Shown here: one piece after another, positions 1 to 64,000 of the stretch
Layout of the letters: every line of letters begins with the position of its first letter
How positions within the stretch are numbered: the stretch's first letter is position 1
Source of the DNA: Azospirillaceae bacterium
GTDB taxonomy: Bacteria; Pseudomonadota; Alphaproteobacteria; Azospirillales; Azospirillaceae
Reading direction: 5' to 3'
Length of the DNA: 64,000 nt
Assembly: GCA_028283825.1 (NCBI GenBank)
Contig: JAPWJW010000005.1
Location: forward strand, 62,001 to 126,000
Made by a program: the position numbers and the translations under genes
Notes under the pieces: generated by a model
Told to the model about the DNA's origin: nothing
The model's input: only the letters and a program-made list of their open reading frames with translations
The model's database searches: none

Positions 1-1
1 C

Positions 2-184
2 GTGCTGGGTGGGGTCAGCTTCGCCAGCACGACGGGCCGGGTGAACCCCGACGGTGTCGCCATCGGCCTGGGCGCCACCCTGGCCAAGGGCGACGGTCTC
101 AGCCTGCGGCTGGAGTACACCGGCGAACTGCGCAGCGACTACCAGAGCCACGCCGGCGTCCTGCGGGCCAGCTGGAACTTCTGA
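2..184 (+). CDS. C-terminal end of an outer-membrane autotransporter-like barrel (partial)
   Basis: Only the last 60 codons are present; the gene begins before the window. The residues alternate polar and hydrophobic as in outer-membrane beta strands (GLGATLAKGDGLSLRLEY), and the protein ends in SWNF with a terminal phenylalanine. That is the usual C-terminal signal for assembly by the BAM complex. The tail looks like an autotransporter translocator barrel, but the passenger domain cannot be seen. A strong terminator follows within 20 bp, so this is the end of its transcription unit. The identification rests on the barrel end alone. Confidence 0.5.
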   Translation: MLGGVSFASTTGRVNPDGVAIGLGATLAKGDGLSLRLEYTGELRSDYQSHAGVLRASWNF

Positions 185-200
185 TCCGGTTGACGCTCAC

Positions 201-236
201 AAAAAACCCCGCCGGCAACCACCGGCGGGGTTTTTT
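201..236 (+). terminator. Rho-independent terminator, probably bidirectional
   Basis: A perfect 9-bp GC stem (CCCCGCCGG / CCGGCGGGG) with loop CAACCA is flanked by six A on the left and six T on the right. It lies 17 bp after the barrel gene and 25 bp beyond the stop of the convergent lipoprotein gene, so it can serve both strands. Confidence 0.93.
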
Positions 237-260
237 CTTAGGGGTTTCGCCCTCAGCCCA

Positions 261-794
261 TCAGGGCAAATGCTCCAGCGCGCCCAGGCGCAGGATGGGG
301 CCCTGCAGTTTGTCGCCCGTCACCACGTTGGTCTGGTACTGGGCGGTGCGGCCGGCCAGGGTGGTCCCGTCCAGTTCCGCCCGCATCATGGCGAAACCCA
401 CGGCATTGACCGTGGCCGGTGCCGCGCCCGGGGCGTACAGGCGCTGCTTGCCCGGATCGGGCGCCACGTCGCGCACGCCGCCGACGAAGGCCAGGTCCAG
501 GATCAGCCGTCCCGCCCGCCAGCGCCCGGTGCCGGTCACACCCAGTTCGGCGTCGTCCAGTTGCAGGGCGCCGCTCAACAGGTAGTCGCCCGCCGGCGTC
601 TGGGTGAAGCCCAGGCGCAGGGTCCCGGCCTCGCCGTCCACCGCCAGGCGCCAGCGTTCCTCCCCCCGCCAGGCCAGGGCCCGGTCGGGGAAGGGGGCCG
701 CGGCGGAAATCCGCTGGGCCAGCGGGGCGGGTGAGGGGGTACAGGCCGCCGTCGCCACCAGCAGGGCGAAGGCCGCAAGCGTCAGGCGCCTCAT
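261..794 (-). CDS. putative lipoprotein linked to the siderophore receptor
   Basis: A 177-residue protein of unrecognised family. The N-terminus (MRRLTLAAFALLVATAAC) is a signal peptide ending in a cysteine at residue 18; the lipobox is weak (TAAC instead of LxxC), so lipidation is likely but not certain. The rest is a soluble, probably beta-rich domain with no motif I can name. A longer in-frame reading exists upstream, but the ATG at 794 is preferred because it overlaps the TGA of the TonB receptor as ATGA (791-794), a translational-coupling arrangement. It is therefore cotranscribed with the receptor and probably works in the same iron-uptake process at the envelope. Confidence 0.75.
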   Translation of the reverse strand: MRRLTLAAFALLVATAACTPSPAPLAQRISAAAPFPDRALAWRGEERWRLAVDGEAGTLRLGFTQTPAGDYLLSGALQLDDAELGVTGTGRWRAGRLILDLAFVGGVRDVAPDPGKQRLYAPGAAPATVNAVGFAMMRAELDGTTLAGRTAQYQTNVVTGDKLQGPILRLGALEHLP

Positions 795-2908
795 TTGCCG
801 GCCCCCCAGCGATAGCGCAGCGAGGCGATGAAGGTGCGGTCCGTGCCCTCGCCGCAGCCGGTGGTGGAACAGCTGACGTAATAGCGCTTGTCCGCCAGGT
901 TGGTGGCGTTCAGGGCCAGGCGCCAGCGGTCGCGGTCGTAATGCACCATGGCGTCCACCACGGCGTAGTCGGGCACGCGGATGGTGTTGGCGGCGTCGGC
1001 GAAGGTGCTGCCGACGTAACGCACGCCGCCACCCCAGCCCAGGCCGGCCAAGGGGCCGCTGGGGATGGTGTAGTCGGCCCACAGCGCCGCCATGCGGTCG
1101 GGCTGCGCCGTCGGGCGGCGGCCCAACTGGCTGGCCACGGTGGTCTTGGTCACCGTCAGGTCGGCGATGGTGACGGACCCGGTGATGTTTAGGCCCTCCA
1201 TCGGGCTGGACACCACCTCCGCCTCGAAGCCTTGCGAGCGCACTTCCCCCGTCTGGATCTGGTTCAGGGAATTGGTGGGGTCGGTGGTCTGGACGTTGGT
1301 CTGGGTCAGGCTGTAGCCCGTCAGGGTCAGGTAGGTGCGCCAGCCTGCCGGCTCGACCCTCAGGCCGCCCTCCACCTGTTCACCCCTGCTGGGCCGGTAA
1401 GGCTCGCCATACAGATTGGTGCCCAGGATGGGGTTGAAGGATGTGGCGTAGCTGACATAGGGCGTCAGGCCCCAGGGGCCGCGATAGACCAGGCCGGTGC
1501 GCCAGGTGGTGGCCTGGTCGTCCTGGGTGGTGGTGACCTTGGTCAGGCGGTTGCGGGTGCCGGTGTCGGACCAGTCGTGGCGGATGTCCGCCGACAGGAT
1601 CAGGTTCTCCAGCAGATGCACCTGCTGCTCGCCGTACACGCCCGTCTGGTCGGAGGATTGCAGCGTGCTGCTCATGTGGGTGGTGGCGGGGCCGTAGGGC
1701 TGGCCATAGACGGGGGCGAACACGTCCAGTGCGCTGGCGCTGCCGCCGTCCAGGGAGTAGTCCTCGCGCGTGTGGCGATAGTCGGCGCCGGCCATGGACT
1801 TCATCTCCAGCCCGCCCAGGCGCCAGTCGCCCTGGACATGGTGGTCGGTCGCGGCCACGCCGCCATCGATGCCGAAATGGTAGAAGGCGCGGCTGAGCAG
1901 GCGGCCGTTGACCGGGCTGCCCCGCGCGCTGACCGTGTTGGTGACGAAGTCGGTGTCGGTGTAGCGCACCGCCGATTGCAGGGTCCACCCCTCCCACAGG
2001 CCCTGGTCCAGCAGCAGGCCGGCGGCGTACTGGTCGCGGTGGTTATCGACGCCGGGCTCATCAGTATAAAGGTTGTGGGCGATCCGGCCGTTGGGGTTGG
2101 ACAGGATGGACCCCTGAAGCGGTATGCCGAAGGCCGGGGGCCCGTACTTCTCATGCGAATAACTGGTCAGCAGGGTCAGCGTCGTCTTGTCGCCGCCATG
2201 CCAGCTGAGCGCCGGGGCGATGTAGATCTTGTCGTCCGGCACCACGCTGATCTGCGTGGCGGAATCCCGCGCCAGACCGGTCAGGCGGAAGGCGACGCCA
2301 TCGGCGATGGGACCGCTGATGTCGAACTGCCCCTGCTTGCGGTCGAAGCTGCCGCCCTGAAGCTCCACCTCATACAGGGCTGTGTCGGTGGGGCGCTTGC
2401 TGATCATGTTGACCACGCCGCCCGGCGCGTTCTGGCCGTAAAGGACGGAAGCGGGCCCGCGCAGCACCTCCACCCGTTCCAGGCCATAGGGTTCGGCCTT
2501 GGTGTAGGTCTGCGCCGTGGTGGCGCGCAGGCCGTCCTGCAGCACGCCGGTGTTGGTGACGTCGAAGCCACGCAGGGAGATGCGGTCGTAGCGGCCGTTG
2601 GCGGCGGTGGACCCGTTGAAGACGCCGGCCAGATAGCTGATGGCCTGCGCCACCGTCTGCACATCCTGGGCCTGCATCAGATCCTGGCCGACGATGGACA
2701 GGGACTGCGGCACCTCCGCCGCCGGCGTGTCGCTCTTGGTGCCGGTGGTCGACGGCTGGGTGGCCGTCACGATGATCTCCGACAGGGTGGTGGTGGTGGC
2801 GGGCTCGTCGGCCCGGGCCGGGGCCCCGGCGACCAGCGCCAGCAGACAGGTTGAAACCGCCAGCGCGCCCCGGCCGCCGGGGCCGCGCGTCTTCATTCTT
2901 GATGCCAT
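791..2908 (-). CDS. TonB-dependent siderophore receptor
   Basis: A 705-residue outer-membrane receptor. It has a signal peptide ending near APARA|DEP, a TonB-box-like segment (SEIIVTATQ), a plug domain (PQSLSIVGQDLMQAQ; ERVEVLRGPASVLYGQNAPGG; the latter is the conserved plug motif), then a 22-strand-type barrel ending in an aromatic-basic YRWGAGK tail. Size and motifs fit the FpvA/FhuE/FoxA siderophore-receptor group. An AraC regulator of PchR type lies directly upstream on the same strand, and tandem half-sites plus an inverted repeat precede this gene, so substrate-induced activation is likely. The ligand cannot be read from sequence. Confidence 0.92.
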   Translation of the reverse strand: MASRMKTRGPGGRGALAVSTCLLALVAGAPARADEPATTTTLSEIIVTATQPSTTGTKSDTPAAEVPQSLSIVGQDLMQAQDVQTVAQAISYLAGVFNGSTAANGRYDRISLRGFDVTNTGVLQDGLRATTAQTYTKAEPYGLERVEVLRGPASVLYGQNAPGGVVNMISKRPTDTALYEVELQGGSFDRKQGQFDISGPIADGVAFRLTGLARDSATQISVVPDDKIYIAPALSWHGGDKTTLTLLTSYSHEKYGPPAFGIPLQGSILSNPNGRIAHNLYTDEPGVDNHRDQYAAGLLLDQGLWEGWTLQSAVRYTDTDFVTNTVSARGSPVNGRLLSRAFYHFGIDGGVAATDHHVQGDWRLGGLEMKSMAGADYRHTREDYSLDGGSASALDVFAPVYGQPYGPATTHMSSTLQSSDQTGVYGEQQVHLLENLILSADIRHDWSDTGTRNRLTKVTTTQDDQATTWRTGLVYRGPWGLTPYVSYATSFNPILGTNLYGEPYRPSRGEQVEGGLRVEPAGWRTYLTLTGYSLTQTNVQTTDPTNSLNQIQTGEVRSQGFEAEVVSSPMEGLNITGSVTIADLTVTKTTVASQLGRRPTAQPDRMAALWADYTIPSGPLAGLGWGGGVRYVGSTFADAANTIRVPDYAVVDAMVHYDRDRWRLALNATNLADKRYYVSCSTTGCGEGTDRTFIASLRYRWGAGK

Positions 2909-2935
2909 CGTCGTTCTCGAGTTCCAAAACAGGTT

Positions 2936-2952
2936 TTGCGATTTAGTCGCAA
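2936..2952. promoter_or_regulatory. inverted repeat before the TonB receptor
   Basis: TTGCGA and TCGCAA are perfect inverted arms separated by TTTAG, 28-44 bp before the receptor start on the minus strand. The position fits an operator or the core of the promoter. The binding protein is not known; the adjacent AraC regulator is the first candidate. Confidence 0.45.
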
Positions 2953-2976
2953 TACCGTCCGCTGCGGAACGGCGAC

Positions 2977-3008
2977 GGCTTTCGCGATCCCGACTAAGGC
3001 TTTCGCGA
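2977..3008. promoter_or_regulatory. two direct repeats 21 bp apart, likely AraC-type half-sites
   Basis: The 11-mer GGCTTTCGCGA occurs at 2977-2987 and again at 2998-3008, a spacing of exactly 21 bp, or two helical turns. AraC-family activators commonly bind such same-face direct repeats upstream of -35. The pair sits between the AraC gene and the TonB receptor it probably controls. Confidence 0.55.
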
Positions 3009-3022
3009 AACCACCACCGTCT

Positions 3023-3904
3023 TCAGGGGCGCAGGCTGCTGGGCGCCACGCCGAAATGGCGGCGGAAGGCGGTGGCGAAGGCGGCCGGGGAATAGCCCAC
3101 CTGCCAGGCGGCCTGGGCCACGGTGGCGCCGCCGCTGGCGATCAGGTGATAGGCCGCCTCCATCCGCTGGCGCTGGACGAAGGTGGCGGGCGTGGTGCCG
3201 AAATGGGCGCGGAAACCCTGGGCCAGCTTGCGCATGTTCAGCCCCACGGCCCGCGCCAGGTGGGCCAGGTCGGGCGGGTCGGCCAGCGATGCCAGCAGCA
3301 GGTCGCGGGCGGCGTGCAGCCGCTCCACCTCCGCCGCCGGCAGGGGGGTGGGTGCGGTCCGCCCCGGCGCCGCCATCAGCAAATCCGTCGCCAGGCCGGC
3401 CAGTTCCAGCCCCTTGCCGGTGATATACAGGCGGGCGCCGGGGCGATGGCGTGGGCAGGCCAGCATCTGCCGCGCCAATCCCGCCAGCACGCGCGGCGCC
3501 GGCCGGCAGAGCAGCCGGGGGCCGTCGCCATGCCGCCACGCCACCTCGCCGGCCTCCGTCCCCAGCAGCGGTCCGGCGGCAGCGGCATCGATGGTGACCA
3601 TGACGTAGCGCAGCGGGTGGGCGGCGTCGAAGGCCTGGCTGGCCGTGTGCCCGCCTTCATCGGCGATGACGCACAGGGTGGGGCCGCCGATGCGCGCCTG
3701 CGGCCGGCCGGGCAGGGCGCAGTCCAGCGCCCCCTCCAGCACCAGCACGAACTTCAGCCCCTGGTGCAGCGCCTCTTCCGTCCGGCCTGCCGGCGGTCGG
3801 GCCAGGGTGCCGCCCGATACCGCCAGGGAGGCGGCGGTGGCGAAGGACCATGCGGGGGCGGGATCGGGGGCAGAGCCCAGGGCTGGATAATGATCAAGCG
3901 GCAT
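3023..3904 (-). CDS. AraC-family regulator of siderophore uptake (PchR-like)
   Basis: A 293-residue protein. The N-terminal half is a ligand-binding region of PchR type (FVLVLEGALDCALPG, then GLELAGLATDLLMA). The C-terminal hundred residues hold the two helix-turn-helix units: LAHLARAVGLNMRKLAQGF, then the second with VAQAAWQVGYSPAAFATAF and the usual FRRHFGVAPSSLRP ending. It lies upstream of, and parallel to, the TonB receptor. A Fur-like box 38 bp before its start suggests iron repression of the activator, with ligand-driven activation of the receptor. Regulator and receptor together resemble pchR-fptA or alcR-fauA arrangements. Confidence 0.9.
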   Translation of the reverse strand: MPLDHYPALGSAPDPAPAWSFATAASLAVSGGTLARPPAGRTEEALHQGLKFVLVLEGALDCALPGRPQARIGGPTLCVIADEGGHTASQAFDAAHPLRYVMVTIDAAAAGPLLGTEAGEVAWRHGDGPRLLCRPAPRVLAGLARQMLACPRHRPGARLYITGKGLELAGLATDLLMAAPGRTAPTPLPAAEVERLHAARDLLLASLADPPDLAHLARAVGLNMRKLAQGFRAHFGTTPATFVQRQRMEAAYHLIASGGATVAQAAWQVGYSPAAFATAFRRHFGVAPSSLRP

Positions 3905-3941
3905 TGCGTTCCCTTTTTGGCGGGGGAAATCTTATGCCAAT

Positions 3942-3962
3942 ATAAGAATGATTCTCAATATT
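3942..3962. promoter_or_regulatory. Fur-box-like operator
   Basis: On the minus strand the site reads TGAGAATCATTCTTA, which matches 11 of 14 positions of the Fur core TGATAATCATTATC and keeps its dyad symmetry. It lies in the AT-rich leader of the AraC regulator of a siderophore receptor, where iron control is expected. Confidence 0.65.
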
Positions 3963-4120
3963 ATTACCGTAAGAACTCGGCCCCACGGGCGGTCATAGCG
4001 GCGCTGGGGGATCGCCCGAAGGCTTGTGTACCCCCGTTCTCTTGGGTAGGCTCATACACGCATAAAGAGAAGTGCGGGCGGTGTTGCCTATTCTAAGATC
4101 TGAAAATTGACGGGGCGGCT

Positions 4121-4948
4121 ATGGGTGAAACGCGGGATATTTCCTACCTTTATCGGGATATTGAGGGCCACGTCACGACGGCCCTGAATAATCTGGCGGA
4201 AATCAAAATATCAAATCCCCAGGGTAGCCAGAATCTTGAGGCCATCCGCGGAAAACTGATCGAGATTCGTGAGAATTTTAATTCAGAATTTTCTTTCCTG
4301 GAAAGTAATTCTGAATGGGAACGGTTCACTGTCGCATTCTTCGGCGAAACGAATGCAGGGAAAAGCACCCTTATTGAAAGCCTGCGGATCATTTTCAATG
4401 AACAGCAGCGCCAGGAACGCATCCGGCAAAACCAGGCGACGGCCGACGACATCGCGGCGGTATTCTCGCAGGACAGCGCCCGGCTGATCGACGATCTCAA
4501 CCGCCGCTATCTCGCCTTTGACGCGGATGTCGCTGTGATCGGCCAGGGCATCACCGACCTTGCCGCCACCGTGCGGCAGGAGGGGGCGGTCGTGCGCGAC
4601 GTCATTGATGGTTTGGCGGAACGGCAGGACGCGGCCCGCCAACAGGTCGGCGCGCTGGGGCGGGACATCGCCGCCCTCCAGGACGGCCAAAGGCGGGAGG
4701 CTGAGGCGACGCGCCGGGCGACCGCCCAGAATGCGGCCGGCATCGTGGCCGCCCTGGCGGACCGCGCGGCCGCGTTTTCCCGGGACATGGCGGCCCTGGG
4801 CGCGGCCGTGGCGGGGGCGGAGGCGATCGCCCGGGAAGAGCGGCGGCGTCGCACGCTGTTGCGGAACCTGATATGGGCGGTGGGGGGCGTGGTCCTCGGC
4901 GTCCTTGGCGGCGCCCTGGGGTTCCTTCTGCTGCATCGGCCGGGCTGA
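4121..4948 (+). CDS. dynamin-like GTPase, N-terminal part with P-loop, coiled coil and membrane anchor
   Basis: A 275-residue protein. Residues 75-83 are a textbook P-loop (GETNAGKST). No G3 or G4 motif follows; instead there is a long helical, coiled-coil-like segment (about 105-245, rich in Ala, Arg, Glu) and a C-terminal hydrophobic helix (about 250-271, WAVGGVVLGVLGGALGFLLL). The missing G motifs are found in the next ORF, which begins in the same reading frame only three sense codons after this TGA. My recollection of related single-chain GTPases is P-loop, long coiled-coil insertion, then DGxIIGxGxxDFT and DVPG, so the two ORFs look like halves of one protein. The first 300 bp are clearly more AT-rich than the rest. 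Confidence 0.75.
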   Translation: MGETRDISYLYRDIEGHVTTALNNLAEIKISNPQGSQNLEAIRGKLIEIRENFNSEFSFLESNSEWERFTVAFFGETNAGKSTLIESLRIIFNEQQRQERIRQNQATADDIAAVFSQDSARLIDDLNRRYLAFDADVAVIGQGITDLAATVRQEGAVVRDVIDGLAERQDAARQQVGALGRDIAALQDGQRREAEATRRATAQNAAGIVAALADRAAAFSRDMAALGAAVAGAEAIAREERRRRTLLRNLIWAVGGVVLGVLGGALGFLLLHRPG

Positions 4949-4957
4949 GGTCGGGAA

Positions 4958-6619
4958 ATGGACGGACGGAACCCGTACCCCGGGACGGGGGCGCCGGGGT
5001 CGGAAAGGGTTGGTGGCGAACCGGTCGCCGCCCTGTTGCCACCCCTGCTGGACCTACAGGCGCGGCTGGAGGTGGCGCAACGCGACGCCAGCAAGGTGGA
5101 TGGGCGCATCATCGGGACAGGGGAGCCCGATTTCACCCAGGACAACGTCAGCTACCTGTTCGATTATGCCGGCCAGACCTTCCAACTGGTTGATGTGCCC
5201 GGTATCGAGGGTGATGAGTCCAAGTACGCCGACAAGGTGCGGGCGGCCATCGCCAAGGCTCATCTGGTTTTCTATGTCAGCGGCAACAAGAAGCCCGAGG
5301 CGGAGACGGCCCGGAAGATCCGGGCCTACCTCAACCGTTACGCCGTGGTGCAGGCCATCTGCAACATCCGGGGCAAGGCGGACTCTTATGAATATCCCGA
5401 GGACCGGATCGACCTGGAACTGGCCCACAAGGATGCCCAGGCGGTGCGGGAACAGACCAGCGCGACCCTGCTGGAAATCCTGGGGCCGGAGTTGTTGCGG
5501 GGCTGTGTCAGTGTGCAGGGCATGTTGGGGTTCTGCGCGCTGGCGCATGATCACCGGGGCCTGTCGACCATCGCCCCGGAACGGGGGGACCTGGCCAAGT
5601 GGCAAGCCAGCCTGGCCAAGGATTTTCCCAGTCCTGACGCCCTGCGCCAGTTCAGCCGGGTGGACCAACTCGCCGACATCATCCGCGGGAAGGCAGGCAC
5701 CTTCCAGGCCGATATCGTCGCCGGCAATTTCCGCAAGATCATCCGCCTGATCGACCAGACGGTGACGGCGCTGGAGGACAGCGCCGCGGCGCAGCGGGTG
5801 GTCGCCGGCGAAATGACGGTGAGCTATCAACAGGCCGAGCAAGCCATCGAGAATGCCTTCACCAGCTTCCGCAAAGCCTTCGAACGGAAATGCGACAATG
5901 CGGGTCGCATGTTCTTCAACACCCTGCGCGCCGCCATCCAGGATGCCATCGAGAGGACCCAGGCTAAGGCCGCGATCAAGATGGCGATGGACGCCGTGCA
6001 AAAGGAAGCGGAGGCGGCGCTTGTAAGCGGACTGGAGACCGCGCACCGCACCAGTCTCGCGTCGTTGAAGGACGATGTGGAAGCGGCGCTGAACGGGCTG
6101 CAACTGGATCTCGCCCGCATCCAGTTCCGCCACGAGGTCTCGAAAATGGATGGCGGGTCCCTGGCGATGATTGCCGCCTTGGAGGGCCTGTCTTTCAGCT
6201 TCAGCGCTTTCAAAAACCTGCTGTGGGACGTTGGGAGTTATGCCCTGTCGGGCATGTCTGTGGGGTCGGTCATACCTGGCCTGGGCAACCTGGTGGGCGT
6301 GATTGCGGGCGCTGTCGTGGGGGCGGTCATCAACCTGTTCAAATGGTTTCTGCTTGATGCGGTCGGACGGGCCCGTGAGGTGCAGGCAAAAATTCTGAAG
6401 CAACTTGAAGAGGCGGAAGTCGACTTCCGGGTCAGCCTGGGCGCTTGGCGGACCGGCGCCTGCGCGGATGTGCGCCGGGAACTGTTGGATCCCATCATGG
6501 CGGGCCTGGATGCCGACATGGCCGGGATAGGTCAGGTCGGCGATCTGGTCCAAGGGCAAATTCAATCCCTGAAAACGTACAGGGCGACGTTGGAGGCCAT
6601 GGCTGATGGAAAGTTTTGA
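4958..6619 (+). CDS. dynamin-like GTPase, C-terminal part (G3/G4, helical stalk, membrane segment)
   Basis: A 553-residue protein with the remainder of a GTPase fold but no P-loop. DGRIIGTGEPDFT at 48-60 could supply G2, DVPG at 79-82 is G3, and NIRGKAD near 130 may be G4. A long helical region follows, then a hydrophobic segment around 425-460 (SVIPGLGNLVGVIAGAVVGA), like the membrane paddle of bacterial dynamins. A weak GAGG ribosome site lies in the preceding stop region, so independent initiation at ATG 4958 is possible; TGA readthrough of the upstream ORF would give one 831-residue protein. The gene overlaps the next GTPase by 14 bp. Confidence 0.75.
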   Translation: MDGRNPYPGTGAPGSERVGGEPVAALLPPLLDLQARLEVAQRDASKVDGRIIGTGEPDFTQDNVSYLFDYAGQTFQLVDVPGIEGDESKYADKVRAAIAKAHLVFYVSGNKKPEAETARKIRAYLNRYAVVQAICNIRGKADSYEYPEDRIDLELAHKDAQAVREQTSATLLEILGPELLRGCVSVQGMLGFCALAHDHRGLSTIAPERGDLAKWQASLAKDFPSPDALRQFSRVDQLADIIRGKAGTFQADIVAGNFRKIIRLIDQTVTALEDSAAAQRVVAGEMTVSYQQAEQAIENAFTSFRKAFERKCDNAGRMFFNTLRAAIQDAIERTQAKAAIKMAMDAVQKEAEAALVSGLETAHRTSLASLKDDVEAALNGLQLDLARIQFRHEVSKMDGGSLAMIAALEGLSFSFSAFKNLLWDVGSYALSGMSVGSVIPGLGNLVGVIAGAVVGAVINLFKWFLLDAVGRAREVQAKILKQLEEAEVDFRVSLGAWRTGACADVRRELLDPIMAGLDADMAGIGQVGDLVQGQIQSLKTYRATLEAMADGKF

Positions 6620-8357
6620 GCGTTTTGAGATGGGCAAGGCGGACGTCCTGGCGTCCATGACCCGCCTGCGGGCGGTTGTCGCCAAGCTGGGGGATCTGGG
6701 CCTGGACGTCGCGGCGGACATCGGCAAGATCGAGCAGGCGGTGCGGGACGTCCAGGACGACGTGCTGCGCATTGCGCTGCTGGGCGCGTTTTCCGACGGC
6801 AAGACCAGCGTCGTGGCCGGCTGGCTGGGGCAGGTGATGCCCGACATGAAGATCGATTCCGATGAATCGTCCGACCGCCTGGCCTTCTATCGCCCGGACA
6901 ATCTGCCCGCCCGATGTGAGATCGTCGACACCCCCGGCCTGTTCGGCGACAAGCGGCGGCAGGATGAGGATGGCGTCGACATCCAGTATGGCGACATCAC
7001 CCGGGAATACCTGTCGGAAGCCCACCTGATCTTCTATGTGGTCGACGCCACGAACCCCCTGAAGGACAGCCACAAGGACGTGGTCCGGTGGGTGTTGCGG
7101 GATCTGAACAAGCTGGCCGCCACCATTTTCGTCATCAACAAGATGGATGAGGTGGCGGACCTGCGCGATGCGGACGATTTCGCCGCCCAGGCCAGGATCA
7201 AGAAGGACAATCTGGCCGGAAAGCTGCAACGCTTCGTCGCCCTGACGGATGTGGAACGGGCGGCCCTGAACATCGTCTGCGTCGCCTCGAACCCCAATGG
7301 GCGCGGCTTGGACTTCTGGTTCGAGAAGAAGCAGGTCTATGAGGAACGGTCGCGGATCGGCGTGCTGCGGCATGTGGCCAACACCGTCCTGGATCACAGC
7401 ACCCGCGATGTGTTGATCCGCAAGACCGGCCTGGACGTGGTTGGCGATGTCCTGGGCCGCAAGCTGGCCGCGGCGGATGAGGAAATCGGCCGGGCCTCGC
7501 TGGCCGCCACTGCGTTGATCCAGGACTCCCAACGCGTTTCGGAGGAAGTGAAACAGGCGAAACGGACCGTCATGTCGGCCCGCGGGGATTTGTCGGAAGA
7601 ACTGCAGCAGGAGGAAAAGCGACTGCAGGAGATAATCCGCGCGTTGGGGCGCGAAGGCATTGTCGCTTTCCTGGAAGACGAGATCGGCTACAGCGAGGAC
7701 GATACGGGTTATAAACTTCGGCTGAAAATCGACATCGCCCTGTATTGGGCGTTCGAGCAGTCCACCGATGTGCTGGGCCAGATCGCCAAACGCATCGAGA
7801 CCCAACTGGACGCGTCGGCCAGTTTCGCCGCCGCCTTGGCCGATTCCGCGATGACCATCACCAAGCAGGCGCTGGATGGCCTGGCCGGAATGCCGGTGGA
7901 CACGATAAAGACCGGCGTCTTCGCCGCGCGCGACGCGCTGAAAAGCGTCACCGGCGTCGCCATCAAGTTCAAGCCCTGGGGGGCGGTCAAGGTCGCGGGC
8001 AATGTCGCCAAGTGGGCGGGGATCGCCGGCGCCGCCGTCCAGGTGCTGGGGGAGGCGTTCGACGTTTACAAGAACGTCGCCGATCAGAAGGAATTGGCCA
8101 AGCTAAAGGATGAATTGATTGAAATGATCAAGGAGCACTTCAAGGCCATTTACGACGTCCTTGGCAACGAGCAACTGACCATTGAGACCTTCGCGCCACA
8201 AATCAAGGTGTTCGAAACTGTCCTGGCGACGCAGCAGGACAGCCTGAAGGCCATCGTCGACCGGCAGGAGAAATTGGCGGCGATCCGGCGAGAACTGGCG
8301 GCGGCATTGCGCCCGGCCCCGGTGCTGGATGGGGAATGGTCGGCCACCGGCACCTGA
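6606..8357 (+). CDS. LeoA/HP0731-family dynamin-like GTPase
   Basis: A 583-residue GTPase with a complete motif set: P-loop GAFSDGKTS, G3 DTPGLFGD, and G4 NKMDEV. A helical stalk follows with a hydrophobic/amphipathic stretch (MPVDTIKTGVFAARDALK; AGIAGAAVQVLGEAF) that could contact membrane. Family resemblance is to LeoA, a bacterial dynamin-like protein of enterotoxigenic E. coli encoded with two partner proteins (leoABC) and linked to toxin or vesicle release. The start overlaps the upstream partner's end by 14 bp, so the locus is one operon. Its role here, probably membrane remodelling or vesiculation, is inference. Confidence 0.85.
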   Translation: MESFERFEMGKADVLASMTRLRAVVAKLGDLGLDVAADIGKIEQAVRDVQDDVLRIALLGAFSDGKTSVVAGWLGQVMPDMKIDSDESSDRLAFYRPDNLPARCEIVDTPGLFGDKRRQDEDGVDIQYGDITREYLSEAHLIFYVVDATNPLKDSHKDVVRWVLRDLNKLAATIFVINKMDEVADLRDADDFAAQARIKKDNLAGKLQRFVALTDVERAALNIVCVASNPNGRGLDFWFEKKQVYEERSRIGVLRHVANTVLDHSTRDVLIRKTGLDVVGDVLGRKLAAADEEIGRASLAATALIQDSQRVSEEVKQAKRTVMSARGDLSEELQQEEKRLQEIIRALGREGIVAFLEDEIGYSEDDTGYKLRLKIDIALYWAFEQSTDVLGQIAKRIETQLDASASFAAALADSAMTITKQALDGLAGMPVDTIKTGVFAARDALKSVTGVAIKFKPWGAVKVAGNVAKWAGIAGAAVQVLGEAFDVYKNVADQKELAKLKDELIEMIKEHFKAIYDVLGNEQLTIETFAPQIKVFETVLATQQDSLKAIVDRQEKLAAIRRELAAALRPAPVLDGEWSATGT

Positions 8358-8367
8358 GGCGCCGCCG

Positions 8368-10446
8368 TCAGCGCCACATGCCCCGCATCCGGGCGCCCAG
8401 ATCCAGCTTGCCGGCGGGGCGGGGCTTGGGCGTCGTGCCGGGCGGCGGGGCGGGGGCCCAGGCGCGGGCCTCGAACAGGGGCAGGATGGCCTTGGGGATG
8501 AAGCGGGTGCGGGCGGCGAAGACGTGGCGGTCGCCGGCCTTGGCCTGTTGCGTCACATAGAAACGGTGCGGCATCACCAGGTGCAGGGCGTCCCGGGCCC
8601 GCGTCATGGCGACGTACAGCAGGCGCCGTTCCTCCTCCACATCGTCGCTGCAGCCCACGCCCAGGTCGGACGGGATGCAGCCGTCGACGGCGTTCAGCAC
8701 GAACACGCGTTTGTATTCCTGGCCTTTGGCGGAATGGATGGTGGACAGGGTAACGTAATCGTCGTCGCGGCTGGGGATGCCGGCCTCATCGCTGGTGGCG
8801 CCGGGCGGGTCCAGGGTCAGGTCGGTCAGGAACTGTTCGCGTGAGGGGAAGCCGGCGGCGATCTGCTCCAACTGGCGCAGATCGGCCAGGCGGGGGCCGG
8901 CATCCTCGTGCAGGCGTTCCAGGTGCGGCTCATACCAATGGCGCACCAGTTCCATGTCGGTGGGCCAGCCGGTGCCGGCCCCCGACAGGCGGCCCACCAG
9001 ATCCAGGAAAGGCGCCCAGTCACCGGCGGCACGGGCGGGCGGGCTGAACCCGTCCAGCCCCTCCAGCCCGGTGAAGCCGCTGGTGAGGTCCAGGGCCGCC
9101 GCCGCCGCCTTCGGCCCCACGCCGCGCATCAGTTGCAGGGTGCGGAAGCCGGCCAGGCGGTCGCGCGGGTTCTGGGCCCAGCGCAGCACCGCCATCACGT
9201 CGCGCACGTGCGAGGCGTCCAGGAACTTCAGCCCGCCGAACTTGCGGAAGGGGATGTTGCGGCGGGTCAGCTCCACCTCCAGCGGGCCGCTGTGGTGGGC
9301 GGTGCGGAACAGCACGGCCTGGCTGATCAGGGCCAGGCCTTCCTCCCGCGCCTCCAGGATCTTTTCGGCGACGTAATGGGCCTGTGCCCCCTCATCCGGG
9401 ACGGTGACCAGGCGGGGCAGGTCGCCGGCCTGGCGCTCCGTCCACAAATCCTTGGTGAACCGCTCCGGCGCCAGGCCGATGACGGCGTTGGCCGCACTGA
9501 GGATGGGCTGGGTGGAGCGGTAGTTGCGCGCCAGGGTCACCACCGTGGCCGGCGGCTGGAACTGGTGGGGGAAGTCCAGGATGTTGCGCACCGTTGCGGC
9601 GCGGAAGCCATAGATGGACTGGGCGTCGTCGCCCACCACCACCAGGCCGCGCCCGTCGGGCCGAAGCGCCCGCAGGATGCTGGCCTGCAAGCGGTTGGTG
9701 TCCTGGTACTCATCCACCAGGATGTGGTCATAACGGTCGGAAATGGCGGCGGCGAAGGACGGTTCCTCCACCATGCGGGCCCAGTAGAGCAGCAGATCGT
9801 CGTAATCCAGCACACCCTGGGCCTGCTTGGCCTCGACATAGGCGGCGAACAGCTTCGGGAACTCATCCACCCAGCCCAGGTACTGCGGGAAGGCGCGCGT
9901 CAGCACGTCCGCCAAGGCGCCTTCCGCGTTCACCACCCGGGAATATATGGCCAGGCACGACCCCTTGGCGGGGAAGCGGCTCTCCGTCCTGTCGTAGCCC
10001 AGTTCGTGCCGGACCATGTTCATCAGGTCGGCGGAATCCTCGCGGTCGTGGATGGTGAAGGCGGGGTCCAGCCCGATCTCCTCCGCGAACTCGCGCAGCA
10101 GCCGGGCGCCCACGGCGTGGAAGGTGCCCGATCCCGCCAGGGCGTCATTGATGACGATGGACTGTTTGGCCATCAGCCGTTCCGCCATCCGCTCCACCCG
10201 TCGCGCGATCTCCGCCGCCGCGCGGCGCGAGAAGGTCAGCAGCAGGATGCGGCGTGGGTCCACCCCCGTCTCAATCAGGCGCACGACGCGGTGCACGATG
10301 GTCTTGGTCTTGCCCGATCCCGCGCCGGCGATCACCAGCAGCGGGCCGTCGCCATGCGTCGCCGCCCGCCGCTGGTCGGCGTTCAGCTCATCCAGGTGGC
10401 CGGCATCCGGCGGGGGGGCGGCGGGAGAGGGGGATAACTGGGTCAC
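8368..10446 (-). CDS. UvrD/Rep-type ATP-dependent DNA helicase
   Basis: A 692-residue superfamily 1A 3'-5' helicase. Motif I is GAGSGKT (41-47); motif II is DEYQDT; motif III is VVGDDAQSIYGFRAA; motif V is IHSAKGQEYKRVFVLN; motif VI is LYVAMTRAR. The domain order (1A, 1B, 2A, 2B, C-terminal) and length are normal for UvrD/Rep/PcrA. The C-terminal tail is short and lacks the usual UvrD Tudor end, so this is more likely an accessory UvrD-like helicase than the excision-repair UvrD itself. It ends 11 bp from the end of the convergent LeoA-like gene. Confidence 0.93.
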   Translation of the reverse strand: MTQLSPSPAAPPPDAGHLDELNADQRRAATHGDGPLLVIAGAGSGKTKTIVHRVVRLIETGVDPRRILLLTFSRRAAAEIARRVERMAERLMAKQSIVINDALAGSGTFHAVGARLLREFAEEIGLDPAFTIHDREDSADLMNMVRHELGYDRTESRFPAKGSCLAIYSRVVNAEGALADVLTRAFPQYLGWVDEFPKLFAAYVEAKQAQGVLDYDDLLLYWARMVEEPSFAAAISDRYDHILVDEYQDTNRLQASILRALRPDGRGLVVVGDDAQSIYGFRAATVRNILDFPHQFQPPATVVTLARNYRSTQPILSAANAVIGLAPERFTKDLWTERQAGDLPRLVTVPDEGAQAHYVAEKILEAREEGLALISQAVLFRTAHHSGPLEVELTRRNIPFRKFGGLKFLDASHVRDVMAVLRWAQNPRDRLAGFRTLQLMRGVGPKAAAAALDLTSGFTGLEGLDGFSPPARAAGDWAPFLDLVGRLSGAGTGWPTDMELVRHWYEPHLERLHEDAGPRLADLRQLEQIAAGFPSREQFLTDLTLDPPGATSDEAGIPSRDDDYVTLSTIHSAKGQEYKRVFVLNAVDGCIPSDLGVGCSDDVEEERRLLYVAMTRARDALHLVMPHRFYVTQQAKAGDRHVFAARTRFIPKAILPLFEARAWAPAPPPGTTPKPRPAGKLDLGARMRGMWR

Positions 10447-10536
10447 CCGGATTTGGTGGCATATTCCTGTTTCGTTCGCAAGCCGGCCTGTTGGTCAAGG
10501 GCGGGGCTTGCAGCCCGTCGTTCAATAATATACTAA

Positions 10537-10553
10537 ATCTATAGATAAAATAT
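10537..10553 (+). promoter_or_regulatory. RTCTATMGAT element before the M20 hydrolase
   Basis: ATCTATAGATAAAATAT lies 36 bp before the start codon and contains the 10-bp palindrome ATCTATAGAT. Near-identical elements precede the deleted SsuABC remnant (16.2 kb), the permease operon (20.2 kb) and the SsuD-like operon (30.3 kb), all in the same orientation to their gene. It could be an operator overlapping a -10 region. Confidence 0.5.
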
Positions 10554-10589
10554 TTAACCACAAAACCATACTGTTGATTGGGGGATCGC

Positions 10590-11912
10590 ATGCTGACCAA
10601 GCGACCGAATAAAAAGCGCCTCATCACCGCGGCCGTCACCGCCCTGTGCCTGTCGGCCACGGCACACGCCGCCGACACCGCCGCCTATCTCAACCAGGCC
10701 TATCCCAGCCTGGAGGCGCTGTTCCGCGACATCCATAGCCATCCGGAACTGGGCTTCCATGAGACGCGCACGGCCGCCCTGTTGGCCAAGGAACTGCGCG
10801 CCGCCGGTTTCCAGGTGACGGAGAAGGTGGGCGGCACCGGCATCGTCGGTGTCTACCGCAACGGCCCGGGGCCGACCGTGCTGGTCCGCACCGAACTGGA
10901 CGCCCTGCCCATGGAGGAAAAGACCGGTCTGCCCTACGCCAGCCATGTGGTGGCCGATGTGGACGGCCAGCCGACACCGGTGGCCCACGCCTGCGGCCAC
11001 GACATCCACATGGCCATCTGGCTGGGGGTGGCCCGCACCCTGGTGGCGCAGAAGGCGGAATGGCGCGGCACCCTGCTGTTCATCGGCCAGCCGGCGGAGG
11101 AAAAGGGGGCCGGGGCCCGCGCCATGCTGAAGGACGGGCTGTTTGAGCGTTTCGGCAAGCCCGACTACGCCCTGGCGCTGCACGTCGGGTCCGGTGTCGC
11201 CGGGGCGCTGTCGTTCAAGCCCGGCACCACCACCTCGGCGGTGGATGAGGTGCAGATCACCTTCAACGGCCGGGGCGCCCACGGCTCCACCCCCAACCGG
11301 TCCATCGACCCCATCGTCATCGGCAGCCATTTCGTCAGCGACGTGCAGACGGTGATCAGCCGGGAAAAGGATCCGGCCGCCTTCGGCGTCGTCACCGTCG
11401 GCGCCTTCCAGGCCGGCAGCGTCAGCAACATCATCCCCGACAAGGCGGTGCTGAAGCTGACCTTGCGCTCGCAGGACCCGGCCGTGCGCGACTTGCTGCT
11501 GAAGGGGGTGGAGCGTACCGCCCGGGGCGACGCCGCCATCGCCGGCGCGCCCGACCCCGGCATCACCCACCTGATGGGCACGGGTGCCGGCTTCAACGAC
11601 CCGGCGGTGACGCAGCGGGTGGGTGATGCGGAGAAGGCGGCCTTCGGTGCCACCGTCACCCTGCTGCCCATCACCGCGCCGCCGCACCCGCCCAGCGACG
11701 ATTTCTCCGAATTCGCCGCCGCCGGCGTGCCCTCGCTGATGTTCGGCCTGGGCGGTGCCGACCCCGCCAAGGTGGCGGAAAGCCAGGCCACCGGCGTGCC
11801 CCTGCCGGCCAACCACTCGCCCTATTTCCAGGTGCTGCCCGAGCCCAGCATCAAGGCCGGGGCGGACGCCCTGGTGCTGGCGGTCAAGACCTTGGCACCG
11901 GCTTCGCCGTGA
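10590..11912 (+). CDS. exported M20-family amidohydrolase/peptidase
   Basis: A 440-residue metallohydrolase. A Sec signal peptide (LITAAVTALCLSATAHA|AD) places it in the periplasm. Motifs of the M20D group are present: HSHPELGFHE, RTELDALPM, and AHACGHDIHMA with the metal-binding Asp/His set, then PAEEKGAGA and HPPSDDFSEFA. It probably hydrolyses N-acyl amino acids or similar amides. ATG 10590 is chosen over an upstream TTG because GGGGGA lies at proper spacing. Its promoter carries the same element as the sulfur-uptake operons downstream, so release of a sulfur-containing amino acid from a conjugate is a reasonable guess. A hairpin closes the gene. Confidence 0.88.
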   Translation: MLTKRPNKKRLITAAVTALCLSATAHAADTAAYLNQAYPSLEALFRDIHSHPELGFHETRTAALLAKELRAAGFQVTEKVGGTGIVGVYRNGPGPTVLVRTELDALPMEEKTGLPYASHVVADVDGQPTPVAHACGHDIHMAIWLGVARTLVAQKAEWRGTLLFIGQPAEEKGAGARAMLKDGLFERFGKPDYALALHVGSGVAGALSFKPGTTTSAVDEVQITFNGRGAHGSTPNRSIDPIVIGSHFVSDVQTVISREKDPAAFGVVTVGAFQAGSVSNIIPDKAVLKLTLRSQDPAVRDLLLKGVERTARGDAAIAGAPDPGITHLMGTGAGFNDPAVTQRVGDAEKAAFGATVTLLPITAPPHPPSDDFSEFAAAGVPSLMFGLGGADPAKVAESQATGVPLPANHSPYFQVLPEPSIKAGADALVLAVKTLAPASP

Positions 11913-11917
11913 TGCGT

Positions 11918-11945
11918 GGTGTTTGATCGGGACCGATCAAACACC
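11918..11945. terminator. hairpin after the M20 gene
   Basis: GGTGTTTGATCGG and CCGATCAAACACC form a perfect 13-bp stem with only GA between them. There is no T tract, so termination is unproven. A similar TTTGA...TCAAA hairpin follows the gene ending at 24924. Confidence 0.55.
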
Positions 11946-12050
11946 CCCTCAGGCGGCGGGCGCCGGCATCCGCCGGCTTGGCCTCATCCTCGGTTTCCAG
12001 TCCGCCTGCGGCTCCCCGGAAACCTCCGGCGGCCCCGGTCGGGGCCTACG
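11946..12050 (+). repeat. structured intergenic repeat, copy 1
   Basis: It starts CCCTCAGGCGGCGGGCGC. Hairpin A has stem GCCGGC/GCCGGC with loop ATCC (11962-11977) followed by TTGG; a middle hairpin is CCGGA-AACC-TCCGG; hairpin C has stem GGCCCC/GGGGCC with loop GGTC (12031-12046). Copies 2 (22.7 kb) and 3 (29.0 kb) keep the loops and flanks while both sides of the stems change together. Confidence 0.75.
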
Positions 12051-12078
12051 GCGGCATGAGGGGCACCTCATGCCGCCG
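12049..12078. repeat. perfect inverted repeat before the XRE/cupin gene
   Basis: CGGCGGCATGAGG and CCTCATGCCGCCG form a 13-bp stem with loop GGCA. It abuts repeat copy 1 and lies 88 bp before the regulator gene; it could be an operator or an additional hairpin of the repeat. Confidence 0.5.
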
Positions 12079-12165
12079 CCGTCGTGGGGTGGCCCGGCAT
12101 TTTGCCTTGGCCGCCCCGTCCGCCCGCGCCTACAGTCTGCCCCTGTGGCGACGGGCGGGGCGGGC

Positions 12166-12774
12166 ATGGCGACGAAGACGGGGCGGGCGGCGGAGGTCGA
12201 TGCCGAGATCGACGATTTGGGGGCGGCCATCGGCGCCAACCTGCGCCGGCTGCGCACCGGCCACGGCCTGACCCTGGATGCCCTGTCACGTCTATCCGGT
12301 GTCAGCCGCGCCATGATCGGCCAGATCGAGGCCGGCCGCTCCATGCCCACCATCGGCGTGCTGTGGAAACTCAGCCGCGCCCTGGGCGAACCGTTCGAGG
12401 TTCTGATGGAGGGCGGCACACCGGTCGACATGACCGTCCTGCGGGTGGCCGAGACCAAGGTGCTGTCCTCCCTGGACGGCACCGCGCGCACCCGCGCCCT
12501 GTTCCCCGCCGATCGCGCCCGGCGCACCGAATTCTATGAAAAGGTCCTGCGCCCCGGCGCGGTGGAGGTGGTGGAGGCCCACGCCCCCGGCACGCTCGCC
12601 AACCTGGTGATCACCCACGGCCTGGTGGAACTCACCGCCGGTGCCGCCCGCGTGCTGCTGGAGACGGCCGACGCGGTGCACTTCCACCCCGACGTCCGCC
12701 ACAGCTACCGCAATCTGGGCGACAAGCCGGCGGTGATGTACCTGGTGGTGACGTATCCGGTGGCGGCGGGATAA
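12166..12774 (+). CDS. XRE-family regulator with C-terminal cupin sensor
   Basis: A 202-residue protein. Residues about 18-75 form a lambda-repressor-type helix-turn-helix (IGANLRRLRTGHGLTLDAL, SGVSRAMIGQIEAGRSMPT), and the C-terminal half is a double-stranded beta-helix cupin with the ligand-pocket pattern (VEVVEAHAPGTLANLV, HFHPDVRHSYRNLGD). The family includes E. coli SutR, a regulator of sulfur use, and many amino-acid or polyamine sensors. Its place beside a sulfur region makes a sulfur-linked effector possible but not shown. ATG 12166 is chosen because the longer frame upstream runs through the repeat. Confidence 0.87.
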   Translation: MATKTGRAAEVDAEIDDLGAAIGANLRRLRTGHGLTLDALSRLSGVSRAMIGQIEAGRSMPTIGVLWKLSRALGEPFEVLMEGGTPVDMTVLRVAETKVLSSLDGTARTRALFPADRARRTEFYEKVLRPGAVEVVEAHAPGTLANLVITHGLVELTAGAARVLLETADAVHFHPDVRHSYRNLGDKPAVMYLVVTYPVAAG

Positions 12775-13021
12775 GGCCACGCGCCGCCGCAGGGTGCGGC
12801 AGGTTTCGCCCATATCGCCAAAAGCCCGATTCCCCCGCCAGCCGCCCTCGGCCTGGCGCCCGCCGCGCATTGTTCTTTTTGGTGTGTGATGATGAGGCGA
12901 TCGACCAAAGGAGGCAATATATACGAATGCACTCTATCTTTAGGTGAGCATCGTCTTAATCTAATCCTCCAAAGGTGGCGTGAGTTTCGTGATCTCAATC
13001 CTGAATGGGGGACTATCACTC

Positions 13022-14692
13022 ATGAGGAAACAGGGCAGCGGAACCGTGCGGCGCACGGATGGGCGGAACAGGGATCGTTATGGCCTCAGCCGAATCCTGA
13101 TGGTGAGCACATCGCTCGCATTGGCGGGATGTTCGAGCACCCCGGTGGTGACCTCCGCCAAAATCGACCAAGGGGGCCTATCCCCAGGTGCGGTCGGCAT
13201 CTACGGTGTCGGTCGGTCCTGGGTACAAGTGACACTGTCGCTTCCTGACGATGCGGTATCGGCTGATGCCGACAAGAAGGCGGATGAGGGCACGGCGAAG
13301 GACGCGGCTGGCGATAAGAAGTCGGCCGGCGCCGCCCCTAAGAAGGCGGCTGTGGCCACCGCAGACGCTCCTGCGGCCGTCGACAAGTCACAGGCGGCAA
13401 ACGCCAGCGCGACGCCGAAGGCTGGCGACGCCCAGGACGGACAGGCGACGGTCGCCCAACCGGCCAGTTGCAAGGATTTGCGCACCGAGTATCGGAAGAG
13501 CCGGATCACCTATATGCGCTTCAAGGCAACCACGGATGGCCTTCTTACACAGATCGATGGCCTTACCGATCCTGAACGCGAAAAAAATCCAGCGACTGAT
13601 GCGGAGATCAAGGCGGTTGTTACCGGATTGCAGCAATATCTGAAGGATTCGCCGGCAGCCATCCAGGTAGCGCATGTGGCAAACAAGACCTATGCCCTCA
13701 TTCAGGATGAGTGCCCAACTCCAGTCGCCGTCAACCTCAAGTATACTGTGGATGCGGATCCTGATCAGCTGTTTCAGCTCAAGCCGGATGTTGACAATTC
13801 CTCAACCGATAGCTTCACATTCAAGACCGACGAGGTGGGGTTGCCTTTACTGGTTGAGACTTCGGCAGACGATCAAACCGGTGCAGTCCTGACGGGGCTG
13901 GCGACGTCGATCGGAACCGTCGTTGGTGCCGTGAAAGCGCCGGCCGGTCAGCCATTGGATGTTGGCAGTCCTGGATGGAAGCATTTTAGCTTCCAATCAC
14001 ATAAAGATCTTCAGATTTTTCTGTCGGTTTTTGACAAAAAGTCGGTCAGTGATTTGACATCACAACTTGAAAAGGCGAAGCCAGATCAGCGTTTGCCTCT
14101 GCTTTTAGCCATTGCAGAATATATTATACTGGCACTGCCAAATACTCCCCAACCAATCGACCCCAAGATTCCGCCCGCACCGCAGAACTATGAGATCCTT
14201 AAGCTGGGAAAAGATAACAATATTACGGAAAATATCGCCATAAGTGCAACGTGCGGGCAGGAACTTTTTAGATCCGACAACACGTCGTATTCGGGCGTCG
14301 TCGTGTCATTGCCGCGGCCGTGCACGATTGATGTGACCATGGGGAAGCAGTCCCTGGCACATGCGTCGGTGCTGGCTCTCGACAGTCGTTCACTGTACGT
14401 CGTGCCCGTCGAACGGACGAGCCTGGTTAAGCAGACGACGCACATCGATTTCACCAATGGCCGGGTCACCAACGCGCAATATGTGCGGCCCAGCCCGGTG
14501 GTCGCTGCCGTGTCGCTGCCGTCGAACATCGTCGGCGGCTTCCTCGGCGGGATTGTTGGCGGGATCACGGGCCAGAAGGACTCGGTCACGGCTGAAACCG
14601 ACCTGATCAACGCCAAGGCGAACTTGCTGACGGCCCAGGCGACGTACAAGCAAGCCGTCACGGACGCCAATAACAGCTCTACGGGCAACTGA
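13022..14692 (+). CDS. large lipoprotein of unknown function
   Basis: A 556-residue protein. The N-terminus has a long basic region followed by a hydrophobic segment and a good lipobox (SLALAGCSS). Next comes a low-complexity Ala/Lys/Asp linker of about 70 residues (DADKKADEGTAKDAAGDKK), then a large domain with no motif I recognise. A glycine-rich hydrophobic segment (VGGFLGGIVGGITG) and a helical tail close the protein. GTG 12980, with AAAGG upstream, is an alternative start. It is probably an envelope lipoprotein with a flexible tether, perhaps a surface or peptidoglycan-spanning component. The leader is AT-rich, unlike the flanking genes. Confidence 0.75.
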   Translation: MRKQGSGTVRRTDGRNRDRYGLSRILMVSTSLALAGCSSTPVVTSAKIDQGGLSPGAVGIYGVGRSWVQVTLSLPDDAVSADADKKADEGTAKDAAGDKKSAGAAPKKAAVATADAPAAVDKSQAANASATPKAGDAQDGQATVAQPASCKDLRTEYRKSRITYMRFKATTDGLLTQIDGLTDPEREKNPATDAEIKAVVTGLQQYLKDSPAAIQVAHVANKTYALIQDECPTPVAVNLKYTVDADPDQLFQLKPDVDNSSTDSFTFKTDEVGLPLLVETSADDQTGAVLTGLATSIGTVVGAVKAPAGQPLDVGSPGWKHFSFQSHKDLQIFLSVFDKKSVSDLTSQLEKAKPDQRLPLLLAIAEYIILALPNTPQPIDPKIPPAPQNYEILKLGKDNNITENIAISATCGQELFRSDNTSYSGVVVSLPRPCTIDVTMGKQSLAHASVLALDSRSLYVVPVERTSLVKQTTHIDFTNGRVTNAQYVRPSPVVAAVSLPSNIVGGFLGGIVGGITGQKDSVTAETDLINAKANLLTAQATYKQAVTDANNSSTGN

Positions 14693-14743
14693 GGACGCAG
14701 ATGTGAGGGGGTATAGGGCAATGCTGAGGCTGCCCGATGCCCC

Positions 14744-15538
<795 letters not shown>

Positions 15539-15567
15539 GGCGGCGCCAGCGATATCCGGATAAGCGT

Positions 15568-15840
15568 TCAGCGGGTTTCGCGCCAGCGCAGGGTGCGACG
15601 GGCGAGACGAGCCAGGACCCAGTTGGTGGCGAAGCCCGTCAGGGTGATCAGCAGGACGGACAGCAGCACGATGTCCATGCGGAAGGCCGCCTGGGCGTTC
15701 AGCATCAAATTGCCCAGGCCGGGCCCGGGGTTGAAGAAGAACTCCGCCGCGACGGAGGTCACCCAGGCGAAGGCCGTCGCCTGCATCAATCCTGTGAAGA
15801 AAAAGGGCAGGGCGGCCGGCAAGCGCACATGGCGCAACAA
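15568..15840 (-). pseudogene. C-terminal remnant of an SsuC-type permease
   Basis: About 90 residues remain. RHVRLPAALPFFFTGLMQA is the end of the EAA loop that contacts the ATPase, and it is followed by the last membrane helices and WRETR. The first two thirds of the permease, including the earlier helices, are gone. The fragment joins directly to the N-terminal part of a binding-protein gene at about 15840. It is the product of one internal deletion. Confidence 0.85.
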
Positions 15841-16153
15841 TGGAGGGCAGGTCGCTGTAGCCGGCGAACTGGATGGTATGGGCGGCGAAGGCCTCGTTCA
15901 CCAGCGGGCCGACGGCGGCGTTGGCCACCGGGTACCATTCGAAGGTGTAGCCGCGCTTGGCCAGTTCGGCCTTCAGCCAGCCCTGCTTTTCCAGCGCGTA
16001 GTCGGCCTTGGTCAGATGCAGCTGGCCCACCGCATAGGCGTTGATCACCGCGATGCGCACGACCTTGCCGTCATCGGCATGCGCGCCGGCGGTGGCCGCG
16101 AGCAGCAGCGCCGCTGTACCGGCGAACCGCTGGATGGATTTCCACAGGGTCAT
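15841..16153 (-). pseudogene. N-terminal remnant of an SsuA/NrtA-type binding protein
   Basis: It starts with a signal peptide (FAGTAALLLAATAGAHA|DD), then VVRIAVINAYAVGQ and the conserved GYSDLPSI near residue 100, after which the frame passes into permease sequence. Periplasmic binding proteins of this family are about 320-350 residues, so two thirds are missing. The promoter with its RTCTATMGAT-like element remains, so the intact ATPase downstream may still be transcribed. Confidence 0.85.
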
Positions 16154-16204
16154 GAGGCGGCATCTCCTGAAGGTCGTGCGGCACGACTGCGCCAGATCAA
16201 TAGT

Positions 16205-16221
16205 CTAGTTTATCGATAGAT
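16205..16221 (-). promoter_or_regulatory. RTCTATMGAT element before the deleted transporter operon
   Basis: Read on the minus strand it is ATCTATCGATAAACTAG, 51 bp before the binding-protein start. Its first 13 bases match the element at 10.5 kb with one difference, in the same orientation to the gene. Confidence 0.5.
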
Positions 16222-16366
16222 ATTATGTTGACACAGTTTGGCGCCCGTGTGAACCTTCTTGTGCAAATCACGAATGAATAACAGTCCGCATGTGTTGAAT
16301 GCCTGACGGGTGTTCGCCATCGCCGTCCGCTCCCCCTCTCATCCGCCAAACGACCGGAGAAAACGC

Positions 16367-17101
16367 ATGTCCTCCCCTTCCCAGGGCCTCAGCCCGTCCG
16401 CCCTTGAATTCGTGCTTCAGGCGCAAAAGGACGCGCGCAAGGCGTTCCGCGTGCTGCGCGAAACCCGCACCATTTCCGCCAGCGGCACCCTCAGCTTCAC
16501 GGTGCGCGTGCCGGGTGAGGAAAAGCTGGTGAACCTGGGCTACACCGGCCCGTGGGGTGATGATCTGGACGCGGTCAACACCTCCGTCGTCGGCTTCGAC
16601 GGCACCGCCTATTTGGGCAAGGGCGGCCGGGGTGAGGGGCGCTACACCAAGCTGTTCAGGGAGCATGCCGACGTGCAGGCCATCAGCCACGTCCACACGC
16701 CCTATCTCGGTGCCTATTCCCAGGCGCACAGCGTGCTGCCCCTGCTGTACGTGCCCAACCGCCGCTTCCGCTTCACGGCCGAACTGCCGGTCTACATCAA
16801 TCGCCGCCAGCAGGAGGTGGACTTCATCCTGGATGCCCTGAAGGTGGACAATGAGGTCCCCGGCATCGTCGAGGCCAACGGCGGCGCCACGGTGTGGAGC
16901 CGTAAGGGCATCATCGCCCTGGCCAACGACATCATCCTGCTGGAGGAAGGCGCCCAGTTCCAGGTGCTGGGTGCCGCCTTGGGCGGGTCCAAGGCCTTCG
17001 GCCCCGGCGTGCTGCAGCAGCAGTGGCGCATGGGCGGCCTGGTGCCCCCCGACGCCACCGTGGACGACGACGGCACCATCCACCTGGCCGCCGCCGAGTG
17101 A
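16367..17101 (+). CDS. class II aldolase/adducin-family protein
   Basis: A 244-residue cytoplasmic protein of the L-fuculose-phosphate-aldolase/adducin fold. Features seen are the N-terminal SGTLSFTVRVPG loop and the central ISHVHTPYLGAYSQAH segment, with the paired histidines that bind Zn2+ in the aldolases. A third ligand histidine at the usual C-terminal site is not obvious, so it may be a non-aldolase member. ATG 16367 has a CGGAGA ribosome site 6 bp upstream. It stands alone between two sulfur transport loci; the substrate is unknown. Confidence 0.8.
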   Translation: MSSPSQGLSPSALEFVLQAQKDARKAFRVLRETRTISASGTLSFTVRVPGEEKLVNLGYTGPWGDDLDAVNTSVVGFDGTAYLGKGGRGEGRYTKLFREHADVQAISHVHTPYLGAYSQAHSVLPLLYVPNRRFRFTAELPVYINRRQQEVDFILDALKVDNEVPGIVEANGGATVWSRKGIIALANDIILLEEGAQFQVLGAALGGSKAFGPGVLQQQWRMGGLVPPDATVDDDGTIHLAAAE

Positions 17102-17255
17102 GATCAGGTTCGGCGGGAAGGCATCCTCTCAGGGCCTTCCCCCACCGCCCGGCCCTGGCCAGACAGGTCAAGGTCGCCGCTACTGCCCTGGAGGCCATGG
17201 TCTCCGGGGTTTCTTTTTGGCTGACCGGGCACGGGCGATATGTCCGGACATGGCT

Positions 17256-17282
17256 GGGGCCGCGCCCTTGAGACGCGGCCCC
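17256..17282. terminator. hairpin between convergent genes
   Basis: GGGGCCGCG and CGCGGCCCC form a perfect 9-bp stem with a 9-nt loop. It lies between the aldolase-like gene and the end of the convergent binding-protein gene. It has no long T tract, so efficiency is uncertain. Confidence 0.55.
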
Positions 17283-17368
17283 CTCATCGTGACAAACGTC
17301 AGCGGACTGGAAGTCGAGGACAGGCCAAGGGCGCGGATGCGCCCGCCCGGCGCTTGAAGGGATAAGAC

Positions 17369-18445
17369 TTAGCGGGTGGCGCCCTTGGCCGCCCCGGAAG
17401 CCGCCCCTTGAGCCGGTTCCAGTTCCTTCAGGGCCGCCTCGGCGAAACGCGGCTCGAACAAATCCGTCGCCTGGAATTTGCGGCGGATCAGCTTGTTGTC
17501 GAACGCGTAGTCGATGGCCTGCTGGTAATGCTGGCTCACGAAGCTGTCGAAGCGGGGGGACAGGACCATGGCGGCGTCCTTGTGCGCCCACTCCTTGGCG
17601 ATCAGGTCGTAGGGGGTGGCCTGGAACTTGGCCAGGTTCTGCAGATACTCCTCCCGATGCTCAGGCTGGGAGTAGTAGAGGGCGCCGCGCACATAGGCGC
17701 GGACCAGGCGCTGGGTGGTTTCCGGATACTTGTTGATGAAGTCCTCACTGCCGAACAGATCGGCGACGAACTTCCATTCCAGGGGCGCGTCCAGGGTGGA
17801 CCAGATGGGCTTGGCCAGGCCGCGCGACTGCAATTGCAGGCCGTTCAGGGTGAACTGGGCGTCCACCGTGCCGGCCGCCACGGCGGCGTCGCCGTCGGGC
17901 ATCACCAGATTATAAATCTGGAAATCGCTCATTTTCAGGTTGTTGGCCGCCAGCAGGTGGGAAAAGGCCAGCATCCACGGCCGGCCCATGTTCACCGCCA
18001 CCCGCTTGCCTTTCAGGTCCTGGATGGTCTTGGCGGTGGACCCGTTGGGCACCACCAGATAGGCCTCCAGCGAACCGCGCGTCACCGGCGACAGCAGCTT
18101 GATGGGGATGCCGCTGGACCGCGCGATGATGGCGGGGAAGTCGCCATAGTTGGCGAAATCGATCTGGTGGCCGGCGAAGGCCTCATTGATGCCGGGGCCG
18201 ACATTGACGAAGTACTTCCACTCGATCTTGGTGCCGGTGCCGGCGAATTCCTGCTCCAGCGCGTCGATGGTGGCTTGGCCGTAGGCGGAGCCGCGCACCG
18301 GCTGGCCGTCGGGGCCCAGCGCGCCCGGCGTGCCGATGCGGATGACGGCCGGCGGGGTTTCGGCCCGGGCGGTGTTCAGGCCCGGCAGCAAGGTTAGCAA
18401 GGCCAGGGCGGCGATGGCCGCGCGCCGGTGAAGGGGCGATCTCAT
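17369..18445 (-). CDS. ABC transporter substrate-binding protein, sulfonate/nitrate type
   Basis: A 358-residue periplasmic protein. The signal peptide ends near NTARA|ETP; the mature part has the SsuA/NrtA/ThiY fold with the GYGDxP-like motif here as ANYGDFPAII and a hinge segment LKGKRVAVNMGRPW. It is the last of three co-directional genes (desulfinase, nitroreductase, binding protein) facing away from two permeases and an ATPase on the other strand. These form the likely complete importer. The ligand is probably an organosulfonate or sulfinate, judged from neighbours only. Confidence 0.87.
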   Translation of the reverse strand: MRSPLHRRAAIAALALLTLLPGLNTARAETPPAVIRIGTPGALGPDGQPVRGSAYGQATIDALEQEFAGTGTKIEWKYFVNVGPGINEAFAGHQIDFANYGDFPAIIARSSGIPIKLLSPVTRGSLEAYLVVPNGSTAKTIQDLKGKRVAVNMGRPWMLAFSHLLAANNLKMSDFQIYNLVMPDGDAAVAAGTVDAQFTLNGLQLQSRGLAKPIWSTLDAPLEWKFVADLFGSEDFINKYPETTQRLVRAYVRGALYYSQPEHREEYLQNLAKFQATPYDLIAKEWAHKDAAMVLSPRFDSFVSQHYQQAIDYAFDNKLIRRKFQATDLFEPRFAEAALKELEPAQGAASGAAKGATR

Positions 18446-18459
18446 AAGCGTGGTGTCCT

Positions 18460-19059
18460 TCAGGCGGCGGGGAAGACGTCGGCGCCGACCAGTTGGCTGA
18501 GCGGCAGGCGGTCGCTGGGGAATTCACGCTGGCGCAGCGCCTCGGGCAGGGCGTCGGCGGGGGCCAGCTTGCCGATGGCGATGATGGCCTCGGTCGCGAA
18601 ATCGTCGGGGATGCGCAGGGCCTCGCGCGCCGCGGCATGGTCGAAACCGCCGATGCCGTGGGTGTGCCAGCCCAGCACGCTGGCCTGGTGGGCGAAGTTG
18701 GACCAGGCCGCCCCGCTGTCGAAGGAATGGGACCGGGCGGGCGCCCGCTCACCATTCCACACCAGGTGGGTTTGTGAGGCCACCAGGATCAGGGCCGACG
18801 CCTTCTCAGCCCAGGCCCGGTTGCTGCTGGACAGCAGGTTGACGAAGGTGGCCCAGCTGGCCGACCCGCGCTTGGAATAGACAAAGCGCCAGGGTTGCAG
18901 GTTGAAGCCGGAGGGGGCCCAGCGCGCCGCCTCGAACGCCGTCAGCAGCACGGCGTCGGGGATATCCTCCCCGGTGAAGGACCGGGGCGACCAGCGGCTG
19001 GTGAAGACGGGGGCGATATCGTGCGCGGCACGGCGGGGTGACGGGGGCAAGGTGGACAT
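18460..19059 (-). CDS. nitroreductase-family flavoprotein
   Basis: A 199-residue FMN-dependent reductase. FTSRWSPRSFTGEDIPD at the N-terminus, with the Arg-Ser FMN-binding pair, and ARWAPSGFNLQPWRFVY are family motifs; GWHTHGIGGFD follows at the usual position. It lies 11 bp downstream of the DszB-like gene and 14 bp upstream of the binding-protein gene, so it is cotranscribed. It may reduce a nitro or quinone group or supply reduced flavin; no oxygenase lies in this operon, so its exact part in sulfur release is open. Confidence 0.87.
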   Translation of the reverse strand: MSTLPPSPRRAAHDIAPVFTSRWSPRSFTGEDIPDAVLLTAFEAARWAPSGFNLQPWRFVYSKRGSASWATFVNLLSSSNRAWAEKASALILVASQTHLVWNGERAPARSHSFDSGAAWSNFAHQASVLGWHTHGIGGFDHAAAREALRIPDDFATEAIIAIGKLAPADALPEALRQREFPSDRLPLSQLVGADVFPAA

Positions 19060-19070
19060 GGGGGCTCCGG

Positions 19071-20135
19071 TCAGACGGGCAGGGTGACGGCGCCCTGGGC
19101 CAGCAGGCGCTCGGCTTCCGCCAGGGGCTCAGGGTTGATCCAGGCGGCCACGTCCACGTCGCCGGCCAGGAAGCCCCGGTCGCGCAGGAAGTTCTTCTGG
19201 GTCTCGAACGCCGCGATCCAGTCGGGCGGCAGGCGCGGCTTCAGGCGCAGGTGCAGCTCGGGGCCGTAGGCGTCCAGCACGCTGGCCACGTCGGTAGACG
19301 TCTCGGCCGCCACGATGCGGCGCACGTCCTCGGCATGATCCGTCGCCCAGTCGGCGGTGGCCGACAGCACGGCCAGGTAGCGCGCCACCAGGTCCGGCCG
19401 GTTCTCCGCCAGGTTGCGGTTGACGGTGACGGGGCGGGGCGTGCCGTTGTTGATGCGGGCGGCCGGGTCGTCCACCGCGTTCAGGTCCACCACCACCTGC
19501 AGCCCGTGCTGGCGGCGCAGCGACACGGCGGCGGCGCCCTTGATGTAGACGGCGTCGATGGTCCCGGCCAGCAGGGCGTCGAAGGTCGGGTCGCGCCAGG
19601 GGCCCCGGCTGTCGCCCCGGCGGAACTCCGTCGGCGGGGCGGGCACGTCCACCAGGGTGACGTCGCCGGTGGTCAGGCCGGCCAGGCGCAGGGCGGAGAC
19701 GTAGCCGTGCAGCGCCATGGCGCGGGCGAAGTCGATGGCCTCGCCCCCGCGCTTGGGCAGGCCCAGGCGGCGGCCCTTCAGGTCGGCGGGGCCCCGGATG
19801 CCGCCGTCCGGCCGGGTCAGCAGCACCTGCGTCTCATCCACCCAGGTCAGCGCCACCACCGCCGTGTCCTGGCCCAGCGACTTCGCCCAGATGGCCGGGA
19901 TGTTCCCACCCTCGCGGAACAGGCCGGGCAGGCGGTGGTGGAAGTGCGACAGGCGCACCGCCGGGTCGGGCGCATCGGCCAGCGACTTGAGATCGATGCC
20001 GGTCCGGCCGAACTCCCCGCCCAGCCAACCCTGGTCCAGGGCGATGCCGGTGGCGGTGGGGACGGGGCAGCGCGTGTACCACAGTTCGGTGGTGTCGCCA
20101 GTGGGGGCGCTGGTGGGGGCGAGCGTATCGGGCAT
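19071..20135 (-). CDS. DszB-like sulfinate desulfinase (binding-protein fold, cytoplasmic)
   Basis: A 354-residue protein with the fold of SsuA-type binding proteins but no signal peptide. YTRCPVPTA at 20-28 aligns with the DszB active-site segment YSNCPVPNA, and SHFHHRLPGLFREGGNIP at 63-80 aligns with HFTYDQPAYTRFGGEIP. The DszB catalytic residues Cys27, His60 and Arg70 correspond to Cys23, His64 and Arg74, and the 10-residue His-Arg spacing is kept. DszB removes sulfite from an aryl sulfinate as the last step of the 4S desulfurisation route. A paralogue with the same three residues is at 33191. An AT-rich extension of the frame to 20201 lies in the promoter; ATG 20135 is preferred. Confidence 0.75.
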   Translation of the reverse strand: MPDTLAPTSAPTGDTTELWYTRCPVPTATGIALDQGWLGGEFGRTGIDLKSLADAPDPAVRLSHFHHRLPGLFREGGNIPAIWAKSLGQDTAVVALTWVDETQVLLTRPDGGIRGPADLKGRRLGLPKRGGEAIDFARAMALHGYVSALRLAGLTTGDVTLVDVPAPPTEFRRGDSRGPWRDPTFDALLAGTIDAVYIKGAAAVSLRRQHGLQVVVDLNAVDDPAARINNGTPRPVTVNRNLAENRPDLVARYLAVLSATADWATDHAEDVRRIVAAETSTDVASVLDAYGPELHLRLKPRLPPDWIAAFETQKNFLRDRGFLAGDVDVAAWINPEPLAEAERLLAQGAVTLPV

Positions 20136-20300
20136 GGCGGGGCTCACGGTTTGGGGAAAATAACATCTATTTATTGTTAAAATTCTAACATGGCGTTTCA
20201 TTGAGTGTCAATTGATTGACTTATTGGTCTATAGATTTTATAGAGAATTATGTTCCGGGCGGCGTTTTCCGCCTATTCGGGGTTTTGCGGGCAGGGGGTG
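20136..20300. promoter_or_regulatory. divergent promoter region with RTCTATMGAT element
   Basis: This AT-rich spacer separates the desulfinase and permease operons. GTCTATAGATTTTATAG at 20227-20243 is 57 bp before the permease start and matches 14 of 17 bases of the element before the SsuD-like gene at 30.3 kb. TAACA and TGTTA arms around TCTATTTAT lie near 20165-20180 on the desulfinase side. Confidence 0.55.
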
Positions 20301-21095
20301 ATGATGGCGTTGGCGGTGGGTGCTTCCCTGCGCAGGCGGGCCGCGGCGGCGGGATGGCCGCTGCTGGCGATTGCGCTGTTCCTGGCGGCGTGGGAGGCGG
20401 TGACCCGCACGGGCCTGTTCCCGCCCACCATCCTGGTGCCGTTGGAACAGGTGTGGCAGGCCTTCCTGGATCTCAGCGCCACGGGCGAGCTTCAGGACAA
20501 TCTGTGGGCCAGCGCCAGCCGCGTCATGACCGGCTTCGTCCTTGGCGGATCCACCGGCCTGGTGGTGGGCGTGGCCCTGGGCCTCAGCCCCCGGCTGGAA
20601 CGCTACATCGGCCTGCCGCTGGATATCGTGCGCCAGGTGCCTTTCATCGCCTGGGGGCCCATGCTGATCCTGCTGCTGGGGATAGGGGAGCCGTTCAAGA
20701 TCGCCATCATCGCCAACGCCGCCTTCTTCCCGGTGGCGCTGAACGCCTGCGACGGCGTGCGCAACGTCTCGGGGGCCTACCGCGACGTGGCGGCGCTGTA
20801 CCAGTTCAGCACCTGGCGCACCCTGCGCCGCATCGTGCTGCCGGCCTCGATGCCCGCCATCCTCACCGGCCTGCGCCTGGCGCTCAGCCGGTCATGGATG
20901 ATGGTGGTGGCGGCGGAGCTGTTCGGCGCCGACAGCGGCATCGGCCACATGATGAACTGGGCGCGCGAGATGTTTCAGCTGGACGTGGTCATGGTCGGCA
21001 TCGTCCTGACCGGCCTGATCGGCTTCGCCCTGGACCAGGTCCTGCGCGGTATCGAACGCCGCCTGTCCCCCTGGCGCCAACCCGCCGGCGCTTGA
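20301..21095 (+). CDS. SsuC-type ABC transporter permease 1
   Basis: A 264-residue inner-membrane protein with about six helices of the BPD-transporter type. YRDVAALYQFSTWRTLRRI with VLPASMPAIL forms the EAA loop that docks on the ATPase. ATG 20301 has an AGGGGG ribosome site just before it; ATG 20250 is a possible longer start but would sit almost on the promoter element. It is followed after 10 bp by a second, different permease, so the importer probably has a heterodimeric membrane domain. Confidence 0.87.
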   Translation: MMALAVGASLRRRAAAAGWPLLAIALFLAAWEAVTRTGLFPPTILVPLEQVWQAFLDLSATGELQDNLWASASRVMTGFVLGGSTGLVVGVALGLSPRLERYIGLPLDIVRQVPFIAWGPMLILLLGIGEPFKIAIIANAAFFPVALNACDGVRNVSGAYRDVAALYQFSTWRTLRRIVLPASMPAILTGLRLALSRSWMMVVAAELFGADSGIGHMMNWAREMFQLDVVMVGIVLTGLIGFALDQVLRGIERRLSPWRQPAGA

Positions 21096-21105
21096 GGCAC
21101 AAAAA

Positions 21106-21864
21106 ATGAAAACTTTCCGTATCGAGCTGCGCGGCCTGGCCGTGGTGATCGCCCTGGCCCTGGCCTGGGAGATCGGTGTGCGCTTCAGCGGGGCGGCCAA
21201 CGTGCCGTCCATCGGCGGCATGCTGGTGACAGCGCGAGCCGCCCTTGCCAACGGCGGCTTGCAGGAGAATTACCTGGCCAGCCTGATGCGCGTGGCCGTG
21301 GGTTTCGCCACCGGTGCGGGGGCCGGCGTCGCGGTCGGCGCCCTGCTGGGCATCTCCCGTTGGGCGGAGCGATTGGTGGGGCCGCCCATCACCCTGCTGC
21401 GCCAAGTGCCCATCCTGGGGCTGATCCCCATGCTGGGCCTGTGGTTCGGCATTGGCGAGACGGCCAAGATCGTGCTGGTCGCCATGGCGGCCTTCTACCC
21501 CGTGGCGCTGAACACGCATGAGGGCCTGCGCGGCGTGCCCGCCAGCTATCGCGACGTGGCGCGGGTGATGACCTTCAGCCGCTGGCGCCTGCTGCGCCGC
21601 GTGCTGCTGCCCTGGGCCATGCCGGCGGTGATGACCGGCCTGAAGCAGGGGCTGGCCTTCGCCTGGATCGCCGTCGTGGCGGCGGAACTGTTCCTGGCGA
21701 CCGCACCCGGCGTCGGCAACATCCTGGAGGCCGGGCGCAACCTGTTCCAGATGAACACCATCCTGCTGGGCATGGCGCTGATCGGCGCCACCGGCGCCCT
21801 CATGAACATCCTGGTCACGCTGCTGGAACGCCGCCTGCTGCGCTGGCGCACCACCTTCGCCTGA
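21106..21864 (+). CDS. SsuC-type ABC transporter permease 2
   Basis: A 252-residue inner-membrane protein related to the preceding permease. Its EAA loop is YRDVARVMTFSRWRLLRRV followed by LLPWAMPAVMTGL, and it has the family pair QVPILGLIPMLGLWFGIGE. Such SsuC/TauC proteins normally act as homodimers. Two adjacent unlike permeases with one ATPase suggest a heterodimer, or two importers sharing an ATPase. Confidence 0.9.
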   Translation: MKTFRIELRGLAVVIALALAWEIGVRFSGAANVPSIGGMLVTARAALANGGLQENYLASLMRVAVGFATGAGAGVAVGALLGISRWAERLVGPPITLLRQVPILGLIPMLGLWFGIGETAKIVLVAMAAFYPVALNTHEGLRGVPASYRDVARVMTFSRWRLLRRVLLPWAMPAVMTGLKQGLAFAWIAVVAAELFLATAPGVGNILEAGRNLFQMNTILLGMALIGATGALMNILVTLLERRLLRWRTTFA

Positions 21865-21891
21865 CCCTTTATCCGGATCGGAACCAGAACC

Positions 21892-22725
<834 letters not shown>

Positions 22726-22729
22726 GGTT

Positions 22730-22830
22730 CCCTCAAACGGCGGGCGCGGCCGTCCGGCCGCTTGGCCTTCCTCGCCTTCCAGTCCGCTACGCTCCCCGGA
22801 CAAGCTCCGGCGCCCGCGGTCGCGGGCTAT
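22730..22830 (+). repeat. structured intergenic repeat, copy 2
   Basis: It begins 5 bp after the ATPase stop with CCCTCAAACGGCGGGCGC. Hairpin A is GCGGCC-GTCC-GGCCGC (22746-22761) followed by TTGG; the middle hairpin is CCGGA-CAAGC-TCCGG; hairpin C is GCCCGC-GGTC-GCGGGC (22812-22827). Loop bases match copies 1 and 3 although the stem bases differ. Confidence 0.75.
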
Positions 22831-22876
22831 AAAAACACAGGCGGGGCGATGCGCCCCGTATGGGGAATGCCTACCC

Positions 22877-24082
22877 ATGATTTCCACCGTTCACGCGGCC
22901 TGGCGCCGCCATTCCACCCTGGGCACCTTGCTGATGCTGTCGGGCTTCGCCGGCCTGACCATCGGCATGTTGCAGGTGCTGTCCACCCTGTTCGCCATCC
23001 GCCTGGGCGCCAGCGGGTTCCAGATGGGCCTGATCAGCGGGGCGCAAAGCTTCTGCATGGCCTTCATGACCCTGCCGGCCGGCCTGGCCGCCGCCCGCTT
23101 CGGCCCGCGCGCCATCTATCTCACCGCCAGCCTGTTCGTCATGGCGGTCTATCTGGTCGCCCCCTTTTCCACCAGCTGGGTGGGGGTGCTGATCGCCGGC
23201 GCCCTGGGCAATCTGGGCATCCCCTTCCGCATCGTCGCCATCACCGGCACGTTCATGGAGCGGCTGAAGACCTTCGGTGCCTCCAAGGCCGGGTGGTACC
23301 GGGGCTCACAAGTGGTGGGCATGATCGTGGCGGGGCCCCTGCTGGGCACCCTCATCCTGCAACGCCTGGGGGTGTTCGCCGGTTATTGGACGGTGGCCGC
23401 CATGTTCAGCGTCATGGCCTTCGCCGGCCTTGGCATCCTGCCCGCCCACCCCAAGGCCGGCGCCCGGCCCACCTTGCGCGAGAATGTGGCGGGCATGGCC
23501 GGCCTGTTGCGCGACCCGGCGGTGCTGGGTGTGTGCACGGTGGAGCTGTCGTCCTCCGCCGTCGTCGCCTGTTTCACCGCCTTCGTCGTGCTGATCGGCG
23601 TCACCATGCTGCACCTGCCGGAAACCCTGGCCGTTTCCGTGCGGTTCGTGGAGGGCGGGGTCGCCGTCTGCACCCTGTTCCTGGGCAGCCATGCCCTGCG
23701 CGCCCTGGCGGCGGTGACGCTCTATCGCGTCAGCCTGGTCCTGGTCGTGGTCGGCCTGGTGCTGGTCGGCCTGGCGCAGGGGTACTGGAGCCTGTCCGTG
23801 GCCACCCTGCTGCTGGGCACCGGTGTCGGTGTCACCAACATCGTCAACGTGCGGCAGCTGAGCGCGCTGGAGCACAACAAGAGCCGCACCGCCTCCCTCC
23901 AGCTGATGTCGTCCATGTCCGGCAGTTGTCTGGGCGGCGTGGTGGGCGGGGCGCTCAGCACCGTCACCGGCCTGCGCGGCCTGTTCTTTCTCAGCGCCGC
24001 CGTCTATGGGGTGCTGGCCCTGCGCTGGTGCTTCGGCGGGACGGCCGCCCAGACACCGACGGCCGAGGCCGGGCCGGCCTAG
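22877..24082 (+). CDS. MFS transporter
   Basis: A 401-residue inner-membrane protein with about twelve hydrophobic helices (TLLMLSGFAGLTIGMLQVL; LVLVVVGLVLVGLAQGY) and a loop 2-3 region of MFS type (GPRAIYL). ATG 22877 is chosen because the longer frame reads through repeat copy 2; GGGGA lies 10 bp upstream. The closest match I can suggest is a drug/metabolite exporter or an importer of the YfcJ/arabinose-efflux kind. It follows the sulfonate ABC operon and could be cotranscribed, but the repeat between them may terminate transcription. Confidence 0.85.
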   Translation: MISTVHAAWRRHSTLGTLLMLSGFAGLTIGMLQVLSTLFAIRLGASGFQMGLISGAQSFCMAFMTLPAGLAAARFGPRAIYLTASLFVMAVYLVAPFSTSWVGVLIAGALGNLGIPFRIVAITGTFMERLKTFGASKAGWYRGSQVVGMIVAGPLLGTLILQRLGVFAGYWTVAAMFSVMAFAGLGILPAHPKAGARPTLRENVAGMAGLLRDPAVLGVCTVELSSSAVVACFTAFVVLIGVTMLHLPETLAVSVRFVEGGVAVCTLFLGSHALRALAAVTLYRVSLVLVVVGLVLVGLAQGYWSLSVATLLLGTGVGVTNIVNVRQLSALEHNKSRTASLQLMSSMSGSCLGGVVGGALSTVTGLRGLFFLSAAVYGVLALRWCFGGTAAQTPTAEAGPA

Positions 24083-24145
24083 AGCGGGTCGCGTAAAGGC
24101 GGAAGCACCTTGAGGCGTGAATCCGCTTGCGGACAGACCTAAATA

Positions 24146-24219
24146 GAGCCGGCGGTGGTTTCGATTAGAGCAAGATGCGATCACGCGTGATCGCATCTTG
24201 CTCTAAACACCGTCGGCTC
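24146..24219. repeat. nested palindrome of 74 bp
   Basis: A perfect 42-bp palindrome (24165-24206) is centred on TCACGCGTGA and has ends TTAGAGCAAG and CTTGCTCTAA. Outside it, GAGCCGGCGGTG (24146-24157) pairs with CACCGTCGGCTC (24208-24219), 11 of 12 bases. It lies 63 bp after the MFS gene and may terminate it, but its length and perfection exceed a normal terminator. The rest of 24220-24477 is AT-rich with no gene I can support. Confidence 0.85.
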
Positions 24220-24477
24220 CAGGTCGTGATGATTTCGGATATTTTGAAAGTCATCGGAGGCGAAAAAACAACATTTCTGATGAAATGCCGTAATTATCGT
24301 TATAATCTGACTGTCATTAGTTGTTTTTCTCTGAATTATATTGAAATATCGACTAACTATGTCGTTGCGTGCTTTGTGTTCAAGATATACAACTTAATTG
24401 GCCAGGCCGATCTCCGGCTATGAAAAGCAAAAATAACAACGCGATAGAGCATCGTAAAATCCCAAGAACCATTATCA

Positions 24478-24924
24478 ATGGAGGAAAAGTTGGCAACATT
24501 TACGCCTGGTGCTGAGTTTGCATTCAAAATCATCAACCATACCAATGATTCTAATGTAAAATATAATCTGAATTTCATTCAGACATCAGGCATTCTTTCC
24601 ATACCAAGCTTGGCGGTCACGGGCCTTGATGGAATAACCTCACCCAAGGGAAGTAGTTCCGTCCACGTTTTGACGCTTCCTGGAAAGACATTCGAAAAAG
24701 GATCTTATCCAACTCTGGACATTAGGGGTTCGGTCGTCAATTTTCGATTCTGGTCTGGTGGTCTCAACCAGTATATCAATATACTTCCAGATAATGGGTT
24801 TCATATTACGTCTGACAGGGACAATTTTAATGCGGCCAATAACGGCCGTTACCGCGTGACGGTGGATGCCGGCGGATATAGTGAGAACGTCTCGAATATT
24901 TTCTTCCAGGTTTATGACAATTAG
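24478..24924 (+). CDS. hypothetical beta-rich protein
   Basis: A 148-residue protein I do not recognise. It has no signal peptide or membrane segment; its composition (many Asn, Gly, Phe, Tyr and alternating hydrophobics) suggests a beta sandwich. The coding region is more AT-rich than the neighbouring genes, a sign of foreign origin. GGAGGA at 24480-24485 lies inside the ATG-started frame and would suit a TTG start at 24490 better. A second frame starting at ATG 24420 runs in parallel and stops, so an upstream frameshift is possible. A hairpin follows closely. Confidence 0.55.
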   Translation: MEEKLATFTPGAEFAFKIINHTNDSNVKYNLNFIQTSGILSIPSLAVTGLDGITSPKGSSSVHVLTLPGKTFEKGSYPTLDIRGSVVNFRFWSGGLNQYINILPDNGFHITSDRDNFNAANNGRYRVTVDAGGYSENVSNIFFQVYDN

Positions 24925-24932
24925 TAGTGTGC

Positions 24933-24964
24933 GCGGCATTTGAACGTGACCGCTCAAATGCCGC
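24933..24964. terminator. hairpin after the beta-rich hypothetical gene
   Basis: GCGGCATTTGA and TCAAATGCCGC form a perfect 11-bp stem with a 10-nt loop, 9 bp after the stop codon. Its centre resembles the hairpin at 11918-11945 (TTTGAxCGxGACCGxTCAAA in both). Confidence 0.6.
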
Positions 24965-25032
24965 CCTTAAGCGCCGGCCGCACCAGGGATGCCGATTGAC
25001 GATGCCATTGCGGATGCCACTTGACGTGCCTT

Positions 25033-25048
25033 CCTACTAGAAGGTAGG
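25033..25048. promoter_or_regulatory. TetR-type operator before its own gene
   Basis: CCTAC and GTAGG are inverted arms around TAGAAG, ending 8 bp before the TetR start codon. A related site with CTACC and GGTAG arms precedes the next gene, which suggests autoregulation and control of both genes. Confidence 0.6.
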
Positions 25049-25056
25049 TTGTCGTC

Positions 25057-25659
25057 ATGAGCACCGTTTCGACCACCGCCGACGACATCCTCCATTGTGC
25101 CCGCGCGCTGATCATCGCCGGCGGGTACAACGGCTTCAGTTATGCCGACATCTCAGGCGTCGTCGGCATCCGCAAGCCCAGCATCCACCATCATTTCCCC
25201 ACCAAGGCCGATCTGGTCCGTACCCTGGTGGCCCGTTACCGGGAAGAGGCGCGGGTTGGCCTGGCGCAGGCGGCGGACTATCACTGGGATCCGGTGGACC
25301 AGTTGCGCGCCTACACCGGGTTCTGGGCGCAATGCATCGGCGACGGCACCATCCCCTTTTGCGTCTGCGCCCTGCTGGCGACCGAGATGCCCGTGCTGCC
25401 GGTCGAGGTCGCGGCGGAGGTCCGCGCCCATTTCCGCATGCTGTCGGCCTGGCTGGCCGACGCATTGCGGCGGGGGGCGGAACAGGGCGTCCTCATGCTG
25501 TCCGGCACCGCCGAGGCGGAGGCCGAAGCGTTCCTGGCCACCGTCCATGGCGCCATGCTCTCCGCCCGCGCCTATGGCGACCCCGCCATCTTCGGTGTCA
25601 TCACCCAGCCCCTGATCGACCGGCTGGTCGTCGAAAGGCCGGCCACCCCTCGACAGTGA
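25057..25659 (+). CDS. TetR/AcrR-family regulator
   Basis: A 200-residue repressor. The N-terminal helix-turn-helix is seen in NGFSYADISGVVGIRKPSIHHHFPTKADLV (quoted pieces: GFSYADISGVVGI, IHHHFPTKADLVRTL), and the C-terminal half is a helical ligand domain with a cysteine pair (FCVCALLATEMP). The latter is frequent in regulators of thiol-reactive compounds such as the NemR-like group. Matching palindromes flank the gene before its own start and before the membrane-protein gene. It therefore probably represses itself and its neighbour. Confidence 0.88.
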   Translation: MSTVSTTADDILHCARALIIAGGYNGFSYADISGVVGIRKPSIHHHFPTKADLVRTLVARYREEARVGLAQAADYHWDPVDQLRAYTGFWAQCIGDGTIPFCVCALLATEMPVLPVEVAAEVRAHFRMLSAWLADALRRGAEQGVLMLSGTAEAEAEAFLATVHGAMLSARAYGDPAIFGVITQPLIDRLVVERPATPRQ

Positions 25660-25714
25660 ACCACCTGCGGGGCAAGGGCGCCGTGCCCCGCATGCGCTCG
25701 TTCGCCCGCAATAC

Positions 25715-25732
25715 CTACCAACTAGTCGGTAG
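25715..25732. promoter_or_regulatory. TetR-type operator before the membrane-protein gene
   Basis: CTACC and GGTAG are inverted arms around AACTAGTC, 46 bp before the start of the membrane-protein gene. It resembles the site in front of the tetR gene, and both share ACTAG near the centre. Confidence 0.6.
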
Positions 25733-25777
25733 TGCCAATGGGCATCCACAACCGATCAACGCATAAGGAAACCCACG

Positions 25778-26260
25778 ATGTTTGGAATCTCCCCCCTCGG
25801 CTGGGTGCACACGCTGGGCAGCCTGCCCGCCATCCCGCTGGCCCTCTACATGTTCGCCCGCCACGGCCGCATCGTGCCCCGCTCCGCTCCGGGTGCTGTC
25901 TATTTCATCTCCATGCTGATCGGCGCCATCACCGTGTTCCTGGTGGCGCACCAGCCCGTCAGTTACGGCATCGGTGCCGCGACCATCCTGCTGCTGCTGG
26001 CCGGCTACGGCGTCGGCCGCGTCACCATCCTGGGGCGCGCCGGCCGCTATCTTGAGACGGTCTTCCTCAGCATGACGGCGTTCCTGTTGATGGTGCCGAC
26101 CGTCAGCGAAACCCTGCGCCGCGTTCCGGACGGCCATCCGTTCGTCACCCGCCTGGACGCGCCCCTGCTGCTGGGTGTCCAAGGCGGCCTGCTGGTCCTG
26201 CTGATCGTCGGCGTGATCGCCCAGGTCATTTATCTGCGCCGGCAGGGGCGGGTGGCGTAA
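25778..26260 (+). CDS. inner-membrane protein under TetR control
   Basis: A 160-residue protein with four or five hydrophobic helices (TLGSLPAIPLALYMFA; VYFISMLIGAITVFLVA; GLLVLLIVGVIAQVIYL) and short loops with few charges. It resembles small DUF2306-like membrane proteins, a tentative match; the biochemical role is unknown. It is preceded by a TetR-type operator and is the obvious target of the regulator upstream, so it is probably induced by the compound that regulator senses. Confidence 0.75.
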   Translation: MFGISPLGWVHTLGSLPAIPLALYMFARHGRIVPRSAPGAVYFISMLIGAITVFLVAHQPVSYGIGAATILLLLAGYGVGRVTILGRAGRYLETVFLSMTAFLLMVPTVSETLRRVPDGHPFVTRLDAPLLLGVQGGLLVLLIVGVIAQVIYLRRQGRVA

Positions 26261-26830
26261 GGTCGCGGCCCGTGCCGCCGCGCGGGCCGTTTTGCTTCAA
26301 CGGCCGGCCGGCCCATTGAAAGTGTCGGTTCCGCTATCACCTTCAGCATGTTGTGGTTGAGGCCAGCCTTGGCCCGTTCAAAACGTTCGCTAAATTATAC
26401 GCGCGGCATGGGGCTGTTGAAGAAGCCCCGTGCCGCTGGTATTAGATCTCGCCTGCTGTGCGGGGTCCGGCCAGCGCTTTCCGCGCGGGCTCTGCTTCAT
26501 TCGATATCGCTGGGGCGTCGTTGATGCTCAGGCACCCGGTCGGGATAGCGGATGTGGGGCGCGGCCGCGCTATTGGTAATTTGGAACGTTTCCGAAATGA
26601 GGGTCATGTACCCTTCATGGCAGCAGGCGATTTTTCTAAAGTCCGCTCGAACTGGTTATGCAGACCCTTTCGTTTGCATCCGGCACCTCATTTGCTATCC
26701 TCTATCAGGTGAAATCTCAATTTTATATTGATTTGATTGCCATATCTCCATATTTTAGGCGCAATCTGAATTGCGGCCAGAATGCTGTGGCTTCCAGGGT
26801 AAATATTGGTAATGTGAAATGGAGGTATTC
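26261..26830. other. intergenic stretch with hairpin and AT-rich leader
   Basis: No gene is supported here. An imperfect hairpin at 26403-26436 (GCGGCA, GGGGCT arms with one mismatch) may end transcription from the left. From about 26640 the sequence becomes AT-rich and forms the leader of the small secreted-protein pair. Confidence 0.5.
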
Positions 26831-27184
26831 GTGCCAAAAATATTTAAAGTCGTTCTTATTCATTTTGTTCTCTCTATTATTATATTATTCTCGGAAAATG
26901 TTGCATATGCGGGATCATCCGATCCCGGCTATATAACAGGAATTGTTGTGGGAAACGGCGGCATGTTATATTTTTATTCGACCGGAGTTAGGGAGCAGCA
27001 AGCGGCTTGTGCAACACTCGGCGGCCGTTATGTATTGAATGCCAGTACCTTGGGGGGGCAATCTATTATGTCCACAATATTGGCAGCATATGTGACCCAT
27101 CAAAAGGTCTCTGTCATCGGGACAGGGGCATGCGCAATTTGGGGTGATTCCGAAAGTGTGAGCATGGTAATTTACTCTAATTAA
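26831..27184 (+). CDS. small secreted protein, copy 1 of a tandem pair
   Basis: A 117-residue protein with a signal peptide (FKVVLIHFVLSIIILFS...AYA|GSS). The mature part of about 90 residues has two cysteines, likely a disulfide (QQAACATLGG; GTGACAIWGD), and the pattern LNAST-LGGQS. GTG 26831 is chosen: GGAGG lies 6 bp before it and would be internal to the alternative ATG 26819. It is AT-rich, unlike most of the window. It resembles a widespread family of small secreted proteins with the C...GTGxC...DSE pattern; I know no function and would not assign one. Confidence 0.75.
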   Translation: MPKIFKVVLIHFVLSIIILFSENVAYAGSSDPGYITGIVVGNGGMLYFYSTGVREQQAACATLGGRYVLNASTLGGQSIMSTILAAYVTHQKVSVIGTGACAIWGDSESVSMVIYSN

Positions 27185-27223
27185 TGAATTTCAGCAGTTA
27201 TTCTGTCTGGCGGAGATAATGAA

Positions 27224-27580
27224 ATGAATATCAACGTGAAAATGGCAAAGAATATACTAAAAATGGTGTCGGCGCTTGTTTTCTGTTCTTTTTCAGTACA
27301 TGCTTTGGCCGGATATTCCCAGGTCGGACTTATCAGTGGGTTAATTGCCGGCGCTGACGGGGTGATTACCATATACACCAGTACCGGCCTGACGTCCGCG
27401 CCTTCTTGCGCCACAGCCAATCGTTTCTCATTAAATGCCAGCACTACAGGTGGGCAATCGACTTTGTCTGCGTTGATAACGGCATATAATATAAAGCAAA
27501 ATGTCCAGGTGGTGGGAACCGGAAATTGCACCATAATATCAGATTCTGAAGATATTGCTTATGTTGTATACATAAACTGA
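27224..27580 (+). CDS. small secreted protein, copy 2 of a tandem pair
   Basis: A 118-residue protein with a signal peptide (MVSALVFCSFSVHALA|GYS). Its mature part aligns with the preceding protein: LNASTTGGQSTLSALITAY against LNASTLGGQSIMSTILAAY, GTGNC against GTGAC, then DSE and a final tyrosine-rich strand. Both cysteines are kept. Overall identity looks about 40 percent, so the duplication is not recent. GGAG at 27211 serves ATG 27224. Copies are 39 bp apart and probably cotranscribed; they may act as a heteromer or as redundant effectors. Confidence 0.75.
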   Translation: MNINVKMAKNILKMVSALVFCSFSVHALAGYSQVGLISGLIAGADGVITIYTSTGLTSAPSCATANRFSLNASTTGGQSTLSALITAYNIKQNVQVVGTGNCTIISDSEDIAYVVYIN

Positions 27581-27732
27581 TTCAGTTTTCATCGATCTGG
27601 TAGATACTTCCCTGTGCATTGCTGCAAGAGTGCAGTAATTTTGTTGCGCTTCTCAATTTTTATTCTGGATTGAGCATGTGCTCTATATTCAGGGCAATCG
27701 TTTCGTCGTTTGACCTGTCGGCCAAACGACAA

Positions 27733-27756
27733 AGGGCCGGCATCGCTGCCGGCCCT
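27733..27756 (-). terminator. terminator of the SsuD-like gene
   Basis: AGGGCCGGCA and TGCCGGCCCT form a perfect 10-bp stem with a 4-nt loop; on the minus strand it is followed by TTTG. It lies 26 bp after the stop of the monooxygenase gene. Confidence 0.75.
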
Positions 27757-27781
27757 CCGCCACATCGCTGGTCGCGGGGGT

Positions 27782-28945
27782 TTATTCTGCGGCCAGCGAT
27801 GCCGGTGTGGGGCGGAACAGGGGCAGCAGTTCCTCACCCACCCGATAGGCTTCCTCCAGGTGCGGGGGTGAGGCCAGGATGAAGGTGTCGACACCGATGG
27901 CGGCGTAGGCGTTCAGGGTTTCCGCCACCTGGGCGTAGTCGCCGACAATGGTGACGGCCGGGCCCGGCCGCACCACGCCTTCGCCCACCCACAGGCTGGG
28001 GCTGATCTTGCTGTCCTCGAAATGGCTGGCGTTGGCGTAGCGTGCTGCCCAGGCGCGCTCGGCCGCTGCTGCGTCGATGTCGTCGCCGGTCAGTTCCTGG
28101 CGCTGGCGCACGGCCGTGCGGTCGGCGGTCTCCCACAAATGGCGCGCATCCTCCCACGCCTCCTCATGGCTGGCGCGGGCGATGACGTCCACGCGGACGG
28201 CGTGGCGCAGGCGGCGGCCGTGGCCGGTGGCGGCCTCGTTCAGGCGGGCCAGCTTGGCCGCCAGGTCCGACAGGGGTTCCGCCCAGGTGGTGTAGACGTC
28301 GGCATGGCGGGCGGCGATGTCCAGGGCGACATCGGAGGTGCCGGACAGGTAGACGGTGGGCGGGGTCACGGCGCTGACCGGATGCTGAAGCCCGCCATGG
28401 TCCACCTGGTAGAAGGCGCCCTCATGGCTGAAGTCCTTATGGGTCAGCACGCCGCGCGCGATGTCCAGGAAATCGCCGGTGCGGCGGTAGCGGTCCTCCA
28501 CCGGGGCGAAGTCGCCCCAGCGGCGCTGCACCTTGTCGTTCTCCCCCGCCACGATGTTCCAGTCCAGGCGGTTGCCGGAATGGCGCTGGGCGGTGGCGGT
28601 GGTGCGCGCCGCGTGCACCGGCTTGGTGGTCGCGGTGTGGAAGGACGGCAGGAAGCGCAGATAGCGCGTCTCGCGGATCAGGGCGCCGGCCACCACGAAC
28701 GGCTCCTCCCCCGTCGGCGTGGCGGGCACCAGCACGCCGTCGAAGCCCGTGGCCTCCGCCGCCTGGGCCACGCGGGCCAGATGGTCGAAATAGGTGAAGC
28801 GGCTGCGGTCCTGCTGGCGGTGGCTGGTGGCGCCGGGGAAATAGCCCGGCGTCGTCTCCGCACCCGTGTGCAGGTTCCACAGATCCAGGTTCTTAAGCCG
28901 GCTGTCGCCATCCGTGGGCAGGCGCCAATGGAAGTTCAGGGTCAT
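27782..28945 (-). CDS. SsuD-like FMNH2-dependent monooxygenase 1
   Basis: A 387-residue member of the bacterial luciferase-like superfamily. FHWRLPTDGDSR at the N-terminus matches SsuD WFLPTHGDG; RLDWNIVAG, YLSGTSDVALDIAA and HLEEAYRVGEELLPLF match SsuD in order and spacing. Such enzymes split the C-S bond of alkanesulfonates with FMNH2 and O2 to give aldehyde and sulfite, and need a separate flavin reductase; one is encoded at 34280. The active-site arginine/histidine region (RHAVRVDVIARA) is present. The paralogue at 29113 is upstream in the same orientation with repeat copy 3 between them. Confidence 0.87.
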   Translation of the reverse strand: MTLNFHWRLPTDGDSRLKNLDLWNLHTGAETTPGYFPGATSHRQQDRSRFTYFDHLARVAQAAEATGFDGVLVPATPTGEEPFVVAGALIRETRYLRFLPSFHTATTKPVHAARTTATAQRHSGNRLDWNIVAGENDKVQRRWGDFAPVEDRYRRTGDFLDIARGVLTHKDFSHEGAFYQVDHGGLQHPVSAVTPPTVYLSGTSDVALDIAARHADVYTTWAEPLSDLAAKLARLNEAATGHGRRLRHAVRVDVIARASHEEAWEDARHLWETADRTAVRQRQELTGDDIDAAAAERAWAARYANASHFEDSKISPSLWVGEGVVRPGPAVTIVGDYAQVAETLNAYAAIGVDTFILASPPHLEEAYRVGEELLPLFRPTPASLAAE

Positions 28946-28968
28946 GGGATGAGAGTCCTTTTCGTGTG

Positions 28969-29063
28969 CCCTCAGGCGCCGGGCGCCGCCATCCGGCGGC
29001 TTGGGACTATCCTCGCTGCGCCCTGCGGTGCTCGCTGCGGGGCCGGCGGTCGCCGGCCTGGAA
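28969..29063 (+). repeat. structured intergenic repeat, copy 3
   Basis: It starts CCCTCAGGCGCCGGGCGC. Hairpin A is GCCGCC-ATCC-GGCGGC (28985-29000) followed by TTGG; hairpin C is GGCCGGC-GGTC-GCCGGCC (29041-29058). The middle part differs from copies 1 and 2. It lies between the two SsuD-like genes, antisense to their transcription. Confidence 0.75.
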
Positions 29064-29112
29064 AAAGCGTGGGAGCACAGGTGCGGCGGGAGGCGTCGGG
29101 GGCAGGGTGGCG

Positions 29113-30270
29113 TTATTCGGCGGCGTGGCGGTTGGCGGCGGCGGGGCGCTGGCGCAGTAGGGGCAGGATTTCCTCACCCACGCGGTAGGATTCCTCCAGG
29201 TGCGGGCTGCCGGCCAGGATGAAGGAGGTGACGCCCAGATCGATCAGTTCGTTCAACTGCTCGGCCACCTGCTGATAGCTGCCGACCAGGCCCACGCCCG
29301 GGCCGCCGCGCAGCAGGTTGAAACCGCCCCAGCGGGCTGGACCCACCTTCAGATCCTGCCAATGGCGTGCACCATCGGGGCGAAAGGACCGCTGGCGGGC
29401 GGCACCCACGGATTCGGCGGGACCGGCGGCGAAGCGCGCCTCGATGTCCTCCGGGGTCAGGCGTTCCCAGGCGCGGGCGACCTCGCGCCAGGCCTGTTCC
29501 TCCGTCCGGCGGGCCAGGATCTCGATGCGCAGGGCGTAGCCGGCCTTGCGGCCGGCGGCGGCCGACCGCTCCTGGATCTTCAGGATGTTCTCCCGCACCT
29601 GCTCGATCGGCTCCAGCCAGTTCAGTTGCAGGTCGGCATGGTCGGCGGCCACGGCGGTGGCGTTGTCGGATGAGCCCGACAAGAACAGCTTGGGCAGCTT
29701 TTCCAGCGAGTGGGGGGCCTGCAATCCGCCGCCCTCCACCTGGAAGATCTTGCCGTTAAAGTCGTAGGGCTCTCCCTTGAACTCGGCCTTCACCACCTCA
29801 AGGAATTCCCGCGTGCGGTTATAGCGGTCGGCGTGGGGCAGGTAGTCGCCGTACCAGCGCTGCGACGGGCCGCCGCCGCCGGTGATGATGTTCCATTCCA
29901 CCCGCCCGCCGGTGGCGCGCTGTAGCGAGGCCGCCTTCTGTGCGGCGTGCACCGGGTGGATGAAGTTGGGCTGGAAGGCGATCAGGAAATTCAGCGTCTT
30001 GGTCTCGCGCGCCAGGGCGGCGGACACCGCCCACGCCTCCTCCGTCTGGGGGAAGGAGATGACCAGCGCGCCGGAGAAGCCGGAGATTTCCGCCGCCTTG
30101 GCGATTTCCGCCGCGTGGTTGATGAAGGGGATGCCGTCCGGTTCGCCATCGCGCAGGCCGGGCGCGATGTTACCGGCGCGCAAGGGCGTCCAGTCACCCC
30201 GGTTGGCCGTCTTGGCCAGGTTGCCGTGGCAGCCGTGCAGGGGCAGGCGCCAATAGAATTCCACGGTCAT
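29113..30270 (-). CDS. SsuD-like FMNH2-dependent monooxygenase 2
   Basis: A 385-residue luciferase-like monooxygenase. FYWRLPLHGCHGN, RVEWNIITGGG, FLSGSSDNATAVAA and HLEESYRVGEEILPLL align with SsuD and with the neighbouring monooxygenase. ATG 30270 (MTVEFYW) is chosen; the longer frame crosses the promoter. An RTCTATMGAT-like element lies 67 bp before the start, matching the element of the sulfonate permease operon. Two unlike SsuD paralogues in a row suggest different sulfonate substrates. The enzyme needs FMNH2 from a partner reductase. Confidence 0.87.
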   Translation of the reverse strand: MTVEFYWRLPLHGCHGNLAKTANRGDWTPLRAGNIAPGLRDGEPDGIPFINHAAEIAKAAEISGFSGALVISFPQTEEAWAVSAALARETKTLNFLIAFQPNFIHPVHAAQKAASLQRATGGRVEWNIITGGGGPSQRWYGDYLPHADRYNRTREFLEVVKAEFKGEPYDFNGKIFQVEGGGLQAPHSLEKLPKLFLSGSSDNATAVAADHADLQLNWLEPIEQVRENILKIQERSAAAGRKAGYALRIEILARRTEEQAWREVARAWERLTPEDIEARFAAGPAESVGAARQRSFRPDGARHWQDLKVGPARWGGFNLLRGGPGVGLVGSYQQVAEQLNELIDLGVTSFILAGSPHLEESYRVGEEILPLLRQRPAAANRHAAE

Positions 30271-30733
30271 AGCTGTACATCGCCTCCGTCTCAGCAAGCC
30301 TATTTCACAGGCCGATTTTGCGATCATACACAGAAAACTATTAAAACCATAGACAATAGCGAGATTATGGGTTACCTCCCTTAACACAAGGTTCGTGAAG
30401 CCACGCATGAGCTGCCCGAACCAAGCGGAAAACCAGGGGCCGGGTTCGGGGAAGGCAGTGCCGTCCCATCAAATAAGGCCCTGGAATCAAATAGAAATCG
30501 CAGTTGGCGGGATGGGTGGAAGCCTGGCCCGTCCGAAGAAGGGGAAGCATCGTGGCGCATGGATCGAAGGTGCCTGGGCCTGGGGGAATGACGGCGGCGT
30601 GCCGTCTGTCGTGTACGGCGGGCGCCCCGTAAGGCGGTGCCCCCGGACCCGACTCACCGCATCGAACTCAACACCAGGCGTGCCGGCGACCGCCGCCGCT
30701 GGTGAAAAAACAGACCTTCCGGAGCCTTATAAG
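30271..30733. promoter_or_regulatory. divergent promoter region of SsuD-like genes and TonB receptor
   Basis: It separates the monooxygenase genes from the TonB receptor. At 30338-30354, read on the minus strand, is GTCTATGGTTTTAATAG, the shared sulfur-region element. Coding potential to the left of 30734 is poor, and the long open frame there is ignored. No promoter for the receptor could be fixed. Confidence 0.5.
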
Positions 30734-33151
30734 ATGAAATGCCCCGCCCGGCTGCGGCACACCGCCAGCGCCTTCGCCATCACCGTCTCGTTCGCGTCGT
30801 CCGCCTTCGCCGCCGATGCTCCCGCCCCGGCCAACGCGGCCACCCCGGCGGCGCCCGCCGATGCCGCCGACGCCTCCGCCACCGATGCGGCGGACGCCGA
30901 CGGCATCACCACCATCCTGGTACAGGCGCAGCGCCGCACGGAAAGTGCGCGCGACGTGCCCTTGGCCCTGTCGGTGGTGACGGGCGACACCATCCTCAGC
31001 AACGACGGCATCAAGCGGACCAGCGACATCGTCAAGCTGATCCCCAACGCGTCCGCCGCCTCCACCGAGGGGCCGGAACGGCCGCGCTGGTTCATCCGGG
31101 GCATCGGCACCAACAACACCGGCGCCAACACGGTGAACCCGATTGGCATCTATTACGACGATGTCTACATCGCCAACGTCTATAACCAGGGCCTGCCGCT
31201 GTACGACGTCGACCATGTCGAGGCGCTGAACGGTCCGCAGGGCACGCTGTGGGGCAAGAATTCCAACGGCGGCGCCATCAGCTTCGTTTCCAAGGCGCCG
31301 ACCTTCGATCCCGACGGCTACGCCAAGGTCGGCTACGGCAGCTTCAATGAGCGCCAGGTGCAGGGGGCGGTCAGCGACGCCCTGACCGACAAGCTGGCCG
31401 GGCGCCTATCCTTCTATTACGATGGCAGCGACGGCTGGCAGAAGAACCTGTACGACGGACGCACCCTGGGCGGCGGCGATGACGTGGCGGCGCGCGCGCA
31501 ACTGCTGCTGCACGCGTCCGACACCCTGACCGCCAGCGTCAACCTGCACATCCGCCGTTTCGACGGCACCACCCGGCCCAGCGACTACATCGCGGACAGC
31601 GTCGCCCCCCTGACGGCGGGCACCGCGGCGCAGAAGTCCTTCCTGTCCGTCTTCCCCGATGGCCTGCCGCACACCAGCGGCTACGGTGAGGTCAACCTGA
31701 CCAACCCCGGCATCGAAAAGCTGGATGAGAAGGGGGCGCAGGGCAAGGTGGTGTGGGATCCCGGCTACCTGACCGTCACCTCCATCAGCGGGTTTGAGAC
31801 CAACAAGCGTACCCAGACCACGGCCTATGGTTCCGTGCCCAGCAACAGCGCCTATGCCGGCACGCCGTTCTCACAAAGCTATTCCGAGGCCGACTACTGG
31901 CAGGCCAGCCAGGAACTACGCATCGCCTCCCCGTCGGAGGACCGCTTCACCTGGCTGGGGGGCTTGTATTTCTTTGATGAGAACCTGTCGACCCAGGCGG
32001 CCAGCGCCAACTACATCCGCGGCACGGTGGCAACCGCCAACGCCTGGGGCACCGGCCCGCAGTTCACCAAGAACCCCTACAACCAGGATTGGCTGAGCTA
32101 TTCCGCCTTCGGCAACGTCGGCTACAAGATCACCGACGACTTCAAGATCAGCGGCGGCCTGCGCTGGTCGCGCGAACGCACTTCGATCCAGGAGGCGTAC
32201 TACGCCGCCAACACCGGTTCCACCGCCAGCACCTTCATTTCCAACCTGCCGCAGACGCAGTACTGGCTGTATTCCGCGCCCAAGCTGTTCTCCGACAGCC
32301 AGGCGCAGGTCACCCGGTCGTGGACCTACGACATCACGCCGGAATACAAGATCAACGAGAACGTCCTCTCCTACTTCCGCTACGCCCATGGCGTGCTGCC
32401 CGGCGGCTACACCGTCACCGGTTACGTCGCCGTGCCGGGAACTACGGTCAAGGCGGTGCAGCTGTACCGTTTGAACCCGGAGGAGCTGGACTCCTATGAG
32501 GTCGGCCTCAAGACCAACTGGTTCAACAACAAGCTGGAAGTGGACCTGACCGGCTTCCACTACGACTACACCAACGCGGTGGTCAACGTGCCGACCATCG
32601 TCGACCCCACCAACCCGTCCAGCGTCACCGTGCTGTTCCGCAACGCCGGTGCGGAAGAGGTGTGGGGTGGCGAGCTGCGGGCCGATGCGGCCCCCATCCA
32701 CGGCCTGCATGTCGGCGGCACCCTGGGGCTGCTGAACACCAAGTACACGGGCGACACCGGCAGCACCGCCACCATCCTGGGGGCGCAGGCGCCGCGCTCC
32801 CCCCATGTCAGCCTGACGGCCTACGCCAATTATGACCAGCACCTGCCCTGGGGCGGCGACGTGATCTACAGCGTGGATGGCAGCTGGCGGTCGCAGCAGT
32901 ACTTCTACCCCACCATCGCCTCGCAGATCAGCAGCCCCGATCCGCTGCTGAAGGCCGACGCCTACGGCATCGTCAACGCCAGCATCGCCTGGCAGCCGCG
33001 CGACGACGGCAAGCTGTCGTTCGAATTCTCCGTCCAGAACCTGACCGACACCAAGTACGTGGAGCTGGGCCTGCCCGTGGCCAACGGCTCGGTCGACCAG
33101 CGTTTCGGCCAGCCGCGCAGCTTCTTCTTCTCCGTCACCGACCGGTTCTGA
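30734..33151 (+). CDS. TonB-dependent receptor of the sulfur region 1
   Basis: An 805-residue outer-membrane receptor. The signal peptide ends SSAFA|ADA; a low-complexity Ala/Asp segment of about 25 residues follows, then the TonB-box-like ITTILVQAQRR, the plug (LALSVVTGDTI, DHVEALNGPQGTLWGKNSN) and a 22-strand barrel ending in FSVTDRF. It belongs to the iron-independent group often used for organic nutrients. ATG 30734 has CGGAG upstream. It is followed after 39 bp by a DszB-like gene and a flavin reductase, so a sulfur compound is the probable cargo. Confidence 0.88.
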   Translation: MKCPARLRHTASAFAITVSFASSAFAADAPAPANAATPAAPADAADASATDAADADGITTILVQAQRRTESARDVPLALSVVTGDTILSNDGIKRTSDIVKLIPNASAASTEGPERPRWFIRGIGTNNTGANTVNPIGIYYDDVYIANVYNQGLPLYDVDHVEALNGPQGTLWGKNSNGGAISFVSKAPTFDPDGYAKVGYGSFNERQVQGAVSDALTDKLAGRLSFYYDGSDGWQKNLYDGRTLGGGDDVAARAQLLLHASDTLTASVNLHIRRFDGTTRPSDYIADSVAPLTAGTAAQKSFLSVFPDGLPHTSGYGEVNLTNPGIEKLDEKGAQGKVVWDPGYLTVTSISGFETNKRTQTTAYGSVPSNSAYAGTPFSQSYSEADYWQASQELRIASPSEDRFTWLGGLYFFDENLSTQAASANYIRGTVATANAWGTGPQFTKNPYNQDWLSYSAFGNVGYKITDDFKISGGLRWSRERTSIQEAYYAANTGSTASTFISNLPQTQYWLYSAPKLFSDSQAQVTRSWTYDITPEYKINENVLSYFRYAHGVLPGGYTVTGYVAVPGTTVKAVQLYRLNPEELDSYEVGLKTNWFNNKLEVDLTGFHYDYTNAVVNVPTIVDPTNPSSVTVLFRNAGAEEVWGGELRADAAPIHGLHVGGTLGLLNTKYTGDTGSTATILGAQAPRSPHVSLTAYANYDQHLPWGGDVIYSVDGSWRSQQYFYPTIASQISSPDPLLKADAYGIVNASIAWQPRDDGKLSFEFSVQNLTDTKYVELGLPVANGSVDQRFGQPRSFFFSVTDRF

Positions 33152-33190
33152 CCGGCCGCCCCTTCCTCGTGAATGTAAAGGGTACGCGAC

Positions 33191-34276
33191 ATGTCGACAA
33201 TATCATTGGCGAAGCCGGCGGCCGCATCCGCGCTGGACAAGGTCTATTTCACCCGCTGCCCGGTGCCGACGGCCACCGGCCTGGCCTACAAGCTGGGCTG
33301 GCTGGGGCAGGAATTCGCCGCCGACGGCATCGCGGTGGAAACCTTGCAGGAGGGGGGGCAGCTGGAGCTGCGCCGCCACCATTACGACCATGAGCTGCCC
33401 ACCCTGATCCGTGAGGGCGGCAACATGCTGGCGCTCGGCGCCCGGGCCCAGGGGGCGCCCACCCGCCTGATCGGCCTGACCTGGATCGACGAGTGGCAGT
33501 CCATCCTGGTGCGGGCCGACAGCGGCATCACCGAGCCGCATCATTTGAAGGGCAAGCGGCTGGCGCTGCCGTCCTACGCCAAGAACCCCATCCCCTCGCA
33601 CGTGCGGGGCACCAGCATCGCCCGCGGCATGTCGCTGCACGGCTACAAGGGCGTGCTGACCAATGCCGGGCTGACCTTCGACGATGTCGAGTTCGTTGAG
33701 GTTCACGCCGGGGGCGAGGCCGGGCGGGGTGCGCGGGCGCCGGAGGGGCAGCGCGGCAACATCTGGCGCCTGTGGGCGCTGGATGAGCTGGCCGAGGGCA
33801 AGGTCGATGCCATCTACGTCAAGGGTGCCTCGGCCGTTGACGCCGCGCGGGAGTACGGCGTGGTGGTGGGCATCGATCTGGACCGGCTGCCGGAACGGCG
33901 CTTCCGCGTCAACAACGGCACGCCGCGTCCCATCACGGTGAATGAGGAACTGCTGGGCCGCCACTATGACGTGGTGGTGCGCTTCCTGGCCCAGACCCTG
34001 CGCGCCGCCGACTGGGCCCGCGACAACGCCGAGGGCGTGCAGGACATCCTCCAGGGTGAGACACGGGGCAGCCGCCAGGCGGTGACGGAGGCCTACGGCG
34101 CCGACTTCAACCGGCTGCTGCACCCCGATTTGTCGGAGGAGCGCCTGACGCTGTTCGAACAGCAGAAGAAGTTCCTGTGGCTGCACGGCTTCCTGGACCA
34201 TGACTTCGACCTGCGCGCCTGGGCCGACCACCGGCCGCTGGCCGACGCCCGCCGGCTGCTGGACGACCGGGGCTGA
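33191..34276 (+). CDS. DszB-like sulfinate desulfinase 2
   Basis: A 361-residue cytoplasmic protein with no signal peptide. YFTRCPVPTATG (19-30), RHHYDHELPTLIREGGN (62-78) and VDAIYVKGASAVDAAREYG are the same landmarks as in the protein at 19071 and in DszB. The presumed catalytic residues are Cys23, His64 and Arg74, at the same positions in both paralogues. Automatic annotation would call it an ABC transporter substrate-binding protein; the lack of a signal peptide and the Cys-His-Arg set argue against that. It is cotranscribed with the flavin reductase 3 bp downstream and follows a TonB receptor, so it probably takes part in organosulfur breakdown. Confidence 0.78.
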   Translation: MSTISLAKPAAASALDKVYFTRCPVPTATGLAYKLGWLGQEFAADGIAVETLQEGGQLELRRHHYDHELPTLIREGGNMLALGARAQGAPTRLIGLTWIDEWQSILVRADSGITEPHHLKGKRLALPSYAKNPIPSHVRGTSIARGMSLHGYKGVLTNAGLTFDDVEFVEVHAGGEAGRGARAPEGQRGNIWRLWALDELAEGKVDAIYVKGASAVDAAREYGVVVGIDLDRLPERRFRVNNGTPRPITVNEELLGRHYDVVVRFLAQTLRAADWARDNAEGVQDILQGETRGSRQAVTEAYGADFNRLLHPDLSEERLTLFEQQKKFLWLHGFLDHDFDLRAWADHRPLADARRLLDDRG

Positions 34277-34279
34277 GCC

Positions 34280-34825
34280 ATGGGTAAGGCGATCAACGAC
34301 GTCCTCCGCGCGGCGCTGCAGGTCCTGCCGCCAGTGGAGGGTGAGGAGCTGGTGCAGAAGAATGTGGCCGATGGGCTGAAGGCGGCCATGCGCCGGCTGG
34401 CGGCCGGGGTCGCGGTCATCACCCTGGCGGATGGGGAGGGGCTGGCCGGCACCACGGTCAGCTCGCTCACCTCCCTCTGCCTGGACCCGCCGGCCGTGCT
34501 GTTCTGCCTGAACCAGGGGGCCAGCCTGCACGACCGGCTGCTGCGCGCCGACACCTACGCCGTCAACCTGCTGTCGGCGGGGCAGGAGGAGGTGTCGCAG
34601 CGTTTCGCCGCCGCCGGCCCCGACCGCTTCACGCCTGGGGCGTGGGAGACGGTGCGGGGTGCCCCGTGCCTGAAGGGCGCGCAGGCCAACCTGGTCTGCC
34701 GGCTGGCGGTGGACCTGCCCTTCGGCACCCACCGCATCATCGTCGGCAAGGTGCTGTGGACGCGGGTGCGCGAACAGACCGACCCGCTGCTGTACGCCGA
34801 CGGCGCCTACCGCGTTTTGGGCTGA
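34280..34825 (+). CDS. flavin reductase (DszD/HpaC-like)
   Basis: A 181-residue protein of the FMN-binding split-barrel group. AAMRRLAAGVAVITLADG is the first motif; GLAGTTVSSLTSLCLDPP is the typical flavin-binding loop, followed by AVLFCLNQGAS; FGTHRIIVGKVLWTRV closes the domain. It would supply reduced FMN to the SsuD-like monooxygenases at 27.8-30.3 kb, since no other flavin reductase of this family is in the window. The start lies 3 bp after the desulfinase stop. Confidence 0.87.
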   Translation: MGKAINDVLRAALQVLPPVEGEELVQKNVADGLKAAMRRLAAGVAVITLADGEGLAGTTVSSLTSLCLDPPAVLFCLNQGASLHDRLLRADTYAVNLLSAGQEEVSQRFAAAGPDRFTPGAWETVRGAPCLKGAQANLVCRLAVDLPFGTHRIIVGKVLWTRVREQTDPLLYADGAYRVLG

Positions 34826-34872
34826 TCGGACCCGTCTTGGGGGGCGGGCGCCGAGCCATGCGCGCGGCGTCC

Positions 34873-34901
34873 GTTATATAAGAAATTTTAAATAATATAA
34901 C
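34873..34901. promoter_or_regulatory. inverted repeat before TonB receptor 2
   Basis: GTTATAT and ATATAAC arms are separated by 15 AT-rich bases and lie 22-51 bp before the receptor start. The position suits an operator over the promoter; the regulator is unknown. Confidence 0.45.
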
Positions 34902-34923
34902 AGACATCAGGGGAGCAAAAAGG

Positions 34924-37104
34924 ATGTCATTCAAGCAAAAAATCAACGTCACGATGGGTGGACTGCTGGCGGGAACCCTGCTGGCCTCCGCCGCCCTGGC
35001 GGACACGGCCCCCGCGACGGATGCCGGCAATGACCTGTCGGAGATCGTGGTCACGGCGCTGAAACGCGAAACCCGCATCCAGGAAACCCCGGCCGCCGTC
35101 TCGGTGGTGTCGGATGACGCCCTGCGCAACGCCAACATCCGTGAGTTCGACGACCTGGCGCGGGAAATCCCCGGGCTGGAGATCACCGACGCCGGCCCCG
35201 GCCAGCGCCGCGTCGCCATCCGCGGCATCCGCAGCGCCGGCGACAGCCAGGTCGGCATCTATTACGACGAATCCCCGCTGGTGAACCCGCCGGGCACCAC
35301 CAGCGATCCCGGCGCCAACACCAGCGATTTCCGCCTGTTCGACGTGGAACGGGTGGAGGCTTTGCGCGGTCCCCAGGGCACGCTCTACGGCGCCGGCGCC
35401 ATGGGCGGCGCCATCCGCGTCATCTTCAAGAAGCCGACCTTCGATTATGAGGGCACGGTGGACGTCACCGGCACCACGGTGGATGGCGGCGGCGAGGGCT
35501 ATCAGGTCAACGCCGCCATCAACGTGCCCCTGATCGACAACAAGCTGGCGGTGCGCGCGGCGGGCTTCAAGCAGTACAGCCCGGGCTGGATCAACAACCC
35601 CGGCCTGGGCCTGAAGAACGTCAATGACGACCAGTCTGAGGGCGGGCGCTTCCTGGCCCGCTTGCTGCCCACGGAATGGCTGACCCTGGACGCCCTGTTC
35701 TATTACCAGGACGACCAGGGCGGCCCCACCGGCTGGTCGCCCAGCGCCGGCCAGTACAATTCCATCGACAAGGCCTACCTGCCGTTCGACGACCGCACCC
35801 GCCTGGGCAGCCTGACGGCCAACGCGGACCTGGACGTGGCCAAGCTGACGGTCACCAGTTCGTACCAGAGCCGCAACTTCCTGATGACCCGGGACCCGAA
35901 CTACCTGTTCTCCATCCTCAAGGCCACCTCGGCCATGCCGGGGCTGTATTACCAGCCGCAGTCGGTCACCGACTGGACCAATGAGGTGCGGTTGCAATCC
36001 AGTGAGCCCGGCCGCCTGCAATGGACGGTGGGTGGATACTTCGAGCACCGCAACGCCAACGTCCTGTCCGAAGGCCACGTCATCGACAAGGACGGCTTCG
36101 ACGTCGATCCCGTGAAGCTCAGCCTGCAACGCTATATCGGCGACAAGCTGGACCAGGAGGCGGCGTTCGGCGAGGTGTCGTATGAGCTGATCGACAACCT
36201 GACCTTCACCCAGGGCCTGCGTTTCTACAACTACGACAAGACGGTTTCCGGCGCCACGACGGTGGGCCTGGCCGCCCTGGGCACGGCCGTCAGCCCCTAC
36301 AAGGAATGGTCCACCAACAACCAGGGCCTGCTGTACAAGAGCAACCTCAGCTACAAGTTCTCCGACCAGGTCTTCGTCTATTTCCAGGCGGCGTCCGGCT
36401 TCCGCCCCGGCGGCATCAACCAGGCCATCGGCCTGGCGACGGCGGCCCCCTACCAGCCCGACAGCCTGTGGACCTATGAGGTCGGGGTGAAGACCAGCTT
36501 CCTGGACGACCACCTGTCGGTGAACCTGACCGGTTACCGCACCGACTGGGACAACATGCAGGTCAGCCTGAACAGCGGCACCTTCTCCTACCTCGGTAAC
36601 GCCGGTTCCGCCCGCGTGCAGGGGCTGGAGGCGGAGGTAACGGCGACCCCCATCCCCGGCCTGCAAATCACGGCCAACGGCACGGTGCTGGGCGCCAACC
36701 TGACGGCGGACCAGATCGCCACCGGTGCTGTGGCATCCGCCACCACCGGCCGCGCCGGCGACCGCATCCCCAACATCCCGGAGCTGACCGCCACCCTGTC
36801 CGCCCAGTACGAATGGACCTTGGTGCCGGACTGGAAGGCCCTGGTGCGGGGCGACGGTTCCTACGTCGGGCCGTCATATTCCGACTTCCACCAGTCCAGC
36901 CAGTACCACGAGATCGGCGATTACACCGTGTTCAACGCCCGCGTGGGCGTGGAGCACCAGGGCTGGGGCTTCTTCCTGTTCGCCAACAACCTGCTGAACC
37001 GTGTGGCCCGCGTGTCCGCCGGCAACGTGCTGGGCGGTTCGCTGGAAACCGAGGTCACGCTGCCGCCGCGCACCATCGGCGCCAACCTCACCAAGTCGTT
37101 CTGA
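34924..37104 (+). CDS. TonB-dependent receptor of the sulfur region 2
   Basis: A 726-residue outer-membrane receptor. The signal peptide ends SAALA|DTA; a TonB-box-like LSEIVVTALKRE, plug motifs (PAAVSVVSDDALRN, ERVEALRGPQGTLYGAGAMGG) and a full barrel ending ANLTKSF are present. It belongs to the same nutrient-receptor group as the receptor at 30734 but is distinct in sequence, so the cargo may differ. RBS GGGGAGC precedes ATG 34924. An inverted repeat lies in its promoter. It converges on the rhodanese-fold gene. Confidence 0.88.
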   Translation: MSFKQKINVTMGGLLAGTLLASAALADTAPATDAGNDLSEIVVTALKRETRIQETPAAVSVVSDDALRNANIREFDDLAREIPGLEITDAGPGQRRVAIRGIRSAGDSQVGIYYDESPLVNPPGTTSDPGANTSDFRLFDVERVEALRGPQGTLYGAGAMGGAIRVIFKKPTFDYEGTVDVTGTTVDGGGEGYQVNAAINVPLIDNKLAVRAAGFKQYSPGWINNPGLGLKNVNDDQSEGGRFLARLLPTEWLTLDALFYYQDDQGGPTGWSPSAGQYNSIDKAYLPFDDRTRLGSLTANADLDVAKLTVTSSYQSRNFLMTRDPNYLFSILKATSAMPGLYYQPQSVTDWTNEVRLQSSEPGRLQWTVGGYFEHRNANVLSEGHVIDKDGFDVDPVKLSLQRYIGDKLDQEAAFGEVSYELIDNLTFTQGLRFYNYDKTVSGATTVGLAALGTAVSPYKEWSTNNQGLLYKSNLSYKFSDQVFVYFQAASGFRPGGINQAIGLATAAPYQPDSLWTYEVGVKTSFLDDHLSVNLTGYRTDWDNMQVSLNSGTFSYLGNAGSARVQGLEAEVTATPIPGLQITANGTVLGANLTADQIATGAVASATTGRAGDRIPNIPELTATLSAQYEWTLVPDWKALVRGDGSYVGPSYSDFHQSSQYHEIGDYTVFNARVGVEHQGWGFFLFANNLLNRVARVSAGNVLGGSLETEVTLPPRTIGANLTKSF

Positions 37105-37112
37105 TCCAGCAG

Positions 37113-37142
37113 GCCGGGACCCGGCAGGTGCCGGGCTCCGGC
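37113..37142. terminator. hairpin between convergent receptor and rhodanese genes
   Basis: GGACCCGGCA pairs with TGCCGGGCTCC with one bulged base and a GG loop; flanking GCC and GGC extend it. It lies between the two convergent stop codons and may act in both directions. Confidence 0.55.
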
Positions 37143-37148
37143 TTCCCC

Positions 37149-38420
37149 TCACAGGGCCCGGTAGCGCGTCAGCCCGTCCCGCCGCAGCTGGGCGATCACC
37201 TGCTGTTCCCAGGCGCTGTAGGCGGCGACGGCTTCGGCCGGCGGTGGCGCGGTGGGGCCCTTGGCGGGGGCCGGCGTGCCGTTCGCGGCGCCGTCCGGCG
37301 TGCCCGCCTGCAAGGGACCCAGGGCGTGGGCGTGCTCGGTGCCCAGCACGACCACGTCCTGCCATCCCATCTGCCGCAAGCCGGCGGCGGTGACCAGGGC
37401 GCGGACGCCGTCCAGGTCGGCCAGCACCAGCCGGGCGCCGGCCACGCCCACCTGCTGGTCCACCAGGGGCAACAGCCGGTCGCTGGGCAGGGGGCGGAAA
37501 CCGGGGATCAGGCCGGCGCGGTGTTCTTCCCCGCCGCGCACGTCGAATTCATACAGGGTGCGGCCATCGTCCCGGCGCCATTGTTCCAGCGTCGTCCGGT
37601 CGATGGTGACGACGCCGGCCTTGTCCGCCAGCCGCCGCGCCTGGGTTTGCGCGGCCGCCACGGCGGCGGATGACACGGGCGGCTGGGTCCGCGCCTCGGC
37701 CAGCGGGTGGCCCGCCAGGCTCCAGCCGATGATGCCGTGCTGCAGGGCCGCCACCGGGTTGGGCACGCCGGCGTCGATCAGCAACTGCGCCATGATGATG
37801 CTGCGCGCGTGGCCGCCGCTGGCGGTGACGATGGTGGTGCGCGGCGACGGCGCCAGGTCGGCCAGCCGGTACAGGATCTCCGCCGCCGCCACCTTGACGG
37901 CACCGGGTATGCTCAAGGGGCCGGCCTCGGTCGCCGGTCCTACGTCGATGACGACCAAATCGTCGCCGGCGTCGATGCGGGCCTTCAGGTCCGGGGCGGT
38001 GATCAGGGGGGTGCTGCGCACATCCGCCACCCAGGCGCCGAAGGCCTTGCACGCCACGTTGGTGCCCCAGAACACCTCGCCGCCGGCCGCACTCCAGGCC
38101 GTCAGGCCGCCGGACAGGATGGTGATGTCGCGATACCCCAGTTGGGCCAAGGCCTGGGCCGCGCGCTTGTCGCGGCCGGCCGTGTCGCCCAGCAGCACGA
38201 TGGGGGCGTCAAGCCGGGGAACCAGCGCCGCGATCTTGCGCTCAAGCGCCGGCAGGGGGACGGAGACGCTGCCGAAGGCGTGGCCCTCGGCGTACTCGAT
38301 GGCGTCGCGGACATCCAGGAAGGCGGTCTCCCGTCCCTGGCGCAGATGCTGGCGCACCGTCGCGGCCTTGGCGGTGCGGATGCCGGGTGAGGTGGTTCGG
38401 AAAGGGGGGGAGGCAGTCAT
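37149..38420 (-). CDS. triple rhodanese-fold protein lacking catalytic cysteines
   Basis: A 423-residue cytoplasmic protein with three rhodanese domains (about 20-115, 140-240 and 270-365). Each has the LDVRD / VIDVG / EFDVRG entrance strand and the GYRDITILSGGLTAW-type close. The catalytic loop normally reads C-x-x-G-x-x-R-S. Here domain 1 has LLGDTAGRDKRA, domain 2 has IVTASGGHARSI and domain 3 has LADLDGVRA, so the active-site cysteine is absent in all three. Sulfurtransferase activity of the classical kind is therefore unlikely. It may sense or bind a sulfur compound. It is close to the Rrf2 gene and two sulfur operons. ATG 38420 is chosen; longer starts lie in promoter-like sequence. Confidence 0.8.
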   Translation of the reverse strand: MTASPPFRTTSPGIRTAKAATVRQHLRQGRETAFLDVRDAIEYAEGHAFGSVSVPLPALERKIAALVPRLDAPIVLLGDTAGRDKRAAQALAQLGYRDITILSGGLTAWSAAGGEVFWGTNVACKAFGAWVADVRSTPLITAPDLKARIDAGDDLVVIDVGPATEAGPLSIPGAVKVAAAEILYRLADLAPSPRTTIVTASGGHARSIIMAQLLIDAGVPNPVAALQHGIIGWSLAGHPLAEARTQPPVSSAAVAAAQTQARRLADKAGVVTIDRTTLEQWRRDDGRTLYEFDVRGGEEHRAGLIPGFRPLPSDRLLPLVDQQVGVAGARLVLADLDGVRALVTAAGLRQMGWQDVVVLGTEHAHALGPLQAGTPDGAANGTPAPAKGPTAPPPAEAVAAYSAWEQQVIAQLRRDGLTRYRAL

Positions 38421-38819
38421 AACGGTCACCGCGGGAAAGGGGCGCTCAAACGGCGCTGTCGGTCGGCTGGGCGGGAGAAGTGGGCCGCACGTCGCGCGGT
38501 CCGGCGGGCCCGACATCGGTGGCCGGTGCCGTCCAGGCCTTCCCATCGGGGGACCGGATATGGATCGGGGCAGGGGGCGGGGATGCCCGCAAGGATGTAG
38601 CCGTTCAACCTTTCCCCCAATTCAACACGTGAAATTATGGATAAATATTCACAATCCACAGATTGAGAGTCAATTTTGAATTAATAACTATATTATAATG
38701 TTAAATATAAACGCGTTAAACCTTCGCGAGTGTTGCAATTCGCGCGAATGAATCTTATCTAAAAGGATTCCCTGGAATAACAGACGGCTAGCAAGGGGCG
38801 GCCGGGCGGCGGTGGCGGC
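38421..38819. promoter_or_regulatory. AT-rich promoter region of the rhodanese-fold gene
   Basis: The segment 38620-38710 is very AT-rich (for example AACTATATTATAATG) and should hold the promoter of the minus-strand gene. I see no coding region. No clear copy of the sulfur-region element was found. Confidence 0.45.
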
Positions 38820-39269
38820 CTAGATGTCGTACATCAGCACGAATTCGCGATCGTCCGACTTGCGCTGCATATCAGCGATGCTTGTTTGGTCCAGGATGTC
38901 CGCCATGGCGTCGCGCACGTCCAGCATCACGGCCCGGATGGCGCAGTTTCGCACATCCGTACAATCCTCGCAGGGCTTGAACGACCCCCGGCTGGCGCAG
39001 GCGATGGGGGCGATGGGGCCGTCCAGGATGCGGATGACCTGGCCGACCATGATGGTGTTGGCCGGCCGCGCCAGGGAATAACCGCCGCCGGGGCCCTTCT
39101 TGGAATTCAGGATGCCGTGCTTGCGCAATTCCAGCAGGATGGCGTCCAGGAATTTCTTGGGCAGCTGGTTCTTTTCGGCGATGTCCGAAATGAGGGAGGC
39201 GGGGCCGTCCGCGTTTTCCGCCAAGTAAATTAAGGCTTTAAGACCGTATTTCGCTTTATTGGATAACAT
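38820..39269 (-). CDS. Rrf2-family transcription regulator with cysteine cluster
   Basis: A 149-residue protein. The winged helix (YGLKALIYLA; ISDIAEKNQLPKKFLDAIL; KKGPGGGYSLA) is typical of Rrf2/IscR/CymR/NsrR. Four cysteines in the wing-dimer region (ACASRGSF, PCEDC, RNC) match the pattern that holds an Fe-S cluster in IscR and NsrR; here the spacing is CX8CX2CX6C. It may sense iron, NO or cysteine status; CymR-like cysteine control would suit its place next to the sulfur genes and cysE. Direct evidence for the DNA target is lacking. Confidence 0.9.
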   Translation of the reverse strand: MLSNKAKYGLKALIYLAENADGPASLISDIAEKNQLPKKFLDAILLELRKHGILNSKKGPGGGYSLARPANTIMVGQVIRILDGPIAPIACASRGSFKPCEDCTDVRNCAIRAVMLDVRDAMADILDQTSIADMQRKSDDREFVLMYDI

Positions 39270-39564
39270 ATAGGTCTTCTAAGTCTTCAAGGCGGACGCC
39301 GGCTTGGCAAGCGTGAGGCCAAGGGCCCGGCCAGGGCAGGCGATTTAGAAAGTAGGCTAAATAGACTAATTTTCAATCGGCGTAAAAGAGTTTTGGGGGA
39401 TGCGCCGACAGCGGAAAGCCGGGATAGGCCGCGCCCATGGCCGGGGGACGGCGTCGATCAGTGGATATATTGTCATTTATATTCGAATAACGCATGGGGC
39501 ATGTACTAAGGCTTCGTATCGTCACGCGGGATGAAACAAGACCATCGCCCCCCACGCTGGGACG
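39270..39564. other. intergenic spacer before the Rrf2 gene
   Basis: No gene is seen. It carries an AT-rich segment with GTCTATTTAG on the minus strand (about 39355-39370), close to the left half of the sulfur-region element, 90-100 bp before the Rrf2 start. Confidence 0.4.
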
Positions 39565-39888
39565 TTATTTATCGTGAGCATTCATGTATTCTCTCAGCGC
39601 CTGATTAATGCGGGTCTGATAGCCTCTCCCTCTGGGATGGGCGCGAAACCAGGCAATCAGATCCGCATCAAGACGTAGGGTCAACTGCGTCTTGATCGGT
39701 CGAAACATCATGCCACGCTTGGCATGGCTCCAATCAGTTTTCTCGGGCATGTCCGTCAGGTCGATTTGATCGTCCGGCATCGCCGCCAGGGCCGCGATTT
39801 CATCATGATCCAACTCGGCCTTGTTGCCGGGCACCACCAAGCGGGCTTTAGTGTTGATGGGGGCCGCTGATTTGCGCTTGTCGCTCAT
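39565..39888 (-). CDS. brnA: BrnA-family antitoxin
   Basis: A 107-residue antitoxin. The C-terminal DNA-binding part LTLRLDADLIAWFRAHPRGRG with YQTRINQALREYM is the CopG-like ribbon-helix-helix typical of BrnA (COG3514). It pairs with the toxin gene directly upstream and overlaps it by 41 bp. BrnA neutralises BrnT and represses the operon. Toxin-first order is typical of brnTA. Confidence 0.88.
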   Translation of the reverse strand: MSDKRKSAAPINTKARLVVPGNKAELDHDEIAALAAMPDDQIDLTDMPEKTDWSHAKRGMMFRPIKTQLTLRLDADLIAWFRAHPRGRGYQTRINQALREYMNAHDK

Positions 39889-40168
39889 ATTGTGCTCTCT
39901 CGCGTGGCGTGGCTTTGCGGGCGCTGATTATTCGTCCAGGTTCATTACTGTCGCTGGGCAATGTGTGGACCACGAATAAGGTCACCCCTGCCACCTGGGC
40001 CAGACTGCATATCGTATCGAAGCGATCCCCATCCGGGTGATCGTCCGGGTCCGTTAAAGCGTCAGGATCTTCAAGAGCGCGGGCTGCCGTATTGAAGCTG
40101 ACGCGATGCTTCTTGAGGTTCGTGGCTGCTTTCTTAGGATCCCACGTCCAGTCCACCCAACTCTCCAT
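39848..40168 (-). CDS. brnT: BrnT-family RNase toxin
   Basis: A 106-residue toxin of the RelE-like fold. WDPKKAATNLKKHRVSF, ALEDPDALTDPD and RIISARKATPRERAQYE are the standard BrnT motifs with catalytic Arg/His/Glu residues. BrnT is a ribonuclease that halts translation under stress; BrnA binds it. A small inverted repeat sits on the start codon, suited to autorepression by the BrnA-BrnT complex. The operon lies between the Rrf2 gene and cysE and has no sign of being part of a larger element. Confidence 0.88.
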   Translation of the reverse strand: MESWVDWTWDPKKAATNLKKHRVSFNTAARALEDPDALTDPDDHPDGDRFDTICSLAQVAGVTLFVVHTLPSDSNEPGRIISARKATPRERAQYERQAQISGPHQH

Positions 40169-40191
40169 GTAGTGACCAATATGTAACTACA
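40168..40191. promoter_or_regulatory. inverted repeat at the brnTA start
   Basis: TGTAGT and ACTACA arms are separated by 12 bp and abut the brnT start codon. It is probably the BrnA operator. Confidence 0.55.
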
Positions 40192-40270
40192 AATGAGGCA
40201 AAATTCAAGCCCTGCCGGGAGGGGCGACTTGACAGGTTTGCTGGAAGGCCAGTGTGCGCCCACCGCCCCG

Positions 40271-41141
40271 TCAGATCGAGTAGTTGAAGGAGTTGTAGGA
40301 CAGGTCGCTCAGCGTCTGGTCCAGCTGCTTGGTCGGCGCCCGGTTGCCGTCATCCACCTTCACCACCTTGGCCGGGATGCCGGCCACGGTGGAATAGGGC
40401 TCGGTCGAGCGCAGCACGACGGAGCCGGAGGCGACGCGGGTGTATTCGCCGATCTCGATATTGCCCAGGATCTTGGCGCCGGCGCCGATCAGGGCTCCTT
40501 TGCGCACCTTGGGGTGGCGGTCGCACACCTCTTTGCCGGTGCCGCCCAGGGTGACGTCCTGCAGCATGGTCACGTCGTCGCCCACCACCGCCGTCTCACC
40601 CACCACCAGGCCGGTAGCGTGGTCCAGGAAGACGCCCTGGCCGAAGGTGGCGGCCGGATGGATGTCGGTCTGGAACACCTCTGACGAGCGGCTTTGCAGG
40701 TACAGCGCGAAGTCGCGGGCACCGTTCAGCCACAGCCAGTGGGCCAGCCGGTGGGTCTGGATGGAATGGAAGCCCTTGAAATACAACACCGGCTCGATCA
40801 GCCGTTCGCACGCCGGGTCGCGGTCGGACACGGCGGCGATGTCGGCGCGCACGGCGGCGGCGATGGACGGATCGTCGGCCGAGGCCTGGTTGAAGGTGTC
40901 CACGATCAGCGCCTGGGACACCACGTCGTTCTTCAGGCGCGAGGCGATGCGGTGGAACACCGCGGATTCGAAGGAGGACTGGTTGATGATGGAATCAAGG
41001 AACAGCGGTCGCCAGCATGGGCGCCCCGGCCAGCCCGTCCTCGGCCTCTTGCCGGATGCGGTCCCACAGCGTGTCACCCGTCAACTGCGCCCCCGCTGTC
41101 TCACGACGCACCAAAGCCAGCCGTCCGCCCAGCACCACCAT
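40271..41141 (-). pseudogene. cysE: serine O-acetyltransferase with apparent frameshift near the N-terminus
   Basis: CysE makes O-acetylserine, the acceptor for sulfide in cysteine synthesis. The body (40271-41005) holds the helical N-domain and the left-handed beta-helix (HPAATFGQGVFLDHATG, LGGTGKEVCDRHPKV, AGIPAKVV), all intact. Upstream, the minus strand from ATG 41141 reads GDTLWDRIRQEAEDGLAGAP and MLAT, the normal CysE N-terminus, but in another frame that meets TGA. One extra base near 41006 explains the break (ACC-G-CTG-TTC for ACC-CTG-TTC). Translation of the body from GTG 41077 is possible but with a foreign N-terminus. Sequencing error or true mutation cannot be told apart here. Confidence 0.75.
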
Positions 41142-41432
41142 CGCCGTCCCCTACCTCACGCGACAGCGACGCGCTGTTGCCTGGAAGCTATAAATCCACC
41201 CGCCGGGCATCGGCAATCATGCAATGCTCAACGACTTGGCCCAATCCGGGGCCGAACGCTTGAGCGGTGCTCAAGGTTCCCCCGCGGACATATGTGGGTG
41301 GCCGCACGGGCCGATGCCACCCTCTCATATCGCCGAAATATTGCCCATAGCTTCTCAAATGTTTCCAATTCGGTCCGTGCAGGGCCGGGGTGCGTCCGAC
41401 ATCGGGGTGTTGGAAATCGCAATCATGGCCTG

Positions 41433-41453
41433 ATATTGTCAGATCCGGTCAGT
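41433..41453 (+). promoter_or_regulatory. 21-bp operator before the AraC gene
   Basis: The site begins ATATTGTCAGATCC and ends GGTCAGT. Its reverse complement recurs before the O-methyltransferase gene with 18 of 21 bases identical. It starts 26 bp before the AraC gene. The rest of the 41142-41478 gap shows no gene. Confidence 0.65.
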
Positions 41454-41478
41454 TGTTCCGGATCGGTCGGCCCGCCCC

Positions 41479-42299
41479 ATGCCCTTCTACCAGCCCGATG
41501 AAGACGATCCCGATCTCCAAGAGGATGGCGATTTCGATCCTGAGACCGTGGCCCGCGCCGTCGCCGTCTTCGGCGGCCACATGGTCACCAAGGGGCTGGA
41601 GATGCCGGTGCATGTGCACGGCAAGGCCCAACTGGTCCTGACCCTGCGTGGCATCGTCCGGTGCGAGGCGGCACAGAGCGTCTGGATCGTGCCGCCGCGC
41701 TGTGCCGTGTGGATACCCGGCGGCGTGGCCCACAGCGTGACCATGGCCGGCGATGTCGAGGTCTATTGCCTGTTCGTGGAACCGGACGCTGCACCCACGC
41801 TGCCCAGGCAATGCTGCACCCTGTCGATCTCCCCCCTGCTGGAACATCTGCTGCTGCACGTGGCACGCATGCCGGTGCTGTACGACGTCGACGGCGCCGA
41901 CGGCCGCATCGCCACCGTGCTGCTGGACCAGCTGTCGGCAGCACCGGTGGAAAAGCTGAACTTCCCCATGCCGGCGGACCTCAAGCTGCGCAAGGTCGCG
42001 GCCGCCCTGATGGCCGATCCCGCCGACCGCGCCACCATTGAGGACTGGGCCCGGCGCCTGGCCGTGGCGCCGCGCACCCTGACCCGCATCCTGCAGCGCG
42101 AAACGGGCATGAGTTTCGGCCGCTGGCGCCAGCAACTGCACATCCTGATCGCCCTGCAGCGCCTAGCCCAGGGGCGTCGGTCCAGGCGGTGGCGTTTGAG
42201 CTGGGGTATGAGGGCGCCAGCGCCTTCGTCACCATGTTCCGCAAGGCCCTGGGCAAACCGCCCGCCCGCTATCTGGCGGAACGCCGCGTCGCGGCCTAA
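41479..42299 (+). pseudogene. AraC-family regulator with frameshift inside the DNA-binding domain
   Basis: The N-terminal part is a cupin sensor (VHVHGKAQLVLTLRGIVRCE; VWIPGGVAHSV). The first helix-turn-helix (IEDWARRLAVAPRTLTRIL) and the junction LQRLAQG are intact; at about 42172-42178 the frame changes. In the other frame the normal ending is found (ASVQAVAFELGYEGAS, TMFRKALGKPPARYLAE), stopping at 42299. The break lies in GGGG, where GGGGG would restore the frame, so a sequencing error is possible. The gene precedes, and shares an operator with, an O-methyltransferase gene. Confidence 0.8.
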
Positions 42300-42309
42300 A
42301 GTCCGATCG

Positions 42310-42330
42310 ATTGACCGGATATGGCAATAT
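42310..42330 (-). promoter_or_regulatory. 21-bp operator before the O-methyltransferase gene
   Basis: On the minus strand it begins ATATTGCCATATCC and ends GGTCAAT, matching the site at 41433-41453 in 18 of 21 bases but inverted. It lies 100 bp before the methyltransferase start, suiting activation by the adjacent AraC protein. Confidence 0.65.
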
Positions 42331-42429
42331 ATTGTCCCGCTTGCGGAATGTGGTCAGGTGCCGCGTTCCCTATCCTGCCCCCGACGCCGCGCCTGATGCG
42401 CCGGCGGGTTTTGGCAAGGAATGGGAAAC

Positions 42430-43122
42430 GTGGATACACTCAGCAGCGGCCTGGTGGCGGACACCCTGAAACGGCTGCATGAAGAGGCGGAGGCGACCGA
42501 CGCCGCCCTGGCGCAGGCCCATGGCGATGTCATGGACGATCCGGACCGCATGATCAGCCAGTTCATCGAGGCCGAAACCCGGGACCTGGCCGGGCTATAC
42601 CATGGCCTGGCCGGCAATTTCCTGACCGTCTCGCCGGAATTCGGGCGTTTCCTCTACATGTGCGCCCGTGCCTGCAAGGCCACGCGCATTGTGGAGTTCG
42701 GATCCTCCATGGGCATCTCCGCCATCTACCTGGCGGCGGCGCTGCGCGACATGGGCGGCGGCCAACTGATCGGCACGGATCTGGAGCCGACCAAGGCGGT
42801 GCGGGCGCGGGCGAACCTGGCCGCCGCCGGCCTGGCCGACCTGGTGGAAATCCGGGTGGGCGACGCGCGCGAAACCCTGAAGGACGGCATCGGCGGCGAC
42901 ATCGACATGGTGATGCTGGATGGGGCCTTCACCCTGTACCTGCCCATCCTGAAACTGCTGGAACCGCACCTGAAGCCCGGCGCGCTGATCATCGGTGAGA
43001 ACGCCTTCGCGCAGGCGCCCGGCTACATCGATCATGTGCGCGATCCCCGCAACGGCTATCTCTCCCTGCCGCTGCCCTTTGATAACTGGCGCGGCAACGA
43101 GTTCACGCTGAAGACGGGGTAA
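42430..43122 (+). CDS. class I SAM-dependent O-methyltransferase
   Basis: A 230-residue cytoplasmic enzyme of the catechol/caffeoyl-CoA O-methyltransferase group. Motif I is VEFGSSMGISAIYLAAAL, the acidic residue GTDLEPTK follows, and IDMVMLDGAF holds the metal-ligand region. GTG 42430 is chosen because AAGGA at 42416-42420 directly abuts the alternative ATG 42421 and leaves it no spacing. The small-molecule substrate is unknown. The shared operator with the AraC gene suggests a dedicated, ligand-induced pair. Confidence 0.85.
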   Translation: MDTLSSGLVADTLKRLHEEAEATDAALAQAHGDVMDDPDRMISQFIEAETRDLAGLYHGLAGNFLTVSPEFGRFLYMCARACKATRIVEFGSSMGISAIYLAAALRDMGGGQLIGTDLEPTKAVRARANLAAAGLADLVEIRVGDARETLKDGIGGDIDMVMLDGAFTLYLPILKLLEPHLKPGALIIGENAFAQAPGYIDHVRDPRNGYLSLPLPFDNWRGNEFTLKTG

Positions 43123-43128
43123 GGGGTC

Positions 43129-45261
43129 TTACGCCCGGTCCCGGGCTACGGCGTTGAGGATGGCGCGGCTGCGCTCCGTGGCCAGCATCGCCGCCACATC
43201 CGGGATCAGGCGGCGGCGCCAGTTGGGCCGCTCCCGGTCCGTGCCGGGCAGGTTCACGGCCTCGGCCTCGCCGGCCAGGTCGTCGGCCTGGGCCAGCATC
43301 AGGGTCGATGGGGCGGCCGCCACGAAGGCGTGGATGGCGGCGGCGACGGAATCATCCATCTCGCCATCCAGCGGGCCGATCTCGCTCAGCAGGCCGGCAC
43401 CGACCAGCTGGTCCAGCAGGCCGCGCTTCTCCTCCTGCCGATTGGTGCGGGCGGCGGTTTCCGCCACCTCATCCAGCAGGCCCAGGCTGCGTTTTTCCGC
43501 GATGTCGGCGCCGGTCCACCAGCCGGCCAGGGTGGGCAGGTCGTGGGTGGAGACGCAGGCCGCGGCGTTGGCGGGCCAGCGTGCCGGGTCGCGGACGCGT
43601 TCGCCCTCACGCTCGAACCACAGCACGCGATAGGACAGCATGCCGGCGTCGGCCAGCCGCTCGCGGAAACCTTCGGGCACGGTGCCCAGATCCTCCCCCA
43701 CCACGGCCACGCCGGCGCGGTGGCTTTCCAGCAGCGTGCGGGCCAGCAGCAGCTCGAACGGCGCCTGGACATAGGCGCCGTCGCGGCCCGAGGCGCCGTT
43801 GGGCACCCAGAACAGGCGCCGCAAGCCCATGACATGGTCGATGCGGATCATGCCGGCATGGCGCATGTTGGCCGCCAGCAACTCAGCGAAATCGGCGCCG
43901 GCGCTGGCCTCCTGCACCAAGGGGTTGGGGGGCGGCAGGTTCCACACCTGGCCTTGCGCCGAGAACAGGTCCGGCGGCGCGCCGATGGAGGCGCCCAGGG
44001 CGAAGGCGCCCGGCGCCCCCCAGGTTTCCGCCCCGTCGGGGGCCGCCCCCACCGCCAGGTCGCGGTAGAAACCCAGGCCCAGGCCACCCTCGCGCGCGGC
44101 CCGGTCGGCGGCGGCCAACTGCCGGTCGGCCGTCCATTGCAGCCAGATGTGGAAGTCGGCCTCTGGTGCCGCGACGGCGGCGTCTGGCGTGCGCGCCGCT
44201 TCCGGCCAGGCGCTCCACGGCCCGGCGTGGGTGTCGGCCAGCACTTCGAACCGGGCGAAGCGTTCCAGGCTGGCGCCGCCCGCCTGGCGGAAGGTGGCCA
44301 GATCCCGCACGGCCGCGTGGTCGGGTTGGCGCCGGGCCAGGTCCTGGAAACCGGCGAAGGCGGCGGCCAAAGCCTGCCGCTTCAGGGCCCACACTGCCGG
44401 GTAGTCGATGGCGCGCAAGGCCGACAGCCGCGCCATCGCCGCCGCCTCCTGGGCCAGCAGGCCGGCGGCGGCGCCTGCCGGATCGGCATCGCCCAAGGCG
44501 GTGGCGTCGATATAGATCGGGTCCAGGAACCGCCGGTCGGAGGGGTGATAGGGGCTGGCGCGCTCCCGATCATTGCCGAACAGGGCGTGCAGCGGGTTGA
44601 TGCCGACGGTCACCGCGCCCAAGGCGCCGGCCCCGGCGCCCAGTTGTGCCAGGGTAGTGAAGTCGCCCGTTCCCTGGTCGCCGTCCCGGCGCACGGCATA
44701 GAGATGGGCGCCGATGCCGAAACGCCGTCTGTCCGCCAAGGCTGGGGGTTGGAAGGCACGGGAAGGCGCCACCACCAGGGTCGTGGCCATCTCCGGCCTG
44801 CCGGCCAGGCTCAGGCGGTGAATACCGGCTGGCAGGCCGGCGATGACGATCTCGACCGATGCACCGCGCCGCCCGTCCGGCGCGGTGAAGGGCAGGCGGC
44901 GGCCGTCCAGCGCCGCCTTGAACTCCGTCGTCTCACCACTCTCCAGGTGCAGCACCAGGTCCAAGGCGTTGCCGCCCGCCGCCGGCACGGCCAGGCGGAG
45001 GGGCTGTTACCGCCGTTCCCACCACCGTGCGGGGCAGGGGGCGGAAGGGGCCCTCCCGCGACAGCCGCTCCAGCCCGTCGCGCACGGCGCCCAGGGTGCC
45101 CGCGTCCAGGCCCATGGCGCCCAGCAGGGCGCGCTTGCTGTCGTCCGGTACGGGGTGATGCCCGCCCATCTCATCCCACCAGTCGGGTGCGATGCCGGCG
45201 GCGCGGGCATAGCGGTCCAGCAGGTCGGCCGTGGGCGGCGCCTGCCGCCGGCCTTCGTCAT
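43129..45261 (-). pseudogene. malQ: 4-alpha-glucanotransferase, reading frame broken near its N-terminus
   Basis: MalQ (GH77) rearranges maltodextrins beside the glycogen enzymes. The large frame (43129-44988, 619 residues) contains RIDHVMGLRRLFWVP (nucleophile Asp), VGEDLGTVPEGFRERL (general acid) and STHDLPTLAGWW. The normal N-terminal part ([31 protein letters not shown]) lies just upstream on the same strand, but in the reading frame of glgX. Frames part near 45000-45010 at a GCCCCTCC run, where one extra or two missing bases would rejoin them. As written, the catalytic part lacks its own N-terminus. The enzyme is probably functional if the break is an assembly error. Confidence 0.78.
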
Positions 45262-47308
45262 CCGCCCGTTCCGCCAGCACGACCACGCTGCGCGGTCCGA
45301 TGGTCAGGGCGTCGCCGACGGGTGCCGGTTCCTTTTCGTCCTCCCCGCCGCTGTCCAACGCCACCTGCCAGCTATGGCCGGCGCGGTTCCAGGGTGGGGT
45401 GATACGCTGTTCCTGCCATCCCCGGTTCAGGATGACGGCCACGCGGTCGGTGGCGCCCTCGCCGGCAGGGCTGGCGAACACCGCGACCAGGGGGCCGTCC
45501 TGGCTCCAGTCGTCGCCGGTCAGGACCTGGCCGTCGGCGCGGAGCCATTCCACGTCGGGCACGCCGTCAGCATCGACATCGCCGGTCAGGAAACGATCAC
45601 CGCGCAGGGCGGGGTGGGCTTGGCGCAGGGCGATGGTGCTGCGGGTGAAGTCGTACAGGCCGGTATCGATGGCGCCGTGGTCCAGCCAGTTCAGGCGGTT
45701 GTCCTGGGCGTAGGCGTTGTTGTTGCCGTCCTGGCTGCGTCCCGCCTCTGCCCCCATGCCCAGCATGGGCGTGCCGCGCGCCACCAGCAGCGTGGCGATC
45801 AGGGCGCGCTGGTCGTGGCGGCGGGCATTGATGACGCCCGGGTCATCGCTCGGCCCCTCCACCCCGTGGTTCCAGCTGGCGTTGTCGTTGGTGCCGTCGC
45901 GGTTGTCCTCGCCGTTGGCCTCATTATGCTTGGCCTGATAGGTGACCAGGTCCGCCAGGCTGAAGCCGTCATGGGCGACGATGAAGTTGACGCTGCGCGA
46001 TGGCCGGCGCTTGGCATGGAACAGATCGGCGGACCCCGCCAGCCGCGTGGCCAGCGCGCCCAGCTTGCCGCCATCACCGCGCCAGAAATGGCGGATGTCA
46101 TCGCGGAAGCGGTCGTTCCATTCACCCCAGCCGGCGGGGAAATCGCCGGGGTGGTAGCCGCCGGGGCCGATGTCCCACGGCTCCGCGATCAGTTTCAGGT
46201 CGCGCAACAGCGGATCCTGGCGCAGCGCCGACAGGAAGGGGCTGGCCGGGTCGAAGCCGCTGTCGGTCCGGCCCAGGGTGGCCGCCAGGTCGAAGCGGAA
46301 GCCGTCCAGCCCGGCGCGGGTGGCCCAGAGGCGCAGGGCGTCCAGCGCCAGGCGCATCATGGCCGGCCGGTCCACCGGCAGGGTGTTGCCGCAGCCGGTG
46401 TCGTTGACGTTGTAGCGCCGGTTGTCGGGCCGCAGGCGGTAGTAACGCTCATTGTCCAGGCCGCGCAGGCTGAGGGTGGGGCCCAGCTCGTCGGACTCGC
46501 CGGAATGGTTCAGCACCACGTCCAGGATCACCTCGATGCCGGCGGCGTGCAGGGCGGCTACGGCGCCGCGCACCTCCGCCCAGCCGCCGGGGGCCAGGCG
46601 CGGGTCGGGCGCGCAGAAGGCGATGGGGTTGTAGCCCCAGGCGTTGCTGAGGTTCAGGGGGCCCAGATGGCGCTCATCCACCCAGGCCATGGCCGGCAGG
46701 ATCTCCAGCGTGGTGACGCCCAGGCGTTTCAGGTAATCCACCGCCGCCGGGTGGGCGAGCCCCGCGAAGGTGCCGCGGATATCCTCCGGCACGTCCGGAT
46801 GCAGGGCGGTGAAACCCTTGGGGTGGCATTCATAGATGACGGTCTGGTCCCAGGGCACGCGGGGCCGCGCCACCGGGCCGGGATCGAAATGGGGCTCCAC
46901 CACCGCCTTGGGCACGAAGGGGGCGCTGTCCACCTGGTCGGCCGTCAGGTCCGCGTCCGGGTCGCCCAGGCGGTGGCTGAACTGGCTGGCGTGCAGGGTG
47001 AACGCGGCGTCCAATTTGGTGGCGTACGGGTCCAGCAGCAGCTTGGCCGGGTTGAAGCGATGGCCGGCGCCGGGATCGAACGGCCCATGGGCCCGCAGGC
47101 CGTAGCGCTGCCCCGCCTTGATGCCCCTGATGAAACCATGGAAGACGTCGCCCGTCCGCTCCACCAACGGCAGGCGCGCCACCTCGGTCTCGCCATCGAA
47201 CAGGCAGAACTCGATGGCTGTCGCATGGGCGGAATGGACCGCCACGTTGACGCCATCGGCCGTCAGTGTGACGCCCAGGGGTTCGGGGCTGCCGGGCAGA
47301 TCACTCAC
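44933..47308 (-). CDS. glgX: glycogen debranching enzyme GlgX, read through into the MalQ N-terminus
   Basis: Residues 1-686 are a normal GlgX/isoamylase-type GH13 enzyme: N-terminal beta-sandwich CBM48, nucleophile in [12 protein letters not shown], acid in [13 protein letters not shown], and [15 protein letters not shown] with [17 protein letters not shown]. It removes limit-dextrin branches left by GlgP. Residues about 687-770 are the N-terminus of MalQ in the same frame, followed by a short out-of-frame tail. Whether a true GlgX-MalQ fusion exists, or a stop at the natural glgX end was lost, cannot be settled. GTG 47308 overlaps the glgA stop as GTGA, so the two are coupled. Confidence 0.85.
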
Positions 47309-48747
47309 GACAACAGGTCGCGGTACAGGGCGGCGTAGCGGCGCGCCGGGATGGTCCAGGACACGTCGGTCGCCATGGCGTTGCGGCGCAGGCGCTTCCA
47401 GGCGGCATGGTCGGCGTACAGGGCCGACGTGCGCTGGATCGCCCCCTCCAGCGCCAGGGTGCTGGTGGGCTGGAAGCGCACGCCGGTACCCACGCCGGCT
47501 GCGATCGCCATCTCATTGGCGTCGATCACCGTGTCGGCCAGGCCGCCGACGCTGGAGACGACGGGGATGGCGCCGTAGCGCAGGGCGTACAGCTGGGTCA
47601 GGCCACAGGGTTCGAACCGCGAGGGCACGATCAGGGCTTCCGCCCCCGCCTGGATCAGATGGGCCAGCGGTTCGTCATAGCCGATGACACAGCCGATGCG
47701 GCCGGGATGGGCGGCGGCGGCGTTGCGGTAGCCGCGCTCCAGCACCTGGTCGCCGGCCCCCAGCAGCACCAGCTGGCCGCCGGCGGCGATCAGGGTGGGG
47801 ATGGCCTCCAGCAGCAGATCCAGGCCCTTCTGCCAGGACAGGCGGCTGACCACGCCGAACACCAGGGCGTCCGGATCCTCGGCCAGGCCGAAACGTTGCT
47901 GCAGCGTCGCCTTGGCCGCCGCCCGGCCCTTGAGGTGCCGGGAAGAGAAGGGGGCGGGCAGGAAGGGGTCGTTGGCCGGATCCCAGATGGTGGTGTCGAC
48001 ACCGTTGATGATGCCCGACACGTCGGCGGCGCGGGCGCGCAGCAGGCCGTCCAGGCCCATGCCGGCCTCCGGCCCCCGGATCTCCTGCGCGTAGGTGGGG
48101 GAGACGGTGGTGATGCGGTTGGCCAGTTGCAGGCCGGCCTTCAGGTAACCGATGCCGCCGTAATACTCGACGCCGTCCATGCCGAAGGAATGCGGCGGCA
48201 GGCCCAGGCGGTGCAGCAGCGTGGCCTCGAACTGGCCCTGGAAGGCCAGGTTGTGCACTGTCATGACGGACGGTGTCTGCACCCACTGGTCATACACCAT
48301 GTAGGCCGGCGCCAGGCCGGTCTGCCAGTCGTGGGCGTGGACGATGTCGGGGCGGGGCACGCCGCCCCGGCCCAGGCCGACCTCCGCCGCCGCGCGCGAC
48401 AAGGCGGCGAAGCGCAGGGCGTTGTCCGACCAGTCGCGCCCGTCCGGCCCCAGATAGGGGTTGCCCGCCCGGGCGTAGAGGTGGGGTGCGTCCACCACGA
48501 TCAGGTCCAGCCCCTGGGCCGTGCCGGCGATCAGCCGCGCCGGGCCGCCGAACAGCTCGCCAAAGGCGTGGACCTCGCGCCCATTCTCCAAGGCGGACAT
48601 CACGGCGGGATATCCCGGCACCATGGTGGTGACGGCCACGTCCTCGGCCGCCAACGCCCCCGGCAGGGCCCCCACCACATCCGCCAAGCCCCCGGTCTTG
48701 ATCAGGGGAAACACTTCCGACGCGACCGAGAGCACGGAGATAGGCAT
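47305..48747 (-). CDS. glgA: glycogen synthase (ADP-glucose type)
   Basis: A 480-residue GT5 enzyme that extends alpha-1,4-glucan chains from ADP-glucose. KTGGLADV at 17-24 is the ADP-glucose-binding loop; [12 protein letters not shown] and [18 protein letters not shown] hold the conserved catalytic residues of the GT-B fold. It lies between glgC and glgX with a 4-bp overlap to glgX and 6 bp to glgC. Length and motifs are normal. Confidence 0.95.
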
Positions 48748-48753
48748 GAGGCA

Positions 48754-50106
48754 TCAATCCTTCAGGCGGTCGATCATGGCTTGGGTGATCAGGCAGACGC
48801 CGTTGGCGCTGCGGCGGAAGCGGCGGGCGTCGTCCTCCGGATCCTCGCCCACCACCAGGCCGGTGGGGATCTGCACGCCGCGATCGACCACCACGTTGGT
48901 CAGCCGGGCCGACCGGGCGATGTCGACATAGGGCAGCAGCACCGCGTTCTCCAGCGAGGAGAAGGAATTGACGCGCACGCCGGTGAACAGCAGTGATCGC
49001 TTCAGGCTGGCGCCCGACACGATGCAGCCGCCCGACACCAGGGAAGAGATGGCCTGGCCGCGCCGCCCTTCCTCGTCATGCACGAACTTGGCGGGCGGCG
49101 TGATCTCGCTGTAGGTCCAGATCGGCCAGTTGTTGTCGTAGAGGTCCAGGTCCGGCACCAGGTCGGTCAGGTCCAGGTTGGCCTCGGCATAGGCGTCCAC
49201 CGTGCCGACGTCGCGCCAATAGGGCTGCGTCTCCAGGGTGGAGCGCACGCAGGAGCGGGAGAAGTGGTGGGCCACCGCCTTCCCGTTGCGCACGATGTAG
49301 GGGATGATGTCCTTGCCGAAATCGCGGGAGCTGTCCGGCTCCGCCGCGTCGCGCCGCAACTGGTCGAACAGGAACTCGGTGCTGAAGACGTAGATGCCCA
49401 TGGAGGCCAGGCAGCGGTCGGCCGACCCCGGCATGGTGGGTGGGTCCTTGGGCTTCTCAACGAAGGAGATGATGCGGTCCTGCTCATCCACATGCATCAC
49501 GCCGAAACTTTTGGCCTCATCCTTACTGACCTCAAGACAGCCAATGGTGACGTCGGCGCCACTGTCGACGTGCTGCTGCAACATCAACTCGTAGTCCATC
49601 TTGTAGATGTGGTCGCCGGCCAGGATGACCATGTAGCGCGGCTCGTAATCCTGGATGATATCGATGTTCTGGTAGACAGCGTCGGCCGTGCCCTCATACC
49701 AATGGTCCTCCGATACCCGTTGCGAGGCGGGCAGGATGTCGAAGCTTTCATTGCGTTCGGGGCGGAAGAAGTTCCAGCCGTGCTGCAGATGGCGGATCAG
49801 GCTGTGCGCCTTGTATTGCGTCGCGACACCGATGCGGCGGATGCCGGAATTCAGCGCGTTGGACAGGGCGAAGTCGATGATGCGGGTCTTGCCGCCGAAA
49901 TAGACGGCGGGCTTGGCCCGCCGGTCGGTCAGTTCCATCAGGCGTGAGCCGCGCCCGCCGGCCAGGACATAGGCCATGGCGTGGCGGGCCAGCGGGCCCT
50001 TGCCGGTGAACGCTTCACGGGCCCGGGGGGTCCGGCTGACGGATCTGGTCACGGTCGCTACCTCCCTGAGGGCGGACACGGTGCCGCCCTGTATTTGTAT
50101 CGTCAT
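48754..50106 (-). CDS. glgC: glucose-1-phosphate adenylyltransferase
   Basis: A 450-residue enzyme that makes ADP-glucose, the committed step of glycogen synthesis. The pyrophosphorylase loop is [20 protein letters not shown], then [18 protein letters not shown]; the C-terminal part is a left-handed beta-helix. The first 35 residues ([19 protein letters not shown] and onward) are an extension beyond the usual start near [14 protein letters not shown] 50106 has been kept since no better ribosome site is evident. It follows glgB by 9 bp. Confidence 0.95.
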
Positions 50107-50115
50107 TCCAGGCCT

Positions 50116-52332
50116 TCAATCCTGATGTGTATCAAGGGCCAGCCAGACGGCGGCCAAGGGCGGCAGGGTGACCGCGGCGGATGCCGGCAGGCCGTGCAGG
50201 GGCTGCCCGTGGGCGGTCACCGCACCCAGGTTGCCCGTGCCGGACCCGCCATAACCGGCCGCGTCCGTGTTCAGTATCTCGACCCAGCGGCCCGCCGCCG
50301 GCAGGCCGATGCGGTAGTCGGCGCGCGGCACGGGCGTGAAGTTGCACAGCACCGCCACCGGCCGGGCACCATCGCCGCCGAAGCGCAGGAAGGCGAACAC
50401 CGACTGCTCGCGGTCGTCGGCGACGATCCAGCGGAAACCCTCGGGACTACAATCCGCTTCATACAGCGCGCGTTCCCGGCGGTAGCCGAAATTCAGGTCG
50501 CGGACCAGGTGGCGTAGGCCCTCGTGCAGGGGATAGCCCAGCAGGTGCCAGTCCAGGCTCTGTTCGAAATTCCACTCGGCGCGCTGGCCGAACTCCTGCC
50601 CCATGAACAGCAGCTTCTTGCCCGGGTGCGCCCACATGAAGGCGTAGTAGGCCCGCGCGGTGGCGAACTTCTGCCAGTCGTCGCCCGGTATCTTCTCGAT
50701 GATGGACCGCTTGCCGTAGACCACCTCGTCATGGCTGAGCGGCAGGACGAAGTTTTCCGAGAAGGCGTACAGCAGGCCGAAGGTCAGCTTGTCGTGGTGC
50801 CATTTGCGGTGCACCGGCTCCTTGGAAATGTATTCCAGGGTGTCGTGCATCCAGCCCATGTTCCATTTGAAGCCGAAACCCAGGCCGCCGCTATAGGTCG
50901 GCTGCGACACGCCGGGCCAGGACGTCGACTCCTCCGCCACCGTCATCGATCCGGGATGTTCGCCGTAGACCAGTTTGTTGATGGTCTGCAGGAAGGAAAC
51001 GGCCTCCAAATTCTGGTTGCCGCCCTCCCGGTTGGGGATCCACTCCCCATCTTTGCGCGAATAATCGAGGTAGAGCATGGAGGCGACGGCATCCACGCGC
51101 AGCCCGTCGATGTGGTAGCGGTCGATCCAGTAGAGGGCGTTGGCCGCCAGGTAGTTCACCACCTCGCGCCGGCCGAAATTATAGATGGCGGTCTTCCAGT
51201 CGGGGTGGAAGCCCTGGCGCGGGTCCTGGTGTTCGTACAGGGCCGTGCCGTCGAAATGCGCCAGGCCGTGCACGTCGGTGGGGAAATGCGCCGGGACCCA
51301 GTCCAACAGAACGCCCAGGCCGGCGCGGTGGGCGCGGTCCACCAGCCGGGCGAAACCGTCGGGCGACCCGAAGCGCGCGGTGGGCGCGAACAGGCCGATG
51401 GGCTGGTAACCCCACGACGGGTCGAAGGGGAATTCCGAAACCGGCAGGAATTCCAAATGGGTGAAACCCATGTCGGCGGCATAGGGCACCAGCTGGTCCG
51501 CCAGCTCGTCCCAGGTCAGGTAACGGCCGCCGTCGCCCCGCCGCCACGAGCCCAAGTGCACCTCATAGATGCTGATGGGCGACCGGCGCGCGTCCATGGT
51601 CTTCAGGTGCGCCATGTGGGCGTCGTCGGCCCAGGGGAAATTGTCTGTGCGGGCCACCACGCTGGCGGTGGACGGGCGCAGTTCACTGGCGAAGCCGAAG
51701 GGGTCGGCCTTCAGCGGCAGCACGGTGTCGTCCGGCCCCACGATCTCATACTTGTAGATCGCCCCTTCGCTTAGGGCCGGGGCGAAAATCTCCCACACCC
51801 CGCTGTCGGCGCGCCGGCGCATCTGGTGGCGGCGGCCGTCCCAGCGGTTGAAATCGCCCACCACCGACACCCGGCGGGCGTTGGGCGCCCAGACGGCGAA
51901 GTGCACGCCGGCCGCACCCTCGTGGCTTTTCGGGTGGGCGCCCAGCTTCTCATACAGCTGTTTGTGGGTGCCCTCGGCGAACAGGTAGTCGTCCGTGGGA
52001 CCCAGGATGGGGCCGAAGCCGTAGGGGTCGTCGAACTCCCACACCCCGCCGGAATTGGCGGCGCGCAGGCGATAGCGGAAACGCCGGCCGCGCCGGGTCT
52101 TGCCCTCGAACAGGCCGCCGTCGTGCACGCGGGTGAGGGCGGCGATGACGGTGCCGTCCGTCTCGACCGCCTCCACCGTTTCGGCACCCGGGACGAAGGC
52201 GCGGATGACGCTGCCCCGCTCCCCCTGGGCGTGCAGGCCCAGCACGCCGAAGGGATCATCATGCCGGGCGCCCAGCAGGGCGTCGATGTCCTCAGGTCTG
52301 GCGGTCCAGGCGGATGCGCTTTTCTTGGCCAT
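50116..52332 (-). CDS. glgB: 1,4-alpha-glucan branching enzyme
   Basis: A 738-residue GH13 enzyme. It has two N-terminal beta-sandwich modules ([31 protein letters not shown], cited in parts) and the catalytic barrel: [17 protein letters not shown] (nucleophile), [12 protein letters not shown] (acid/base) and [14 protein letters not shown]. It makes alpha-1,6 branches in glycogen. ATG 52332 (MAKKSASA) is chosen over an upstream frame that crosses the glgP stop. It is 5 bp after the glgP stop, well within the operon. Confidence 0.95.
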
Positions 52333-52337
52333 TAAGA

Positions 52338-54896
52338 TCAACCGACCTTCGGGGCCGGCAGGCCCCAGATGTCGGTCGCGTACTCGGCGATGGCCCGGTC
52401 GGAGGAGAAGAAACCCATGCGCGCGGTGTTGGTGATGGCGGACCGCCACCAGCCGGCGGTGTCGCGCCAGCGGGCGTCGATGGCGCGCTGGGTGGCGTAA
52501 TAGGCGTCGAAATCGGGCGCCACCAGGAAGTAGTCGTGATGGCGCACGGCGTTCACCAGATCGCCGAAGCGGCCGGTCTCGCCGGGGGAGAACACGCCGG
52601 AACCGATGGCGTCCAGCACCTCCTCCAGCATGGGGGAGGCGGCGATGATGTCGGTCATGTCGATGCCCTGGCGCCGCCGCTCCTCCACCTGTTCGGTGGT
52701 CAGGCCGAAGATGAAGATGTTGTCGTCGCCGACATGCTCCTTGATCTCGACATTGGCGCCGTCCAGCGTGCCGATGGTCAGCGCGCCGTTCAGCGCCAGC
52801 TTCATGTTGCCGGTGCCCGACGCCTCCATGCCGGCGGTGGAGATCTGTTCCGACAGGTCGGCCGCCGGGATGATGGCCTCCGCCAGGCTGACGTTGTAGT
52901 TGGGCAGGAACACCACCTTCAGCAGGCGGCGCACGGCCGGGTCGCGGTTGACCAGGCGGGCCACGTCGTTGGCCAGCTTGATGATCAGCTTGGCCTGGTG
53001 ATAGCTGGCGGCCGCCTTGCCGGCGAAGATCTTGACGCGCGGCACCCAGTTGCCGCCGGGGTTGGCGCGGATGGCGTCGTACAGCGCCACGATCTCCAGG
53101 ATGTTCAGCAGCTGGCGCTTGTATTCATGGATGCGCTTGATCTGCACGTCGAACAGGGCGTCGGGGCTGACCGACACGTCCAGCCGCTTGCGGATCAGGT
53201 CGGCCAGCTCCACCTTCTTGGCGCGGCGGATGGCCTGGAAGCGCTCGACCACGCCGGCGTCACCGGCGAACTTCTCGAACTCCGCCAGGGCCATGGGGTC
53301 GTCCATCACCTTCGGCCCACAGCATTCCACCAGCAGCTGGGTCAGGCCGGGGTTGGCCTCGAACAGCCAGCGGCGGAAGGTGATGCCGTTGGTCTTGTTG
53401 ACGATGCGGTCGGGATAGAAGCGGTTCAGCTGATAGAACAGCGTGCGCTGCACCAGGTCGGAATGCAGGGCGGAGACGCCGTTGATCTTGTGCGACCCGA
53501 TGAAGGCCAGGTTGCCCATGCGCACCTTGCGGCCCTGGCCCTCCTCGATCAGCGACAGTTCCGACAGCACGCCGCCGTCATGCTCGCCGCGCGACCGCAC
53601 CAGGTCCAGGTGCAGGGCGTTGATGATGTAGATGATCTGCATGTGCCGGGGCAGCAGGCGCTCCATCAGGGGCACCGGCCAGGTTTCCAGCGCCTCCGGC
53701 AGCAGGGTGTGGTTGGTGTAGGAGAAGACGGCCGTGGTGATCTCCCACGCCTCGTCCCAGCCGAAATCGTTCAGGTCGATCAGCACCCGCATCAGCTCGG
53801 CGATGGCGATGGCCGGGTGCGTGTCGTTCAGCTGGATGGCGACCTTGTCGGGCAGCAGGCGCAGGTCGCCATGGTGCTGCTTGTGCCGGCGGATGATGTC
53901 CTGGAGGGAGGCGGAGACGAAGAAATATTCCTGGCGCAGGCGCAGTTCCAGGCCGGCCGGGGTGGCGTCGCTGGGGTACAGCACCTTGGAGATGGCCTCC
54001 AGCCGCACGCGGGCGGCGAGCGCGCCGACATGGTCGCCCTGGTTGAAGGCGTCCAGGCGCAGGGCGTCGGGCGCCCGGGCCGACCACAGGCGCAGGGTGT
54101 TGACGTGGCGGGCGCGCCAGCCGGTGACGGGGGTGTCGAAGGCGATGGCGTCCACCGTCTCCTCCGGCCGCCAGAAGTGGCGGGTGACCTCCTCGCTGAC
54201 GTCCACCGTGTCGACCCGGCCGCCGAAGCCGATGGAATAGTCCACCTCCGGCCGTTCGAACTCCCATGGGTTGCCGAAGGTCAGCCAGTTTTCCGGGTAC
54301 TCGCGCTGCCAGCCGTCCTTGATGCCTTGGCGGAACAGGCCGTGATCGTAGCGGATGCCATAGCCGTGGGCGGCGATCTGCAGCGTCGCCATGCTTTCCA
54401 TGAAGCAGGCGGCCAGGCGGCCCAGGCCGCCGTTGCCCAAGGCCGCGTCCGGCTCGATCTGCCGCAGATCCTCAAGGTCCACGCCCAGGCTGGCCAGCGC
54501 CTCGCGCACCGGTTCCGTCAGGCCGGTTTCCATCAGCGCGTCGGCCAGCAGCCGGCCGATCAGGAATTCCAGCGACAGGTAGTAGACGCGCTTGCGCTTG
54601 GACTCATAGGTCGCGCGGGTGGCCGCCATCCAGCGGTCGACAATACGGTCGCGGACGGCCAGGGTGGTGGCGATGAACCAGTCGCGCTTGCTGGCCACCT
54701 CGGGGTTCTTGCCCACGGCGTAACGCAGCTTGGCCAGGATGGCGGCCCGCATGGCCTCGCCGTCCAGTTCGTCCAGCGCCGGCGGCGCCAGTTCGGCGCC
54801 CACTTCCGACGGCAGCACCTTGGTTTCATCTGCGGGCTTGGGGGCTTGTGCCCCAGGGGCTTCGGAAGGAACGGCCGGGACAGGGGTATCACTCAC
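52338..54896 (-). CDS. glgP: glycogen phosphorylase
   Basis: An 852-residue GT35 enzyme. It releases glucose-1-phosphate from glycogen. The PLP-binding lysine is in [20 protein letters not shown], and [26 protein letters not shown] are family signatures. GTG 54896 is chosen because AAGGA lies 9 bp upstream and the frame above it enters non-conserved sequence. It is the first gene of a minus-strand operon glgP-glgB-glgC-glgA-glgX-malQ, so breakdown and synthesis are transcribed together. Its N-terminus of about 40 residues is Pro/Ala-rich and not conserved. Confidence 0.95.
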
Positions 54897-54999
54897 GCTG
54901 TCTATCCTTTCGAAACTAGATGATTGTCGCCAGCTTTGCATGTCTGTTGCGCCGCGACAACCATGACTGGTGCCAGTCAGATAGCGCGCCGCCCCACGG

Positions 55000-55040
55000 C
55001 GTCACCCCCTTGATAAGGCGAACTTTTGCAAGGGGTGACG
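55000..55040. promoter_or_regulatory. long hairpin in the glgP upstream region
   Basis: CGTCACCCCCTTG pairs with CAAGGGGTGACG with one bulged C and a 16-nt loop, 104-144 bp before glgP. A smaller palindrome GACTGG-TG-CCAGTC lies at 54965-54978. They may be operators or part of the leader RNA. Confidence 0.5.
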
Positions 55041-55194
55041 GTTAGGATGTCAAACTTTCGCGACACAACCAAAGTAGGGGCCCGCCGAGGGATCGGGCCT
55101 GTGGCTTAGGACGGGCACGCGCCTGCCTTGGGCTTCAGAGCGGCATCCGGTTCACGGGGGGCGATCAGGCAACCGTGAAGCCCGGCCGGTGGTT

Positions 55195-55220
55195 CCGGGG
55201 CCGCGAGAGGGCGGCCCCGG
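55195..55220. terminator. GC-rich hairpin upstream of tRNA-Glu
   Basis: CCGGGGCCGC and GCGGCCCCGG form a perfect 10-bp stem with a 6-nt loop. It lies in the 54897-55299 gap, 80 bp before the tRNA. AATTTTTGC follows about 10 bp later, so it may be a terminator of plus-strand transcription. Confidence 0.45.
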
Positions 55221-55299
55221 GGCGGTTCAAATTTTTGCAAAATAAGTGCTTGACCACCCCGCCCCGGTCGCATACATAAGCGCCCCACGACACGGCCTC

Positions 55300-55375
55300 G
55301 TCCCCTTCGTCTAGAGGCCTAGGACACCGCCCTCTCACGGCGGTAACAGGGGTTCGAATCCCCTAGGGGACGCCA
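55300..55375 (+). tRNA. tRNA-Glu (anticodon CTC)
   Basis: A 76-nt cloverleaf: acceptor stem GTCCCCT/AGGGGAC, anticodon stem CCGCC/GGCGG around loop CTCTCAC with anticodon CTC, TPsiC arm AGGGGTTCGAATCCCCT, discriminator G and encoded CCA at 55373-55375. An integrase gene starts 82 bp downstream, so its 3' end is the likely attachment site of the island. Confidence 0.95.
55350..55375 (+). other. probable attL in the tRNA-Glu 3' end
   Basis: Tyrosine integrases of islands next to tRNA genes normally recombine in the 3' half of the tRNA. A second copy of this 3' end was not found in the window, so the other end of the island must lie beyond 64000 or have been lost. Confidence 0.4.
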
Positions 55376-55457
55376 CATTTCCAGCGATTTGGCTGGATTT
55401 TGCGGGACAGTTTCGGGACAGTTGACCTCGCGGAACACTGCGAGGAGACCGCCCGCC

Positions 55458-56564
55458 ATGGCCACCATCACCCCCAGAGAGAATCGCGAAGGCCAGGTCA
55501 TCGGCTACCAGGCCAAGGTCCGACGCGTCGGTCACAAGCCCGTCTCCAAGACCTTCGAGAAGAAGAAGGACGCCGAACGCTGGGCAAAGTCCGTCGAGAC
55601 CGACATGGACCGTAGGGTCTTCGTAGACCACAGCCAAGCCGACAGCACCACCCTGGGGGCCCTGCTCCGCCGCTACCGCGAAGAGGTCACGCCGGCCAAG
55701 CGCGGCGCCGTGCAGGAAGCCGGCCATCTGATCGTCGTCGAGGATGACGAAATCTGCCTGCGCCGCCTGAGCGGCCTTTCCCCCCAGGACATCGCCAGCT
55801 ATCGCGACCGGATGCTGGCCTGCGACTACGCGCCCGCCACCGTCGTGCGCCGCATCAACCTGATCGCCACGGCGATCGCCCATGGCCGGCGGGAATGGGG
55901 CATGCACCTGCCGTCCAATCCCGCCGAAGCGAAGCTGACCGCCCGCCCCAAGGGCGCCGACCGGAAGCGCGAACGGCGCCTGCAGCCCGCGAAGGTCGAG
56001 ATTGAGCGTCAGCTTGATCCGGATGCCGGCACTGAGGTTGAGCTACCCCATCGCGTCCCCTCCGAAGAGGAGCGCCTGATGGCGGGACTGGCGGCCAGCA
56101 AGCACGGCATCTGGCTGGTGCCCATGGCCAAACTGGCGCTGGAAACGGCCGCACGGCAGGGTGAGATCTGTGCGCTGGATTGGGGCGACGTCGATCTGGC
56201 GAAGCGCGTCATGACCGTCCGTGGCTTGTCCGGCGATGGGTCCAAGAACGGTGAAATCCGGAGGGTACCACTGTCCACCGCGGCGGTGGAGGCCCTCCGC
56301 TCTCTTCCCACCCATGGTCAAAAGAATGGACGGGTGGTGGACCAGGATCAGACACTGCTGAAGGTGACCTTCGGGCGTATCGCGAAGCGTGTCGGCATCG
56401 TGGATCTGACGTTCCACGATCTGCGGCATGAGGCCACCAGCCGGCTGGCCAAAATTTACGCCAATCCCCTGGAGCTAATGCGGGTGACCGGCCACAAGAC
56501 GCTATCGATGCTGGCCAGGTATTACCACGCGGACGCCGAGGAACTGGCGCAACGGCTGGCCTGA
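55458..56564 (+). CDS. tyrosine-type site-specific integrase
   Basis: A 368-residue integrase. It has an N-terminal Arm-binding segment (ITPRENREGQVIGYQAK), a SAM-like core-binding domain (GALLRRYREEVTPAKRG), and the catalytic domain with Arg in LETAARQGEICALDW, the HDLRHEATS box, GHKT and the nucleophilic tyrosine in ARYYHADAEEL. The spacing is normal and the gene looks intact. ATG 55458 is preceded by GAGGAGA. It directs integration at the tRNA-Glu 3' end. A decayed relative lies at 62.9 kb. Confidence 0.93.
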   Translation: MATITPRENREGQVIGYQAKVRRVGHKPVSKTFEKKKDAERWAKSVETDMDRRVFVDHSQADSTTLGALLRRYREEVTPAKRGAVQEAGHLIVVEDDEICLRRLSGLSPQDIASYRDRMLACDYAPATVVRRINLIATAIAHGRREWGMHLPSNPAEAKLTARPKGADRKRERRLQPAKVEIERQLDPDAGTEVELPHRVPSEEERLMAGLAASKHGIWLVPMAKLALETAARQGEICALDWGDVDLAKRVMTVRGLSGDGSKNGEIRRVPLSTAAVEALRSLPTHGQKNGRVVDQDQTLLKVTFGRIAKRVGIVDLTFHDLRHEATSRLAKIYANPLELMRVTGHKTLSMLARYYHADAEELAQRLA

Positions 56565-56789
56565 GGCAAACGCGCATAGCGTCGTTTGCGCCATAGGGGG
56601 CAGCGAACCATCGTTCACGATCAATCTGCCCGGCGTCGCAGACGCCTCAACTGTCCATCTGATTGCGGATCAGGCGAGCAGGCTGCGGAAAAACTCCAGC
56701 CCAAAGGCGAGGCTGGTAATTACCAGTCTCCCGGAGGCTATGAATGGGTATTTTATGTCTGCACAAACCAATTATTTGGAATGATGCAT

Positions 56790-57071
56790 CTAACCAGGGT
56801 ACTGGAATCCCTTTTCCGCCCCCTGATAGCCGGGCCCTTGACTCCCAGTTTGTCCCACATCAACGACGACGCGTTGGCGCTGGTAGGCTTCATAGAGCCC
56901 AACCACCGTGGGCTTGGGCGGCCGGGGAGTATAGCGGAGCGGCTCCAGCCCCTGGGCGATGTAGCGACGGACGGTCTTGCGGTCCAGGCCGGTCCACCGG
57001 GCAATGGCGGAGACGGTCAGCCCTTCACGGGCGAGTTCCAGGATCATGACGAATTCCCCAAGAGTGACCAC
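56790..57071 (-). pseudogene. IS21-family istA remnant
   Basis: From GTG 57071 the frame reads VTLGEFVMILELAREGLTV, SAIARWTGLDRKTVRRYIA and EPLRYTPRPPKPTVVG, the N-terminal helix-turn-helix of IstA transposases. After about 65 residues similarity fades, and the frame ends where the catalytic core should begin. No istB or IS21 inverted repeats are seen. The rest of the 56565-57199 gap shows no other gene; the relic marks an earlier insertion between the integrase and the SMC-like unit. Confidence 0.8.
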
Positions 57072-57199
57072 CAGTCCCCTCCCTCGCTCCTGCGAGGATA
57101 TCCACGATCGCATTCTTCCCTCGCGTTGCATGACGCGCCAATTCACCCTGACGCAAGCAAAATTTGCTGCTATTTTGCACGTGTTGGGGGGGGAATAAC

Positions 57200-57409
57200 T
57201 TGGACGCCACAGACGGAAAAGATGAAGCGGCCGACCCGCCCGGCAAGGTGAAGTCCGTCGCTGCCACTATCCTTGGCGAGTTCTTCGACGTCCTGAAAAA
57301 AGAAGAAGGCTTCAGCGAAATAGCGCCGAGGCTCCGGAAAGTTGTTCTCGAGGACGGCGTCTTCGCTGAACCCTCGATCCGTACCGCACTGTTTCCGGAC
57401 GCCTCATGA
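57200..57409 (+). CDS. small protein upstream of the SMC-like ATPase
   Basis: A 69-residue protein of no known family from TTG 57200, which has a long GGGGGGGGA ribosome site 7 bp upstream; ATG 57164 gives 81 residues and a cysteine-rich start. It has a helical middle (KSVAATILGEFFDVLKKEEGF), and its end overlaps the ATPase start as ATGA (57406-57409). That coupling shows it belongs to the same unit. It could be a small subunit, an adaptor or an inhibitor of the ATPase. No motif supports a specific role. Confidence 0.65.
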   Translation: MDATDGKDEAADPPGKVKSVAATILGEFFDVLKKEEGFSEIAPRLRKVVLEDGVFAEPSIRTALFPDAS

Positions 57410-59862
57410 TCCGGATCGACAAAATACATATCAGGGAATTTCGCGGTATCCGGGAGTTGACCCTCGAGCTCAAAGGCCAAAACTTCGCGGCCTGCGGACC
57501 TAATGGGACCGGCAAGAGCGGCATCGTAGATGCGATCGAGTTCGCTTTGACAGGCAACATCTCCCGACTGGCCGGCACCGGAACCGGGGGGCTCTCGGTC
57601 AAAGCGCACGGTCCCCATGTCGACAGCCGCAACAAGCCTGAGGCGGCCTCGGTCACGCTCGACGTCACCATCCCCTCCCTCCACAACAAGAAGGCCCAGA
57701 TCCACCGCACCGTGAAGTCGGCAAGCGCGCCGGAGATCAAACCCACCGACAAGGACGTTATCGCCGCCTTCGAGAGCGTCAACCTTCATCCAGAGTTTGT
57801 CCTCTCGCGCCGCGAGCTGATCCGATACGTCCTCTCCGAGCCGGGCCAACGCTCGAAGGAGGTCCAATCACTGCTGCGCCTCGACGACATCGAGAAATTG
57901 CGAGGTGTGCTGCAGAAGATCGCAAATGCCTGCACCAAGGAGCTCCCAGGGCTGGAGCGCGCGGAAAAGGACGCCGTCGCCAACCTCCTCGCCGCCCTCG
58001 ACACTACGCAGCTCACCAAGAAATCCGTCCTCGATGCAGTCAATCCGCGCCGTGAGTTGCTCGGTCTGCCACCCCTGGCCGACCTCGAGACTAACACCTC
58101 GGTCAAAGATGGCTTGACGACCACCACCGCCAGCGCACCTGGCCGCGTGCCGAAAGTGCAGGCTGCCACCGACCTGATGACATTGCGCGAAGCGGTCCAA
58201 GCGCTCCAGAGCGCCCCGTTTCAGCAAGCATGCTCAAGCGCTGACGCGAACGCTGCCGAACTGGGCAAAGATGCCGAGAGCCTCAACGGCCTCTCCCGCG
58301 AATCTCTGCTGAAGTCGGCTCTGGCGCTATATGATGGGACAGTATGTCCAGTATGTGACACGCCGTTCGAGCCGGACGTCTTCTCAGGCCACCTTGCCGA
58401 AAAACTGACTCACCTCGAAGACGTGAGTAAACGACGCGCCGCACTCGAAGCAGAGCTGAAGCCGATCCTCGACGCTCTCCATGCCACCGGTACGGCATTG
58501 AACACCATGATCGACCATGCTGGCATGTTCTCGCCGAAGATCGACGTCACCGCGTTCACGGAGTTCAGGACCGTTCTTCGAGGGCGATACCAGCAGCTTC
58601 AAAAGCTCTTGCCGCTCGACGATACGCGCGCGGTCCTATCCGCTACACACCGCGTTCCCGACATGGAACTCTCGCTGGCCACGCTCGCCGCCGCGATTGC
58701 CGCGATACCGGAGCCCACCAAGCAGGATGCGGCGCGCGATTTCCTCGTCCTCGCGCAAGAACGGCTGGAGACCTACCGGACCGCGCGGCTGAAGTCCGCT
58801 GCCGGCAAGGTCCGCGCAGATCGCGCCACAAAGGTCTTCACCGGCTATGGTACCGTGACGACGACCGCTCTCGAAAAGATTTACAAGAACGTCGAGACCG
58901 CTTTCGCGAGCTACTACAGCAAGATCAACGAGGATGACGAGAAAGCGTTCACAGCGAAGCTTATGCCTTCCATCGGCAAACTCGGCTTCGATGTGGACTT
59001 CTATGGCCGCGGCCATTTCCCGCCCGGCGCGTACCACAGCGAGGGCCACCAGGACGGAATGGGACTTTGCCTGTATCTGGCGCTGATGAACCATCTGCTC
59101 GGCGGAAATTTCACGTTCGCGGTCCTCGACGACGTATTGATGTCAGTCGACTCTGGCCACCGACGTCAAGTCTGTACCCTACTCAAAGAGATGTTCCCGG
59201 ACACGCAGTTCATCTTCACGACGCATGACGAGATCTGGCTGCGCCACATGAAGTCCGAGGGTCTTATCAAGGGTCGCAACTTCGCCCACTTCCGGACCTG
59301 GAGCGTAGATTTTGGACCGACCGAGTGGGACAACCGTGACATCTGGGCCGAGGTCGAAGGCCACCTCGCCAAAAGCGACGTGCGCGCCGCTGCCGCTCTG
59401 CTGCGCCACTACCTCGAGCATTTCGCAAAGGAGGCCTGCGATCGCCTCCGCGCTACTGTCGAGTTCCGAGGCGACGCCCAGTTCGTGCTCGGCGACCTTC
59501 TTCCAAACGCGACAAGCGCATTGGGCGACCTGCTGAAAAAGGCAAAGGGGGCCGCGAATTCCTGGAACCAAAAGGACGTCGTCGAGCACATAAGCGCCAT
59601 TGAGGTTGCCTTCGGAGAAGCCAAGGCCAAGACCGGTCATGAGACGTGGCAGATCAACACGGCCGTCCATTTCAACGAATGGGCCGACTTCACGAAAGAA
59701 GACTTCGGCCCGGTGGTCGCCGCGTTCCGGGCGTTCACCAAGGCCTTTGCCTGCGACACCTGCAACGAAATGTATTTCGTTGCCCCAGACCGCGGGAAAA
59801 AAGAAGCGCTACGATGCGGATGCGGCACTCTGAACCTCAACCTCCTGCAAAAAGGCGGGTAG
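57406..59862 (+). CDS. SMC/RecF-like ABC ATPase with zinc motifs (candidate defence protein)
   Basis: An 818-residue ATPase. Walker A GPNGTGKS is at 31-38 after an FRGIRELTLEL strand typical of RecF/SMC proteins. A coiled-coil middle carries CPVC at about 314-317, in the position of the Rad50 zinc hook. Walker B FAVLDDVLMSVD is at 572-583, with a D-loop and HRRQVCTLL; the switch histidine is in FIFTTHDEIWL. The C-terminus has CDTC (783-786) and CGCG, a zinc-ribbon pair. It is not a normal RecN or RecF. Co-occurrence with a small overlapping gene in a tRNA island suits anti-phage systems with SMC-like ATPases such as Lamassu or ABC-3C types, but no effector was recognised. Confidence 0.75.
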   Translation: MIRIDKIHIREFRGIRELTLELKGQNFAACGPNGTGKSGIVDAIEFALTGNISRLAGTGTGGLSVKAHGPHVDSRNKPEAASVTLDVTIPSLHNKKAQIHRTVKSASAPEIKPTDKDVIAAFESVNLHPEFVLSRRELIRYVLSEPGQRSKEVQSLLRLDDIEKLRGVLQKIANACTKELPGLERAEKDAVANLLAALDTTQLTKKSVLDAVNPRRELLGLPPLADLETNTSVKDGLTTTTASAPGRVPKVQAATDLMTLREAVQALQSAPFQQACSSADANAAELGKDAESLNGLSRESLLKSALALYDGTVCPVCDTPFEPDVFSGHLAEKLTHLEDVSKRRAALEAELKPILDALHATGTALNTMIDHAGMFSPKIDVTAFTEFRTVLRGRYQQLQKLLPLDDTRAVLSATHRVPDMELSLATLAAAIAAIPEPTKQDAARDFLVLAQERLETYRTARLKSAAGKVRADRATKVFTGYGTVTTTALEKIYKNVETAFASYYSKINEDDEKAFTAKLMPSIGKLGFDVDFYGRGHFPPGAYHSEGHQDGMGLCLYLALMNHLLGGNFTFAVLDDVLMSVDSGHRRQVCTLLKEMFPDTQFIFTTHDEIWLRHMKSEGLIKGRNFAHFRTWSVDFGPTEWDNRDIWAEVEGHLAKSDVRAAAALLRHYLEHFAKEACDRLRATVEFRGDAQFVLGDLLPNATSALGDLLKKAKGAANSWNQKDVVEHISAIEVAFGEAKAKTGHETWQINTAVHFNEWADFTKEDFGPVVAAFRAFTKAFACDTCNEMYFVAPDRGKKEALRCGCGTLNLNLLQKGG

Positions 59863-59936
59863 GCCCATTTGGGTGCTGATTCACGCATAGGGGGAAATGG
59901 ACAAAGGGCCTCCCTTCCCTGATTTGCGCATAATGA

Positions 59937-60069
59937 TCAAACGGCCAACGCCGCGCCGTCGATGGGAATGGCTTGCCCCGTAATGTAGGACGCGGCGGGC
60001 GTACAGAGGAAGACAACCAAGCCGGCCATCTATTCCGGCTCCCCGCCCGGCCTATGGGCGTCATGGTCA
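59937..60069 (-). pseudogene. C-terminal remnant of a short-chain dehydrogenase
   Basis: The minus strand from 60029 reads MAGLVVFLCTPAASYITGQ then AIPIDGAALAV and stops at 59937. This is the typical SDR end (FLCSPAASYITGQ). A TAG just before MAGL replaces the GAG normally found in PEEMAGL, so even the remnant carries a stop. The upstream part is missing; the IS66 element lies 8 bp further on. Confidence 0.7.
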
Positions 60070-60171
60070 CGCCGGATGTAAGCGTCGTCCGATGGCTGCC
60101 TTGTAGGAAAGTTGGTTGCGTGTTGAAAGCTATGTGTCGGCGGCGCCCCCGGGTGTGGCCGGCGTAGCATC

Positions 60172-60609
60172 GTGGCAAGCAGTGTGGTTTGCACCGTGGC
60201 AGTCCAGCGTATCGAAGTCATCACCGGTGCCGGTGGGCGGCGCGCCTATTCGGCCGAGGAGAAGATCCGCCTGGTCGGCGAGGCCCGTGGCGGTCGTGGT
60301 GCCGTGGCAGCTGCGGCCCGCCGCCATGGGGTGTGCAGCAGCCTGATCTACCGGTGGCGCCGGCAGATCAAGAACGGCGAACTCTCCCTGGTGGCGTCGC
60401 CCTTCGTGCCGGTGCACGTGGTTGAGGCTTCTCCCTCTCCCGGTGTCGGAGCGCCCGGCGCGACGCCCATCCTGCCGGTGGCGCCCCCGGTCGAACGCCG
60501 ATCCGCCCTGATCGAGGTGGTGTTGGGCAATGGTCGCGTGCTGCGCGTCGATGAGGATATCGCCCCCGCCACGCTGCGCCGGCTGGTCGATGCGCTGGAC
60601 GGCGCGTGA
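60172..60609 (+). CDS. tnpA: IS66 accessory protein TnpA
   Basis: A 145-residue protein with a helix-turn-helix of the transposase-associated type ([37 protein letters not shown]) and a variable basic-acidic tail. IS66 needs it for transposition, probably for end binding. GTG 60172 is the longest start; GTG codons a few residues later are also possible. The stop overlaps the tnpB start as GTGA. Confidence 0.9.
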
Positions 60610-60953
60610 TCACGGTTCCCGCCGGCGTGCGGATTTACCTGGCGATGGGCGCCACCGACATGCGCAAGGGCATGGATGGCTTGGCCATGCTCGCCCAGGA
60701 GGTTCTGAAGCAGGACCCGTTTGCCGGTCACTTGTTCGTCTTCCGCGGCCGGCAAGGTCACCTGGTAAAGGTCCTGTATTGGGATGGTCAGGGCTATTGC
60801 CTGTTCGCCAAGCGCCTGGAGAAGGGCCGCTTCGTGTGGCCGATCAGCCGCGAGGGGGTGGCGGCCCTTACTCCGGCCCAACTGGGGATGCTGCTTGAAG
60901 GCATGGACTGGCGTGCCCCAAGACGGACTTGGCGCCCGGAAACGGCGGGGTGA
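60606..60953 (+). CDS. tnpB: IS66 accessory protein TnpB
   Basis: A 115-residue protein of the Orf2 family: [20 protein letters not shown] at the N-terminus, [19 protein letters not shown] in the centre. It is required for IS66 transposition together with TnpA. The GTG start overlaps the tnpA stop. Intact. Confidence 0.93.
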
Positions 60954-61040
60954 GTCCGGGCTGCCACGCTGGTTGAGGATCAGCGCCGTGACGATGATCG
61001 CTCCTCCTCTGGAGGCCGCCGGTCGGGTAGAATCGGCCCC

Positions 61041-62633
61041 ATGTCTTCCATCGCCGATCCACTGCCCGCCCCGTTGCCCAATGACGTCGAGGCGCTGCGC
61101 GCGATCATCGCCGCGCAGGCTGCGGAGTTGGCGGCCGAGCGTCGATGCCGCGAGGCCAGCGAGACCGAACTGGCGGCCGCCAAGGCGGGCCTGGTGGCCA
61201 AGGCGCTGGAGATGGAGAAGCTCAAGATCCAACTGGCCCGTCTGCGGCGGATGCAGTTCGGTTCGTCTTCCGAGAAGATCGCCCGCGAGATCGAGCAGCT
61301 TGAGCTGTCGCTGGAGGACCTGGAGGCCACGGCCGGTGCCGAGCTGTCGCCGACGGCACTGCCGGAGGCGCCCGAGGCCCGCGCCAGGGCTGGCCGGCGC
61401 AAGCTGCCGGAACACTTGCCGCGTACCGAGATCGTGCATGCGCCGCACGACGCTTGTCCCTCGTGCGGCGGCACCTTGCGCAAGGTGGGCGAGGACGTCA
61501 CCGAGGTGCTCGACTACATCCCGGCGCGCTTCACCGTGATCCGCCACGTCCGCCCGGCGCTGTCGTGCCGGTGCTGCGAGGGTATGGTGCAGGCGCCGAT
61601 GCCGTCGCTGCCCATCGAACGCGGCCTGCCGTCCGCCGGGCTGCTGGCGCATGTGCTGATCGCCAAATACTGCGATCACCTGCCGCTGTACCGGCAGTCC
61701 GCCATCTACGCCCGCGAGGGGGTGGAACTGGAACGCTCGCTGCTGGCCGACTGGGTGGGCAAGGCGGCAGCCCTGATGGCCCCCTTGGCCAATGCGATTG
61801 CCCAGCACGTGCTGGCCGGATCAGTGCTGCACGCCGACGACACGCCGGTTCCCGTGCTTGAGCCCGGGCGAGGCAAGACCAAGACGGGACGGTTGTGGGT
61901 CTACCTGCGTGACGAGCGCCCCCATGCCGGACAAGGCCCGCCGGCGGTGCTGTACCGCTACACGCCCGACCGCAAGGGCGAGCATCCGCAACGGGAACTG
62001 GCCGGCTTCCGTGGGCACCTGCATGCCGATGGCTATGGCGGGTTCGATGCCCTGTACGACGGCGGCCGGATCGCCGAAGTGGCCTGCATGGCGCATGTGC
62101 GCCGCAAGTTCTTCGACGAACACGTCGAAACCGGCTCACCCCTGGCGGCGGAGGCGCTGAAGCGCATCGGGATGCTGTTCGACATGGAACGTCCCCTGGT
62201 CGGCCTGTCGGCCGAGGAGCGCCGTCTGGTCCGCCAAACCAAGGCCCGACCCGCCTTGGATGAGTTGGCCGCCTTCCTCGATGCCACGCTGCTGCGCATC
62301 CCCGGCAAGGGCGACCTGGCCAAGGCCATTCGCTATGCGCGCTCGCGGTGGACGGCGCTGACGCGCTACGTGGACGACGGCCGGCTGGAACTCTCCAACA
62401 ACGCCGCCGAGCGGGCCATCAGGCCCTTGGCCATCGGAAGACGCAACTGGATGTTCGCCGGTTCCGACGCCGGCGGAGAACGAGCCGCCGCGATCTACAC
62501 CATCACCCAAACCGCCAAGCTCAACGGCCTCGATCCCCAGGCCTATCTGCGCGATGTCCTCGGCCGCATCGCAGACCATCCAATCAACCGCATCACCGAC
62601 CTGCTGCCTTGGAACATCGCCCAGGCATCCTGA
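61041..62633 (+). CDS. tnpC: IS66 transposase TnpC
   Basis: A 530-residue DDE transposase. It has an N-terminal leucine-zipper-like coil (about 30-75), a zinc-finger region (HDACPSCGGTLRKVGED; CRCCEG), then the catalytic domain: first Asp in HADDTPVPVL, second in LHADGYGGFDALYD, and the Glu in LSNNAAERAIRPLAIGRRNW. Motifs and length are normal, so the element should be competent for transposition. Confidence 0.95.
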   Translation: MSSIADPLPAPLPNDVEALRAIIAAQAAELAAERRCREASETELAAAKAGLVAKALEMEKLKIQLARLRRMQFGSSSEKIAREIEQLELSLEDLEATAGAELSPTALPEAPEARARAGRRKLPEHLPRTEIVHAPHDACPSCGGTLRKVGEDVTEVLDYIPARFTVIRHVRPALSCRCCEGMVQAPMPSLPIERGLPSAGLLAHVLIAKYCDHLPLYRQSAIYAREGVELERSLLADWVGKAAALMAPLANAIAQHVLAGSVLHADDTPVPVLEPGRGKTKTGRLWVYLRDERPHAGQGPPAVLYRYTPDRKGEHPQRELAGFRGHLHADGYGGFDALYDGGRIAEVACMAHVRRKFFDEHVETGSPLAAEALKRIGMLFDMERPLVGLSAEERRLVRQTKARPALDELAAFLDATLLRIPGKGDLAKAIRYARSRWTALTRYVDDGRLELSNNAAERAIRPLAIGRRNWMFAGSDAGGERAAAIYTITQTAKLNGLDPQAYLRDVLGRIADHPINRITDLLPWNIAQAS

Positions 62634-62856
62634 TCCGAGTTCGGGGATCAATCCGCTCGCACCGCAGCCTTCAGACGACGCTTACCGCCGGATCACACCC
62701 ATACCCCGCATTTCATGAGCGCCCTTCGATGTCCCTCCCCCCAAAGCATCTGGTGATCGCCGGACCCATGGCGGTGAGTGTCTGGTGCTAAGGCCAGGGG
62801 TACGCCTGTTGCCCATCCCCTTCCCCGTGCCCAGCATCCCCCTCAAGCAGTCCTGG

Positions 62857-62995
62857 CCTGCTCCACCGCTACCGCGAGGAGGTCACCGACCAAGCAGGAG
62901 AGGATGCAGAAGGTCGGCCATTTGATTATCGCCTTCAATGGCGAGATTTGCCTGCGCCGGTGGAGCGCCCTTTTCCCCAGGGCAGCGCCTACTGC
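62857..62995 (+). pseudogene. integrase relic related to the 55.5-kb integrase
   Basis: CCGCTACCGCGAGGAGGTCAC aligns with 55672-55692 of the integrase gene (quoted 20 bases or fewer: CCGCTACCGCGAGGAGGTCA), and VGHLIIAFNGEICLRRWSAL aligns with AGHLIVVEDDEICLRRLSGL. The similarity covers about 140 bp with frame changes; the rest of the gene is missing. It lies just beyond the IS66 element. The nearby 62694-63138 sequence has no gene I can support. Confidence 0.8.
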
Positions 62996-63138
62996 CGCAA
63001 CCTAAGTTGGCCACGAGCCATCGCTCAGAAATTTAGGCCCTTGCCGGATCTCCGAAACGTCGAAATATCATAGCGCTGCCAGAAGCCAACCTCGGTGATG
63101 TCAGCACTCCATACGAACCTGAGCATTGGCAATCTAAT

Positions 63139-63420
63139 ATGCGAGACATCCAAACACTGCGACTCCTATCCGTAGCTGAGATCGCAGATATACTTGGCAT
63201 CCATCGGTCAATGCTGCCCAGACTCGATATAAGATCTATTAAAATAGGGCGCCGCCGCATGTATTCTGTTGGAGAATTAGAACGGTGGGTCCAGCGACAG
63301 GAAGAAGCAAGCGCCGCGTGCATGGCCCCCAATGCTAATAACCATCCGTCTCCAGCTCCCTCCCCTCCTCGACCCCGAGGGCGAGGCCGGCCCCGCAAAA
63401 GCGCCAAACAGGAGAAATAA
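63139..63420 (+). CDS. AlpA/excisionase-like helix-turn-helix protein
   Basis: A 93-residue protein. LLSVAEIADILGIHRSMLP and then IKIGRRRMYSVGELERWV form the winged helix-turn-helix of the AlpA/Xis (MerR-like) group, which control excision or prophage gene expression. The C-terminus is Pro/Arg-rich (SPPRPRGRGRPRKSAKQ), AT-hook-like. In the island it may be the excisionase partner of the integrase, although it lies far from it and near a relic of a second integrase. Confidence 0.75.
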   Translation: MRDIQTLRLLSVAEIADILGIHRSMLPRLDIRSIKIGRRRMYSVGELERWVQRQEEASAACMAPNANNHPSPAPSPPRPRGRGRPRKSAKQEK

Positions 63421-63463
63421 GCTATTTTAGATTGTTCACCGCCTTGCCAATCAAGAGGCCGAA

Positions 63464-64000
63464 ATGCGCGAAGATAGAATTAAAAAGGATATGCTAAAGC
63501 GAGACCTAATAATCAAAGCCGCCCGCTCATGCTTCCTTGAAAAGGGAATTATGGGTACTCGCGTATGTGATATAGGAGAATATTCTGGATTGAGCGTCGG
63601 CAGTATATATAATATTTTTAAAAGCAAAGAAGAAATAATACTTGAATCCACAGATCTTGATAGTGATATTTTCAATATATCAGATACAGATAAAGAGAAC
63701 TTTGGTGGCGTTGCCATATATATTAATAAAGAAATAAGAAGAGTGATTGATTTGCACACTGGAGTCAATTTTTCATTATATACCGAGCTATTGTCATTAG
63801 CCTCTAGGAATGACGCCATATCAAAATACATGAACAGAAAGAAAGAAGAGCTTCACGGCAGAGCATCTATCATAATTATGCTAGGTCAGAGTCGCGGCGA
63901 AATAGATAAACACATTGATGTATCAAGAAGAGCATCTGCTTTAGTATGCTCCGTCGAAGCAGCAAGGCTAATCCCCAAAATTAATCCGCGCCTAGATGGA
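63464..64000 (+). CDS. TetR/AcrR-family regulator, runs off the window end
   Basis: From ATG 63464 the frame is open to 64000 (179 codons, no stop). The N-terminal helix-turn-helix is clear: IIKAARSCFLEKGIMGTRV, CDIGEYSGLSVGSIYNIFK and SKEEIILES. The C-terminal ligand domain is partly present. AGAGG lies 6 bp upstream of the start. Base composition is strongly AT-rich (many AAA, ATA, AAT codons), unlike the rest of the window, a sign of acquisition from a low-GC donor. The gene continues beyond the window. Confidence 0.8.
   Translation, partial: MREDRIKKDMLKRDLIIKAARSCFLEKGIMGTRVCDIGEYSGLSVGSIYNIFKSKEEIILESTDLDSDIFNISDTDKENFGGVAIYINKEIRRVIDLHTGVNFSLYTELLSLASRNDAISKYMNRKKEELHGRASIIIMLGQSRGEIDKHIDVSRRASALVCSVEAARLIPKINPRLDG

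Follow-up and report, generated by a model that had tools for sequence, protein, structure and literature searches.

What does the DszB-like protein encoded at 33191 do, and with which of its neighbours does it work? We address this question within the window, the whole 64,000-nucleotide stretch of DNA analysed here, and call genes by their lower coordinate. DszB, which it resembles, strips sulfur from compounds of fossil fuels. The protein is probably a DszB-type sulfinate desulfinase that works in the cytoplasm without a cofactor, carrying out the last step of a Bds-type pathway for scavenging organosulfur compounds.

A DszB-like gene in a divergent locus

The locus has a divergent layout. 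Leftward run two genes for LLM flavin monooxygenases, 29113..30270 (minus strand; probably 385 aa, in a frame that stays open to 30408), which proves to be the conserved partner of DszB-like genes, and 27782..28945 (minus strand; 387 aa). Rightward, all on the plus strand, lie a TonB-dependent receptor of 805 aa (30734..33151, in a frame open from 30395; the start at 30734 is likely, as a signal-peptide-like sequence begins there), the DszB-like gene (33191..34276, 361 aa), a flavin reductase of 181 aa (34280..34825) and a second TonB-dependent receptor of 726 aa (34924..37104). The reductase belongs to PF01613 (E 8.6e-38; 130.3 bits against a gathering cut-off of 27) and scores below the cut-offs of all eight NCBIfam flavin reductase subtypes listed.

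The original prediction had coupled the desulfinase to a flavin reductase 3 bp downstream and to a TonB receptor, and both neighbours are in place: 39 bp separate the first receptor gene from the start of the desulfinase gene, and the second receptor gene begins 98 bp past the reductase gene. It had also put desulfination and flavin-dependent oxygenation into one transcript, which fails for both LLM genes, as they lie on the opposite strand; at most the receptor, desulfinase and reductase genes could share one, and these three are presumably cotranscribed. A scan counted 2 promoter-like sites where 1.4 are expected and 4 terminator-like sites where 7.2 are expected, and no inverted repeats were reported in 28900-30800.

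To the right of the locus, 37149-41077 (minus strand) holds genes for a multi-domain rhodanese, an Rrf2 regulator and CysE. The best narrow model for the Rrf2 regulator is CymR, below its cut-off, and the protein is a possible cysteine-responsive regulator of the desulfinase locus. Farther away, the window encodes a dynamin-like protein with a DLP helical domain (6606-8357, plus strand; PF18709, E 6e-70) and a glycogen-type cluster (43129-54941, minus strand) of glucanotransferase, CBM48 protein, starch synthase, nucleotidyl transferase, branching enzyme and phosphorylase genes. GC content gave no clear sign of recent import. In the six congeners searched (G001-G006), no DszB-like gene came near the strength of this genome's pair (best E 1e-10), and the 33191 locus is thus patchy within the genus.

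Identification of the 33191 protein as a DszB-type desulfinase is well supported by sequence comparison and by its predicted fold. Against PDB sequences at E <= 0.001, it matches DszB entries only (2de2 at E 4.2e-16, the other entry at 1.5e-14). An AlphaFold model built from 21 window and locus sequences (mean pLDDT 84.5) likewise finds DszB as its best fold matches, with Z of 31.9 and 30.8 and rmsd of 3.1-3.2 over 309-315 residues. The active-site motif consists of C23, H64 and R74-E-G-G; the three residues, named in the original prediction for a 361-residue protein, are all present and align with C27, H60 and R70 of DszB. In the mutant data excerpted from PMC6100217, DszB C27S is inactive, H60Q lowers activity about 17-fold, and R70 lies within a conserved RXGG motif that is thought to be structural. 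The 33191 protein is therefore like DszB (PDB 2de2, 2de3) in fold, length and Cys/His/RxGG active site; it differs in sequence (about 25% identity), in having His67 where the alignment places Tyr63 of DszB, and in its surroundings, as no dszA or dszC neighbours were found at 33191.

These residues are widely kept. Of 62 DszB-type rows, 57 have the Cys, 60 the His and 61 the Arg, and no row lacks the second Gly of RxGG; DszB is included among these rows, and one gene (G195) is entered twice, as the L040 and L049 rows. Rows that keep Cys, His and RxGG span two phyla. Given such counts, and the lack of all three residues in binding protein 17369 in the same alignment, the conservation goes beyond chance. 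L011, which has masked bases, and the fragmentary L005 are left out of the residue counts and of the desulfinase tree, in which DszB itself is a loosely placed long branch. The Cys-to-Ser versions are L040 1812-3701, L041 365-1426, L042 353-1414, L046 371-2062 and L027 5248-7980, and each of these five loci also has a Cys-bearing DszB-like copy.

A paralogous DszB-like gene lies at 19071..20135 (minus strand; 354 aa from an internal ATG at 20135). Its active-site residues had been placed at exactly the same positions as those of the 33191 protein. This holds in the alignment and from the internal start (23/64/74), but not for the longest ORF, which extends to 20201; in its 376-aa product the three residues are numbered 45/86/96. 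The two proteins share 43% identity over 341 columns and fall into different clades, on which grounds we rejected a recent local duplication; 33191 clusters with Niveispirillum-type genes at 75-80% identity.

Around the paralogue, 11 bp downstream of it, is a gene for a nitroreductase-family protein (18460..19059, minus strand; PF00881), possibly a flavin reductase, followed by one for an SsuA-like binding protein with a signal-peptide-like N-terminus (17369..18445, minus strand; best NCBIfam model SsuA_fam, below cut-off). On the other side and on the plus strand are an ABC permease of Sao/Ssu/Tau type (20250..21095; PF00528), a second of Ssu/Sao type (21106..21864) and an ABC ATPase of Sao/nitrate/taurine type (21892..22725; PF00005), assignments for which the NCBIfam models score below cut-off in all three cases. 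Because these ABC genes and the rhodanese, Rrf2 regulator and CysE genes flank the locus, sulfur assimilation is its likely setting.

Partners of DszB-like genes across genomes

A scan of species genomes recovered 15 related loci, in Niveispirillum-type Alphaproteobacteria, Oxalobacteraceae and Actinomycetes. Together with plasmid records (loci drawn from 5 of the 87 records with a match) and sampled genomes, 25 loci belong to the 33191 clade, L011 by best match only; 22 have usable flanks, L011, L015 and L061 being too short for the neighbourhood count. An LLM of the 29113 type (at least 500 bits) is present in the flank of 19 of the 22, a pairing that spans Alpha- and Betaproteobacteria and Actinomycetes. 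The other three are L019, whose genome has such an LLM on another contig, L069 (a short contig) and L071. A receptor related to 30395 accompanies 11 of the 12 Gram-negative loci, L019 being the exception, and a nitroreductase like 18460 is found in 5 of the 22 flanks.

The flavin reductase behaves differently. With phmmer at E <= 1e-6, a homologue of 34280 appeared in one of the 22 relative loci (L067), about 6 kb from the DszB-like gene and not adjacent, a count from a single-sequence search that could miss a distant PF01613 protein. As none lies beside DszB in these 22 loci, and the reductase-desulfinase pairing is seen in the window's genome only, we rejected the reductase as a defining partner. 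Thus, although the original prediction was sound in calling a desulfinase, its stress on the flavin reductase was not, because that neighbour is local. The broader proposal that desulfination is linked to flavin-dependent oxygenation gains support, chiefly through the specific LLM monooxygenase type, 29113, that accompanies DszB. Another genome of the family contributes L052, where a DszB-like gene comes immediately after a related receptor gene that diverges from the LLM gene, as in the window; this DszB-like gene is a different copy, not the orthologue of 33191.

The pairing also holds in the reciprocal direction. DszB-like genes (E <= 1e-40) occur in 7 of 398 Pseudomonadota, the window's genome included, and 29113-type LLMs (E <= 1e-115) in 5, all of which are among the 7. 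Among 394 Actinomycetes the corresponding figures are 13 (E <= 1e-25) and 7 (E <= 1e-115), again with all 7 among the 13. Every one of the 12 genomes with such an LLM, of 792 sampled, therefore carries a DszB-like gene as well, and 8 of the 20 genomes with a DszB-like gene are without such an LLM. For each genome, these searches scored the 4 or 5 best candidates, and the LLM profile was made from genes near DszB; three of the 12 genomes (G000, G048 and G050) supplied rows to a profile, and 9 of the 12 were not profile sources. Nine of the 12 co-occurring LLMs reach at least 500 bits, 6 of these 9 from genomes that were not sources, and the other three (G107, G111 and G195), all from Pseudomonadota, are of a sister type at about 427 bits, which slightly lowers our confidence in the main reading.

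DszB-like genes also occur in other company. Rhizobial and Variovorax DszB-like genes lie in two plasmid records whose sequence yielded no 29113-type LLM. In Ensifer canadensis (L026, 5720-9050), two DszB-like genes flank a gene of the acyl-CoA dehydrogenase family that may be DszC-like, and an NtaA/DmoA-family monooxygenase gene is close by; this partner set differs from the 33191 type.

The LLM monooxygenases and alternative readings

Which reaction might the conserved LLM carry out? The original prediction spoke of SsuD-like enzymes, a label that is apt in that MsuD and SsuD are the nearest solved relatives of both window LLMs by sequence, and misleading if taken to mean alkanesulfonate monooxygenase: the SsuD model TIGR03565 gives 260.2 bits for 27782 and 256.6 for 29113, about half its equivalog cut-off of 518.2. 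At the SsuD active-site positions C54, R226, H228, R297 and Y331, of which C54, H228 and Y331 carry functional weight in SsuD, 29113 has T, R, E, R and S; the other SsuD homologue of the genome (L004) keeps all five. All 29113-type LLMs have Thr at C54, Asp, Glu or Asn at H228, and Ser, Thr, Val or Asn at Y331.

Flavin-binding and core positions are retained. All five FMN-phosphate residues are present in 29113 and its 19 relatives, and N105, W196, R226 and R297 are all kept in 29113 and in 16 of the 19, the three Niveispirillum-type loci keeping two of these four. A first residue count omitted frames of at least 450 aa or with stops; a second restored them as profile-aligned stretches, some cut before 297 and 331, with a gap scored as loss, and runs without L019_9043, L024_13882, L024_15256 and the L026 row. 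According to PMC8234197, MsuD depends for its activity on the counterparts of W196, R226 and R297, and the His that corresponds to H228 lies in the second shell and can be mutated with little effect. On this ground we withdrew the argument that a missing H228 proves a lack of sulfonate activity. From this residue pattern, like SsuD and MsuD in Asn105, Trp196, Arg226 and Arg297 and unlike them at the three other positions, we read 29113 as an enzyme that may still bind a sulfonyl group, though not in the SsuD manner. Its best fold match is MsuD (Z 40.6). It also has the fold of the dimethylsulfone monooxygenase SfnG (Z 35.4), which, according to the part of PMC8234197 that treats it, converts a sulfone to a sulfinate, the chemistry proposed here for 29113; both window LLMs score about 120 bits with the SfnG model, far below its cut-off of 383, and no protein of the genome scores above that cut-off.

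The second LLM gene tells a related story. A companion LLM is present in 20 relative loci and adjoins the first in 16 (L012, L013, L014, L016, L017, L018, L020-L024, L067, L068, L070, L072 and L073); it is not adjacent in L009, L010 and L052/L053, and L011 is cut. All 20 companions keep at most three of the five FMN-phosphate residues and at most two of the four core residues, rows cut before R297 being scored as loss. In a tree made by a quick method, from which four duplicates and L013_12845 were dropped, 19 companions form one group (SH-aLRT 92). The window's own 27782 keeps three of five FMN-phosphate and all four core residues and sits in that tree on a long branch that is loosely placed relative to the companion group; it may represent an intermediate stage or be active as an enzyme in its own right.

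Bacterial luciferase has a non-catalytic partner subunit, which the companion LLM resembles. This likeness suggests a bolder reading, which we hold as a tentative and somewhat doubtful proposal: a widespread, little-studied module with a luciferase-like two-subunit LLM oxygenase, in which the 29113-type subunit would be catalytic, the companion would serve structure or substrate delivery, and TonB receptors would feed the module in Gram-negatives. If TonB receptors do feed it, its substrate in nature would be an aromatic organosulfur compound that is large or diffuses poorly, and not a fuel thiophene.

How firmly these observations point to a desulfinase fed by an LLM depends on what else could explain them. 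The 33191 protein might be no enzyme at all and instead a binding protein of the SsuA/NMT1 fold, cytoplasmic or docked to a transporter. Its sole family hits are Pfam NMT1 and NCBIfam SsuA_fam, the latter below cut-off; several plasmid records label its relatives 'ABC transporter substrate-binding protein'; SsuA-type binding proteins rank next after DszB in the fold search (Z 25.7 and below); and the five Ser rows indicate that some paralogues live without the Cys. We nevertheless consider this unlikely, as DszB is the closest solved relative by both sequence and fold, and most rows, drawn from two phyla, retain Cys, His and RxGG. The N-terminus argues in the same direction. In a rough test of hydropathy over the first 35 residues, the highest 12-residue mean among 31 DszB-like proteins is 1.35, against 2.65 in the 17369 binding protein beside the paralogue, and 1 of 21 binding-protein rows (3 of which are the window's own gene) scored merely 0.72. 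By this measure the 33191 protein has no apparent signal peptide of the kind that SsuA-type export calls for, and it appears to be cytoplasmic.

If 33191 is an enzyme, it might still act on sulfinates of other origin (alkyl sulfinates, over-oxidised thiols or compounds from outside), with the LLMs working in parallel as sulfonate monooxygenases that release sulfite themselves. The retained N105, W196, R226 and R297, the MsuD fold match and the sulfonate-type transporter genes in the window all fit such an arrangement, and a sulfonate substrate of 29113 is possible, in which case no desulfinase would be needed. Parallel enzymes, however, need no pairing, whereas the co-occurrence is complete in the 12 LLM genomes, and C54, H228 and Y331 are altered in 29113 and its 19 relatives while L004 keeps all five positions; we judge this arrangement rather improbable. 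As a desulfinase would not be the constant partner of an enzyme that makes sulfite directly, the 29113-type LLM would make a sulfinate. A full 4S-type (dszABC) pathway for dibenzothiophene, to which the DszB homology of 33191 might point, would have DszA- and DszC-type genes beside DszB. The neighbours are instead SsuD-type LLMs, receptors and a reductase; the LLMs are of the SsuD/MsuD and not the DszA/NtaA type, and a genome search with the SfnB model TIGR04022 for an S-oxidising enzyme of the SfnB/DszC fold gave 12 matches, none above cut-off and none inside the window. Such a pathway is very improbable here.

A probable Bds-type pathway with TonB receptors

The reading that we prefer, a DszB-type desulfinase acting after a 29113-type LLM, has a parallel in bdsABC, the operon for benzothiophene desulfurization in Gordonia terrae C-6. 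In the annotation given in PMC3868597, GTC6_01620 to 01585 encode, one after another, a binding protein, a permease, an ATPase, a desulfinase, a monooxygenase, an alkanesulfonate monooxygenase, a hypothetical protein and a binding protein, and extracts of E. coli with G. terrae bdsABC, supplied with DszD, NADH and FMN, converted benzothiophene to o-hydroxystyrene. The Mumia locus L021 (binding protein, permease, ATPase, DszB, LLM, LLM, binding protein) has the same order minus the one hypothetical gene. Like the Gordonia cluster as annotated there, the window has a desulfinase gene, two monooxygenase genes and ABC genes of the sulfonate type; the Bds-type part list is complete within 17369-37104, in rearranged order. 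Unlike it, the window comes from a Gram-negative host, has TonB receptors and a reductase beside the desulfinase, and has monooxygenase genes that are divergent from the desulfinase gene. On this comparison, in which the link to BdsABC is drawn from gene order and published annotation and not from sequence, the locus appears to be a Gram-negative, TonB-linked variant of the Bds-type module. Matched by gene position, the counterpart of BdsB would be the companion LLM, an assignment hard to square with the DszC-like role proposed for BdsB. Other systems offer less: the genome of a sulfolane degrader, in the part of PMC6395730 that describes it, has a dszA homologue and no dszB, which is no help as a parallel, and no DszB analogue is reported for the Gordonia strain in the relevant part of PMC11852219.

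We envisage the following route. The TonB receptors and the sulfonate-type ABC transporter would import an organosulfur compound, and the 34280 flavin reductase, perhaps together with the 18460 nitroreductase-family protein, would supply FMNH2. With FMNH2, the 29113 LLM would turn a sulfone, probably an aromatic one, into a sulfinate by cutting one C-S bond; the DszB-like 33191 protein, with Cys23 as its key residue, would then break the second C-S bond and release sulfite, which would enter cysteine synthesis. Gene layout, homology, fold, conservation of the active site and the tight co-occurrence of DszB with this LLM type are observed; the direction of the route, its sulfone/sulfinate chemistry, an aromatic substrate, the roles in transport and the cotranscription of the receptor, desulfinase and reductase genes are inferred.

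The literature on DszB-type desulfination, among the matches listed, deals mainly with fuel desulfurization, and a full-text search for work joining sulfinate desulfinase, SsuD and TonB-dependent terms returned none, nor was there any among the matches listed. The 33191 locus probably belongs to a route, so far little studied, by which bacteria obtain sulfur from organic compounds. Because one LLM type was found only in sampled genomes that bear DszB-like genes, a direct test of the sulfinate-making enzyme is possible. If our reading is true, Gram-negatives carry a TonB-linked variant of the Bds pathway that genome surveys would miss because its desulfinases are annotated as transporter binding proteins.
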